Position numbers and translations under genes: made by a program
Assembly (NCBI GenBank): GCA_037893245.1
Contig: JBAIAA010000651.1
Span: 248,001 to 312,000, forward strand
Source of the DNA: Crossaster papposus
Lineage: Eukaryota > Echinodermata > Asteroidea > Velatida > Solasteridae
Length of the DNA stretch: 64,000 nucleotides
Direction of reading: 5' to 3'
Part shown: positions 1 through 64,000 of the stretch, one piece after another
Numbering within the stretch: the stretch's first letter is position 1
Layout of the letters: every line of letters starts with the position of its first letter
The notes under the pieces: model-generated
Told to the model about the DNA's origin: nothing
The model's input: the letters and a program-made list of their open reading frames with translations, nothing else
The model's database searches: none

Positions 1-56
1 GCAGTGCAGTTGTAACACTGGTTACGCAGTTATGCCGGATATGAAGGGATGCGTCG
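1..56 (+). CDS. MEGF6: EGF-like exon, truncated by window start
   Basis: Read from base 2, the frame gives the C-terminal half of an EGF module: Cys-X-Cys, an N-T-G-Y turn and a final Cys before a GTAAAT donor at 57. It ends in phase 1 and joins exon 182-304. The rest of the module lies outside the window. Confidence 0.75.
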
Positions 57-3000
57 GTAAATATTGCAGTTTGTTAAAATTCAAAAAAAATTACTAATTT
101 TGTGATGTCCGATCATATTATGATCTGTTGAAATAGATATGAAGTGGGTTAATAATTATCGGCGTTATTCATGTTTGACAGATAAGAATGAATGTGACCT
201 TGGTTATAACTCGTGCTCCCACATTTGCCTAAACACGGAGGGTTCGTTTCGCTGCGACTGCCCGGAAGCCCTCAAGCTGAACGACGATGGCGTCTCATGT
301 TCTTGTGAGTATAACAGAGCAGGCTTAACGTGTAATATACGTCAAAGTTTCGCCGGGGTGGGCACAATAGGCACCCTGGCCTCATGGCATTTACAAATTT
401 GTGGCTTCTGTCTAGCGCCTCCGAACAAAGATGGGGAACCGCCAATACAGGGCTAGATAGCTCAGTTGGTAGAGCACTTCTTTTCTTCATAAGATAAGTT
501 GTTTGCGGTAGCATCGTTTGGTAAATTATCTTTTGTGAGTTGTGTGGTTCTGAAAAAAAATTGAGGGAACTCGGCATTTCGGACAGTATGCTCTGCCTGT
601 CGTCAGGAGATTGGGAGATTCCAACGATGAAGCGGGGTTGTATGGAGTCTGGAAGCGATGAAGCGTGAGAAGGATTAAACTCTATCTAAGGTACTCAAGC
701 TGACGTGGATGATGCTGGATGCATCACTGAGGCGTGTCAGTGTGAAGGAAGGGTGCGAAGGGGAAGGTTGCCAAGGGGAAAGTTGCCAAGGGCATAGAGG
801 ACACATCGGACTGGGAGGTGATGATGGGGCGCCAGATGTCACTGATGGAGAAACAGATGTCATGGGGAACCGTGTTGTAAATTCAGAGTTGTATTCGAAT
901 CCCTGCAAGTCCTTTCACAAGTCCAGTCACAAGTCCTTTCACAAGTCCAGTCACAAGTCCTTTCACAAGTCCAGTCGCAAGTCCAGCCGCAAGTCCAGCC
1001 ACAAGTCCAGCCACAAGTCCAGTCACAAGTCCAGTCACAAGTCCAGTCACAAGTCCAGTCACAAGTCCAGTCACAAGTCCAGTCACAAGTCCAGTCACAA
1101 GTCCTTTTATAAAGCCAGTCGCAAGTAACTGGTTGAACAATGACAAAGGAATGCTTTTGTTAACAGTTCATCTGAATAGCTAGTGACTTGACTTGAGACT
1201 GAAGGACTTGTGATGGACTTGCAGGGACTTGTGGGGACTTGCGGGGACTTGCAGGGACTCGAATACAACTCTAGTGTAAATATACCACATGGTGCTAGCT
1301 TTTGTTACCATGCAAACCTTCGTTATTTTCTTCATGAAAGCTATTGAACCCATTTTACCAACAGCTAAAGGGGTCGTGGAGATCATCCCGGTCAACGCCT
1401 GTAAGAGCCTGCGCTGCCAGCACAACTGTACTCTGACCTCTGCCGGCAACGGACTGTGTACGTGCCCGATAGGCTTCAAGCTACTAGGTGATGAATCGTC
1501 ATGCGGCGGTAAGAAGAAATGCTGTCAAGAACAATTGACCTATCGCCATTCACGACCATTATCCAATCATAACATCTGTTGAACATCACATGATATTCCA
1601 AATCTTGATGGGTAAAGTTGTCTAAGGAGCTTTGCTAACTCACTAACGACGATAGGTTAATTAGTTGTGCAAGTCCCCTTGCCCCATAATTTGCCAAAAA
1701 CGTTACTGTCCACCAAAAAGTGGCCGCTTTTACAACTATGTCCTTTCTGTCATGTGCACACGTAAATATTTTTGTTTTCGTTTCTAATATATTCAAACCA
1801 ACCCTTTAAAAAAAAATATATTCGGTTGATGGTCATATATTATCTTTTTACGAAGTTAGTCATTTCTAAACTAGAAAAAAAAAAAAAAAAAAAAAAAAAA
1901 TGATGGGCTTGGACAGGTCTGACATTTTCAAAATTTATTTTGAAATTACTGCAAAACCAAATTATTTCTCTGTTTCGTTGTTTCCTCCTGATAAATTGCC
2001 GTCAGCGTGAAATCTGGTCAAAACCTTAAATGTGACCCGCTCTGCAAAAATGGGTATTATGGTGCAAAATAATGAAATTGAGTTATATACATGGTTAGAA
2101 TGCCTACAGCGTAAGCTTCCAGTTAATATATAATAGAGCTCCCTAGCTACTCCCGTTCTGGAGATATGACATGTTTGCTTTTGATTACTTCCTTGCAGTT
2201 CAAATTACACAACTGAAAAAACAGGCTTTGAAAAAGACGGCTTTGTTGTGGAACAACAGAACGATTAACACAAAATGGGCGTGTATTCCACTTTAAACAT
2301 CAAAATCAACATTCCTTTGAATGAAACCTGAAAATATTGGTGTTAAAGATGTCATTAATGGCAAAAAATGTAAATCACATTTTGATGAAATGTTTATCCT
2401 CTCAACCTTGAGTGGTCCATTACATGATAGTGCACAGGGCGACTTAATACCCTTTATTGCAGAGCGGGTCACAAATGTCCACGGTTTTGTCAAAATACCG
2501 AACTGTTTTTGTTTGTTTTGCCAATGATGTTCTACAACTGCCAGTAGAGGGCGCTCTGCACGCAGACCATAACCGCCTTGTCCTGTGTTTTGTCGTACAT
2601 TTCAGATGAAAACGAATGCGCCAACGACCAGTCCTGCTGTAGCCAGCTATGCTACAATAACGAGGGCGGTTACTCCTGTGGCTGCTATGCCGGGTACCAG
2701 CTAAGCCAAGATGGCTGCAACTGTGACGGTGCGTATATAAAGGATGTGCCAAAATTACTTGATATTACACATGTGTCTATGGTTGCAGCCGCAGCCACTT
2801 CCCATAGAGTGATTCAGCTTCCTAAATCTGATCAAATTTTACCAAGATCGGTCAATTTAGAGCCAAAAATTTATCTTAGATCAGTGGTGGTCATTTTTGG
2901 TTTCTCCGGACGACAACAGGGCCTAATTTCTTGGCTCTGCTTACCGTTAGCAAAAAATCCCTGCTTACTATAGCAGAAAATTCGGTGCTTACGGTAAACG

Positions 3001-6000
3001 TATTTCACGCGTTAGCAAGGAATTTTGGTCTCCGCAACTAAGGATTCTGTGCTTACCAGGTGAGCAAATAATTTTTCTGCTAGCGCGGTTAGCGGAAAAT
3101 GGTGACCGTAAGCGAGGAATTCTGTGGTTAACAGAGCCAAGAAATTGGGCCCAGTTCCTACGGTCATAAAAATCCTGAAAAAAAAAAGTTGTCCTGGAAA
3201 GTCCTGGAAAAGTCTTGAAATTTGGTTTCCAGACTTCTGTGGGAATCCTAAACTAGAAATCCGCAAAATGTCACACTTAATTGTGTCGGAACCCTCATGG
3301 AATGACTCGTATATTTATGTGACCTTTGACATTTATGTGACCTTTGACATCCAGATGTGGATGAGTGCATCAACAGCAGAGGGGGCTGTGAGCAGTTGTG
3401 TCGCAACGACCACGGTTCCTACAACTGCTACTGCAATGAGGGTTACCGGCTCGATGGCGATAGTCGTAGCTGTATACGTAAGCTTCTACTCCGCTATTAA
3501 AACATGACTTAATGTCCGATTAGAAAAACGATACCGTAGTCAACGATTGTAAGGGAATAAATACGTGATTGGCCGTTATTCAATGTACGTTTAAAACCGG
3601 TACATGAGCCTGGATGCTTTAATGTTTGAGCCAAAGGAGAGGGTCATTAACGCGTTCACCAGTTTTAAAAAGTCTTAAATAGTCTTTGTTGAATTTCAAG
3701 TAATGTCGTTATTGGAAACGATTCTAGATGTAGCATGCAGGATATTTCACACGCTGCGTACTTTTCGTTTCAGGTAATCTGCCGCCCGGTGGGTCGATAT
3801 TTCCACCAGTCAACCCGACCCGCCAACAACGCATCGAGCCAGAACATCAATGGAGTAAGTGATGAAGTTCTCACTTTGTTACAATGACAACACGCTAGCA
3901 GCATTACCATAGTAACCAGACACACACAAACAAATGCTGAATTTTACAAAAATAAACCAAGTATTGTTCTTAACCAGTTCGCACCGGAGGACGTATATAC
4001 ACGCAAAGTTTTCCCCAGTTTCTAAACGGATGCATGTAAACACATCACGAGCAATCCGAAAATGTCTGTCAGCAGCGAGCAAGGCCGGAAATGCGTGGGT
4101 GTGCTTCCCGGTACCATCAGCCTGAACCCGCCTCAGATCGAGTTTCGTTAAAAATAATCCCGCGCCTCGGCTCGGTGATGTTAAAATAATCCCGGTGCGA
4201 ACTGGTTAATATTGCATTTTGATTTCTACGCAATAACAAATTGTCGTTGTCAATGAGCTGATATAGTATTTGTGATGTTTCAGTGACCTGATGCACCGGG
4301 TAATAATAACACAGCATCTTAAGCAACCATCCGAGTGCGTACTTACACTTTCTAAATGAACATTATTATTATTATTTTTGTAGAGTGCGTCTTTGGTGCA
4401 TTTGGACCCGACTGCGAGTTCACGTGTTCGGACTGCCAGAATGGCGCGCTGTGCAATACAAACCAAGATGGCTGTGACTGTCCACCTGGCTGGACCAGTA
4501 CTCTCTGCAATGAAAGTAAGTACTTCAACTCCTGCACCTCGGGATGCTAGTGTTCCTAGGCAAGGCACTTTACACAGACAGGAACACACAGTCGTGAACC
4601 ACATAACGATCGAGGCTCGATATTGTGTTTTCCTTTATATTCCTACGTTATACCCAATCCCCATTGCTTTGCGCTTGCACCGTCGATCGAGGACCAAATT
4701 TTTCCATTCATACCGCCGACCGAGGGGCTTTTGTTTCCTTTGTTCTCCTTTGTGTCTCGCCCCTCGGTCGTTATGTCGTGCCGGAACACACAGTCGTACC
4801 ATCCATGCGTACTGTGGACATTCCTTTGTATTGGTGTAGAAAACGTTGCCTAAATACTAATTTTTCTTGTGTTCTTGGGCATGACACTTAACATGAAGGG
4901 AACACGGTGCTTGTGTTTTCAGGCAAGACACTTTACCAAGACAGGAACATTATGTTCCTGAGTAATGACACTTTACACAGATGGGAACATGATGCTTGTG
5001 TTCTTAAGCAAGGCACCTTACCCAGACAGGAACATGATGCTTCTGTTCTTGGGCAAGATACTTTACCCAGACAGGAACATGGTGCTTGTGTTCTTGTGCA
5101 AGGTACTTTACCCAGACAGGAACATGGTGCTTGTGTTCTTGTGCAAGGTACTTTACCCAGACAGGAACAATATGTTCCTGATTAATGACACTTTACATAG
5201 ATAGGAACATTGTGCCCGTATTCTTAAGCAAGGCACCTTACCCAGACAGGAACATGGTGCTTCTGTTCTTGGGCAAGATACTTTACCCAGACAGGAACAT
5301 GGTGCTTGTGTTCTTGTGCAAGGTACTTTACCCAGACAGGAACATGGTGCTGATGTTCTTGGGCAAGACACTTTACTACAATTGCCTCTGTCTACCAAAG
5401 ATTCTACATGTAAATATGTTCTTTTAAAGGAAGGTACCACATTGGGCTAATCTCAAGCTGTTGTAGGAGAACAGCATCATGGCCTGGTGAACATGGGTAG
5501 TAACGATGCTTCATTTTTCTGTTTCGTCACAGCTTGTCCGTTCGATACCTTTGGTCAGGGTTGTAACGAGGTTTGTCCCTGCATCAACGGTGGCACGTGT
5601 GATCCTGTCAATGGCGCCTGTACCTGCCCCGCCGGTGTCAACGGAGAATACTGCAGTGACGGTAAGCAATGCATTACAGTTAGCTGGTACCCGTCAACAA
5701 TGCCACGGCAATAAGTTTGAAACAACAGTTTTACACAACTTTTAATCCACTCAATCCTCAAACATCCTAACCAATTAAGTTAAACAAATTAACCATCCTT
5801 AATCTATAATAAATGTTGCAAACAGTAAGCTGAATGTTTGTTGTAACCACTGAAACATTAAGCATTTAATTAAGGAGGGGTTAAGCTATTAGAGTAGTTC
5901 TTTGGGCGTCATTGTCGAATATTTGTGACCCACTCCACAAATACACACTCCACAAATACACACTCCACAAATTATGTAATGTGAAATGAGTTATATACAC

Positions 6001-9000
6001 GGTTGGAAAGCCCACAACATAAGCTTTCATTTGGTATATAGTAGAGCTCTATAGCCCCTCCCGTTCATGTGATATGACATATGTTTGTATATTGATTACT
6101 TCCTTGGAGTTCAAATTTACACAACTTAGAAAAACAGGCTTTGAATTAGCTGGCTCTGTTGTTAAACAAAGAAATGATGCACACAAAATGGTCGGTTTTT
6201 TTTTCACTTTATTCATCAAAATCAACATTTCTCTGAGTGAAACTTGAAACTGTAGATATTACATTAAAAAAAATGAAAATCACATTTTGATGAAATTTTT
6301 ACCCTCTCAACATTGAGTGGGCCTTTACATGGTAATGCACAGCGCGACTTATTAGCCTTTTTTGTGTGGAGCCTAGCCGGTCATATTTTGCTGGTTTTCA
6401 TTTGTCAGGCTGCCCCGTTGGAATGCGTGGTGATAACTGTGATCGTTACTGTAACTGCCCTACTGGTGTGCCCTGTGATAAACGCTACGGATCGTGTCTC
6501 TGTCCTGGATCATTCGGACCAAACTGCAACCAAAGTTAGTATACTCGCAGCTTTTTTTTCTCCTTTTCTACCACCACATATTTAAAGGTAGTATACATTA
6601 TTGGTAATTGCTTGAGTTATCAGGAATGGGTGGATGTAAAGGTAGTATACACCATTGGTAATTGCTTGAATTATCAGGAATGGGTGGATGTAAAGGTAGT
6701 ATACACCATTGGTAATTGCTTGAATTATCATGAATGGGTGGACTTGGGGGGTTGTATTTTATAGTAAATATCGTTTAACTGGCCTGTCTTAAGTTTCACA
6801 ATTATGGATGCTGAGGAAAGCAAGAAAAAAGGCGTTCGTTTTCAACCGGCGTCGGGCAATTATTCTTATGTTGTTCTTGTTTTTTAAAAAATTTTAAAAG
6901 AAAGTTTTTGGAACAATTACAGGACATTTAGCGCATAACTTAGCTAGATGCCTAGAATCATTATTTACTTTCAGATAAGTAAGATATTTCTTAATAATTT
7001 GGTAGTAAATTTGTTCGATATCTGCCATATATCGCTGTAGTATACACCATATATTATGGTGTATACTACCTTTAGATCAAATTACACTGGTGTATAATAT
7101 AGCAACAAAAAAATCCATTTGAAATAAAGATATTGAAGAAGCTGAAAAAGTCAAAGCAGCGATGAACAAAAAAGTTAGAAACTATTTTTACATGTAATAA
7201 AGTATTTCATGTCCCAACATTTTGACTTTCTTTCTTTTTCGGACAGAATGCCCGGATTTCTATTACGGGACCGGATGCACGGAGTTCTGCGACTGCAACA
7301 GCCATTTCTCCCTCGGCTGCGACGCTCTGAAGGGAACATGCCTCTGCAAGCCGGGCTATGAGGGCGGCAGATGCGAGAGAGGTAAGTTTGTAACGACGTC
7401 GAGCTCGGCCTCGTTGCTAGGAAGAAGGTCGTAGAAGGGTTTCGGTGGCCAGATCGCCAAAACAAGTTCCAAATCGTGGTGCCCATTTTTCACCGCACAC
7501 AATGTTAACTAAAAGTCGGTAAATAAAAATATGAAAAACAACAATAAATGAGGCTGCTTGTCAAAAGTCCAGTATATTTATTATTTTTAATTAAAAAAGA
7601 AATTAACGATCGTTTTTGCAGTCTGAATTTTAGGAAAAAGGTACAACACGTCCACTTTCGGCCGGAATCCACCAATAAAATCACGCGGTGGCCAGCCTCT
7701 TTCACATACTTCTAGTTTTTTTCCAATAATGACTATCTGTTGACGTTTGTTCCGTGTATTATCGTACTTTTATATATGCTGAATAATTAGCCTCATAAAT
7801 GTGGCTCATTTACTGGGTTTTCTCTAGAATGCATGCCACATCGAGGTTCGTAAAAGTGTCGCAAAAAAACCACAAGTTTGTTTTTGTCGTGACAGAATGC
7901 CCAGCGGGATTGTGGGGCGAGCAGTGTCGACACGTCTGTCAGTGCCGCGACATCTCATCTTGCAGTAAAACAACCGGCACCTGTTTCCGCGAGTGTCCGG
8001 CCGGCTACTACGGAGAAGCCTGCGAGCATCGTAAGTCAACCAGCTAAAAAAACGAGACCTGTGGTAGCATGCCTTGACCTTTGACCGGTTTGACCTTTCA
8101 CCGGTACTCTGCCATCGAGCAAGTTTAGGTTTTTCCTGCACGAGCAAGTGCAACTCGAATGTGAGGCTGCGCACTCGAAATTAAGGCTTGTATTTGAAAA
8201 GAGAAACTGATGGTGCAATATGGAGATCAGTTTCAAGAGCATCTGACAAAAATTCTTCAAAAAGGCTTTTGTTTTATTTCTGCTTTATATCTTGCATACC
8301 AAGACAAGCGCTTTGGCCATAAGGGACATTTGTTTACTAATAAATAAAAATGTATGCGTAAAATCGGTCTATTGAAAATGTACAGGGGTACAAACGTTCC
8401 GGGCCCAATGTCATAGAGCTGCTAAGCAAAAAAATTTGCTTAGCACAAAAAGTCTTGCTCATTAAAAACAGGTTACCAACCAAAATTATACGTGTTTTTT
8501 CATGCTAAGCAAAAATACAGCTGATTATCAATCCAGAACAATAAAGATCAGGGAAAATTTTGGTCTGTAACCTTGTTTTTGCCAAGGACAAATTGTCATG
8601 CTAAGCATATTTTTGTGCTAAGCAGCTCTATGAAATTGGCCCCTAGTCAAGTTCTTTCAATTTCTCCCTGTTTTTTTTTTTTATTTTTTTTTTTTTATTT
8701 CGAAAAGATACTGAAATTGTTACAGGTACAAGGGCGAATAAAATTAGCAGGGCTCATTTCCGCACGAGTCAAACAAATAATTCACATTAGTATTCGTTAT
8801 TTTTGTAACTCATGTGGAAAAGACCCCTGCTGAATTGCTTTGCCCTTGTGAACGCAGGACAGATTTGTACGTTTTGATTTTGTGCCACTTAGACAAGAAA
8901 TTAATGCCTATGATATTTGGACGGGATTTTCTGAATAAAAATATAAAAGAGAAATACTGGAGAATTTGAGAGGATTTGACGAGCATTTACATTTTCAGTA

Positions 9001-9773
9001 GATTGGTGGATGGTAAATTTTGAATTTATTTTAAAAAAGGTTTCTAAACATAAAAATGCATCTAAAAATTGAAGTTACAAAAATGAACTTTTCTGAAGCT
9101 TAACTTTGGCGATATTGTCGCTAGCATTTCCTGAAAAAATGTTGTAGTCTTGACGCAATAGTTGCCCCAAAAAACAAAACAAAAATAGTCAAATCTTACT
9201 ATTTTCTTTTGTTTATTTCCTGTAAATCACACGAATTCTTTCGGTTTGCAGAAGGCTAAAAAAACAGGTACTTCTAAGAACTTATATTAAAACCTCCTGT
9301 TTTGATATTAGTTTTTTTCTTGTTTCTTGTTTTTTTTTTTTCAAATCCAAGCATGAAGCAAAACAACGTTCATACACAATTGAGCATGCCACATGTTGTA
9401 TTTTAGTCAGTCCGATTGAGCAAAATATGGCAGAATTTTGCATTTGATGATAAAAGTATGAATTTGGCACACAGTCATGGGAAATTACTTGGTCAGGCGT
9501 AACTGGGTCACCCAAAAATGCCACACTTTTGGGCCCCTTATTTATGGAATAACCCATCTCCGATTACGCCAAAAAGCAAATAAAAAGATACTAACTTTTC
9601 ATTTTTCATGTATAATGTAAAAGAATTGTTAATGGAATGAACGTTTGTTCCAAAATTAAAACTTTGAAGTTATTTTCTTTTGAGTGGATCACAGTCACAC
9701 ACATTTTACATCTTCCTGCTGCCGTTTCATGTATCATATTTTTGTTTTGATCATCCTGCCCTGCCCTTCCCCC

Positions 9774-9806
<33 letters not shown>

Positions 9807-12800
9807 CCCTCCCCTTCCAATCTCGTATCCTCTACCCACACGCAGTGTGCGAGTACGGGCAATATGGCGTGAACTGCAAGTTTGACTGCCGTTGCGGCGG
9901 CAACGACTGCAATAAGATCACGGGTGCATGTTTCTGTTCCGCTGGCTGGAGGGGTGTTGATTGCGCAGAGGGTGAGAATGGACGCTGAATAGGGGCGATT
10001 CGCGTTACGGCGAGCCACCGAGAGGTTTCCACGGAGAGTCCGTTCCTCAAGTTTACGGTTGACAAAAAAACATGGTCGACTTGCAGCGATATGAAGTTTT
10101 TTTATCGATTGTGTAGTTACGGGTCCCTGTCTATTTTTGATCAAAGTAGAGCCAAGAGTGTTTTTTTTTACCATTCCAAAATGACTTTATCAACCTAAAG
10201 TAAACTTCTCTTAATTCGATTGAGGCAACGGGTTAAGCTGTAGAAAATGCTATTTTCTTGCGCCTTTTTCTGGTTGCTGTCTTGCAATCAACACAGTTTT
10301 GCTTGTTAACCAGTTCGCGCCGGAAAGTTTTTCCCAGATTCAAAACGGATGACGCATAAACACGCCACGAGCAAGGGCGGAAATGTCCGTCAGCAGCGAG
10401 CAAGACCGGAAATGCATGGGTGTGCTTCCCGGTACTATTGGCCTGAACCCGCCTCGGATCGAGTTTCGTTAAAAATAATCCCGCGCCTCGGCTCGGTGAT
10501 GTTAAAATAATCCCGGCGCGAACTGGTTAACATCGTGGGGGTCGCAATCTTTATTTTCAAGCTTCGTTGTGTCATCTTTAATTATCAACGTCATTGTACC
10601 CCCAAATTGCCCACAAGCTAATTAGTTTGGTAAGTCTTGAATCAGTAACGTGAATCAGCATTTCATCGTTATGTTTTTTTTCCCCGGACCATTGCCCATT
10701 GTCCCGACCCCACCGCAAGAAGACCTGATGACTCGTCGTGTGACACGGGCCAATTACAGTTTCAATCCAGCTTTGCACAATGCGGCAATTTACCGCCGCA
10801 AATTTCTCTCAACTGTCTCCCACAATGCACTGCAAAAAATGGACTCTTCGTGGCATCCTCTTGGTGGCGTACTGTACTGCGAATCGACCGTATTGCTTTG
10901 CATGATGTGCCTGGGGTCAAGCAAGGTCATGAGAAAAATGGCGTTTATATACATATGGACCACACAAGTAACATTAGTTTTTAATACGTCAACACAAACA
11001 AAAACAACACAGCATTTGAACAAATGGGTGTTGAAACGAAAAGAGTCATCGGAAACGAAGCGTTTTAGTTTTCAAGCTCGAAGAATACTCAAACCTCAGT
11101 TTTTGGTTTTGTTATTTATTTCAAATTGTTCAAACTTAGTTTGACACTGCATCTTTATCTCAAGATTTTGACCAATCGGCGAGCGCCTTTTATTGTGTCT
11201 TTGGTAACCCATTGTATTACCAAAACATGCCTGCAAATTGACCAATCAACATCTTAGACTCAATTTCTGCTCAAAATTATGTCACAATTTCTGAAGTCTG
11301 CTCCGATTGGTTGATGCGCTAGATAACATAAATTATTACCAATTTCAAAATAAATTAAAATTGTACGTGTCTGTTGTAAACAAGAAAAGTAAAAGTAAAC
11401 GTACGATAACAAAACATATGTTGAACTCAATGTTACAAATTATTCAAAAGTAATAATTTAAACCAAAAATTGTCATGGCTGTGATTCAATCGCCCGTTTC
11501 CATGACACCATTTTGGCCCTGCTTGCATGTAGTTTTCTTTTTAAGCTTAAAAGCATGATAGCTTCTTAGCATGTAGCTTAGCAATTAGCATGTAGCTTAG
11601 TCCAACTGTGCTGTGTTTTGAGTTTTCATACGTCAACATTCATTTTCATCACTATTTCTTTGTACTGATTTTTATCTGGGTCGTGACATTTGACCTAGGT
11701 CATTTTATTAGCTGCTTTTCCATTCAAGCCTAGTTTCATGTAGTCACTCTTGCTTTGAAATATGGAAAAACTGATTACAGATTTGCGTACTTAAAGTTAT
11801 AAACATTTGTAATGTGTTGTTCCAACGGTGTAGCTTTACTCGTAGACCAGATTATTTCGTTTGTGTGCATGTTTGTTGTTGGTAGCTCGCATTAGAATTA
11901 GAAAAATCAGTAGCAATCAGATGTACACTAATTTTGGCAAATAACTATCGCTACGTTGTTCTCAAATTAACGCAGTGGTCAAATTTATATTGACTTGTTG
12001 AATATAATCGTTAAACTACGAGTGTTGAAACTCGGTAAGTTGTAAAATATTGTTCAAATATTGTTCAAAGTGTTCTAAAAAATACACCACAAATACACCA
12101 TCATAGCACATTTTTGCACCGCTAATTTGCAAATGTAGAACACATTTCAATTCGCGGGGAACTTTCGCAGCGAATAATTTGTGAAGGCACATTCGCATTC
12201 CCGTGTCAAGTAAGAACCAGTTTTTGCTCTTATCATTCCTGTCCGCCAAATTCTCAACTTGTAACATTTTTTCTCTCGCGATCCGGAATCGCTGCGTTTT
12301 TGTTGACAGAATGCGATGACGGTACGTGGGGCGTTGATTGTAAGCAGAACTGCAGCTGCCCACTGATCAGTCAACTCTGCGATAAAACCAACGGCGAGTG
12401 TCTCTGCCCTTTGGGTTTCTTCGGAGCCAACTGCACCACCAGTAAGTGATGAAAGCTTTAATCTATGGGTAAAGTCAGACACATTAGCCCTACGAGCTGT
12501 GGACATTTCCGAGCTGCTGTGAATATAGACCATGGTTCCTGCTCTCTTCTTCAATGTTGGCCAACCATATGCGACCCGTCTGCAAAAAGGAGTCTGATGT
12601 CGCAAAATACATTTTTATGTAAAGGGCTGTTTATTTTTCTTTTAACAAATAATATTTTTGTTTTGAGGCATTTTGGTTTCTCCAACACCTATATTTTCAG
12701 ATCTGATCGATTGAAAAGATTGTTTTGATCCCTAAATTAAATTTAATACAGGTTTTGTCATTTTCTTACCATAGCATCTGATGAAGCACTACAATTGTAA

Positions 12801-15800
12801 ATCTTCATTTCTTTACAATACATTTTTAATGTAACTGAGAAAAAGATAATTTTCCAAAATTGTAAAAGACCAATGCATTACACTACAGAGTTGTGCCATA
12901 TATCAAATTAAAGCTTATTTCCTGATTTTTCTGACCAACTTTTATAGTTAATTGTTTTGTTTTGTTTAACACATCAGACTTAATTTTAAAGAGTGGGTGA
13001 CATATTTCATTCTTTCATTTTTGTTCTTGGTTATTTTCTCTTTTTTTTGCTAGGGTGTCCCCGGGGCCATTACGGTCTGATGTGTCGCCATCAATGTCAG
13101 TGCCAAAACGGAGGGGCTTGCAATGCCGAGAACGGAATGTGCACCTGTGCCCCAGGATGGAGGGGTCCAACTTGCAGTGAAGGTAAGGGAAAAAGAATGG
13201 ATTTATGGCCTGATCCATTACAAATTAGGGGAGAATTATTCAAATTTTTCAGTCATGTATTTGTTTGTGGACTAAAAATTCTTCTATTTCGGTTTTCTAT
13301 TTTACATGTCCCCATTTTTTTTACGCTCATTTTTATCAATGATTGTTATTTCTATTATAATTGTGTACGGTCAGGGGCCAATTTTATGGAGCTGCTAAGC
13401 ACAAAAATGTTCTGCTTTAAAAACAGGTGAAACAGGTTACCAGCCAAAACTCCATGTGATTTTTATGCTAAGCAATAAATCAGCTGAATACCAGTCACAA
13501 ACAATGTACACCACCTGCTAATTTGTTTTTCTAACACTGTTTTTGCCAAAGAAGAATTTTCATGCTAAGCATTTTTGTTTGCTTAGCTCCATATATTGAT
13601 CCCTGTTCATTTGTTCAAGAATTTGTTTCCCTCTTTAAAATATTTATTTTGAGGTGTCATTGTTCTGACTTTGCAATTCTTGTCCTAATACTGTTGTAAG
13701 TTACTATTTTTTTTTGTCTTCGTTCTTCAGAATGCGGTGCTGGGTATTTCGGCCAAGAATGTTCGGAACGATGCGAGTGTGAAAACAATGCTGGATGCGA
13801 CCCGGTCACCGGAGACTGTATCTGCACGCCAGGCTGGAGTGGACCTTTATGCAATACCGGTCAGAAGACACCCCCTACCCAAACAAACATTCAATCTAAG
13901 CCCGCCCCCAATTGTCCTCTGTTTTTACAAATCGATTGTTAAACCCATGCAGACACATCGATCCTTCCAAATATGTTCCTCAAATCAAAGAGCATGCATC
14001 AACTATATTCCACTAAATAATGGTTATTCGGTTTGGGGAAAAAAACTTGGGATAACCAGATTTGGAAATCTCTGATTTCTCCCACCACTAGCCATGTGTC
14101 CTTAAGCAAGATACAGTATCTTTAGCCATTCTGCAGATTTGTTTAACCAGTTCGTGCCGGGATTATTTTTAACGAAACTCTATCTAAGGCAAGCACACCC
14201 ACACATTTCCGGCCTTGCTCGCTGCTGACAGACATTTTCGGCCTTGCTCGTGACGTGTTTATGCGTCATCCGTTTTGAATCGCGGGAAAACTGCGTGTAT
14301 ATACATCCTCCGGCGCAAACTGGTTAAACACCAGCACATTCGTGAACCAACTATTTTTCTAATTGACAGTTGAAGTTTGAGTGAATAACTCGTTTATTTG
14401 TTCCCTTATCCAGTGTGTCCGCACGGTGTCTACGGTGAAAACTGCGAAAACGCCTGCATGTGTCTGCACGGGGCGCAGTGCGATCACATCAGTGGGTCCT
14501 GTGAGTGCGCTGCAGGATGGAGGGGAGCTATCTGCGACAAAGGTACGTTGGTCTGGTCTCTTGTTTACAAACCCTGCTTTAAAAAGCTTCAAAGTGACAG
14601 CTTGACAAAAGGAATTACTTTACAATGTTCGCTCTTTTTTTCATAGCTTGTCCTGATGGTTACTGGGGTTTTGACTGCCAGAATAACTGTGAATGCGGTC
14701 ACGGGGCGCGCTGCGACCTTGCCAACGGACAGTGTAACTGCCGACCTGGCTACACTGGCGATTACTGCGAAGAAGGTAAGGGGCACCACGCCCGCTAGGA
14801 GACCATGCCCGCTAGGGCTGGATATTTTGTGATAATTTAATATTCAGTTATTCTATCTTAGACTTGGCCGAAATGTTCGGATATCCAAAATATGGATGGA
14901 CTTGCGAGAGACTTGGGAAGGACTTGGGAAGGACTTGCGAGAGACTTGGGAAGGACTTGGAAAGAACTCAAAAAGGACTTGGGAAGGACTTGGGAAGGAC
15001 TTGGGAAGGACTTGGAAAGGACTTGGAAAGGACTTGGGAAGGACTTGGGAAGGACTTGGGAAGGACTTGGGAAGGACTTGGGAAGGACTTGGAAAGGACT
15101 TGGAAAGGACTTGGGAAGGACTTGGGAAGGACTTGGGAAGGACTTGGGAAGGACTTGGAAAGGACTTGGGAAGGACTTGGGAAGGACTTGGGAAGGACTT
15201 GGGAAGGACTTGGGAAGGACTTGGGAAGGACTTGGGAAGGACTTGGGAAGGACTTGGGAAGGACTTGGGAAGGACTTGGGATGGACTTGGGAAGGACTTG
15301 GGAAGGACTTGGGAAGGACTTGGGAAGGACTTGGGAAGGACTCGGGAAGGACTCGGGAAGGACTTGGGAAGGACTTGGGAAGGACTTGGGAAGGACTTGG
15401 GAAGGACTTGGGAAGGACTTGGGAAGGACTTTGGAAGGACTTGGGGAGGACTTGGGAAGGACTTGGGAAGGACTTGGGAAGGACTTGGGAAGGACTTGGG
15501 AAGGACTTGCGAGAGACTTGGGAAGGACTTGGAAAGAACTCAAAAAGGACTTGGGAAGGACTTGGGAAGGACTTGGGAAGGACTTGGAAAGGACTTGGGA
15601 AGGACTTGGGAAGGACTTGGGAAGGACTTGGGAAGGACTTGGGAAGGACTTGGGAAGGACTTGGGAAGGACTTGGGATGGACTTGGGAAGGACTTGGGAA
15701 GGACTTGGGAAGGACTTGGGAAGGACTTGGGAAGGACTTGGGAAGGACTCGGGAAGGACTCGGGAAGGACTTGGGAAAGAACTTGCAAAGAACTTGGGAA

Positions 15801-18800
15801 GGACTTGGGAAGGACTTGGGAAGGACTTGGGAAGGACTTTGGAAGGACTTGGGAAGGACTTGGGAAGGACTTGGGAAGGACTTGGGACGGACTTCCAATT
15901 TCACTTAGACCGGATTGCGATGACTTTCACAACTGAACCGCCTTCCCCCATTATTTTCCTATCCCTGAATATTAATCTTCTATTTGATATATTTGTGCAG
16001 AGTGTTCCGTCGGTGAGTGGGGAATGGACTGTATCCACCCATGCGACTGTGAGAATGACGCAATCTGCGATCACGTGAGCGGCCGCTGTATCTGCGCTAA
16101 CGGCTGGAGAGGAATTCGCTGCAACAAACGTTAGTTGGAACTTGTCTTGTTTGTTTGTTTTAAAAAAAAATGTTATTTTAGAAGACCAGACTCCATATTA
16201 TTCAGAACAGTAGAGAGGGAAATTGCAGTAAAGTGTCTTGCCCAAGAACACATGCTGTACCGGCTAGCTTGTCTTCCCAGTGGAGAGGGAAATTGCAGTA
16301 AAGTGTCTTGCCCAAGAATACATGCTTCCCCGGCTAGCTTGTCTTCCCAGTGGAGAGGGAAATTGCAGTAAAGTGTCTTGCCCAAGAACACATGCTTCCC
16401 CGGCTAACTTGTCTTCCCAGGGGAGAGGGAAATTGCAGTAAAGTGTCTTGCCCAAAAACACACGCTGCCCCGGCTAACTTGTCAACATCTATATCATCCA
16501 TGTCTCCCTTGTTTGTTTGTTATTTACAGCCTGCGCGCCAGGGTTCTACGGAGTTAACTGTGGCCAGCACTGTATTTGCCGTAACGACGCCGAGTGTCAA
16601 TCGGTGACTGGAGAGTGCGTCTGCCCACCGGGATTCATCGGCCGCGCCTGCGAGTTCGGTAAAGTTGGAATCAAACTTGTAGCTTTTTAATAAAAAACAA
16701 ATGGTTACAACCAAAGGTTTGATCCATGTAAAAGTAGGGTATATTTTTAGTTGTCAGTAAGAAGTTGCTCGTTTGATCAGTGCCGTATGTAAACAACTCC
16801 TAATATGAACATTGGTTCACATGTCGACCAATAGGAAGAGGTAAACTGTCAAAGATATTTATAAAAAAGTGATTAACGTTTGGGTAAATAAATTAGAAAA
16901 AGTGATGAATTTCTAGTTTTTGAAAACATTTCCGAGTGACTGATATTGTACTGGATCGTAACAAATGCTTTAAGAGTACTGACGCTGACGGTAACAAATT
17001 CAACCTGTCCAATTATTTGTCGACCGTTGATCTTTCTGCAGAGTGCGCTCCGGGTTTCTTTGGTCCGGGCTGTGATCGGGAGTGTGAATGTCTTAATGGT
17101 GGCACGTGTAACCCCGAGGATGGGTCATGTGACTGCCCGGCCGGCTGGTACGGAAATCACTGCGAAGAAGGTGAGAATTTGAAGATTTCCTGAAAGTAGT
17201 TTTCAGCTTCGAAAGACGAACAACAACGGCATAAACAATATGATGTAGTTACATAGTTAACTAGTGTGGTATATTAGTGGATGAATGTAGAGAAACGGGG
17301 TCAGCTGACGCCTATCAACCAATCAGCAGTTTTGTCCACATATGCGACCCGCTCCTGGAAGATGTGATATAAGTTGAAAAAACAAAAGTTGTGGTGACAT
17401 GACGTTTTAGCTTCTGTGGAATTCAAATTACACAACTGAGAAAACAGGCTTCGAAACACAACAAAACTAAAACAATACATTAGAACATGTATTCTTAAAA
17501 TACATGCAGCTTTTTTTTGTTAATTCAATCTGAAACTTTGGATAATAAAGATGTCATTTAAGGCAAAAAATGAACACGAATTTTGATAAACAATTTCACC
17601 CTCTCAACTTTAACAGGCCATTACACATAAATGCATATGGAGACTTATATCACTTTTTCCTTGATCAGGTCACATATATCGGAAGTTGGTACGAAAATGG
17701 CTACAGTATGTGTAATTAATTTCTCCTTTTTCTACAATTTTGTTTTATTTGCACTATGAAACAATGTCTAATAAAAGCCAAACTTGCAGGATGAATTAAA
17801 ATAACCACTCTCATATACTTGTGTTCATTGAGAAAGTACAGTCCTCCATTTTACTCAACACTCATTCCTGATTGGTCAGTGCATAAAGATGACGTCATTT
17901 CACTGCTTTCTGATTGGTGGATTTGTTGCAGAGTGTATGGCCGACTACTGGGGCAAGAGCTGTATGCAGCGCTGCCTATGTGTGAATGGTGACTGCGACG
18001 GCATGTCTGGTGCCTGCGCTTGTCTGCCCGGTTGGAGGGGAATCTACTGCAGCAAAGGTGAGTAGTCGGGTTCACTGATTGTAAAAGTCCATATTCAATC
18101 AGGAATAAATATAAAAAATAGCATTCAAAGGTAATATACAACATTTTTCAAGTCAAACTTGGTGGAATTATGTTAACATATTTTACACAATCTAAAAAGA
18201 GTAAGATTGTGAATTGTATTGTGGTGAATTCATAACATCTCCAATTTCTATTTTCCTTATTTCCTGTTCGTTTTTGGAAGTATCTGAGAAAATAATTTTC
18301 CAAAACCTCAACACCTTGAGTTTTAAGAATCTATATGATTAATCATTTGTTTGTTTGTTTGTTTTTTTCTGTTGCCAGCTTGTCATGAAAGCTTGTACGG
18401 AGACGACTGTTCACTCCCGTGTGCTTGCGGAGAAGGCAACCCGTGCAATCACGTCACCGGGAATTGTACCTGCCCAGCTGGGTTCAGCGGCCACGAATGC
18501 AGCCTGCGTAAGTCTCGTATCCAACTAGAACAGCAATATTTGTGCCGCCGAATTGTCATCAATTTGAAATATATTTTGTTTTCTTATGTTGCCTGGTTTC
18601 AGTTTGAAAATTCCGAACCAATGACGTTCATAGCCTTTCACTTTCATCGTCGGAGAAGTTACTATGTACTTGTTGAAGTAGCCTACGGGTGCTCAATTCC
18701 ATATTCTGAAATCGGTTCCTGACATCAACGGTCGCGTACTCGAGCACCAGGTTCCGATAAACAGCCCTAAGACCGATCTGAGTTACTTGTTGTGATTTAC

Positions 18801-21800
18801 TAGGCAGGTTTTGGTGTTTCACATGATGCCCTTCTTTTTGTTTCATCTTCAGAGTTAAGGCCCGTTCATACGCGACGCGAAAGCGAACACGAATAAGGTG
18901 ACGCTGGGCACGTTTACGCGCTACGAATTCGCGAAAGTAGAACAACTCCGGCGAAAGTTGAACAACTCCAGCGAACTCCGGCGAACTTTCAACTCCGGCG
19001 AACTTTCAACTCCGGCGAACTTTCAACTCCGGCGAACTTTCAACTCCGGCGAACTTTCAACTCCGGCGAACTTTCAACTCCGGCGAACTTTCAACTCCGG
19101 CGAACTTTCAACTCCGGCGAACTTTTGCTGCAAATGTTTTGCGACGTCAAATTCGCTTTTGCTTTCGCATTCGTGTGAAGGGTGTTCTGGCATTGAAGAT
19201 TTCAAATAATGGCCACCAGAACCACAACCGTAATTTTAAAATCGTATTTGTTGATACAACAGCGTTTTTTATTTGATTTTGGTTACAGCATGTCCGCAGG
19301 GTAGCTGGGGCGAGGGTTGCGATGAGGTTTGCAACTGCAATGACAACGCTCTTTGTGATTCGGTGACGGGAGAATGCCAGTGCAAGCCAGGCTTTCACGG
19401 AAAACATTGCTCTAAAGGTACTTAATAACTCTTTGCATTAACAACCAAAGTTAAAGGTAGGATACACCATTTGCAGATATCAAAAACAAATTACTAATGA
19501 TTTTTGTAGGAAATATTTTACTTATTTGAAAGTAAATAATGATTGTAGGCATCCAGCATCCAGTATTACGCTAAATATCCCAAAAAACTGTTTTTAAAAC
19601 TGTTTTTAAAAATTGTTATAAATCACTCCAGTTACTTTTGTACCTGACACTTTTGTCCACGATTGTCGTTACAGATTGTCACCACGGTCGTTACGGGCCC
19701 AATTGTCACCAGCATTGCGTCTGCGGTAATGGCGCGTCATGCGATGCGGCAGACGGCACGTGTCACTGTCAGCCAGGCTGGATTGGACCAACATGCGATC
19801 AGTGTAAGTCTGGAATTAACGGCACGCCTTCTGCCGTAAACATCGTCTCGTCAACGACTAATATCGAAATTGTTCTCCAATTTTTGAAATCTGGAATTCC
19901 TGAGGATTTACGGTTAAGGCGTTTCCTGTAAAAGCTAATTTCAAAGAAATGATGTTGGTATTTTGAGGGAGTCTTCGAGGCAAATTGTGACCTACTGAGG
20001 CTATGAGGAATGTCCATCAAAACCATGTTTCAAGTAATTGGCACCTGAATTTGGCCAAAAAGTAAAAAATTGTTTCAAAATCGCTTCCGAGTTTTCTGAG
20101 TTGCCAGGGTATCTAAGATTCACACTAGGCATTTTTATTGTGCAAAAAGACCCCCAAATGTAGGAGTTTTTTAAAATGTTTTTATTGGGTTTTTTTTTCT
20201 GCACTAGCTTGCCCAGAAGCCACCTACGGTATGTTCTGCTCGGAGAAATGCGATTGCGACAACGGCGCTCCCTGTGATCATGTGAACGGCACGTGCCAAT
20301 GTGTACCAGGCTTTGCCGGAGACCGCTGTGAAAGAAGTAAGTGAATTTCATCTTCTCAACGGAAGTTGGCCATAATTCTCCGATATCGTGTATAATCTGC
20401 TAGAATTCTTCGAGGATTTTGTAGGATACAGGACGGTAGCCCAGCCACTAGTACTTAACATGCAACTTGAAACCGTTATGTCCCAGGCATTCATTTGGGT
20501 ACAGTAAACTGTATTTCAAAATACTACACAATTCTCATAGGCCAGTGTAGAGGGAGTACTACAAACTCAAGTAGTATATTAGGTAACGTTAGAGTTAAAG
20601 GGATCGTTATACGTTTGGTAATTGGAACCCACTGTTTGTTTCAATCCTATATAGTTATAGATATATACCATTAAAATAACCTGTACAAATTTCATTTCAA
20701 AAGGTGGTAGCGCTTTTGAGATATTGCCGAAAATCTGGAGCGGTTATGTCCACGCAGGAAGAATAATCTGCATTGGAATACACAGTCTGAGAAACGTCAC
20801 TGCAGTAACGCTTCTCAGATTCAAATTTGTTGGGATAAAAAGTGATATCTTTTTCATAACCGCAGTACTTCGAAGTGAAAAGTTTCTAAAAATGCATTAT
20901 ACTATCCAAAGCTGCTGTACTTCTTACCAAGTAAGTTTTTATTGCCAATAATTTTTGGAGTAATTACCAAATGTATACGATCTTTAATCGATTCTATTCT
21001 TCTTTTTCGTCGTTTAGTTTGCCAGACCGGAACCTATGGCGCAAGCTGTGAACTGATCAAGGATTGTCACAATGGCGGCGTATTGAACTCCTCGACTGGA
21101 CTATGTTCGTGTAGTTTGGGTTATACCGGGGAAACATGCCAAAACGGTAAGTATTTTTTGTTGGGGGGGGGGGGGGGGGGGGTTCTGATTTTGTGGGCGG
21201 AATTCCTACTTTGTTGACTCCGAAAAATTAAAATATCATTAAATTTTTCTCATAAAATGGTTCACACTTTTCAAAAACTGTTTTGCTATGTGTAACCATT
21301 GAATCATAAAAGTGTGTATATTTTCAATTGAATACAAAGTATAATATTCTATCTCTTAAATACAAGCCAATTTTATTGAAATCACACTATTCCTTCCAGA
21401 ACCTGAAAATGTATTCCTGTTAGACATTTTGTTTACAGTAAATCTTTTTTCTGACAGTAAATTGGCATGTCGGTGATAAATAACATAGTTGCTATTTTTT
21501 TTTGTTTTTTTAATCTCTAATCATACACTGCAATGCATCCATTTGAGCGACGCTTAATTTACCAATTAAAGCTCTGGTTCATTGTCAATTATACATTGGG
21601 TTACACAAGCCCAGTACTAATTGAGCAGGTATTAATCATTAATTAGTTTTACTGCCCTGGCACTTCGAAGGCCAAGAAAAAACAATTCTCAATTCCGTCA
21701 CTGCCGTTATAAAACAAAATGCAAATTGAAATGGAGTGTAATTTGGCCGGTGCTGGTTTCTGGCGACTGGTAATTCTTTGATAGAGAAGTTGACAGAATA

Positions 21801-24800
21801 ATCGTTTTGCAAACATGAGAAATGCTTGCCACGATAATTCCTAGCGACACTCCATTAATGTAAAAAAAAGCTTAGCTCAAGTTCAGCAAGGTAAACCTGC
21901 AGTTTATATATTTAATAGATTTCCACAAGTTTGAGTGATTATTTATTAATATCTTTCTGGTAATGAAACCAAGGATCCTTCAAAAGTGCCCCAGGCACTG
22001 TAGCTCGTAAGCCTGAAGAAACCTGTAGAGAGAAGACAATGAGAAGAAGGTACAGTTTTAGAGGTGGGAGGAAAACCCCAGAAGAATATCCTGGGAAAAC
22101 CCACAGAATCAGGCAGGGACTGAAAACCCAATCCATATATTGACCCAGGCCGGATTCGAACCCGAGTCATAGTGATGGAAGGCGAGGAAAGAACCGCTAT
22201 GCCAACCTGAATCTCTTGCAAGATTTCACAAAATTTCAGCCCTCCAATTTTCCTGTAGATGTGACATTATGTGCGTATTAATTGTATGAATTGTATTCAC
22301 AACATGAAATTAGCATAACTATTTCTGTGAATATTCAAATATTAAGAGATTTTTGTTCTTTGTTAATACCATCTTTACAACTAAAAGCTATTGCTATATT
22401 AAGTTTTTCCAGTTCTCTTTTTTATTTTAAAAATAATTTAATAACCCTGAAAAAGATGTCTTGTTTTGAGATTAAAAACATACACTTGGTGAATGTGCCA
22501 CTGGTCTGTCTTGTCACAGAGTGCCAGTCTGGTCGGTATGGCCCCAACTGCGAGCTGGAATGCGCCTGTGAGAACTTCGGAAGCTGCGATCATATGACAG
22601 GATGCTGCGAGTGCGAGGATGGTTTCTTTGGTCAGCGTTGCGAGTACGGTAGGTCTACATTTCAACATATAAATTGGCTCAAAAAATGGCCTCTTCAGCT
22701 AATAATAGTAAAAAAAGTGGTCTTATATGCAAAGTTAAAGTCCAATTCCAATTAAACTTGGGTCATGGATGCAATATTAACCTTTATATTAGGGTAGTGT
22801 TAAAGGTCAAGTACTGAGGTCAAAGTTATTTGAGGTTAAGTTCTGAAATACGTTTGAATTGTAAAACTTGTCTCATTTGAAAACTTGAACTCCAATTGCA
22901 ATCGAACTTGGTTCATATATGCATTATGGAAACTTGCACGTGATGCTGATATTAAAGGTCACACACTGATGTCAAAGGTCATTTGAGGTCAAGTGGTTTT
23001 TCTACTTCTTTTTTACCTCTATCCTTATTTTTATAGACAGAACACCTCTTCTTTTTTTTTCTTTTTTTTTTTGACGACACAAATTTTCTTGTTTGTTTCT
23101 CATCAGTTTGTGATCCTGGTTTCTACGGGTCCTACTGCAGCCGTCAGTGCGAGTGCCATCCGGCCGCCGAGTGCGACCCGGTCAGCGGTCAGTGCCGCTG
23201 TCCGGCGGGCCGAACGGGGCCGGAGTGCAAGCAGTCCTGCCCGCTGGGCTTCTACGGCCGCAATTGCCTGGACATGTGCAACTGCCTCAATCTCACCATG
23301 TGCAATCCGGTCAGTGGGCGGTGCGAGTGTCCGCCGGGCTTCACCGGTCAACGCTGTGAGGAAGGTGAGGCCTATAGTGACCCTCACTTGTCTAATAAGA
23401 GCAATTAACGTAAAATGCGAAGTGAATGCCAATGCGAAGTGAATCCATTAATTTAACCCTAACTCCCTAGGGTGTGTGCAAAATCATATTGATATCGGAG
23501 GACTTAGGAGGGTTAGAGTTAAAGGGATAGTATACCTTTTGCAACTTTCCAAAAATGAACCAACCATTATCATTCAAAAGCTTACTTGATGTACAAATAT
23601 TCATAAATCTAAACTCCCGGTGAAATTATTCTTTCTGGCGTGCTATCAATTTGAAGAAAATTATGAAAGAAGTCCAAAAATGCACCTCAGAGACCCATTT
23701 TTGGAAATGTCCAAAAATATACAGCATTCACAGAGCTAAAAAATGTTCAGGTTAGTTGTCTAGTACCCTTCTTCAGATTTTGAGATCTTTGCTTTTTTAA
23801 CCAGTTCGCGCCGGATGCATATATACACGCAAAGTTTTCCCCAGATTCAAAACGGATGACGCATAAACTCGACACGAGCAAGGCCGAAAATGTCTGTCAG
23901 CAGCGAGCAAGGCCGGAAATGCGTGGGTGTGCTTCCCGGTACTGGCGGCCTGAACCCGCTTCGGATCAAGTTTCGTTAAAAAATAATCCCGTGCGTCGGC
24001 TCGGTGATGTTAAAATAATCCCGGCGCAAACTGGTTAAAAGAAAAAAATGCCCAAAAATGTAAAACTGAAAAATGGTATGATACCTTTTAAAGGGAATAT
24101 ACAACATTTACTGCTGCTGTAATTTTCAGAAGTGGATGTAACAAATTGTTTGGATTTGTTTGCAGAATGTCTGGATGGCCACTACGGTCCCAACTGCCAG
24201 TTTATCTGTTCCTGCGCTAACGGAGCCGCTTGTAATCCTACGACTGGCAGCTGTGATTGTGTAGACCAGTGGATGGGTCCAACATGCGAACAAGGTAATT
24301 ATTATACACATAATGTGACCAGGGTCCAATTTCATAGCGCTGCTAAGCACACGATTTTCTGCTAACCGAGACTCCGTCTATTTCATGGGGACCGTAAGCA
24401 GTAAGCGCAGCAAAAGGCACGCTTAACCTAGCGGGAAAATTTGCTTAAATCAGTGACGTAACAGTAGAATCTCCATGCGCGTGCAAACGTTAGCACAAAA
24501 ACGCCGTGAAATAGGTTAGCAAATTTTTCTGCTAAAGTTAGCACAACTTTTCCGCTAACTGATAAGCAGCTCTATGAAATTGGGCCCTGCTCAAACAAAA
24601 CCCGGACAAAGTCGCACAATGTGTTTTATTACAATGTACTCCTGAAGTCATTTCGGGGTGGATTTTACAATTTTTAGGTTTGGGGTTTTCCCAAAAACTA
24701 TTAATCTACAATCTCCACAAATTTAAACATAATCCGTCACCCAGAAGTATTTATTTGGGGGTTGATTTTGTGAAACAATTGTGTATAGAAATAATACGCT

Positions 24801-25134
24801 TCTCTGAACTTCAAAGCTGTTTATCTCATAATTAGGTTGTCAGGGTTTTATCACTAAATCCTTCCCCAGGGAAGATAGGGTGGGGTACATATGTAAATGA
24901 TACATCATTTTAAAGCTGAGAACCTAGAGAATCTGAAAAAAAAGCAAAATCTAAAAAACAAAATTTGTCCTGGTTTCGTTGGAACTTTTGGTAGTCACTC
25001 AGTTTTTTTTCATTTTTCTGCTTTTTTGGTACTTTTCTTTGGAAATAATTTGAGTCGGTCACCCGTGTCTTTCTACAGGTGGACCACTTCATTTTGCAGT
25101 TGTAAGGAGAGGTGACATCGGCCCGGATGTATAA
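1..25134 (+). CDS. MEGF6: MEGF6-like multiple-EGF secreted protein, 3' part (30 exons, joined)
   Basis: This is the spliced 3' portion of a large extracellular modular protein. The exons are 1-56, 182-304, 1365-1508, 2606-2728, 3355-3477, 3774-3854 and then 24 more, listed individually. Every internal exon starts after AG, ends before GT, has a length divisible by three and is phase 1-1. Joined, they read 1269 codons to a TAA. The order is calcium-binding EGFs, a Pro-rich linker, a long run of eight-Cys MEGF-type EGFs and a short tail. That is the layout of MEGF6, whose N-terminal signal peptide and EMI domain would lie upstream of this window. No transmembrane segment is visible, which argues against MEGF10/11/Draper, and those proteins lack the calcium-binding EGFs. 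The molecular role of MEGF6 is poorly defined; an extracellular matrix or secreted location is inferred. Exon structure is certain; orthology is likely but not proven. Confidence 0.8.
182..304 (+). CDS. MEGF6: Calcium-binding EGF exon
   Basis: The acceptor is tttgacAG at 180-181 and the donor is GTGAGT at 305. With the split codon the module begins D-K-N-E-C, the calcium-binding signature. [12 protein letters not shown] fits the Asp/Asn beta-hydroxylation consensus C-x-[DN]-x4-[FY]-x-C-x-C. Six cysteines. Confidence 0.88.
365..480 (+). repeat. tRNA-derived SINE-like element, copy 1
   Basis: The segment ends in an A-box-like TAGCTCAGTTGGTAGAGCAC. The preceding 90 bp (gcttctg..tagcgcc..gaacaaagat..gaaccgccaa.acagg) match the reverse complement of 26385-26460. 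No B box follows here, because another repeat joins at about 485. Confidence 0.6.
486..618 (+). repeat. Dispersed repeat K, copy 1
   Basis: Shared with 34238-34366: both contain agttgtttgcggtagca, then tgtg(g/t)(t/a)tctgaaaa, and end gacagtatg(c/t)tctgcc(t/c)gtcgtcagg. It probably belongs to a SINE body. Confidence 0.6.
898..1121 (+). repeat. 12-bp minisatellite (CACAAGTCCAGT)n
   Basis: About 18 tandem copies with variants (CACAAGTCCTTT, CGCAAGTCCAGC). Because 12 is a multiple of three it is open in several frames. The reverse complement carries GGACTTG, the core of the 11-bp array at 14896 and of the short G-rich run at 1185-1260. Confidence 0.9.
1185..1262 (+). repeat. Short degenerate GGACTTG array
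   Basis: Six to seven imperfect units of GGGACTTG(C/T)GG sit 65 bp after the 12-bp minisatellite, in the opposite orientation of the GGACTTG core. Confidence 0.7.
1365..1508 (+). CDS. MEGF6: EGF-like exon, not calcium-binding
   Basis: The acceptor is caacAG at 1363-1364 and the donor GTAAGA at 1509. The module has six cysteines but no D-x-[DN]-E-C start and no hydroxylation motif. About 13 extra residues precede the first Cys, making it the longest of the N-terminal modules (144 nt). Confidence 0.85.
1875..1900 (+). repeat. Poly-A tract
   Basis: An uninterrupted run of about 26 A in the intron 1509-2605. Confidence 0.85.
2031..2473. mobile_element. MITE family E, copy 1
   Basis: Terminal inverted repeats TGTGACCCGCTCTGCA at the left and TGCAGAGCGGGTCACA at the right, 443 bp, non-coding. 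Internal segments (gttatatacatggtt, gatatgacat, attacttccttg) recur at 5934 and partly at 17341. Confidence 0.75.
2606..2728 (+). CDS. MEGF6: Calcium-binding EGF exon
   Basis: The acceptor is catttcAG, the donor GTGCGT. The module starts D-E-N-E-C and carries [12 protein letters not shown], matching the hydroxylation consensus. It has eight cysteines, including a Cys-Cys pair and an extra C-N-C at the end, which is two more than the usual six. Confidence 0.88.
2919..3152. mobile_element. MITE family D, divergent copy
   Basis: Ends GGGCCTAATTTCTTGGCTCTG and CAGAGCCAAGAAATTGGGCCC form long inverted repeats. The interior is rich in gttagc/gcttac motifs. Related to the GGCCAATTTCATAGAGCTGC family. 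Confidence 0.65.
3313..3348 (+). repeat. 18-bp tandem duplication before an acceptor
   Basis: ATTTATGTGACCTTTGAC is repeated twice, ending six bases before the acceptor of exon 3355-3477. Confidence 0.85.
3355..3477 (+). CDS. MEGF6: Calcium-binding EGF exon
   Basis: The acceptor is acatccAG, the donor GTAAGC. The module starts D-V-D-E-C and has [12 protein letters not shown], matching the hydroxylation consensus, with six cysteines. An 18-bp direct duplication lies immediately before the acceptor, which has a poor polypyrimidine tract. Confidence 0.88.
3774..3854 (+). CDS. MEGF6: Cys-free Pro-rich linker exon
   Basis: The acceptor is cgtttcAG, the donor GTAAGT. This 81-nt symmetric exon encodes about 27 residues with no cysteine. 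It is rich in Pro, Gln and Arg and contains LPPGG and PPVNP. It separates the calcium-binding EGFs from the MEGF-type EGF run. It is supported by both splice sites and phase continuity rather than by a domain. Confidence 0.7.
3970..4209. mobile_element. MITE family A, copy 1 (TTAA-flanked)
   Basis: TTAACCAGTTCGCACCGG at the left and CCGGTGCGAACTGGTTAA at the right. The interior (agcgagcaaggccggaaatg, ataatcccgcgcctcggctc) recurs at 10306, 14143 and 23797. The TTAA ends suggest a piggyBac-type target site. Confidence 0.8.
4384..4515 (+). CDS. MEGF6: MEGF-type EGF exon 1 of the distal run
   Basis: The acceptor is tttgtAG, the donor GTAAGT. Eight cysteines. The third and fourth are spaced C-S-D-C rather than the C-x-C of most later modules. 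The two AG dinucleotides at the acceptor leave a small ambiguity; the first keeps phase 1. Confidence 0.87.
4599..4781. mobile_element. MITE family F, copy 1
   Basis: CCACATAACGATCGAGG at the left and CCTCGGTCGTTATGTCG at the right are inverted. Nearly the same 180 bp occurs at 53726-53903. Open frames here are chance. Confidence 0.75.
4900..5390 (+). repeat. 45-bp minisatellite
   Basis: About ten units with consensus around ctttacccagacaggaacatggtgcttgtg (part). The period is 45 bp (for example starts at 5061 and 5106). As 45 is 15 codons, several frames stay open without coding value. Confidence 0.9.
5533..5661 (+). CDS. MEGF6: MEGF-type EGF exon
   Basis: The acceptor is cgtcacAG, the donor GTAAGC. 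Canonical 43-residue module with C-P-C-I-N-G-G-T-C, eight cysteines and the C-x-C-x8-C ending. Confidence 0.9.
5934..6383. mobile_element. MITE family E, copy 2
   Basis: Same internal sequence as 2031-2473 (gttatatacacggtt, tagagctct, gatatgacat, attacttccttgg). Terminal repeats are decayed. It ends about 25 bp before the acceptor of exon 6409-6534. Its start contains a small tandem repeat, CACTCCACAAATACA. Confidence 0.65.
6409..6534 (+). CDS. MEGF6: MEGF-type EGF exon
   Basis: The acceptor is tttgtcAG, the donor GTTAGT (non-consensus +3). Eight cysteines; the usual N-G-G turn is replaced by P-T-G-V-P. A MITE end lies only about 25 bp upstream of the acceptor. Confidence 0.87.
6582..7074. 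mobile_element. MITE family C, copy 1 with triplicated left end
   Basis: The left end TTAAAGGTAGTATACA and right end GGTGTATACTACCTTTA are inverted repeats. The first 54 bp are repeated almost three times in tandem (starts at 6583, 6637 and 6691). Confidence 0.7.
7247..7381 (+). CDS. MEGF6: MEGF-type EGF exon
   Basis: The acceptor is cggacAG, the donor GTAAGT. 135 nt, with a longer loop (N-S-H-F-S-L-G) between the fourth and fifth of eight cysteines. Confidence 0.9.
7896..8030 (+). CDS. MEGF6: MEGF-type EGF exon with altered Cys spacing
   Basis: The acceptor is cgtgacAG, the donor GTAAGT. Eight cysteines, but the normally invariant C-x-C before the last loop is C-F-R-E-C. Confidence 0.88.
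8401..8643. mobile_element. MITE family D, copy 2
   Basis: GGGCCCAATGTCATAGAGCTGC at the left and GCAGCTCTATGAAATTGGCCCC at the right, both followed inward by TAAGC-rich inverted sequence. Confidence 0.8.
9775..9805 (+). repeat. Poly-C tract (31 nt) near an acceptor
   Basis: An uninterrupted C run 40 bp before the acceptor of exon 9846-9971. Confidence 0.9.
9846..9971 (+). CDS. MEGF6: MEGF-type EGF exon
   Basis: The acceptor is cacgcAG, the donor GTGAGA. Eight cysteines with C-R-C-G-G-N-D-C. A 31-base poly-C run lies about 40 bp upstream of the acceptor. Confidence 0.88.
10306..10530. mobile_element. MITE family A, copy 2
   Basis: Perfect 18-bp ends TTAACCAGTTCGCGCCGG and CCGGCGCGAACTGGTTAA, 225 bp, non-coding. 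Confidence 0.85.
10531..12309 (+). other. Intron with no recognised element
   Basis: AT-rich intron sequence between MITE A2 and the exon at 12310. I see no exon, tandem repeat or terminal-repeat element; the short ORFs show no domain. Confidence 0.6.
12310..12441 (+). CDS. MEGF6: MEGF-type EGF exon
   Basis: The acceptor is tgttgacAG, the donor GTAAGT. Eight cysteines with [10 protein letters not shown], one residue longer in the middle loop than the standard module. Confidence 0.9.
13054..13182 (+). CDS. MEGF6: MEGF-type EGF exon
   Basis: The acceptor is a T-rich tract ending tgctAG, the donor GTAAGG. Canonical module with C-Q-C-Q-N-G-G-A-C and a G-W-R-G-P-T-C ending. Confidence 0.9.
13374..13604. 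mobile_element. MITE family D, copy 3
   Basis: Starts GGGGCCAATTTTATGGAGCTGC and shares the interior (catgctaagcattttt, ccagccaaaactcca). The right end is decayed (gcttagctccatatattga). Confidence 0.65.
13731..13859 (+). CDS. MEGF6: MEGF-type EGF exon with weak donor
   Basis: The acceptor is gttcttcAG. Canonical eight-Cys module ending G-W-S-G-P-L-C-N-T. The only GT at the expected phase-1 boundary is GTCAGA, a poor 5' splice site, so alternative splicing here is conceivable. Confidence 0.85.
14143..14327. mobile_element. MITE family A, copy 3 (inverted, shortened)
   Basis: TTAACCAGTTCGTGCCGG to CCGGCGCAAACTGGTTAA. The interior is in the opposite orientation to the other copies and lacks about 40 bp. 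Confidence 0.8.
14414..14542 (+). CDS. MEGF6: MEGF-type EGF exon
   Basis: The acceptor is cttatccAG, the donor GTACGT. Eight cysteines, C-M-C-L-H-G-A-Q-C and G-W-R-G-A-I-C. The following intron is only 104 bp, the shortest in the distal run. Confidence 0.9.
14647..14775 (+). CDS. MEGF6: MEGF-type EGF exon
   Basis: The acceptor is a T-rich tract ending catAG, the donor GTAAGG. Canonical module with C-E-C-G-H-G-A-R-C. The next intron carries the 1-kb 11-bp minisatellite. Confidence 0.9.
14896..15893 (+). repeat. 11-bp minisatellite (GGACTTGGGAA)n, about 1 kb
   Basis: About 90 units lie between the exons ending at 14775 and starting at 16001. The unit has no stop in any + frame and none in two - frames, which creates spurious ORFs over 300 codons. 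Variant units recur: the block GCGAGAGACTTGG..AAAGAACTCAAAAA occurs at 14938 and 15510, 572 bp (52 units) apart. Confidence 0.95.
16001..16129 (+). CDS. MEGF6: MEGF-type EGF exon
   Basis: The acceptor is ttgtgcAG, the donor GTTAGT. Eight cysteines, C-D-C-E-N-D-A-I-C and G-W-R-G-I-R-C. Confidence 0.9.
16203..16487 (+). repeat. 70-bp tandem repeat
   Basis: Four copies containing GGGAAATTGCAGTAAAGTGT, with starts 70 bp apart, in the intron 16130-16529. Confidence 0.9.
16530..16658 (+). CDS. MEGF6: MEGF-type EGF exon
   Basis: The acceptor is atttacAG, the donor GTAAAG. Canonical eight-Cys module with C-I-C-R-N-D-A-E-C. Confidence 0.9.
17042..17170 (+). CDS. MEGF6: MEGF-type EGF exon
   Basis: The acceptor is tttctgcAG, the donor GTGAGA. 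Textbook module with C-E-C-L-N-G-G-T-C and a C-D-C-P-A-G-W-Y-G ending. Confidence 0.9.
17341..17675. mobile_element. MITE family E, copy 3 (shortened)
   Basis: Begins TATGCGACCCGCTCC and ends GATCAGGTCACATA, with the family interior (attcaaattacacaactgagaaaacaggctt). It is about 100 bp shorter than copy 1. Confidence 0.55.
17932..18057 (+). CDS. MEGF6: MEGF-type EGF exon
   Basis: The acceptor is ttgttgcAG, the donor GTGAGT. Eight cysteines; the turn is V-N-G-D with one residue fewer than usual (126 nt). Confidence 0.9.
18379..18507 (+). CDS. MEGF6: MEGF-type EGF exon
   Basis: The acceptor is gttgccAG, the donor GTAAGT. Eight cysteines with C-A-C-G-E-G-N-P-C. Confidence 0.9.
18862..19192. 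repeat. Element with internal 17-bp minisatellite
   Basis: The ends GTTCATACGCGACGCGAAAG and TTCGCTTTTGCTTTCGCATT are roughly inverted. The centre (about 18945-19125) is a 17-bp array, CTCCGGCGAACTTTCAA, of about nine copies. Confidence 0.7.
19289..19417 (+). CDS. MEGF6: MEGF-type EGF exon
   Basis: The acceptor is ggttacAG, the donor GTACTT. Eight cysteines with C-N-C-N-D-N-A-L-C and C-Q-C-K-P-G-F-H-G. Confidence 0.9.
19451..19625. mobile_element. MITE family C, partial copy
   Basis: Begins TTAAAGGTAGGATACACCATT and contains the family segment tacttatttgaaagtaaataatgatt found (inverted) at about 6955. The right end is absent. Confidence 0.45.
19675..19803 (+). CDS. MEGF6: MEGF-type EGF exon
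   Basis: The acceptor is gttacAG, the donor GTAAGT. Eight cysteines with C-V-C-G-N-G-A-S-C; notably His-rich around the first half of the module. Confidence 0.9.
20208..20336 (+). CDS. MEGF6: MEGF-type EGF exon
   Basis: The acceptor is gcactAG after a T-tract, the donor GTAAGT. Eight cysteines with C-D-C-D-N-G-A-P-C. Confidence 0.9.
20595..20987. mobile_element. MITE family B, copy 1
   Basis: 393 bp including TTAA at both ends. Ends TTAAAGGGATCG and CGATCTTTAA, with ...TACGTTTGGTAATT / AATTACCAAATGTATA inverted. About 90% identical by eye to 45858-46250. It ends 30 bp before the acceptor of exon 21018. Confidence 0.82.
21018..21146 (+). CDS. MEGF6: Degenerate MEGF-type EGF exon (six Cys)
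   Basis: The acceptor is cgtttAG, the donor GTAAGT. Length and frame match its neighbours, but the third and fifth of the eight canonical cysteines are replaced (Lys in I-K-D-C and Leu in G-G-V-L). One disulfide is therefore probably missing. A MITE ends 30 bp upstream of the acceptor and a poly-G run follows the donor. Confidence 0.87.
21163..21182 (+). repeat. Poly-G tract after a donor
   Basis: About 20 G, starting 17 bp after the end of exon 21018-21146. Confidence 0.9.
21965..22225 (-). repeat. SINE-like element with tRNA-type head
   Basis: On the - strand the head has A-box-like TGGCATAGCGG and B-box GGGTTCGAATCCGG. A body follows containing GGGTTTTCCTCCCAC and CTCTACAGG. The body is reminiscent of the Deu-domain SINE group; that placement is tentative. 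Confidence 0.55.
22520..22648 (+). CDS. MEGF6: MEGF-type EGF exon
   Basis: The acceptor is ttgtcacAG, the donor GTAGGT. The eight canonical cysteines are present, plus one extra in M-T-G-C-C-E-C. Confidence 0.9.
22735..22998 (+). repeat. Imperfect tandem duplication with AGGTCA motifs
   Basis: Two related segments of about 150 bp (ccaatt.caat..aacttgg.tcat, then ttaaaggtca..cac.gatgtcaaagg and tttgaggt.aag). Confidence 0.6.
23107..23364 (+). CDS. MEGF6: Double MEGF-type EGF exon
   Basis: The acceptor is ctcatcAG, the donor GTGAGG. This 258-nt exon encodes two complete consecutive modules, the first starting C-D-P-G-F-Y-G and the second C-P-L-G-F-Y-G, with no intron between them. All other distal modules have their own exon. 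It is visibly richer in G+C and CpG than the other exons. Confidence 0.9.
23519..24091. mobile_element. TTAA-ended element of the B/C type, interrupted
   Basis: The left end TTAAAGGGATAGTATACC and right end GGTATGATACCTTTTAA are imperfect inverted repeats. The middle is interrupted by a complete family A MITE (23797-24038). Confidence 0.5.
23797..24038. mobile_element. MITE family A, copy 4 (nested)
   Basis: TTAACCAGTTCGCGCCGG to CCGGCGCAAACTGGTTAA, 242 bp, inserted inside the element 23519-24091. Confidence 0.82.
24166..24294 (+). CDS. MEGF6: Last MEGF-type EGF exon
   Basis: The acceptor is gtttgcAG, the donor GTAATT. Eight cysteines; the first conserved Gly of the last loop is lost (C-V-D-Q-W-M-G). 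No further EGF exon is seen before the terminal exon. Confidence 0.9.
24322..24588. mobile_element. MITE family D, copy 4
   Basis: GGGTCCAATTTCATAGCGCTGC to GCAGCTCTATGAAATTGGGCCC. The interior resembles the divergent 2919 copy (agcacaaaa, cgctaac) more than the others. Confidence 0.7.
25079..25134 (+). CDS. MEGF6: Terminal coding exon with TAA stop
   Basis: The strong acceptor tctttctacAG and the required phase 1 give a 17-18 residue tail, [18 protein letters not shown], followed by TAA at 25132. The tail has no Cys and no hydrophobic segment, consistent with a secreted protein. It is the first in-phase acceptor and stop after the last EGF, but without transcript data another 3' end is possible. 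Confidence 0.6.
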
Positions 25135-25750
25135 ACTCCCCCGTCGTTAGGCAAGCTGCAAGCTAGCTAGGCTACCCATTCAAGATTTGCTGTAACTCAG
25201 AAATGTAATGTTTTGTTCCGTGTGGTGTGTGTATGTATTGTGTGCTTAGGGCGATAGCGTTTAAAAGCCATTATAAAGGTGCTGGTCACAACTTAATTCT
25301 GATCTCAGAAAAAAACCAATAACATTCTCAATTATGTCAAATACAGCCTTTTGGCGCCTGAAATTCCTTGCCGTCACACAAACTATCTTCTCCATTCAAC
25401 TTAGATTGTTACTCTTTTGGAAACTATCTTTAAGGCCCCCCCGATATTTAGCTATTTCTTATCTTGTGGAGGTGCAAGTTCTTTTGGGGTTCGCCTTTTA
25501 TAGGCTGGTGCCTTACTAGCAATAACATCCATTCTGTGTAGAGGCTTCGGGGTACAAGTCCAAGATGGCAGAGCCGCATAACAAATTATGCACTGGAGTT
25601 TAAAGAGTGATAACGGGTAAATGCTTTGAAAGTGAGAAAGTGTGATAACTGATTTAAACTAAATTGTCTAAAACTAAGATCTCTAATTTTGTTTTATAGT
25701 CCACCCATACAACTATGCTCTATTTAAAATAAAGAAAACAAATATGTTCA
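25135..25750 (+). other. MEGF6: Probable 3' UTR of the MEGF6-like gene
   Basis: AT-rich non-coding sequence follows the TAA. The first AATAAA is at 25728-25733, so cleavage would be expected shortly after. Further AATAAA hexamers near 28490 and 28870 could serve a longer UTR. Confidence 0.45.
25728..25733 (+). terminator. Candidate polyadenylation signal AATAAA
   Basis: The first canonical AATAAA downstream of the terminal-exon stop codon, about 595 bp after it. Confidence 0.4.
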
Positions 25751-26324
25751 GATAAAACAAGACAAATTGATAGTAGATTCAGAGTATCACAAGAAAATGC
25801 ATTAAAAACATTCAAGGAAACGAAAATGATGGAAATATTTCTTATTTTAATTGAGAAAGAAGGTTCTTGCATACTAGCCTAGATGTTTTGATTTTATTAC
25901 CTATTTATAGCATCAATAACTGTATATAGTAAAACAAAGCAAATTAATTAAAAACAATAGTAAAATTGCTAGGAATAATTTTTATGCAATTCTCATTTGA
26001 AAAATTATGTCAGCTTTTGGTGCTTAATTTTCGGAGATTTCGTTTCCCATTTTCAAATTATTTTCCTGTGGATTACAGACCAGGTTTGGAGTTAGAACAA
26101 TCAGTAGCATTATCATCAGATATTTGTTCAATTTGGTTTTTTTCACACAAGCACCGTACCAAAAAACTTGCCATGTTTATTTTGGGAGAAATTGCTTGGC
26201 TTGTTTGATAGAAACCTGGTGTAAGCATGCATTCTAGACTCTATGAAGTAAAAATCATTGGTTGTGTTATAAGTAGGCATGTATAAGTTCAGTATTTTGT
26301 AAATTAAACAAAGAGATTGACTAG

Positions 26325-26490
26325 AGCGGGGCTCGAACCAACATCCTCCGGATTGCCATTCCAGTGCTCTACCAACTGAGCTATCCAGACCTGTGTTGGC
26401 GGTTCTCAGAATTAGTCAATATCTTTGTTCTGGGCCGCTAGTCAGAAGCAATAAATCTGTAATTGCCATGTGATTACGCCCAAAGTCACG
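26325..26490 (-). repeat. tRNA-derived SINE-like element, copy 2
   Basis: On the - strand there is A-box TAGCTCAGTTGGTAGAG, a five-pair anticodon stem with loop ATGGCAA and B-box GGTTCGAGCCC. The acceptor stem pairs poorly. The upstream arm is shared with 365-455, so this is a dispersed element and not a functional tRNA gene. Confidence 0.65.
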
Positions 26491-26521
26491 GCACTATAAC
26501 ATTAGCAATGTTGCATTGATC

Positions 26522-26769
26522 TGGGTTCAATTTCATAGAGCAAAATGTTGCTTAAGCACAAAAACCCTTGCTTAATATATCAGGTAAGGAGCCAACATTC
26601 CATGTGATTGTTATGCTAAGCTAACAACAGCTAAGTGCCAATCACAAACAATATACATCAGATGGAGTTGTGGCTGTTAAGCTGGTTTTACTAAGCAAGA
26701 ATGTTTTGTGCTTTAGCATTTTTTATGTTTAAGGTTTTTATGCTTAAGCAGCTCTATGAAATTGGCCCC
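26522..26769. mobile_element. MITE family D, copy 5
   Basis: Starts GGGTTCAATTTCATAGAGC and ends AGCAGCTCTATGAAATTGGCC. The interior matches 48842-49086 in inverted orientation. Confidence 0.7.
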
Positions 26770-28676
26770 TGGAAGATAGCAAACGGGGTCACAGGTCACA
26801 GGAGAGGGGTTAAACCAATTATAGGAAAAAAGAGTCCCAATTTTATAGGAGTCTTGTTTTCATAATGACACCGACCCTCTTAATTTTGTTGTCCCCTTAA
26901 AACATTTTGTTTTGTAAACCGTTGCAGTATTATCATTTTTGAAAGAGATTTAGTGGATGAAAAACTATTGTCATCATCAAGTTGGTCATATTTAAACACC
27001 CCTATTAGGAAAAATGCAGTGTTCTAGAGTGAAATTGTGACGATATCTTTGTGCTGCAGCAGTATTTTATTTCAATTGCTATGTTTAATTGCATCCCCAA
27101 AAGTATGTAAACCTGCGCGCAATGCGTCGACCCAAAAATCGGTTTTTAGTTTTACGAGTTTTTCAGGTTATTTGTTAATATTTTTCATTTTCTCCCATTG
27201 TACATTTCAAATACTGAAATTTCACATTTTTTCAGAAAACCTGTAATATAAGGAGTTTGAGTATTGGCCTTTAAACCTTTCATTTCAGGGTACTTTTTGT
27301 ATTTAATTTAAGTTAATTTAAATTAAATTAGAAGAAAGCTAATTAATGCCTGTGCTAATTGCTTTTACATGTATCTGTTTTGTATTTTGACTGTAAATTC
27401 ACTCAAATGTTCAGACATTTTAAACCTTGTATATTCTCTGTTAACACTGCATTCTAGCTATTTCCGTGTTTGTCAAACTAATACCAAAAAACAAATATTA
27501 GTTTCAAGTTTATTTATTGATAGGAAATGTTCGATTCTCAAGATGTGGCCAGAAAACAAGGCAAAAGTACATAAGTAACTTAAAACAAATTAACCCAAAC
27601 AGCAAAGAAAAGAAGTCTAGTTGTCGCTGGATTTGGTAGATTTGTTAATTTTCGTTTAATATATTTCTTGTTTCTATATTTTTTGTCTTGAGTTGTGACT
27701 GAGTTCTAAGACCTATAGGTACGAAGCCAAAAAGGCGGGGACGAAGCCTTGTCGAGCCGTTTTTCAAACCTCAGCTCTGTCTCCATTTGGCTCCCTTTAT
27801 GCAGTTTGGCAATGGTGATGGAGGCTAAAGCTTCAGGTTTGGAAAACGGCCTATAGGTGAATTTTTTTTCTTCAAATTTTGATCTGCCCAATCACGTGGA
27901 CAAAACTATCCAATCACGATTGTCAAAAAACGTCAACAAGGACGAATGCTATGTTGCCGCATAATTTACCGACCAAATTATAATTGAAATACCGTATTAC
28001 CTTATTTTGTAATTGTATTTTCACTTTTTTATTTTTTATTTCAATTATGCATTGGAGCTAGACACAGCTTAATCGACCAGCCATGCCTTAAAAAAAAGGT
28101 TTTTTTAGGTAGACCAAATTGTATACATGTATATATCAGTGTTTCTAACACTGCCGTTTGGGTGCTAACAGTAGATTTTTTATTTACTCAATATTTTTGT
28201 AGGAAGTATGTATTTAAAATTGCAACTGTTGTGTTTATAAATTGAGCAACCTTTTTTTTTTAAGCAAAAAGGCTATCCTAACAAAGAAAGTTTTATATTG
28301 TATAAAATCTTCTCCCGTGCATGTTGTATACCCCTTATGAACCATTCGTAACCGTGTTGTAAAATATAGTTTTAAAATGATTTGTTTTACCCAAATCTTA
28401 AAATCCAACCTTTACAAGTAAATATAATTTTTGTTTTATTTCCTGACGAATTGGAATCTCGTGGCCTTTTTTATTTCAAATTACGAAAGAAATAAACCCT
28501 CTTGATAAAAGATTGCATAAATAGTTGAGAATGTGTCGATGCAGGGATATGGATCGGTTGGTTTTTATATTTGTATTCCTTATGTACCAAATAATTATGT
28601 ACCAAATAATTATTTTTGGTTATTTGTAACTCTGGTTTTTGTTTGTTTTTGTATTTATTTCTTTTGTTTATTTTGC

Positions 28677-28735
28677 TTTTTTTTTTTTTTTTTTTTTTTT
28701 GGGGGGGGGGGGTGGGGGGGGGGGGGGTGGCGGGG
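28677..28735 (+). repeat. Poly-T / poly-G junction tract
   Basis: About 24 T run directly into about 30 G, interrupted by two T. Confidence 0.9.
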
Positions 28736-29351
28736 TGTTTCTAATTGTTGTAATGAACTTTTCCACATGTAAACACAAATACCCTGTTTTTTTTTAAATT
28801 ATTTTATTGTACATTTTTGTTGCTTTGTTTTTTCTATGTGTGTATGCCACGATACATGACAGACATGTAAATAAAAATCACCTGGGAAAACAATAATATC
28901 CTCTTACAATATTTCATTTTATTATTGTACAGCATGATATTATTGTCTTTCTTTTACAGTAACGATCAACACGGTTTACATAACGGTTAACATTTACATA
29001 TCATGGGTTAAGAGACAACCCGTTAACCATTAAATAACCGATACCGTAAGCCACGCCCAGTGGTTTGTCTTTTGACCAATCACAGCTGCGATTGATGTCA
29101 GACACGCGCACACGTTCTTATGCGAGATTGTTATACAATCTGGTTACCAGACCAAATCATTATAAATATTCAGGCATACAAAATTATGAGGTCAGGTCAG
29201 GAAACCAGACTGGCTGTTATAGAACCTACAGAATGTTTAACCAAAACTGGCACTAATTTTGATACGGTACTTTTAGGAAAAGCCGCCAAAATCATGCCGA
29301 TCGATCTGGAGCCGCAAGAAGAACTTTCATTGCGCGTTGGTGAACCCTTCA

Positions 29352-29370
29352 CCCCCCCCCCCCCCCCCCC
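29352..29370 (+). repeat. Poly-C tract
   Basis: A run of about 19 C. Confidence 0.85.
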
Positions 29371-30580
29371 AACCCGCGATTCTGATGAAGTGCTTTATCC
29401 CCAGTCCAGACAAGTTTAATGCATTGAGTGATATCTGGGTATCGATTCCGACAAGCGCATTAACCTGGATTTAATTGGCGAAGGAAATGACTTTTTTTCT
29501 CTTCCTTAGAGGGAGGGGGTCTCTTATGTTTAGTGCAATTTCATTGCTCTTCAATAATATTACAACCGTGTTTTATTTGATGATGAAACAGTCGTCTATA
29601 TTTAATTTTATGGTTGTGGGTTATAAATAGCACTTGTTCACAATCCCTAAGAGTTTACCCCAGTCTTCATTCAAGCCGTACCAGCTGTTTATTTCACGCG
29701 CTTTGTCTCTAAGCACAACGCTCATTGGCCCAGGCTGCTTATACGGTCAGCAAACTCTGCAATCTGCATTATGTTTTAATCGCTGAATTTTATCATTTGA
29801 AGCAAGAAAATTCTATGTGGCAGAGGGCCGCTCCCCCTACCCACATTTGTGTTGGTCATTATCGTGTTGTCGGAATGTTCTGTAGTGTGTATAAGGTATA
29901 GAACCGTGTTTTTGTTAAGGGGGGTACCCCTCTGCCACACAATACTTAGTATAAATTTATAACTGGCTTTTGTTTTTGTCGAACTCGAAATCGAACTCAT
30001 TCATAAATTGGACAATACATATACTTTTTCATACCTCATAATTATTGTCAATCGCTTTGTAAAACCTACACAAAGAGGTTTTATAAAATATCAATTAAAT
30101 ATGTGAGCGGCAATGTATAAATTCAGCATTTAGTTATTGTGGCAAACATTTAATGAAAAATATTTAATTGCGAATATTTGCTATACTAACAATTACTGTG
30201 GTCTATAAGAAATCCTACATTTACCCAAAACTAAACGAGAGCTTTGAAGTCGTGCACAACAAAAAAGATTACAGAAGTTAGGGTTTTGGAAATTCAAACA
30301 AATTCTATAGGCCTGTATTCCTTTCGTGCAGTTGATATTAACCCGTACCGTGTGCTTATTTTGCAGTTTAAAAGAAGCGCCAAATTTAGAAATCGTGACG
30401 TCATGGAAAGTTACTGAGAAAAAAGTTTTAGAGCAATTGTCTAGTACCTAAACACTAAGCAGCCATGTATAACTGCTAACTCTGAGGGCACCCGACTTCT
30501 TGTTCGCACACGGAACACGGCAGCATTTTGGGCGTTACGTTTTGACGGTCATTTTGTGACAGTTTTTCATTATTTCCGGG

Positions 30581-30587
30581 TATAAAG
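30581..30587 (+). promoter_or_regulatory. TATA box of a possible + strand gene
   Basis: TATAAAG sits in GGGTATAAAGGTGCGGG. It is followed at a suitable distance by a short leader, GTGAGT at 30645 and an ATG-opened segment ending at another GTGAGT. The surrounding segment is more G+C-rich than the flanks. Evidence is limited to these signals. Confidence 0.3.
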
Positions 30588-30650
30588 GTGCGGGTTTCGC
30601 CGTATTTCGCATCATACCCAAATCCTACTTTATTCTGTGATTAAGTGAGT

Positions 30651-30769
30651 ATGAAACAAGGAGTGACAATAGCCAAACATGGACCAACTCTGGGTGACTG
30701 TGGACCGGAGGCGGGAAAACTTGTGGCTTCAAAATGTTCACGAACTCGGGGCGAGCTACATTTTTTTAC
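30651..30769 (+). CDS. Candidate first coding exon, unknown product
   Basis: ATG at 30651 opens 39 codons and ends in phase 2 at GTGAGT (30770). The peptide begins MKQGVTIAKHGPT and has two cysteines but no signal sequence. Its phase fits the Cys-rich exon at 32895, where the junction would give Thr-Cys. A second ATG at 30679 in another frame is also open to the donor, so the frame is uncertain. I do not recognise the product. Confidence 0.22.
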
Positions 30770-31243
30770 GTGAGTAATTTGGCAGTTGTAACTTTTGTTT
30801 GTAGTTAAACTGTTTTAGTCATCCCCAAATTAGTTCTTCAAACTACCACTGCTTCTAACGACCAATTTAAAACAAACGTTGAGCAGTATCTGTTGATGTT
30901 TGGGGTTGCCCAAATTGAAATAATTTGGGGAATTTCTTGCTGTCGGCCGCGGCATGGCGTCACGAAGGGGCGAGCCGTCCACAGCAACATGCGTTGAACC
31001 TCAAATTGTTCCCTTCGCGCTAAAGTGCATAAACAATGGGAAGATAAACGAGGTTTCTGGATGTCTGACCGCGAGATAGGCCTACTGTGTGTATGTTAAA
31101 CTTTTGAAATAACTCGCATTTTCTGAGTAATTGGCATATGAAACAAGATGTAGGCCTATGTCGGAGGGAAGCTCATTCTTCTTGTGTTGGTCATTGTGTT
31201 CCGGGAATCTCAGGAATTCTTTTCAGATATCTATAGGTTACTA

Positions 31244-31715
31244 TTAGGTATACCCCATAAATGTGGCTCCAATACTGGACTTCCTCCATTATTGTGAGCC
31301 ACGCAGCGGCCATATAAAAAAAATGGCAGAAGGTCCCGAAATAATTATGTTGCTATAGACATGGATATGAAGAAAGGGTACAAAAACGGCAATTTGGGCT
31401 TTTGTTTTTACTTGCTAATCATTCCATGCAGTACTGCAGACCTTGTTAATTTTGCAAAACTTGGGGATTCTGTATCTTGAGAGTTGAGACGTCTAGCTAT
31501 CCAGTCATTTCTGGAACAATAACTAGCAAGATGGAGTCGTGCACAAAATGCATAGCGCCACCAACGGCAGCATTGGTTGCCAAAAACATAATGCATGTTC
31601 AATATGCACGGCCAAATCTGCCGTTGGTGGCGCTATGCCTTCATATGTCTATAGCAACAGAATGTTTTTTGGGAGGAAGTCCATTATTTCAGCAACATTT
31701 ATAGGGCTAGGTATA
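31244..31715. mobile_element. Foldback element with long inverted arms
   Basis: The left arm (taggtataccccataaatg, ggacttcctcc, gttgctatagacat) is repeated inverted at the right (atgtctatagcaac, ggaggaagtcc, catttatagggctaggta). An inner perfect hairpin, GCATAGCGCCACCAACGGCAG, has its complement at 31549-31638. Confidence 0.7.
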
Positions 31716-31944
31716 ACAATACTAAGAGGATATAGGGATAAGAGGGGGCCCGTTTTACCTTAAATCTGGGTATAGTATTTGGGATGCGTTTGACATCTGC
31801 ATCGACATTGACTGCAATTCCCTCCCATTTCAAAACCCTTCCCTTAAGTAACTTTGAGTAAACAAACCCAAACACCACATAGGTAAAGGGAGGGTGGGGT
31901 GTGGAAGGGTGGACGAGGGGTGCTGTGGGTGGTGATGACAACAA

Positions 31945-31965
31945 GGGGGGGGGGGGGGGGGGGGG
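31945..31965 (+). repeat. Poly-G tract
   Basis: About 21 G within a G-rich purine stretch (31880-31990). Confidence 0.85.
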
Positions 31966-32894
31966 CGGAGGGGAGGTGTGGAAGGAGGGGCAAATGCCAT
32001 TGCATTTATTGGTGCATTTATAATCCATAAATTGTGTCTCAAATAGTAACTTTTCTGTTTGGTGAACCACACAGTTTTACACTCTTAAAATCTGAATCAA
32101 CATTATAAGTCTGCTGCCAGTGATTGTACTCTTCAAAAGTTTGGGATTTCAAACATTAAACTGATGAATTCAACACCTTAAGTTTTTGCTGTAAATTTTA
32201 GATATGGTTAGATTTGGGGGTTAAAGCAAATATTGTAACACTGACCTGTATTTAAAGTCTTGTGTTCATAGATACTGGAAAAACATCCTTTTAATGTATA
32301 GTCTGGGTCCCTGACCCTGCTTCAGTGAAACAAAGCTAGTCCGGGAACTGCACAATTTAACAGGTATTGTGTGGTTATACAGAGAAACTCCAGCATTCAA
32401 GAGACATTGATGGGGGCAAGTGTCTACTGGGGACCAGGCTGGACATTATTGGTCCTTTAGCTGGCTATGGGGAAACATATAAACAAATTTCATTATTTTG
32501 ATTTGTATTGCCGGCAATACAGACATCAAGGAAACTACTGAATTAAATAAAAGGCAATTTAGGGGATGTTCCTTTTAGGGGGGAATGTGAGTAATTACAT
32601 TTTCTAACAATTTATATGTTGCTGCCATCAGAGAAAGTTTTGAATATTGAGTATGACAAAAATGCGACTAGAGAAAACAGTCCAAACTTGTGTGAAGATT
32701 AATTTACCACAAGCAAATTTAACCCCAAGTCCTCACAGCCAATAAATTCTTGAAGAAATGCCGCAATGGTTTCAATCTGATACAGTTTTACCCCTCAGAT
32801 ATATTCTTTTTTTCGCACAATCATGCTAATTTTTGTTCACTCTTCCCTCCTTCGTCTTGCCTTCTCACCCACCTCCTTCTCCTTCTCTCCTCAG

Positions 32895-33057
32895 TTGTGT
32901 CTTCGAGCCATCTTGCGTCACCTCGGTCTCACTAACCTACTCAAGAGTCGTCGGCACGTGCGTAAATGGCCCATTCATGCCTGGCCTGTGTGTGCCAGTC
33001 GCCAAGCCTCACCCACTCGACCCTCATATACCCCGGAGCACATCAGCAAAAAAAAAG
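32895..33057 (+). CDS. Candidate Cys-rich exon (Stubble-like disulfide-knot pattern)
   Basis: A strong acceptor (long C/T tract ending ctcctcAG at 32893-32894) and a donor G|GTAAAG at 33058 bound a 163-nt open segment. In the frame starting at 32896 the cysteines are C-x5-C-x14-C-x9-C, with GTCVNGPFMPGLC. This resembles the N-terminal knot of Stubble-type trypsin-like proteases, where GxCV-x5-G-x-C is characteristic. A Pro/Lys-rich linker follows. I found no trypsin exons (no T-A-A-H-C or G-D-S-G-G coding) nearby. Another frame is also open, so this may be a chance match. Confidence 0.33.
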
Positions 33058-33941
33058 GTAAAGTCGCCCTACAGCAAATTTAAACATCTCATCTCTAACT
33101 GGAGTGTATCTCCAGAAAGAAAGAAGTTGTTTTTCAGTCTGTCAAATTCTTGCTAGTTTTTTTTTGTTGGGAGATGATATATTTGCCTGTTCAGTGAAAT
33201 CCTATCTATAATGTGGCAGATGCCGCACTGCATGTAATTGATAAAGGCCAAGTATAACACAGGAGGAACGGAAATGAACATGTTTAAACTCGGTCCAGAA
33301 CTGACATTGCGACACCCTTCAAGAACCTCGTTGACAATCCCCTGGCATGGTGTAGATTACTTCTTGATAAAAACAACGGTTGCGACCTCATCGCATTTCA
33401 TGTTGACTATTCTGCCGGCGCCACTTCCAGCTAAAACTCTTCTGTCAATTTCAATGTTATTGCTTTCTCGGACTTTTCTTCATGAACCATGTTCAACTTT
33501 TAAGTACGTACATGTATATTGCCCTTTTCTGTTACGAGCTGTTGGTGAAGGAAACTTGGTCTACAAGGCACTGCAGATATTTTAACCCAATAATGAAACA
33601 AAATCTCGCCTTTTACAGACACATGGCATTGTGATCTTTAAATTTTTATCTTTGTGGAGGCATGGCAGTGTTCTTTTCTTTGTTCCTGTAGCATTCCCAC
33701 ACAGACTTTGTACATACAAACCCTTGTGGAGACCTTTTTTATTCTTCTGTCCTCTATTGTTTGTCGGTCTGCATGGGGTACCGAATTTAAAAACAATATT
33801 CAATCATGATGTAATAAGCTTGTTGACTTACTACCAGCATGGAGCTATGACCTGTTGTTACAGCATTGTTACAATTGTATAAGCGTTGGTCATTGTGTTT
33901 CCTGAATCTCAGGATTTTTTGTTTAGATATCTGGTGCCGGG

Positions 33942-34188
33942 TTAAGCCGTGTTCGCACTGGATAAACATTTTTGGTAATTTGACCATGACGCCGGGTAAC
34001 ATTCCGATGGGTTGATCTTCCCAGTACCTTCTGGGCACCTTTGGCTCAGTTAAACTATACCCACGCGGCGTGGGTAAGTTACCTGTGAGGAAAGTTACCC
34101 AGGCTGTCCGCACTGGACTTGAAATGGGCAAGTTACCCATTGGCTCGGTTAGTTTGCCCAAATTAAGTCCAGTGCGGACAGGGCTTTA
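33942..34188. mobile_element. MITE family G
   Basis: The left end AAGCCGTGTTCGCACTGGA and right end TCCAGTGCGGACAGGGCTT are inverted; the interior contains repeated (g)ttaccca/tgggtaa motifs. Single copy seen here. Confidence 0.6.
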
Positions 34189-34237
34189 GACAACATTAGT
34201 CTGGATGGGTATAGGCCTAGTCGTAGTGAAAAGGCAA

Positions 34238-34366
34238 TAAGATCAGTTGTTTGCGGTAGCACTATGTGGTCAATCTCTGTTTGAGTTCGTGTGGATCTGA
34301 AAAGAACCGGAGGGAATTCAACGTTTCAGACAGTATGTTCTGCCCGTCGTCAGGAGAGTTTGGGAC
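34238..34366 (+). repeat. Dispersed repeat K, copy 2
   Basis: Second copy of the repeat at 486-618, with substitutions and small indels. Confidence 0.6.
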
Positions 34367-35854
34367 TAAAAGGAGGTTCGCTCTACTTTAAACCGTACTA
34401 GTTATGCATTTTGCCAACTTATCCTACGTGTGGGAGTTTCTACAAAGACGTTGATTATTTTTGATACAATTGAATACAACAAACGAAATCTCGCACTTCG
34501 GTGCATCTGATGCAAGCCCAGACTAACCCTGGTCCGTCATTTCTGGTTTATTTACAATTATTCGACTCAGTCGTTATAATTATGCTTACTGTACAGGTGT
34601 AATCAATTAGCAATTTAAGCAAATGACTATACTCAAATAACTTATTGGTTTTTAGTAATAGTATGTTATTTTAATATGTTTTCACATCTACACATTTATA
34701 AGTAAGCTTGTTTTTTTCCTGGTAACCCATGCCCCAAAACTATACGATAATATTATATCAAACGTATTTATAAACTATTTGATTAGACTATTTTAATTAC
34801 GATTGTCCTCCCATTCATAATTTCGCATGGTTGAAAAATACTTGAGCGGTTGACACAGCTGGTCCAGTGTACATGCATTTCATTATTCACACAACGTATC
34901 GTATCTGACATTTAATTGAAATTCCTATCCAATAAACGGAAAATTTTCTTTTTATATTTATATTTTTACTCGCGAAATACTCAAAATAAATCTGTCGTTT
35001 TCATGTCGCCACTTCAACAGTAATTACGGCTGATACGTTTACTCTATCCCGTACACACACAGACAATGTGGCTTGTCAGAAAAAATTAAACCTTTATCTA
35101 AAACCACTCTAAGGTTGAAAACAGTATACTTGTACAAGATATTTCTTGTAATAATCCCTTTTTAATCAACATTTTTTAAACAGTGATGATAAATACATTT
35201 TTAGGCTGCTTCGGAAGGCCTATTACCACTCACCGTAACACGCAGCAGCAGAAGTTTTTCGAGGGAAACACTTCTACACAATTTTGTACGTTATTTGTAA
35301 TTTTCCGTTTTGGCTCTTATACGGGAAAATAGCTCGAACTATTGGTGGCGTTTTGCCAAATGTAACCGATAAACGTTGGTTTACCTGCTACTAAAATGGC
35401 TTTTCATTTCTAACAACAACTTGGTCAATTACATTAGAAACGGTAAAGCAATTCTTCAAATAAAAGAAAATATTTAAGTTACTATATTCTACTCATACTT
35501 AGTTATTTGCGATTAACCTGTACCAAGTCAGACGCCTGTCGACTTATCTTCAAATCACTTAAGTATTTCTTGGTTCACATGTCAAATGCTCACGGTTTCG
35601 GCTTTACATCTTTTAGAGTATTCAAGGAGAATTTATCGAATGATTAAACTGCACAAAAATATTGTTTCATGCAAGTTTGAACTTGACGCGCTTGGAGAAA
35701 ATGCTGTATAGCTTAAGTTATAGCTTGACAGAAAGGTTACCATGCCCCATGCGACCAAACGATGGCTGTATTATTACACATAACAGTCGTTCGGTGATTT
35801 GGTGAACGCAACTTGCAATTTGGATATAAATACCACACTTGTAGTGACACTGCG

Positions 35855-35942
35855 GACAAGTAACAATGGATTTAGTGCCAAGTAACAATGGATTTAGCGC
35901 CAAGTAACGATGGATTTAGCGCCAAGTAACAATGGATTTTCA
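35855..35942 (+). repeat. 22-bp tandem repeat
   Basis: Four units of AAGTAACAATGGATTTAGCGCC with few changes. Confidence 0.85.
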
Positions 35943-36404
35943 TTGTCAATGTTAGTGCACCGTTTTTTCTTTTGTTAGATGTTCATAGTGTGATACTTAG
36001 TGTGATGCATGCGTGTATGTCTGCAGCATACTGACAAAAAAAGTGTATCGAGATTTATGAAAGCTAATTCGAAACAAACCAATGACAGAAAGGGAGTTGT
36101 TTCTCTGGATGTAACTTGACCTTATACATTCGGTGTAATCAAATTAAAGAGAGCAAAAATTACGTAAAGAATTCCGAAAGACAACCTATCCACTGTTGTA
36201 TAAGCGTATAATTATGTGTTGTAACATCAAACCAGCCTTTAAGAATGTAACAATGTACTCTCCGAAAATCTAGGAGTAGTTCTTAGTTGACCCTCTTGAC
36301 CTAATGGTGAACTTTTGGACCATCGTAGAATCATTGAATGTGTTAAGAGTCAATGCTTCGAAGAGTAGCGAGCAATTTACGGAGTGGGTATTGTTTTGGT
36401 CTTC

Positions 36405-37850
36405 TTACCGGCTGTCTTTCTTTTCTGGGTCCCTTTTCGCCGCCACGAGGTGTCGGAAAGCTCCCCGCAGGAATCCATTACGCTTGTCCCCGTCTACGAA
36501 GCTAGTGCTCAGAGGGTCGGCTGGTACGTGTAGAAAACCACGCTTGTTGTCTGCGAAGCCTGCAGATAGGGGATCGTAGGCACCCTTTCCAAAACGCTTG
36601 TCTGCGAAGCCTGCGGATAGGGGATCGTAGGCACCCTTCCCGAACCGCTTGTCTGCGAAGCCTGCGGATAGGGGATCGTAGGCACCCTTTCCGAACCGCT
36701 TGTCTGCGAAGCCTGCGGATAGGGGATCGTAGGCACCCTTTCCAAAACGCTTGTCTGCGAAGCCTGCGGATAGGGGATCGTAGGCACCCTTTCCAAAACG
36801 CTTGTCTGCGAAGCCTGCGGATAAGGGATCGTAGGCACCCTTTCCGAAACGCTTGTCTGCGAAGCCTGCGGATAGGGGATCGTAGGCACCCTTTCCAAAA
36901 CGCTTGTCTGCGAAGCCTGCGGATAAGGGATCGTAGGCACCCTTTCCGAACCGCTTGTCTGCGAAGCCTGCGGATAAGGGATCGTAGGCACCCTTTCCGA
37001 ACCGCTTGTCTGCGAAGCCTGCAGATAGGGGATCGTAGGCACCCTTTCCAAAGCGCTTGTCTGCGAAGCCTGCGGATAGGGGATCATAAGCTCCTTTTCC
37101 AAAACGCTTGTCTGTGAAGCCTGCCGAAAGGGGATCGTAGGCACCCTTTCCAAACCGCTTGTCTGCAAAGCCTGCAGATAGGGGATCGTAGGCACCCTTT
37201 CCAAAACGCTTGTCTGCGAAGCCTGCGGATAGGGGATCGTAGGCACCCTTTCCAAAACGCTTGTCTGTGAAGCCTGCGGATAGGGGATCGTAGGCACCCT
37301 TTCCAAACCGCTTGTCTGCGAAGCCTGCGGATAGGGGATCGTAGGCACCCTTTCCGAACCGCTTGTCTGCGAAGCCTGCGGATAGGGGATCGTAGGCACC
37401 CTTTCCAAAACGCTTGTCTGCGAAGCCTGCGGATAGGGGATCGTAGGCACCCTTTCCAAACCGCTTGTCTGCGAAGCCTGCGGATAGGGGATCGTAGGCA
37501 CCCTTTCCGAACCGCTTGTCTGCGAAGCCTGCAGATAGGGGATCGTAGGCACCCTTTCCGAACCGCTTGTCTGCGAAGCCTGCGGATAGGGGATCGTAGG
37601 CACCCTTTCCGAACCGCTTGTCTGCGAAGCCTGCGGATAAGGGATCGTAGGCACCCTTTCCGAACCGCTTGTCTGCGAAGCCTGCGGATAGGGGATCGTA
37701 GGCACCCTTTCCAAACCGCTTGTCTGTGAAGCCTGCAGATAGGGGATTGTAGGCACCCTTTCCAAACCGCTTGTCTTCGTCTGTCAACTCATCGTTCACA
37801 AACTCTTCCAAGAACTTCTCGCCTTCTTTTTCTGCCACCTTCTCGTGGTC
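36405..37850 (-). CDS. PPLN1: SMP-type (pedal peptide/orcokinin-like) neuropeptide precursor, main exon
   Basis: This exon encodes a neuropeptide polyprotein of 481 residues to TAA at 36405. An acceptor (tgttgttAG, - strand) precedes it at 37851, so it starts D-H-E-K-V, not at the GTG at 37838. An acidic spacer of about 27 residues is followed by 24 tandem 17-residue units (37772-36549): a Lys-Arg cleavage site plus FGKGAYDPLSAGFAD. Copy 1 is FGKGAYNPLSAGFTD, and copies 10 and 13 end FTD. Then come a divergent dibasic-bounded peptide, GFLHVPADPLSTSFVDGD, another, NGFLRGAFRHLVAA, and a basic C-terminus. The core AYDPLSAGF(T/A)D matches starfish myorelaxant peptide (from memory FGMGGAYDPLSAGFTD in Patiria), a pedal peptide/orcokinin-type neuropeptide that relaxes starfish muscle. 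Here the unit has one Gly fewer. Prohormone convertases would cut at KR in the secretory pathway. Family assignment is firm; mature peptides are inferred. Confidence 0.93.
   Translation of the reverse strand, partial: DHEKVAEKEGEKFLEEFVNDELTDEDKRFGKGAYNPLSAGFTDKRFGKGAYDPLSAGFADKRFGKGAYDPLSAGFADKRFGKGAYDPLSAGFADKRFGKGAYDPLSAGFADKRFGKGAYDPLSAGFADKRFGKGAYDPLSAGFADKRFGKGAYDPLSAGFADKRFGKGAYDPLSAGFADKRFGKGAYDPLSAGFTDKRFGKGAYDPLSAGFADKRFGKGAYDPLSAGFADKRFGKGAYDPLSAGFTDKRFGKGAYDPLSAGFADKRFGKGAYDPLSAGFADKRFGKGAYDPLSAGFADKRFGKGAYDPLSAGFADKRFGKGAYDPLSAGFADKRFGKGAYDPLSAGFADKRFGKGAYDPLSAGFADKRFGKGAYDPLSAGFADKRFGKGAYDPLSAGFADKRFGKGAYDPLSAGFADKRFGKGAYDPLSAGFADNKRGFLHVPADPLSTSFVDGDKRNGFLRGAFRHLVAAKRDPEKKDSR
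36549..37772 (-). repeat. 24 x 51-bp tandem repeat coding the neuropeptide copies
   Basis: The unit is exactly 51 bp (17 codons) with no indel across 1224 bp. Most differences are synonymous third-position changes (for example Arg codons and Pro/Leu codons). This indicates purifying selection together with recent duplication or gene conversion. Confidence 0.95.
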
Positions 37851-38059
37851 CTAACAACACAAAAGATATGAAAAAAAATAATGCTTGTAATTCAAACCCT
37901 TGTTGCACATTTTGCCTTCCATCTCTGGAGATAGAACATTACAATCGCAACTCGAAAAAGATGGATATTTCTGTGTGTTCCTTCGTTGAGGGTTCGAGAT
38001 CAGCGCAATTTGGTCTCTACCTTTACAGGGATCCATTTTTACTGCAGGGTGGAGAGTGA

Positions 38060-38135
38060 CAATTGCTGTAAAGTGTCTTGCCCAAGAACACAAGCGTCAT
38101 GTTCCCGTCAGGATTCAAACCCGTGTACCATCGCA
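38060..38135 (-). repeat. SINE fragment
   Basis: Contains AAAGTGTCTTGCCCAAGAAC, also found four times at 16203-16487 and in reverse in the 45-bp array at 4900-5390, followed by a degenerate B-box complement (ggattcaaaccc). Confidence 0.5.
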
Positions 38136-38689
38136 CACGAGTCGAACACCCTGATCTGGTACTTGTGCTCATGCCTATACTATTCGGTTAACTACTTATC
38201 TTGCAGGGGGATCTAATCAGTATAAGGAGAGAGATGTGAATGTCATGTTTGCTCAGTGCACTTTCATCGTAATTATCGATGTGTTTGTCCCCGGCCAAGT
38301 ATCACCTCGAATATCCACCCTTCCGATCAGAGGAGCGTGACAAAATCAAGGAGTGTGTTTGTATCTGCGTCCATTTTAGAAGTAATTCGTATTCCGTGCA
38401 TTCATTGCAGGATCGGAGGTGTCTTAGATCCGTAGAATATTCTCTGATTGCTATTTTGTAATGTTTCAGCAAAAACTCCATCGAGTTTGACTCATTTCAT
38501 GAAAGAGAGTGAGTTACATTATACTGAAACTAAACTTCTGAAGCTTCGTGTGGTAAGAGAAGTCTGCACTATACCGTGGGGCCTAAAACTATACCAGGAC
38601 ATGGAATTGTTTCCCAGGTTCGAGAGCCGCCTTGCCAATTTCTTTGTTCACTTGAAATTTGTGATATTGTTGTTAATGATGGAAGTGGA

Positions 38690-38900
38690 GTACCGTGGCC
38701 TGGTCTGGAGCACTCAGTTCAGTAGGTTGTGGTTCGAGTCTGGCCTGGGACTATGGTGCGTGTGCCCTTAGGCAAGGCACTTTGTCACTCATTGCTTCTC
38801 CCCACCCAGGAGTAAATGAGTACCTGTGAGGGCGGAGATGGATGTTATTAGCTGCCGAAATCGCATCAAGAAGCTGAGATGGTATTTGGCGATTGGTTCG
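38690..38900 (+). repeat. SINE-like element
   Basis: Contains a B-box GGTTCGAGTCTGG, then gtgcccttaggcaaggcactttgtc and cattgcttctccccacccagg, related to the body of 40525-40820. Confidence 0.55.
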
Positions 38901-38990
38901 TGGGCCCAATATGCAAAGATAATAACGACACAGTGCCTATGGTGCTATTAGGAAATAATTCTAATCAATCCGCTGTATGCCGACCGTAAG

Positions 38991-39057
38991 CTCGGTGGTT
39001 CAGTGGTTAAGGTATCTGCGCGAAGCAGGGCGTCCCGGGTTTAAGTCCCAACCGAGT
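38991..39057 (+). repeat. tRNA-like sequence (SINE head)
   Basis: CTCGGT at the start pairs with ACCGAG at the end; A-box-like TTCAGTGGTTAAGG and B-box GGGTTTAAGTCCC are present. The anticodon arm has too short a loop, so it is not a functional tRNA gene. Confidence 0.5.
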
Positions 39058-40524
39058 TGCCTTACGAATTGTTTTCTCACGTGCTCTTCGATAACAAATC
39101 GTCGGTCCAAGGCAAAACAAAACATTCAAATTCACATCTCCGGACGCAAAACTAAAATGAAACGCTACTGTCGTAACGTCATCTGAAATGCAACGTTGAC
39201 GAAAAGTAAGGTATACCAAACTGCTGGTCTTTGGTACTTCATTACGCGAGTGAATACATTCTTTGATATAAAGTGCGCCGCCTGATTTTGCTCGTAGCGC
39301 CGATTGGTATTCATTGTCACGTCCTGCGAGAGGATTGCTATACTCCCATCGCGGTGTAAAGTGGGTATGAATTACACCTGACGACCGATCGCTATCTTTC
39401 ATCGCGACACGGCCAAACCAAACCGCTGTATCGCGAGACTGATCGTGATTTGATGGGCGTTTGAGAGGGGAGACTCGCGACGGCAGGCAATCAATTCACA
39501 GTTATTTATGATCAATTGGACCATGAAATATGAAGTGGTTTCCGCGCCTTGTCGTTTTATATTTGTTTTTAATTTATTTTCAAGCGGAGCTCTTATTTAC
39601 CGACTGTGCTGTAAATCTTTAATTTAATTGTGGGAGACGCTTACGTCGCGGTATTTACTCTGACGTCACATTAATGAAACCAGTTTTTATTGTCTTTTGT
39701 TGTTACCTTCCGATATTCAAGCTATAAAAGGCTCATTCTTTGCTCGTCATTGACTAGTGGGAACTTTTGATTGATTGATATGCTGTATAGCATTATCTGT
39801 ATTGCAAGTTTCGATTTATTTTATATTTTTTTTTTAAAGTGACATTACCAGAAAAGCAGAATTATACAGGAGTATTTTTGTTCATCCCGATGACATTTCT
39901 GATTTCCATTCCAAAGCCTTCGAGATATCCATTTCTTTATTTCAAGTCGGCCAGCACCCTGCTATCAAATTGTTTCATTCGCATCAAATTTCCCCTGTTG
40001 TCCATTGACGAAGCCTATATCACTCAAGGTATTACCAAGCTGTATAGCGCACTCGGAAGGCTGCGAGGTTTTAAACCCCGCATTGGAATCCCTCGTACGA
40101 CAGCACTTGAGAATCACCACAGGAATACAATTCCAGTTGTATTTCTCATTCTGGAGGTATTTGTCAAGGGAAGGGAAATGGAATTTGTGGGAAGACGTCA
40201 GGTGTCACTGACGTGCATGTTTGTCGATATGAAGTTCGTCTTTTGATTCCAACTCACGGTGAGAAGTACCAAAATTGAAAGAAATGCGCCAGTCTTGTTG
40301 AAACGATTTACCATTTGTCGACACACAATTTAAATCGCGATTATATAGATCAAAGGGCTTTTACATTATTATTACCCCTTATCAGTGGGCCAATGAAACA
40401 ATCCTAATACAATTTCAGCTCTTTGGCGCAGCTAAATCAACCACAAAGACCATTCTATTCCTCATAGAAGCCCGTTCCTGATCGAATCCAGATCAATCTG
40501 AAAATGTAATATCCTTGACCCATA

Positions 40525-40820
40525 AGCTATCTGGAGTGTCCGGGCGGTTAAGAACTCGGATTTCTGTTCCGCAGAGCGTGGGTTCGAGTCCCGGTGTCGA
40601 CACGCGTGTCCTTAAGCAAGGCAATTAAACCACTATTGCTTCGTCCTTCGGATGGGACGTAAAGCTGTAGGTCCCGTGTGTTGTGTGATGCACGTAAAAG
40701 AACCCAGTAACACTCTTCGCTAAGAGAAGGGGTTCGCCCCGGTGTTCCTGGCAGCGCCTCGGAATAGGCAACTAGATAGATGGCGCTTTACAAATGCATG
40801 ATCATCATCATCATCATCTA
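40525..40820 (+). repeat. tRNA-headed SINE with ATC tail
   Basis: The 5' part resembles a tRNA: GTGTC/GACAC acceptor pairing and B-box GGGTTCGAGTCCC. A body follows (tgtccttaagcaaggc, gcttcgtccttcggatggga, gcacgtaaaagaacccagta, gaaggggttcgcccc, tggcgctttacaaatgc), then a (ATC)n tail. This organisation is typical of echinoderm SINEs. Confidence 0.8.
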
Positions 40821-43800
40821 CCCACCAAGTTTTGAAAAAGAAATTCCTCAGTATTTTTTTTGGTAATAATACCAACAAACAAACAGACACTGAGACAAAC
40901 AAACAAACGCTGGCAAAAACATAACCTCCTTATAAACATACAATCTTCGCTGAGGTAAAAATGTGAGCGTCTATCTTTAATTTGGAATCCGATCTTGTTA
41001 ACATAATCTCAAGGTGTTTTATATTTTACTCTTTGTGGTGATTGTCATTGCTGATACTCAATTTGCCACAAAATCGTGGCCTTAGCAGCACTTAGTGGCG
41101 CGGCGCCTAAGGGAATACATACATTGTAAACAGCTATTGTTACTGCGTATACCTAGCAATCACTCGCAAACGACTAATAGTTGTAGATCTATAGTGGGTG
41201 GATCATAATGTTATGGTTTTTGATTGTTCAGGAATTCTATCTTTAGTTGCACATAAAGGCCTTCAGTTTGAGGTTCTTAGTCTTTGGAGGGTTCACGATG
41301 CCATTTGTTGTGTTTTTAGTGTGTAAATGAGAATTTGTTGTGGTCACGGCATTTAAATAAGCGACAAAATGGCCGGTGTTTGATTGCTATACGCTGGCAT
41401 TAGACTGGCGTCTGTCCTGTCACGTTTGTCAGAATGGCCAGGTTTGTCAGAATGTTTAATAGGTGGATTCCTATGATTTAGTTTTTTTACTTTCATGATT
41501 AATTTCCCTAGTAATTTTTGCTAGTAATTATTAAGTTGTTTTTTAAATCAAACAAGTGTGAACGGGGTTGTAATAATAGTAAACTGCTTTGAGATCGTTA
41601 ATACAATGGAAAGCGATTATAAGCGCGACAATTATTATCTTCTATCTGCAGAATTAAGATTAATAAAATCACTTGCCAAGACAGTTGTTGTGGGTTTTTT
41701 CCCCCGTCCAAACTGATGGCAACAATTTCTATCTAGTAAAAGCGCCGTGCCAACATTCAGTCCCGTTTAAAACTACAGTAGCCAGGATGTTTCCTTCCTT
41801 ACCAATTAATCAACGGTATTCATCTCGTCAGACAACATGACCGGTCTGTTTCTCCCCCTGCGGGGTTCGCCTCCGTCTATCCACCGGGGATATTTAATGC
41901 AATTACCCGGTCCTACTGACAAGTTCGGCATGTACTCGCGAACCTTTTTACCGTACACCTTCTGCGACAATTAGAGGAGACAATGAGCCGAAATCAAATT
42001 GAGAAGGGAAAAGTGCGCTGCGGGAGGGGCGGAGACAGCGGTCGGTGTAAATTTCCCATCAGGAACGCGCGCTCTCGAGAACCGAACGGAAACAATATCT
42101 GAAAAGCAAATTGCAACGAGCTGGGAATTCGGCTCAATGTGGATACAGAAGGAAACAAGGAGATGATATTTGTAGGTTCTATTCATAATGCATTTCACGA
42201 ATTACTGATATGCATTTGCAAACTAATTTCATTCTTATATACAAAATGAGGATATAGAAATACCGATGTTATCAGTCTTGTTGTACATGTATGTAGCATG
42301 CACGGGAGTACCGCACAGTTCATTCAACAACGAATTGCACTTTAAAAGCGTATTTGAAAGTTGTCTGGGCAGAGTATAACGTCGTTGTTTGTAATGGAAT
42401 GTATACATCAGCTGAATCGCCAAGACAAAGTTAGTGGAAGCTTCAAAGAAAATAAGAAGAGAGATGGCTTCGTCTTACTCATAATGTAGTGGTTTTTGTT
42501 TTGTTTTTGTTTTTGTTTTTGTTTTGCTTTGGGTAGGTTGTTTGGTTTTAGTACAGTTTTGTTCTGTTTTTCTTAAAGAAGCATAGTCAAAAAACAGTGA
42601 CAGACAAACTGTGTTTGTTTGCTTTGTTGTTTTAGGTATAATATTTTGTTTCCCTACCGAAGCACCGTGAGAGGTCTTTTTGAATATCAACATTATACCT
42701 GTGTATCCAAAAGTGCATTCCAATTTGCCAATTATTATTATTATTATTATTAACTTATATTGCGCAAATTCCATAAAAAGATGTTCAAATGCGCATAATT
42801 GGTGTGTACGGGTCACATGTGTATGTACATGTAAGACAGGCAAAAAGACATAGGCCTATATAAAGACAAATGGCGCAAAATAAACGTCTGACGGGAAACC
42901 TGCAGCTATTTTAATATATCAAATTTGAAACCCTTTCCTAACTCCGACCGTCTTTTCTTAAGAACGGCATCGGATATGGTTTGCGCATATCTCTTCTCAC
43001 GTTACGTATACCTGCACTCGTCCACTTACGCCCACGAAACCAATACATTCCCAAGTGCGTACAAAGATTGAAACCAAACAATCGGTATGACATTCCATAG
43101 TTGACACGGTGTTAGATATCATACAGTCCATCGTTTGTAATGGGTCATCGGTTGGTAAAGAGAGATATCGCAGAACAAGTCAAATGGCATATCCAGTTAC
43201 CTCCGATATCTCGTATAGCATTTTAGAGAGGAAGCGTCAAAAATGCGCGCGAGTGTACGGACCGCGGGTTATTATGCTCGCCCGCAAAGAGAAACCATTC
43301 TCCGCTTTCGGTTTAAATTATTGCGAGAAAATGATGAAACAAGAGATAAACAATAAAACTAAATACCCCAGAAGAGTTTTAAATAATATTTGTGTGCCTG
43401 GAGACAATTTGCAGACGCATATATATTTGGCAATATTTTTGTAATAGACCTTAGAAGTACTAAAAGTGACCGCCTGTATCGAATTACTTTAAGTTCGTCA
43501 TAAAAGTCGTTGATGGAACTAAACAATTTATTTCTACTAAAACTATTTTCGTTTGCAAATTTAGCTTCGGTTTAATGTTGTAAATCGATCATATAATTAT
43601 TATTTTTGATGAGGTTTTCGTGAGGCTTTAAATGTCGTATGTTTCGCAGGCGAAACAGTGCAACATTTTAATGTTGTGTGTACAAACTAATGCGGCATTT
43701 GTTAGGTGCATTTATAAATTCACTGCATCGTGTTCCATTTTAAATATCGCAGATACTGCCACTTATGTACATAATGTCATCGCGATGGCGTTTCGGCAGG

Positions 43801-44344
43801 TGTTTTTTTGGACAAGCAGGTTGCTCGCTGCATGACTCGCGCCGTGGTGTAACCGATCGATGTGGCGTGTACACCGCCACTCCCGACCTGTAAAACAAGC
43901 AAGTTGTTCAAGCACGGCGGTACGGTGCAAAGTTGGGTCAATGAGCCCCCTCAGAGACCTCGGGAAAGGAAGGCGGTATATACCACGCACCGCCTCCGAC
44001 ACTTCACACCTTCCGTTCAATCGTGAACAAGAAGGAACTTGAGAAAAAAAATGCTGCGCTTGCTTCTTATTTTTTTGTCGTTTGAGCCGAAAATATCCAG
44101 CCTATATTTTGTTCTTTGTTATTTGTTTGTACGTTAAGAGGAAATCTCATTGCCGTGCTACATGTGTGAGAGGATGCAATTAGATTGAACAGGATGTGTA
44201 TTCCCCCTTAGGGTCTGTTTCATTCGATTCTTAGTAGTTCACTCTTGATATCGTGTGTAAACGCGGATTGAGTCCCGCGCCGTGGTCGGGTTAAAATGTG
44301 AAATGTACGGTCGCGTTTGTTTAGGGTGTAAATGGAGGACACAT

Positions 44345-44725
44345 GCCTGGCGACACGAAGGTGAATTGGGGTTAGGGTTAGAATCGAGGACGACCTCGAT
44401 TGAGATTCGTGTACAAAACCAATGAGAGCCGTTGTCTAATGCCTGGCGACAAGAAGGTGAATTGGGGTTAGGGTTAGAATCGAGGACGTCCTCGATTGAG
44501 ATTCGTGTACAAAACCAATGAGAGCCGTTGGCTAATGCCTGGCGACAAGAAGGTGAATTGGGGTTAGGGTTAGAATCGAGGACGTCCTCGATTGAGATTC
44601 GTGTACAAAACCAATGAGAGCCGTTGGCTAATGTCTGGCGACAAGAAGGTGAATTGGGGTTAGGGTTAGAATCGAGGACGTCCTCGATTGAGATTTGTGT
44701 ACAAAACCAATGTGAGCCGTCGGAA
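44345..44725 (+). repeat. 96-bp tandem repeat with palindrome
   Basis: Four units, 96 bp apart (for example gtgaattggggttagggtta at 44361, 44457 and 44553). Each contains ATCGAGGACGTCCTCGAT, a perfect 18-bp palindrome (altered in the first copy), and a telomere-like GGGTTAGGGTTAG. Confidence 0.92.
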
Positions 44726-45174
44726 AACAAACTATAGGCCTAACAAAGAAAATGGAACAAAAAAAACTCCTCGATTTACACCATAAACAAACGTACATGG
44801 ACGAACATCAAACATTCTTTCTTACATTCCTGGCCTGATACCGTGGATTGGTGTCCCGTTCCATTTTACATGCTACGACAGCATTCGTTTTAGGTCACAA
44901 AACTAGAATTGTGAGAGAAAAAAACTCGAAATTTCTCAGTCGGCACACATGAAGATTATTTTAAGTCATTCGTGATATCTATCGAGGTCGTTTAATTACT
45001 TTTATTGCGTACGTACATTGTGTTCTCTCGAATAGTTTAATTGATTTTATTGATAGAACTTATTACAGTGGTGTTACCGCAAACTACTTATTGCTTTCTC
45101 GCCATGCAAACTCTCAAATCTCATCAGAACTTTCTAATGTTCTAATGTTCTCCGTTGAGGTGATCTGAAATTCG

Positions 45175-45495
45175 GTACCCTCTGGAGACCTGAACACAAT
45201 GTGTATAATGGAGACAAAAGGTCTCCGGAGGGTAAATTTCTATAGATGAATAGGTCTCCACTGGGAATTTCACGAATTAGATTTTTGGAGTGTGCCTCAA
45301 ATTACTCAAAAACTAGGTTTAGGATGTGGGTTAGGGTTAGTATTTGGGTTAGGGTATGATATAGGGTATATTGGGTCGAAATTTCAACCCAGAAAATTAA
45401 TTGTGGTTGAAATAGGAGCATTCTGAAAAAGGTGCCCGACTTTTTAACCAGTTTGTACACGAGAACAAAGAGATGTCTCCACTGGGATACAAATT
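45175..45495 (+). repeat. Dispersed repeat L, copy 1
   Basis: About 320 bp shared with 56092-56408: starts taccctctggagac.tgaaca, contains gtgggttagggttagt and agggtatattgggtcgaaat, and ends near tgtctccac.g.gatacaaa. Confidence 0.85.
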
Positions 45496-45857
45496 TGAGA
45501 GTGTTTGAGCTTGTCTGTTTTTAAAGGCAACCATGTATCAACAAACATCATAATGCACTATGACGCATCAGCAGAATTGCTTACTATGGTTACATACAGG
45601 GGCAGATCGTTCACCTTTAATGTCAAGGTTTTTATTTACATTTTCCTCCGTAATCTTCTTGTCGTTCAATGGGATCTGCCAGGGTCTTTCTGGTTTCCCT
45701 CTATTGATTTGTATATTGGAATTGCATCTATAGTAGGCGAGGAGTCACTATCCGTGGCCTTAGTGATACTCTAACGGTAGAAATCTCGGCTACAAACATT
45801 AGCATTGAATGTGGGAAATCACACTGATGATTTGTATATAGACCAGAGAATGTAACC

Positions 45858-46250
45858 TTAAAGGGATCGTATACGTTTGGTAATTGGAACCCATTGTTTG
45901 TTTCAATCCTACATTATAGATATATACTATAAAACTAACCTGTACAAAAATTAATTTCAAAAGGTGGTAGTGATTTTGAGATATTGCCGAAAATCTGGAG
46001 CGGGTATGTCCACGCAGGAAGAATAATCTGCATTGGAATACACAATCTGAGAAACGTCACTGCAGTAACGCTTCTCAGATTCAAATTTGTTGGGATAAAA
46101 AGTGATATCTTTTTCTATAATCGCAGTACTTCCAAGTGAAAAGTTTCTAAAAATGCATTATACTATCCAAAGCTGCTGTACTTTTTACCAAGTAGGTTTT
46201 TATTGCCATTAATTTTTGGAGTTATTACCAAACGTATACGATCCCTTTAA
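45858..46250. mobile_element. MITE family B, copy 2
   Basis: 393 bp, the same length as copy 1. Near-perfect terminal repeats AAAGGGATCGTATACGTTTG and its complement, with TTAA on both sides. Interior non-coding. Confidence 0.85.
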
Positions 46251-48841
46251 AAAACGTTTCGGCTACCGAAACGTCGTACATTTTCGTCTGTATGGGATAA
46301 TACCACGAAATATGAAAACAAACATGTTTTTAAAATGATCGCGCAGTGTTTTAGCGATATCTGCGTGCCCACACAGATCCAGCAACCTCGTAAAAAAATA
46401 TCGAAATCACAATCCATCTGACACAAGGTTCCCAATTACGAATAGGCCTACCCGTTTATAATTATACGCGGGGCGGAGTATCAATTTCACGACCGCGCGT
46501 AAAATTAGTCCTAAATTGTCTCCTCGTGAGTTGGGGCATGTGTCTTGTCTGCGGTGAATGAGTGTCTGGGTAATTATTTTCCCCCATTTATTTTTTATTC
46601 GAGCGGCAAAATGTAAATGGAGACGAGCAACAATTAGGCGTAAATCGTGCCACTTCGAGTTCTGGTAATTTTTGGCCGTAAAACCAAACCTGGCAAGTGG
46701 CAACAGAGGTTAATAACAGTTCGAGTTATTCGTACCAAGGTAGCTCTATACTAAATAGTCGGAACAAGCGACTGTAAATTGTAATACCGATAGTTATACA
46801 TATTCTAGTTACTCTATAGTAATATAATAGTTTATTGTAGATATCATTATTTCTGGGGATTAGTATCACATTGTTTACAATATTTTAACTCTAAATAAAA
46901 CTCAATCCCGTCAAAACCTTCAGAAGCAATATTTAATATTTTTAAGAAAAAGTTTGGAGTAAATTTGGCTTTAAAGTCACACACGTCTTGTATTATAGGT
47001 GAATCTGGAACACAGGTGAAAAACGAAGCCGGAGGGGACCCGCGGTTTTGATAAATGCCCTGTAGGTATCGCTTAAAATCAAACAGTGCTATATGAAATA
47101 TGGATTGCGTTCAAAACATTTTGAATAAAAGAGTTCTAAATTAAAAATATTCCAAAGAAAATTGATTTTCCCCGACATATATAGACGGACCTTTTCAAAT
47201 ATAGAAAGCATGCACAGGTGTACCTTTGTTCGGCGTCACAGGGCCTTTACCTTAGAGCCTGGTTTCTATCAAACGAGCATTTTGAAAAAAAGAATCAAGT
47301 TCTGATGGCGCAGTTTATTATCGAAGCGGTCATGACTGAGCCCCTGTTTGCAACTGTGCCGCAGGTAGAAATCTGTACCGTGTAGATCATGCGGTAGAGG
47401 ACATACAAAAAGAACAGCATTTTACTCGCATCCAACCCCCAGGGAGCACTTATCAATACAAAGCTCTCCTTATCCTCTGCGCATACGGCTGTCCTATGCT
47501 CTAATACCCTTTCTACAACTTCCTTAAAAAAAAAAATATTCCCTCGCATAAACGACGCCAGATTAGGGAAAAACCTCAAAATATGGCCAGTGAAATATGA
47601 TGGTAGCGTCCAAAATGATCAAAACAAACTAGCCCAGGCTTAGCCTACCTAACACTGCATCACTCTCTCGTGGATTTGGTAATTTTTAAGGTTGCATATT
47701 ATAGCCCCCAAATCGGGTTTGCTGTATTTACTGTTATTGCTAATGTATATTTTTTTTAAACATTAAACTCTAATCTGAGATATGGAAACATGGAGCATTA
47801 TTTAATTCTTGACCAAACTAGGTTAACTAAGGCCCAAGGGATTGATAACTGCAGCGACGCACGTTAAATGTAGTACTTACACGATTAATGATCCGTTAAA
47901 TAAGACCAGGGATTCTTTGTATCGGTAAATTGCTTTCTTCCAACGCCGAATAGGGATTTTTCATATTTGCATTCATCTCGGAGAAATAGAGTATGGTTCA
48001 TTTCCTGGATTGCAACAATAATAGGATTTCCTTCCGGAGTGATGAATGGGCATTTTATTTATATTTATATCATCGCTCAGCTCCCAGATGGTCTGAATTT
48101 TCGAGTGGTATACGACGCCAATAATCGTACGTTTTTAATGATCACGCTGGAAAATCAAAAGAAAAGATAAATTGGTAATACCGGAAGTAATTTTGTACTT
48201 GCAGATTTGTACCGAATCTAACCTATAAACTCCATTTATCATAACATTTCGTTTCGTTTTTATCTCGCTGGTGATATTTTAGCTAAATTGATGGAAAAAC
48301 TCAAAGTTCAATGATCCACTCGTACATCAAGTGGCGGCACGAACGCCCAAAATGTCGAGGATTGTGACAGTAAATCGCGCATTCACCCAAAAGTTAGGAA
48401 GAGTTTTGTTTTTAATAACCTTCAAATGTACAGTTAGTTCTTTATCTTTCTGTGTTGCTTCTTTCGTGGGCGTAAGTGGACGAGTGCAGGTTTTCTGTTT
48501 TTGGTTTTTTATTAATGCTCTCTCTCTGGGGTGCAATGTGAGGTGTATTATGTAATAGAGATGTAACGTTACACATTTAGTTTTAATTTGAAAACTTGTT
48601 TGTATTGAAGTCGGTTTCAATTTATATAGGCAAATTTTGAAAGACGTAATGTCGCAGAGTTTAAGGAATTTGGCCGTGCAGAGTTGACAAGTCTTTACAA
48701 AGCGCGCGTGGTTGGAAAGCTTAGAAATTAACTTTTTTTCTGCGTGAGATGTTTTTAACTTTTCAGAAGTTTTCAGAAGTTACGTTGGGATACGTTGCCC
48801 TGTATTATAGGTATATAGTACAAGTGCTTGACTAACCTGCT

Positions 48842-49086
48842 GGGGCTAATTTCATAGAGTTGTTTAAGCATAAAAAAATGCTTAAGCACAACACATTTTG
48901 CTTAGTAAAACCAGCTTAACAGCCACAACTCCACGTGGTGTATAATGTTTGTGATTGGTACTTAGCTGGTGTTAGCTTAGCATAACAATCGCATGGAATG
49001 TTGGCTCCTTACCTGATTTATTAAGCAAGTTTTGTTTGTGCTTAGGCAACATTTTGTGCTTAAGCAGCTCTCTGAAATTTGAACCT
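48842..49086. mobile_element. MITE family D, copy 6
   Basis: GGGGCTAATTTCATAGAGTTG to AAGCAGCTCTCTGAAATTTGAA; reverse-complement relative to 26522-26769. Confidence 0.7.
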
Positions 49087-50905
49087 GGAGTTGTATTTCT
49101 GTGAATGCTCTGTATATTCCGGAAAAAACAATATTATAAGATTTCGATTTCAATTCGATTCAACATTTTGTCGAGTTAATCAGGGCATGTTCTCAATAAG
49201 CCGATGATAGCTGCGCGCGCGCGATGTCGCGCAGTAAACTGACGATTAATGCGCGCGCGTATGCGTGGTGTCAACGCTTGCGCGTACCATTACATACCAA
49301 GACACACCTTGTGAAATGATCTACTTTTATTGTTTTCTTCAAAATGACAGCATGCCATAAGGAATTATATCACTAGGAGTTCAGTGTCATTTACATCTTT
49401 AAAACAACTAATCCTTTCAATAATAATTTAGTTTGTTAGTTTTTTGATATTGCTGCAAATGGTTTACTCTCCCTTTAACTAATGTGAAGTGGAGCACGGT
49501 TTTTTATACCTTGATTGGCGCAGGTTGAACTCCCCAGGGGAAATATTGTTAGCATAAATAATTACCTATGTGACCGCTTTTAATGGGGCATTTGGCTAAA
49601 TAGTCCCGGCGCCAGGTCCTAATCGCGACAAGGGGGAAATAGTTTGTTCTTTATCAAAAGCCTTAAGGACAAAACGACTTCAACAATAATTGAAATCAAT
49701 TAAGGGGGAGGATTGTTTAAGATTCATCCCGTTGGCTCCGATTCATAAATATCTGGAAATTGTCATCATCTCCAAATTGGCCTTAAAAAAACCTGCTCCT
49801 GCATGTACGTTTTCCGATCGTGGGGCATTTAGCTTGTCCGGTTGATGTTTCGCCGGGAAACGACGTCTCGATGAAAATTAGATGGTTATTATTCGGACTG
49901 CCTCCGGGGGCCGAAATGCAGGGATGATGGATCAGAACGGACAAAGTGTATATCCTGACAAAAATAAGAGACATTGCTGGTCATGGCATGTAAAAGATGA
50001 ACCCTGGAAATTACGTTATTTTTGTCTGTCTGTTTTTCTCTTAGAGCCACAGCAATGGATTTTTGGGCCTAAATATATTGTTCATATTATTAAAGATCTT
50101 TGTGTATTCACATATCCTTGTGTATTTGTAAGGTTTGTAGGCCTATTATGCTGTTGTGTTTGTGGGCAATACACATTCTACATTCCTGCATGTCATCTTG
50201 TTTTGTATTGAGCTTTTAGGTTGTGATGGTGGCAAATAAATAATAATAATAGAGACAGACACGTGGTATAGATATGAACTATTCATGCTCTGAACAAATA
50301 GTATTTTCCTAAGAGCCTAATCTGAGAAAAATGCGAGTGTGGTAATAATGACACCTTTGCATTCTCACATCGGACCCATGGCGGACTTTGTAAATATGTA
50401 GCGCATGCGCTGTAGCATCAAACGACGACTTTTAAAATAGAAGTACGGTGGCCCACAAAAATATCTATTCAGTTTCCGGTATTGATGCGCACTGAGCGCG
50501 CGCAGTATATATCCAAGCGGGCGTCCTTTACGGGACCATTATGTCACAGTACAACTCAGTGGGCAGCAGCGTCAAATGACTCCCCAATTTGCACCAAATT
50601 TTCCAAAAATGTTGTCCTACTTCACGGACTGACCGATTACCTGCGAGATTTATTACCGGCCGTTTATGGTTACACCGGGGAAAACGTTTGGTTACACGCG
50701 GCCTCAATGGACTGAAATTTTAGCGGCAATCGCTGCCAAATGATTAGTGTTCGTTTCATTTATTATTGATCCGCGAAGTGCAGCACAGCAGCCGGTGTCA
50801 CTGATACGTGTAAGAAAAAAACGCAGACGAGCATGCGCACTCTGTCCCCGTGACGTCAATGTAAATTTGAAAAAAAGTTGATCACGCTATTCCATGGTGT
50901 AACCA

Positions 50906-51152
50906 GGGGCCAATTTCATAGAGCTGCTAAGCGAAAAAATGTGCTTAGCATGAACATTTGTCCTTGGCCAAAACAGGGTTACAGACCAAATTTTCACTTG
51001 ATCTTTATTGTTTCCGATTGATAATCAGCTGGTTTTTGCTTAGCGCAGCATGAAAAACCCGAAAGATTTTGGCTGGTAACCTGTTTTTAATGAGCAAGAC
51101 TTTTTTGTGCTAAGCAAATTTGTGTGCTTAGCAGCTCTATGAAATTGGCCCC
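50906..51152. mobile_element. MITE family D, copy 7
   Basis: GGGGCCAATTTCATAGAGCTGC at the left and its exact complement at the right; the best-preserved ends of the family in this window. Confidence 0.82.
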
Positions 51153-53725
51153 AGCGCCTAATTCGGCGACATTAATTTGATACCACCCAATAATCATAGT
51201 TTTGCTTGATTCTACTCTAAATCTTCTTGTTATCTCTTTTTTCTGTTAACATTACTTAGGGCGAGTTCACTGACAAGTTGTCGGAAATGTCAAAGTTTCA
51301 GCAACATTAATGCGTTCTGTAAACGCAAGCACCGGTTCACGGAAACTTATTTGTTTTTAGTCCGCGGGGGAAAGAAAATACGCGCGGTTTAATCCCTACA
51401 TACATTTGTAGCCAATGCCTTCTGGTGCGGCTTTCTTCATATTGCTATAGTAAAAGCTTATGTTCGACCACGAAGCTTACGTCTTTAAGCCTTAGAAAAA
51501 ATTAATTAAGAAGTCAGTCTGAACCAAGATTTAATCTCAGACAAAAGATGGTCTGATACTGCCGTAAAAATAAGATTTGTCCTGGGGTGAATTCCGAAAT
51601 TGTATCGACGTACATGTCAAGGTGCTAGTTGTACGCATGACCGATAATTTGATTATTTCATACGCGCGGTTCCTTCTATTTGCTCATTGGGTTCATTTGC
51701 AGGATTGTGCGTAATTCGATTGTCCTTGCCCCTCACCGCTGTCTGTAAAAGAACGAGGCTATCTTGAGAAGACATCACAAATATGAAGACGTGATTTTCT
51801 CTCCATCAATAACCCAGGGCGTGTTTGGCGTCGAGTGCCAACATTCAATTTTGCACTTCATGTTTTGTTTAATAAATAATAAATTAACTTCTTGTTCTCG
51901 CCCGCACCTTTTTTTATATTTAATTATAAACCACAAAATGATGAAAATTTGGTTCATTTTCACATCTGTACTTTTTTTTCTGATCATTATATTTCTATTA
52001 GGGAGTCTTTCAGAGCGTAAAGGCCTATACAATGAAGTATACTTATTATCATATGAAGTGACGATACATAATTCGGATATAAGTCTATACAAATACCTCA
52101 TGCAAACCTTGGAGAAACAATTTTTTTATTATCTTGACTTATGTCTTGTCTTCTCATGCTAAATAATGAAACAGGTGTTTTCGCTGTCATCTACAGAAAG
52201 TCACTTCCGCCCATCAGGGATGAAATGTGGCCCAAGCATCTACTAGTAAACACAAGTGTTAAATAATTGTCTGGGTTTTTTTGGTCCTTACTGATATTTC
52301 ACACCCACCCACCACCCACACAAAGATCGTTTGTTGCAAATAAACAACCACAATATTCGATACACAGCAGCTAGATAGAGACTCTAAAATAGACCGATCC
52401 AGTTGGCCACACCCCTCGAACAATTGACCAATCACACTGCATGGTTTTTATTTAGAGGGTGCAACATTTGCTGTTCTTGTAGTTTTTTTTGTTGAAAAAG
52501 ACGGATTTTTGGTAAGTATTTTATAGCAGATGTTGTACACTAACTTGTTAAAATTGTTGTGTTCATTTTCTATGATGCTGGAAGTAAAATAATGAAAAAA
52601 ATAACATTCTTGTAGTCTAGCTCCCTGACCCTACTTCAAAAGAAGCGGATCAGTAATGTATAGACGTCTGGGAATTGTCCGGTAAGAGAACCAGACTGGC
52701 TTGCATCTGTTCACGAATGTGTATTACCGATTGCAAACCAAATGTATATAGTAAACATTTCCAACAATAATCGGCCGACCGTCATTGTAAAATTGATACA
52801 AAAATTCTACTTGTTTGCAAGAGACAGCACACAGTGTCCATGATTTGACGGAATGCTTGGGGATAACTTACAGTCAAGTGAGTTATTTCACCGTAATTTG
52901 TTCAAGTTAAATTGTACATTTTTGATGTTTGTAAATGTTACCTTTAACCGCCACCAGCGTGCGCTATTATCCCTAACATTTCCATTCTGTCTGCGCGTTG
53001 TCCTGTTTTGTTTGTATGAACATTTCCCATTGCTCTCGGCGACCGTAACAGAATTATTACGAGTCCTACAAACACCTCGCCATGTTTATTCTGGGGTGCC
53101 CTTTGTATAGACACTGTCTGTAGGTATTCACGTCTAGATGTCTCGTGGGACTGACCTATTTCTGGGCGCGAAAATTGATTAAATCTTCAGATTTAAGGTT
53201 TATATATCGATGCGTCAATCCTTTGGGCATCGTCTGTGGGCGCTGAGATGCTGTAAATATGCTTTTTATTTTGTTTGGGTAAGTTCCTTGTAGTTTTGGT
53301 TTGTGTTGACATGGTTGGTGATTGACAACAGGTACAGCCACACAGCGTTTCTCTTTTTATTGAAAACAACGTAAGTTGTGAAAGGACAATGCTTGCGGCG
53401 CCCGCATTTCCCAAAGTTATATCCCTGTGGAGACACAACATTGTTCTTTCCTTAGTTCCCAACCCCCAGCTCCGGAATGGTTTGTTGTCTGTGTACCATT
53501 CTCACCCATTGTGAACAATGTATTGGCGCTGAACATCTGTTACGTAACTATGCAAGAGCTTGCCCTGATTCATGGATTCATGGCAACAGTGTCGTTGGTC
53601 TGAAGAATTTAAAGTTCAACGCTGCCAAGCTGTGTGAGCAAGTCAGTGTACCAGATACTATTCAAATTTCACTCGGGGTCACGCGCAAATGGCTTATTAC
53701 TCAAAAGCGCACATGTAGTCGTGAA

Positions 53726-53903
53726 CCACATAACGATCGAGGATCGATATTGTGTTTTCCTTTATTCCTATGTTATACCCTAACCCCATTGCCTAGCGCT
53801 TGCCCCGACGATCGAGGACCGAATTTTGCCATTCATACCGTCGACCGAGGGGCTTTTGTTCCCTTTGTGCTCTTTTGTGTCTCGACCCTCGATTGTTATG
53901 TGG
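53726..53903. mobile_element. MITE family F, copy 2
   Basis: CCACATAACGATCGAGG and CCCTCGATTGTTATGTGG ends; the interior matches 4599-4781 (ttgtgttttcctttat, cattcataccg.cgaccgaggggcttt). Confidence 0.75.
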
Positions 53904-56091
53904 TGCAAGAGCGGCTGCGCATGTTCAGAACGGACAGAAAGAACGCCACATGGTGACGCTCAGTAGTAGAGTGGCGGTGTGTTTGATTAGTTCGTAAGAT
54001 ATACAGTAGTCTGATGGATAATCTACCGGTCTTGCTATTCAGAGGTTGTGGGTTTAATTATTTATTTTACAGGGGAAATACTAAGTCTCCCAGACCATCG
54101 GTAGCCAAACCCGAATAGAATGGACAGGATATTTGAAACCAAGCTTCCTCACATAACCCAACGACATTTTGATGTATTACGTCTTTTCGTGGCATTTAAA
54201 AAGTCACGCATAGGATACCTAATATAACGAAGCTTTATAAAGGTAATACATGTACAACAAAACGCACGTAAACGTATCTTTATGATGGAATTCACCAATT
54301 AATTAGTTGCTTCGGCGCTGGGCGTTTTGTCTTCTTTGATTTAGACTTTGTAAGATTGATCGCCGAGAATTCCTGAAACGTTTAAGCACGACGCCTCCTT
54401 CTGAGCGGAGCAAAACAAGACGAACATAATTGAAAGGGTTTTTATAGGGGCAGGTGGGACGGGGGACTGGCAATGCAAATTGAGATAAAAGTCACAATAG
54501 CGGCTCCATATCGCCACCTGTCTCTTTTAAAATTATCAGACACAACTGTCAAGACGCGTAGCTGCTGCGTTGCCCAGAATATCTTATCTCTCAACCAAAA
54601 TCTTCCGCATCTATTCCAACAAAGTCAACAATTTCTAGTGTTCTATACTTTTTAAATTTGTATTAAAGGAATATACAAAATTTGCGAACATTACAAAAAA
54701 ATGACCAAGTTACCACGAAATAGTTTAATGGACTGTTAGGGAATGACAGTCTGAAGCATCATGTAAAATAATCGCTCCTGGTGTGCTAGGTTTTTCAAGT
54801 AAAGTTGTATTTTTGTATCAATTTTTAACGCTGATTGGCCGACCAAAGTTGGACACATTTTGTCTTTCTCAAATACTGCTCCTAATGTTTTATATTGAGT
54901 TATTGCATTGTTTTGTGCAATTAATTACACATCTGTTAAGGGTACAAGCCAGCTAGACTGATTTTCTGACCTTGCAGTTCCCGGTCGTCTATATAAATTG
55001 ATTTGTTTCATCTTAAGTGGGGTCTGGGAACTAGACTACAGAAACATGATTGATTTTCTTGATTTTTTCCAGCATCTACGAATCCAAAACATGAAACAAG
55101 TCAGTAAAATACAGTAAAACCGAAATGCTGTCGTTGGAGGCGCACAGCTGTCTACCTCAAAGCATTATGGGTAGAAGTGGACACTTATTTGTATAGCGAT
55201 GCAAAAGGTATTATTTTTGCTGCAGGCGACAAGTCATTTATTTTTCTAAATTAGATTTTTTATTTTTGTTGTAGTTGGTGTTTTTTGGCGATGGGTTTTA
55301 AATGCGTGGGTTGAATTAAAAGACCTTGGTGCTCGGATGATTGCAGGATTTAGTCGCAGGAAATCGGCCGAGCGGTTTCGAAAGACACGCGCTTGAAAAC
55401 AAGACTACGCAGCGCCTAAACTTGTTTGTAGACTAAGCAAGACCTGCTTCACTGCTGTTTTTTTTAATCATTGTTTGTTTTCACATCGCGTACTTGCGTA
55501 AGAACGAAAATAAAAACCAAGTGAAGATTTACCTACCTACATCCGGGAACATTTTAGTCTCCTATTTAATCAAAAGTTTTTACCCAATGACCGCCACAAC
55601 ATTATTTCATACATTTTCATCTTTGTACGAGTGCTTCGATTCCTTCATCTATTTTAGATTTTCGAAAGTGAAAGGTCGGATTTAGCACGATATTTCCCTT
55701 TCACATTATGCAAATTTTCAGTTTGGATATATTGAGATGCTAGAAACAATTCTACAAAGGCCTTTTCAATGTACCAACAATAATTATAAAAACTTCGACC
55801 TTTACACGCTAATTTGTCTGTTCGAGTGGTCCGGAAGCGCGCCACCAAGGGGTCAACTTTCAGGCTCTATGCGCACGGTGTCATTATGTGGTTCATGCCT
55901 GTGCATAAATCATGTAGCTGTCACACATCCTACTCTCTATGTTGACTGATATTGATTTTTAATTTGAATGAACTTAGTTGTCGTCACCATGCTCTTCACA
56001 CTTCGGTGTACAATCGTTGTATTCATGAACCTCTGAACGTAGAATACAGCCACACATAGTGAAGGCTTGCGTGGACTTGGTGCGAAATACC

Positions 56092-56408
56092 GTACCCTCT
56101 GGAGACATGAACACAATGTGTACAATGGAGACAAAACGTCTCCGGAGGGTAAATTTCTATAGATGAATAGGTCTCCATTGGGAATTTCACGAATTAGATT
56201 TTTGGATTTTGATTAAATTACTCAAAAACTAGGATTAGGATGTGGGTTAGGGTTAGTGTTTGGGTTAGGGTATAATATAGGGTATATTGGGTCGAAATTT
56301 CAACCCAGGAAAAAAATTATGGTTAAAATGGGAGCATTTTGAAAAACGTGCTCGACTTTCTAACCATTTTGTACACGAGAACAAAGCCATGTCTCCACAG
56401 TGATACAA
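56092..56408 (+). repeat. Dispersed repeat L, copy 2
   Basis: Same orientation and about 90% identical by eye to 45175-45495. Confidence 0.85.
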
Positions 56409-57565
56409 AAATGCGAATGTATGCTCATGTACACACACACATACACACCGGCAACCGCGGACCTCCTATTGTCCCTCTTTTGTTTGTACTTTAGCGACTT
56501 GCCGGTGTTTACATACTCAAGGTCACCCCTACCCCTCCTTTTAGAGGAACCATTGGATTGGGGTTATCTGTGGCAAAATGGCGGGAAACACTCCAGGAAG
56601 TTACGATCAAAAGTTCGGTTTTAAAGAATGATCACGATGCGATGTGTATTTTCTCCGCATATGTGTTCAGTATGTGACGCTAGTAGTGTGAATCGAGTGT
56701 TGCAAAGCAGGAAGTACGATTGAAAAATTTCCACAGAACCAAATAATGTAACATTACCTGACACAGCCCACACAATTTCATAGTTGACCAATTTCTTACT
56801 CTCGTATATATCTACTCGTTTTCACGAGTGGGTGTCCGTTTTATGTTGCGCCTCATCTCTGGCGTCTAGCCTCCAAAATTACTTAAATTCACTCTATTTG
56901 CTTGACCAATTGGCAATTTGAACACCGTGGGTGTGTAAACACCAACGCCACGAATGGAAAAACAAAACTTGGGGGTTGGTTCACCAAATTGTATTGCGAA
57001 AATGAAAATTTGACAGTCCCCTGCAGCCCCAAATGCATTTGTACACGCCGTCGTTTGTAAATGGCAGTTCTGCGTGCGGTAAATCGAGAGGTAGTTAATA
57101 GGAGCCGGCTTCAACCGTGTTCAGCGTTTGAGTCCCCACCTAAGCAGCGCCCGGTCAATCACTCGGTTTCTCATTCATCTTAAAACATTAATACCATCGT
57201 TATAATTCTACCCGAGTTCCTTCTCTCTCTCTCTCGCTATTCTGTTTAATAGCATTTTATCCCCCAGCTTATTGTCATACTTTGTTATTGATAACACCTT
57301 GGGCTTTCTTCCCGTTATAACTCTCGCGGCGCCTGTCAAGACTTTTTAAATTTTTCAGCCATCATGCATCCCAGCGACGATGTGGCACCAATTTTGCGCT
57401 GGTCTCACTTAGAGTGCTTTCCACTCCATCAAACTGGCTCCACATCTTCGTTTCGTGTCACTGACTTGCATGCCAATCTTTTTTTTGCCCAATATTATAG
57501 CGCTGCTTATAACCGGGTTAGCAGAAAAGTTGTACTGTAACAGAAAAATCATGGCGTGGATAGGC

Positions 57566-57831
57566 CTAAAGGTAGGATACACCATTTGCAGAAATCGAAT
57601 TGTTTTAATACCGAATTATTAAAAAATATCTTACTTATTGGATCCCGAAAAAAACAAGAACAACTTAAGAACCACTGCCCCACCCCGGTTGAAAACGAAC
57701 GCCGTTTCTCAGTATCCATGATTGTAAAACATCGGACAGGTCAGTTAAATGATATTTCTTATCAAATACAACCCCCAAATTCCACCCATTCGTGATCTTT
57801 TAATCAATTACCAATGGATCCTACCTTTTAA
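57566..57831. mobile_element. MITE family C, copy 2
   Basis: AAAGGTAGGATACACCATTTG at the left and CCAATGGATCCTACCTTTTAA at the right, 266 bp. Shares the interior with 6582-7074 (cgttt.ca.., ccacccat). Confidence 0.65.
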
Positions 57832-58189
57832 GCTTGCGCGCGCATGGATATTTATATTGTGATGTCACTGAACTAAGCAACTTTCCTCCGTGATTAAACG
57901 TAATTTTCCTGTGCTTACTGCTAACAGTCTCTATGAAATGACGGAGGCTGGGTTAAGCACGAAATCGGTTGTTAAGCAGCGCTAAGAAATTGGACCTCGG
58001 AGGTTCCTAAGCCAGTAAAGTTTCGGATATCGCCAACATGTTTGTTTTATTTTCTTTCTTGTTTTCATTTAACAGAGAACATACGGTAACGTGGATTGTA
58101 CGTAGACGAGTTAACAAATGGATTTCGGTAAGTGGAACTTTGATGTAAACTATACCATTTCTTCAGACAGTTTAAACTGTTTAAACCAG

Positions 58190-58275
58190 TTCGCGTTGGA
58201 GGACGTATAAACACGCAAAGATTTTGTTCCCGAATTCAAACCGGATAACGGATAAGCACGTCACGAGAAAGGCCA
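58190..58275. mobile_element. MITE family A, partial copy
   Basis: Starts TTAAACCAGTTCGCGTTGG and keeps the first 80 bp (cacgcaaaga, cacgtcacgag). It then runs into a tRNA-like sequence; the right end is missing. Confidence 0.5.
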
Positions 58276-58341
58276 GGGCGGGAATCGAACCCGGGCCACA
58301 GCGGTGGAAAGCTAAGACAATAACCACTGCATCTATCCAAC
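58270..58341 (-). repeat. tRNA-like sequence
   Basis: On the - strand B-box GGGTTCGATTCCC and A-box-like GATGCAGTGGTTA are present. There is no acceptor-stem pairing, so it is a SINE remnant. Confidence 0.5.
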
Positions 58342-58389
58342 TTCATTCGGTTCTTATTGAGGTTTTGTTCCAATTGTTCATTAGCAGAT

Positions 58390-58650
58390 GACCTATATAT
58401 GTACTATAAACTCGGTCATAGCTTAATTAAGTTTTCCCTTTATAATTAGGTTTCTGTGTTAACATTAGTAAGGCCATTACCTAAACAATGTATTCCGTAT
58501 TTCACATTAACTTGAATATGTTCTCCTATGTACTATAAACTCGGTCATAGCTTAATTAAGTTTTCCCATTATAATCAGGTTTCTGTGTTAACATTAGTAA
58601 GGCCATTAACTAAACAATGGATTTCCTATTTCACATTAACCTGAATAATG
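58390..58650 (+). repeat. Tandem duplication of about 131 bp
   Basis: Two adjacent copies starting tatgtactataaactcggt, with a few substitutions. Confidence 0.85.
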
Positions 58651-58711
58651 TTCTGATCAGTAATAGCCTAACCAGACCTGACAATAATAATCAAGAGTAC
58701 ACTCTCTAAAT

Positions 58712-58955
58712 GCTGTGCGTTGGCCATTATTTGCGTAGTCGGTGACGCGTGTCATTCCCAATTAGCGTAAGCACACATCCAGCAGCAGATTTAGGGAACG
58801 ATTCGATACCACGACATCGTTTTTTTGTAATAAACGTAATTCGGTTGGACATTACGCAAACACACACTCTCTTATACGTGAACCTTCACAATAGGCATAC
58901 CTTTTTTAAAGGTTACTTTGACGTACAGCAAATCGACAACCAACTGCATTGGAAC
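58712..58955 (+). repeat. Direct repeat M, left copy
   Basis: About 240 bp repeated at 60515-60755 (gcgttggccattatttgcgt ... cagcaaatcgacaaccaact). Contains one copy of the 33-bp unit seed. Confidence 0.88.
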
Positions 58956-59439
58956 CCTGCTATATAACGATATACATACATTTTGTTTGGTATATTGATT
59001 GTTCAGTATAGCGATTTTCAGCTGCCAGTCCATCGGGTGCCCATTTTTTAAAGATGGCGTCCGTTCTTTTAAATATCACCCTCTTGTTACCTGCTTCATG
59101 TGCGCCATATTTTATTTAGCCTATAACACCAAATTCTTATTCATCACACTGAATTCTAAAGCAACGGTTGGTTTTTCCCTTCTATTCATTGGGGAAACAT
59201 ATAGCCACCAGTCACTCTTTAACTTTAAGCACCCGCCGTTCGTTTGATGTTAGGGAATAAAACACGGCCTTATAAATAGTGTTTGATATACCCAGTGGAT
59301 TTCTAAAAGTCTGTTGACATTTTTTTAACAAGAAGGTTCGTTATGTTTAGACACACACATCGGGAGCTAAGGATGGTGTTCGGAATAGCCGAATGTTCAG
59401 TATAGCGGCGTTCGGTATAGCGACGTTCTATATGTATAC

Positions 59440-60125
59440 CCAAACCCTCAGCAAATCGACAACCAAATATACCAAAACCTTCAGCAAATCGACAACCAAC
59501 TATACCAAAACCCTCAGCAAATCGATAACCAACTATACCAAAACCCTCAGCAAATCGACAACCAACTATACCAAAACCTTCAGCAAATCGACAACCAACT
59601 CATACCCAAACCTTCAGCAAATCGACAACCAACTATATCAAAACCCTCAGCAAATCGACAACCAACTATACCAAAACCTTCAGCAAATCGACAACCAACT
59701 ATATCAAAACCTACTGCAAATCGACAACCAAATATACCAAAACCTTCAGCAAATCGACAACCAACTATACCAAAACCCTCAGCAAATCGATAACCAACTA
59801 TACCAAAACCCTCAGCAAATCGACAACCAACTATACCAAAACCTTCAGCAAATCGACAACCAACTCATACCCAAACCTTCAGCAAATCGACAACCAACTA
59901 TATCAAAACCCTCAGCAAATCGACAACCAACTATACCAAAACCTTCAGCAAATCGACAAGCAACTATACCAAAACCTACTGCAAATCGACAACCAACTAT
60001 ACCAAAACCCTCAGCAAATCGACAACCAACTATACCAAAACCTTCAGCAAATCGACAACGAACTATACCAAAACCTTCAGCAAATCGACAACGAACTATA
60101 CCAAAACCTTCAGCAAATAACTTCC
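59440..60125 (+). repeat. 33-bp minisatellite
   Basis: About 20 units of the form CAGCAAATCGACAACCAACT plus ataccaaaaccct. The 315-codon + frame across it, and the matching - frame, result from the 33-bp period. Confidence 0.92.
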
Positions 60126-60514
60126 AAAACCTACGGCCAATCGACAACCAACTTCTAAAACCTACAGCCAACCGACAACCAACTGTCTATTTAGTGTACC
60201 AGACCTATACACTCAACCGACAAACTACTATAGAACTAACTTACACCCATTTGAAAACCCACTACCAAAACACTCAACCACCAGCCTACCATTATTCATC
60301 AATCGACAACCAACTACACCCCAAACTCTCGGCAGCCTAAATGATTGACAGTACCACCAGTGGTGCCGTTGGCAAAAGCTCTTTCTAATCATGATGTTCG
60401 ACTTTTACAAAATCTTGTGGTTACTCTTACAAAACAGCAAACACGCATACAATTTATTGTGTTTTTGGGGGGCGATCTTCATTATACATTACGACGCAAC
60501 GACCAAAAAAAAAA

Positions 60515-60755
60515 TGCTGAGCGTTGGCCATTATTTGCGTAGCCGGTGGCGCGTGTCATTCTCAATTAGCGTAAGCACACATCCAGCAGCAGATTTAGGG
60601 AACGGTTCGATACCACGACATCGTTTTTTGTAATAAACGTAATTTGGTTGGACATTACGCAAACACACACTCTCTAATACGTGAACCTTCACGATAGGCA
60701 TACCCTTTTAAAGGTTTGACTTACAGCAAATCGACAACCAACTGCATTGGAGCCC
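60515..60755 (+). repeat. Direct repeat M, right copy
   Basis: Second copy of 58712-58955, about 1.8 kb away in the same orientation. Together they bracket the 33-bp minisatellite. Confidence 0.88.
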
Positions 60756-61989
60756 CGATACACAAATAAAATTGTATCGACCAAAACACTTTAAACAGTA
60801 CAAAAGCAAAATCCACACTGAAAAACTCACGGTCAGCTCAACACGGAAGGATTTGTAGGTTGTTTTTTTCGAGCTTTCGTGGCATAAGCGCAAAAACCGC
60901 AAGTAGTAACCGCATGCAGCTCTATAGATCTCCGTGACATGCAGTAGAACTCTTCATTTCGTTTCATTAGCACAAATTCCCAACGGTAAGCGCACTAATG
61001 CAAGCAACAAAGCAAATTAGAAACGTGCAGCGAAATCAGATTATACCGCCAACAAAGACCAACATTATAGAGTTGTATCTTTCAGCGTGGTATACGTTCC
61101 TAACTACTGATATTTTATACGCGATGTCCCCGCTGTGTTCCTAATCAAAACTACACGTACAAATTCTAGTCAAGGACTTTAATAAGCCGTGGATGCAAAG
61201 ATGAAAACAACGTTTTATTTACCACGCAGTCTCTTGACGATGGACAGAACGTACTGTCCGAAACGTCGATTTGTTGTCGGTTCTTTTCCAAACCGCACAA
61301 AATCACAACAGAGATTTATTACATTGTTCAACCGCAAACTCCTTATTGTGTCGCATACGAAGTCATCGATTACCAAAAATAACCCACAATTTTCTGTCTG
61401 TCTTTAAAATTCAACAAATGCAAATGTAATCTGACTTGAAGACTTCACAGTCACTGCACCAAATTAGAAAAGTCACGTTTTTGGACTGATTTGTCGATAT
61501 ATCAGCTGTAATTACTTTATTAAACCGGACTCAAGGACAACAGATCGTGTCGTTAGTCAGGGATGAATGATATTCTCTTCCTGCGACATCTCTGAATAAT
61601 TTACAGCAGTCTCGTAATATCAACCATTGTTCAATCTCTTTTGCATTTCTCCGCGCACGATCTTCTCTCCACTTCATTTCATTTTCAATTAGATTTCGGT
61701 CCTTTCCCCCTTTCTTTCTGTGTACAAAGTGCTTAGATGGATTTTTTCCCCCCACGTTATTATCAAATTGTGGAGAGCGGTTTTAGAAGGATTTTCGTTT
61801 CAGTGCCAAGCGGATTCGCTTCTTGTGGTCTTTAGGGTAACGACCAACGTCACAGCGAATCAAATTGTTGACGTCATAAAATTCACATCGCGGTATGGAC
61901 GATACATACAAGAAATATCAAGCGTGTTGCAAATGTTACGTCTACAAGGCTTTCGACTAGCCCCCCGTGAACAAAGACACTGGCAACAT

Positions 61990-62056
61990 AGATAGCTAAG
62001 TTGGTAAAGTACAAGGAACTAAGATTCAGTGGTCACAGGTTCAAACCCGTTCCCGT
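61990..62056 (+). repeat. tRNA-like sequence
   Basis: TAGCTAAGTTGGTAAAG (A-box-like) and AGGTTCAAACCCG (B-box) sit at tRNA spacing. The stems are poor, so it is likely a SINE head, 170 bp inside the first intron of the neuropeptide gene. Confidence 0.5.
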
Positions 62057-62229
62057 CAATGTCATTGTCCAACGATCAAAATTCATAATTTAGAAGATTT
62101 GGACCCGTTTGTGCAATTGCTGTCTAATTGGTTTTATTCTATTCACTTTAAAACAAGAGAAGTGGGTTTTTATTCAAAGACAAATTGTGGAAGATTGTAT
62201 CAAGGGGTAAACGGTAGAAACGGGCTTAC

Positions 62230-62313
62230 CTCGGCCTCCGCATTGGTAGGTAGTACGGCGTTCAGGCCAACCGCCGCCAGAACCACGATCAGAGACCACA
62301 CACTTAGCCTCAT
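62230..62313 (-). CDS. PPLN1: Signal-peptide exon of the neuropeptide precursor
   Basis: ATG at 62313 opens 28 codons ending exactly at a consensus donor GAG|GTAAGC (GT at 62229-62228). The peptide is a typical signal sequence: Met-Arg start, hydrophobic core SLIVVLAAVGL, small residues around residues 16-25, then acidic A-E-A-E. The donor is phase 0 and the acceptor at 37851 also starts in phase 0, so the splice gives ...NAEAE|DHEKV... and keeps the acidic spacer in frame. No other signal-peptide exon on this strand was found in between. Predicted precursor length is 509 residues. The joining over a 24.4-kb intron is an inference; extra small exons cannot be excluded. Confidence 0.8.
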
Positions 62314-62487
62314 ATTGATGGTTTGGTGTCTCCTTCAGTCCCCCGTGCCTCTTCTTGCTATCTACTGAAGACGAGTCGGGTCCGCTGAGCTCCCCGCCGC
62401 ACTCGGTAATCCACGGTCGAGATTTATCGCTGTAGCTTAGGAAAAAACGATTGTCCCCGCCCGATTTCTAATGTTGATCTCTCAACT
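62314..62487 (-). other. PPLN1: Probable 5' UTR of the neuropeptide gene
   Basis: This segment lies between the ATG at 62313 and the position about 30 bp downstream of the TATA box. The ATG is preceded by accatcaat. The exact start site is not determined. Confidence 0.5.
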
Positions 62488-62515
62488 TGTCTTCACAATG
62501 GCATCGCTGGCTCGC

Positions 62516-62522
62516 TTATAAA
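62516..62522 (-). promoter_or_regulatory. TATA box of the neuropeptide gene
   Basis: On the - strand the sequence reads GGGTTTATAAGCGAG, a good TATA element about 205 bp upstream of the signal-peptide ATG. A CCAATGGG motif is immediately upstream and a further CCAAT motif (other orientation) lies near 62580. The implied start is about 62487. Confidence 0.6.
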
Positions 62523-62726
62523 CCCATTGGGTTGTGCTCTGTCGCGCGCCGATGGAATTCATGTTTTGCCGCGCACGGCCAATCAGTGGCGGTGCGCGTG
62601 CCTCGTGCATATTGATGACGGCGCGCGTACATGCGCAGTGCATCTCTGCGCTTTACGGTACTACCTTTCACATAGGAGAACGCACAGGTGCCGTGACACT
62701 ACTTCCGGAAATGTGTAGGAATGCAG

Positions 62727-62734
62727 TGACGTCA
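62727..62734. promoter_or_regulatory. Palindromic CRE (TGACGTCA)
   Basis: A perfect eight-base cAMP response element lies about 240 bp upstream of the predicted start of the neuropeptide gene. CREs are common in secretory-peptide gene promoters. A CTTCCGGAA ETS-like palindrome lies at about 62702. Function is inferred from position. Confidence 0.45.
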
Positions 62735-64000
62735 TGACACGGTATAGCTTAACAATTAAAAAGTTTCTTAGCAATAAACCAATACTCGACAACAGATCTC
62801 TGTTCGTACAAATCATCGTTTTGTGTGGGTGATGGTAGTACACCGAAAATAGGTCTACTATTACGATGATGTTAAAACTGATGCAAACTTACTATACTCA
62901 CCGGTTTGTCAAGATAATTAGGGCAAACGTTTGGATCCTCAGTGAGTGAAGATTGGACAACCTTTTATTGTTATCAGGAACATTGCCATATCGTTATGTA
63001 TAGCAAGCTTAAACAAGGAGGGAAGAAAATAAGCTTCGCAGCTGCTTTGCACAGGAACACATTCCGGTCAGAGATTTTAAACGAAGATTCCGTTTCCACC
63101 AAATCGATAACTATGGCAAATATCAAAGTGCATATAGACCGCACATACTGCGGCCGGGAGGATCTTTCTGTGTTTAAAGGGACACTATGTCCTGAAATCG
63201 CCCAAATTGGGCCACAAAACACGTTCTGAACGAAATGATGTTAATCAGAAAGAGCATTTACAAGTAGAACATAAACATTCACATAGCCATCCTTTATAAA
63301 CTTGGGCGTTTTGTGTTATTCTTGTGTAGAACGATTTTCGGCGTCCACTTTTCCGAACCCCAAAATTTGAGCTGTTTTGGTTCAGTCACAGTGATTCCAG
63401 CCATGAAATGTTCGCCTTTTGCGGACGTGTAAGAAATCACATTTGCTCATTGTGCTGTGTGCAATTTATGTTACACAAGACAACGCGTACTGTATACATT
63501 GAATGAAAACGGCAGAAAAACAAGCGTATGCCCACTCAGTCGTGTCCGATGTAAACAACCGGTATTTTTTTCGGGAACGGTAAGGCATTAGGTTGGTTTC
63601 CTTACAACCAGATGTTTGAAACGGGATAAGTAACATGACATTTTCGGGGATTTTCAGGGCCTGGCTGAAACCCAAACCACAAGTTTTTAATTACAGTCCA
63701 GTCCAGCCCGCAAGGACCAATCTCAGGTAAATTGCCGGCGGCACACATTGGGCAAACCGTACGCAGTGGACACACACAAAGGCCAAAGATGACCTGTAAA
63801 ACACACATGCAGGCCATTACCCCCGTTTGTCTGCTAATGAACTGGCCATTTCACCGGCCACCATCTACCACCACCATCAGCCTTCCCTAAAACTAGAAGC
63901 CGCGTGAATACACACACACACCGCCACGTCACCCGCGCCCAATTCGACGGCCCGCGAAATTGTTTCCAATTTGCCGCGGAACATGAGGCCAATAATTACA
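62735..64000. other. Upstream flank of the neuropeptide gene
   Basis: No exon with coding or domain support on either strand. A CA-rich stretch lies near 63900-63920. Confidence 0.5.

Follow-up and report, generated by a model that had tools for sequence, protein, structure and literature searches.

A probable SMP-type pedal peptide/orcokinin precursor gene with 24 near-identical peptide units in the starfish Crossaster papposus

What is very probably the gene for a starfish SMP-type (PPLNP1) pedal peptide/orcokinin precursor lies on the minus strand of a 64,000-nucleotide stretch of C. papposus contig JBAIAA010000651.1 (positions 248,001 to 312,000; GenBank assembly GCA_037893245.1), hereafter referred to as the window. 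This high confidence applies to the identification taken jointly with a proposal for the splicing, processing, function and homogenization of the gene. The gene family is already known; the new details are a 15-residue peptide with Ala at position 14 (Ala14) and a homogenized array. The core pattern of the array occurs at a single locus, as an exact degenerate search of the 1.02-Gb genome returned 23 matches that all fell inside the array, with unit 1 lying outside the pattern because of its N7.

Organization and variation of the repeat array

The open minus-strand frame encodes 481 residues followed by a stop codon and is read as one main coding exon (Table 1). Splitting of the translation at its KR sites, 27 of which bound 26 peptides (the 24 units and two end peptides), bore out the count of 24 units given in the initial annotation and placed them on the minus strand. 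The units had been described as being of perfect length, which is accurate for 23 of the 24 (exactly 15 residues plus KR) but not for unit 24, where 15 residues are followed by N and then KR. Tandem Repeats Finder reported a 51-bp unit in 24.1 copies at 36547-37776, with 95% matches and 0% indels. The 15-mer with a mostly Ala-Asp end was likewise recovered, since Ala14 is carried by 21/24 units in the form FGKGAYDPLSAGFAD (20 then KR, one then NKR). The Thr form, FGKGAYDPLSAGFTD, makes up 2/24 units (units 10 and 13) and FGKGAYNPLSAGFTD the remaining one (unit 1). Gly was absent before every KR of the main exon, from which no C-terminal amidation is predicted.

Table 1. Features of the putative precursor gene and its upstream region (window positions)
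Feature	Position	Strand	Basis
Possible CRE site, TGACGTCA	62727-62734	-	
TATAAG, possible TATA box	62515..62520	-	By eye; ~200 bp upstream of the ATG in exon 1
Candidate exon 1, MRLSVWSLIVVLAAVGLNAVLPTNAEAE, putative signal peptide; donor GAG/GTAAGC, phase 0	62230..62313	-	
Predicted first intron, 24,379 bp	37851..62229	-	Interval between exon borders
Main coding exon (481 codons and stop) with a spacer, the array of 24 SMP-like units, both end peptides and a short tail	36405..37850	-	
Acidic spacer DHEKVAEKEGEKFLEEFVNDELTDED + first KR	37767..37850	-	KR splitting of translation
24-unit array, FGKGAYDPLSAGF(A/T)D, 51-bp period	36540..37766	-	Tandem Repeats Finder + KR splitting
Array unit 1, NPLSAGFTD variant	37716-37766	-	
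Array unit 10, FTD end	37257-37307	-	
Array unit 13, FTD end	37104-37154	-	
Array unit 24, then NKR	36540-36593	-	
ArPPLN1d-like peptide GFLHVPADPLSTSFVDGD + KR	36480..36539	-	Alignment score reached by 0/20000 shuffles
ArPPLN1e-like peptide NGFLRGAFRHLVAA + KR	36432..36479	-	Alignment score reached by 3/20000 shuffles
C-terminal tail DPEKKDSR + stop	36405..36431	-	KR splitting of translation

Units differed from one another by a mean of 2.1/45 bases, those furthest from the consensus being unit 14 (four changes) and units 1 and 13 (three each). Relative to the 45-base consensus, 27 synonymous and 4 non-synonymous codon differences were counted. These represent 13 distinct changes, 11 of which are silent, the two replacing changes being D7N (1/24) and A14T (3/24). 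Approximately 28% of random changes would be expected to be synonymous. Tested in the coding frame, the silent bias had a binomial P of ~1e-11 with every cell counted and of ~4e-5 for the 13 distinct changes; the latter is the fairer figure, as cells are not independent when homogenization copies changes between units. Variation in the array is silent-biased beyond chance.

This bias, computed for the coding frame, together with the family-specific sequence, a KR at each border and the end peptides typical of the family, makes it extremely improbable that the array is a tandem DNA repeat in which one frame is open by chance and encodes no functional peptide. Two other arrays in the window (14816-16078 and 59351-60340) are likewise open in several frames, and other frames of the SMP-like array are open too, but the KR borders and family sequence occur in its coding frame alone.

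The 24 units could also be a product of assembly, with the true array being shorter, longer or variable between alleles. Units of 51 bp that are 95% alike are hard to assemble, and errors of this kind are described for repeated neuropeptide precursors in the available text of PMC6586643. Nevertheless, when KR codons are included, units 1 to 23 comprise 13 haplotypes, eight of which occur once, and neighbors are never identical; moreover, the array is short (1.2 kb) relative to its 413-kb contig, and an assembly product is considered improbable. When KR codons were left out, some neighboring units were identical (e.g., 7-8, 16-17 and 20-21). Two-unit blocks were repeated three times compared with 0.93 expected from shuffles, a weak excess (P 0.04), and a search of the array for higher-order structure found no four-unit block repeats.

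Family identity and comparison with known precursors

The sequences for comparison came from the available portions of published sources. In PMC5656890, the Asterias rubens precursor ArPPLNP1 has 224 residues and nine peptides of five kinds, namely, ArPPLN1a (GFGMGAYDPLSAGFTD), ArPPLN1b (FGGKGAFDPLSAGFTD), ArPPLN1c (FGGSRGAFDPLSAGFTD), ArPPLN1d (SFVHGDFDPLSTGFVDGD) and ArPPLN1e (AGFMNGVFHPLVA), while PMC5814872 gives eight copies. The same portion of PMC5656890 lists the Patiria pectinifera SMP as FGKGGAYDPLSAGFTD, with a precursor of 12 SMP and seven related copies (19 in total).

The SMP/PPLNP1 assignment follows from the match of the 15-mer to ArPPLN1a and from the two end peptides. In an ungapped alignment, 13/15 positions of the 15-mer are identical to the C-terminal 15 residues of ArPPLN1a. 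GFLHVPADPLSTSFVDGD shares 12/17 aligned residues with ArPPLN1d and NGFLRGAFRHLVAA shares 7/12 with ArPPLN1e (shuffle controls in Table 1), and these companion peptides are the last in the precursor. They are presumably the last peptides in the A. rubens precursor too. With the PLSAGF core and the dibasic sites, both end peptides substantiate the initial description of an SMP-like polyprotein.

Pedal peptide/orcokinin-type peptides are recognized by a Phe near the N terminus, an Asp-X-Leu core (X = Pro/Thr) and an aromatic residue near the C terminus (PMC9793003). In the present array, F1, (D/N)PL and F13 were found in 24/24 units (DPL in 23/24, NPL in unit 1), and the main exon holds multiple copies between dibasic sites. 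The C-terminal nonapeptide DPLSAGFTD is exact in only 2/24 units, with DPLSAGFAD in 21/24 and NPLSAGFTD in 1/24; this Thr-to-Ala change alters an otherwise constant nonapeptide and may count against the proposed reading. An Amphiura filiformis precursor (P0002) includes a peptide reading DPLSAGFAN, in which Ala stands at the Thr position of SMP, and Ala at the varied position therefore occurs in another echinoderm.

The search against related precursors that had been suggested from the sequence produced matches for the last 147 residues of the main exon. With this query, P0001, an Asterias-like fragment with a portion of ArPPLN1a and complete 1b and 1c, had an E value of 1.2e-15, and P0002, in which MDPL..GF repeats are found, had an E value of 6.9e-8. 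The full main exon as query gave no match at E<=0.001, perhaps owing to composition correction of a repetitive query, and a Pfam search with the main exon identified no family at E<=1. P0003, the sole match of the region protein search (E=1.0), was judged unrelated by eye and rejected. All three protein searches scored roughly 8000 candidates with most words in common. When P0002 was used as the query against the genome, six matches were obtained at one locus, all within the main exon.

As far as the available text of the sources extends, the C. papposus precursor resembles ArPPLNP1 in its DPLSAGF peptides, free-acid ends, 18-residue ...DPLST.FVDGD peptide and GF....LVA peptide. It differs from that precursor of 224 residues and nine peptides in having 509 residues (as predicted by the exon join) and 26 peptides, 20 of them of one exact sequence, and in carrying FAD in place of FTD in 21/24 units. 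The SMP precursor of P. pectinifera (Kim et al. 2016, via the available portions of PMC5656890 and PMC5814872) likewise has a multicopy FGKG-AYDPLSAGF.D peptide, although SMP itself has 16 residues, including an additional Gly and Thr15, and the 12 SMP copies are accompanied there by seven related ones. The initial annotation gave described SMPs as 16-mers with two Gly before Ala-Tyr and a Thr-Asp end, which fits the P. pectinifera SMP but not the family, as ArPPLN1a and 1b in the text available already have one Gly there.

In size, the precursor nearly equals the sea urchin SpPPLNP1, which in the available part of PMC5860471 has 510 residues and 21 pedal-peptide-like copies named a to i, a set that, judged from these names, is more mixed than the one found here. 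The A. filiformis precursor P0002 has a similar signal-peptide-like start, acidic spacer and KR-bounded F..FMDPL..GF peptides; however, it is 140 residues long with five diverged peptides, and no ArPPLN1d- or 1e-like peptide was recognized in it by eye. The copy number had been called high for the family. Twenty-four does exceed the starfish SMP precursors with readable counts in the available sources (19 in P. pectinifera and 9 in A. rubens), but the wider family reaches 21 in SpPPLNP1 and 25 variants in a scallop pedal peptide entry (PMC5996578, available text). The initial annotation also suggested a lineage-specific expansion, which would be a possible reading of the one genome of this lineage analyzed, and a very high peptide yield, which may follow from the copy number. 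Neither FGKGAYDPLSAGF nor DPLSAGFAD was present in the text of the 5.39 million papers searched, which excluded figures and most subscription papers.

A candidate signal-peptide exon upstream

No signal peptide was identified on the main exon, a point that, like the two end peptides, does not figure in the initial annotation. TTTTGTGTTGTTAG is found immediately before 37850, and the in-frame TAG there means that the signal peptide must come from elsewhere. An upstream scan for ATG starts leading through a hydrophobic stretch to a phase-0 donor identified seven candidates, the best being 62313-62230. This exon likely joins the main exon in phase from 24.4 kb upstream and supplies the signal peptide; the 24 units would account for 71% of the predicted joined precursor of 509 residues.

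A second scan, covering both strands of the window, passed seven rows (four plus, three minus) through a signal-peptide-plus-donor filter, and 62313-62230 had the top hydrophobicity of the seven (3.17). Its donor scored 7/9, which equals the filter threshold and is common to five other rows, compared with 8 for row 28935. The filter set at 8/9 had listed only 28935 and was relaxed to 7/9 after the 62313 candidate was known. In 40 Markov shuffles, a mean of 0.625 rows per strand was obtained (0.275 in phase 0), and none was in phase 0 with a hydrophobicity of >=3.1. By the same filter, no row was found in the next 9 kb upstream of candidate exon 1, and the 361 bases around this exon had a single match in the genome.

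An SMP precursor whose signal peptide comes from another exon, either nearer or with small exons between, is an unlikely but still appreciable possibility, as 24.4 kb is a long intron and a phase-0 candidate at 40314 on the minus strand has the equal donor score of 7/9. Against this, the core at 62313 is more hydrophobic (3.17 versus 2.94 for 40314), and this candidate has a TNA/AEA cleavage motif, TATAAG upstream and a single genome occurrence. Exon 62313-62230 is accordingly preferred. Fourteen frames of at least 110 residues lie wholly inside the predicted intron; four were run against Pfam, and 0/4 matched at E<=0.01.

Two further lines were dropped. Six copies of TGACGTCA occur in the window compared with 0.76 expected (0/100 shuffles reach 6), including one 0.4 kb upstream of candidate exon 1; given this recurrence, the CRE site was not retained as promoter evidence. 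A comparison of candidate exon 1 with the signal peptide of the Amphiura precursor was also set aside as non-significant, its score being reached by 353/10000 shuffles of the full peptide and 1401/10000 of the core.

Other features were recorded in the window and assembly. A row of plus-strand exon-like frames with EGF-type domains (124-23442) is perhaps one large multi-EGF gene; of six frames run against Pfam, five hit an EGF-type family (E<=0.01), three of them over the curated cut-off (EGF_CA, EGF_2 and laminin EGF). An 11-bp tandem array of GGAAGGACTTG (14894-15894, 91 copies) is open for >300 residues in five frames (three plus strand, two minus), and a 33-bp array (59435-60118, 20.7 copies) ~2 kb from candidate exon 1 is open in several frames. 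A tRNA-Ala (GGC) gene is located at 26318-26390 on the minus strand. On the 16,330-bp mitochondrial contig, which translates with table 9, 16S, ND2 and ND1 are opposite in strand to COI, COII, COIII, ND4, ND5 and cytb (COI called by Pfam, 16S by Rfam and the others by eye from translations); this is the asteroid gene order and fits a starfish. A 5.30-Mb contig, C8, of the same assembly (G000; L011, L013 and L014) has COX1-family frames without internal stops and may be a bacterial chromosome, from either a symbiont or a contaminant.

Predicted products and evolution of the array

In the proposed scheme, the transcript would join the signal-peptide exon to one large exon, and the precursor would enter the secretory pathway, where it would be cleaved by convertases at the KR sites and its products trimmed by carboxypeptidases. 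Processing could yield as many as 24 SMP-like peptides (20 FGKGAYDPLSAGFAD, one with an added Asn and three Thr forms), along with a single copy each of the ArPPLN1d-like and ArPPLN1e-like peptides, and the C termini of all these products are predicted to be free acids. The calculated m/z values of the doubly charged ions are 758.36 for FGKGAYDPLSAGFAD, 773.37 for the FTD form, 937.45 for the ArPPLN1d-like peptide and 764.93 for the ArPPLN1e-like peptide; for ArPPLN1b, this calculation returns 793.878, compared with the 793.88 reported in PMC5656890. A myorelaxant action of SMP and ArPPLN1b is described in the available text of PMC5656890 and PMC5814872. By analogy with A. rubens and P. pectinifera, the same role is most likely for the present peptides, which would act as inhibitory neuromuscular transmitters relaxing muscle, tube feet and stomach.

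The array may have been generated, and may be kept uniform, by gene conversion or unequal exchange among its 51-bp units, with selection acting on the peptide. The position of Ala14 is occupied by Thr in SMP and in ArPPLN1a, 1b and 1c as far as given in the sources, and Ala14 is thus probably derived and spread through exchange between units. Units 1 and 13 may have kept their Thr as a relic. Unit 10 matches the consensus apart from its Thr, which may have arisen by back-mutation at a CpG.

The available part of PMC5627052 poses as an open question whether the identical or related peptide copies of a neuropeptide precursor are redundant or serve separate functions. The brittle star copy-number survey described there omitted pedal peptide precursors, as their orthology could not be settled. 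Conserved single-copy end peptides combined with a homogenized core provide an orthology anchor, and the array offers a clean copy-number contrast with the 9-copy and 19-copy starfish relatives. More speculatively, and with considerable doubt, homogenization in this starfish lineage could have swapped an ancestral SMP mix for a near-single Ala14 15-mer, giving a high-dose signal with possible receptor co-adaptation. If true, a receptor-facing change would have been driven through 21/24 copies, and a mixed set of peptides would have become a single signal.
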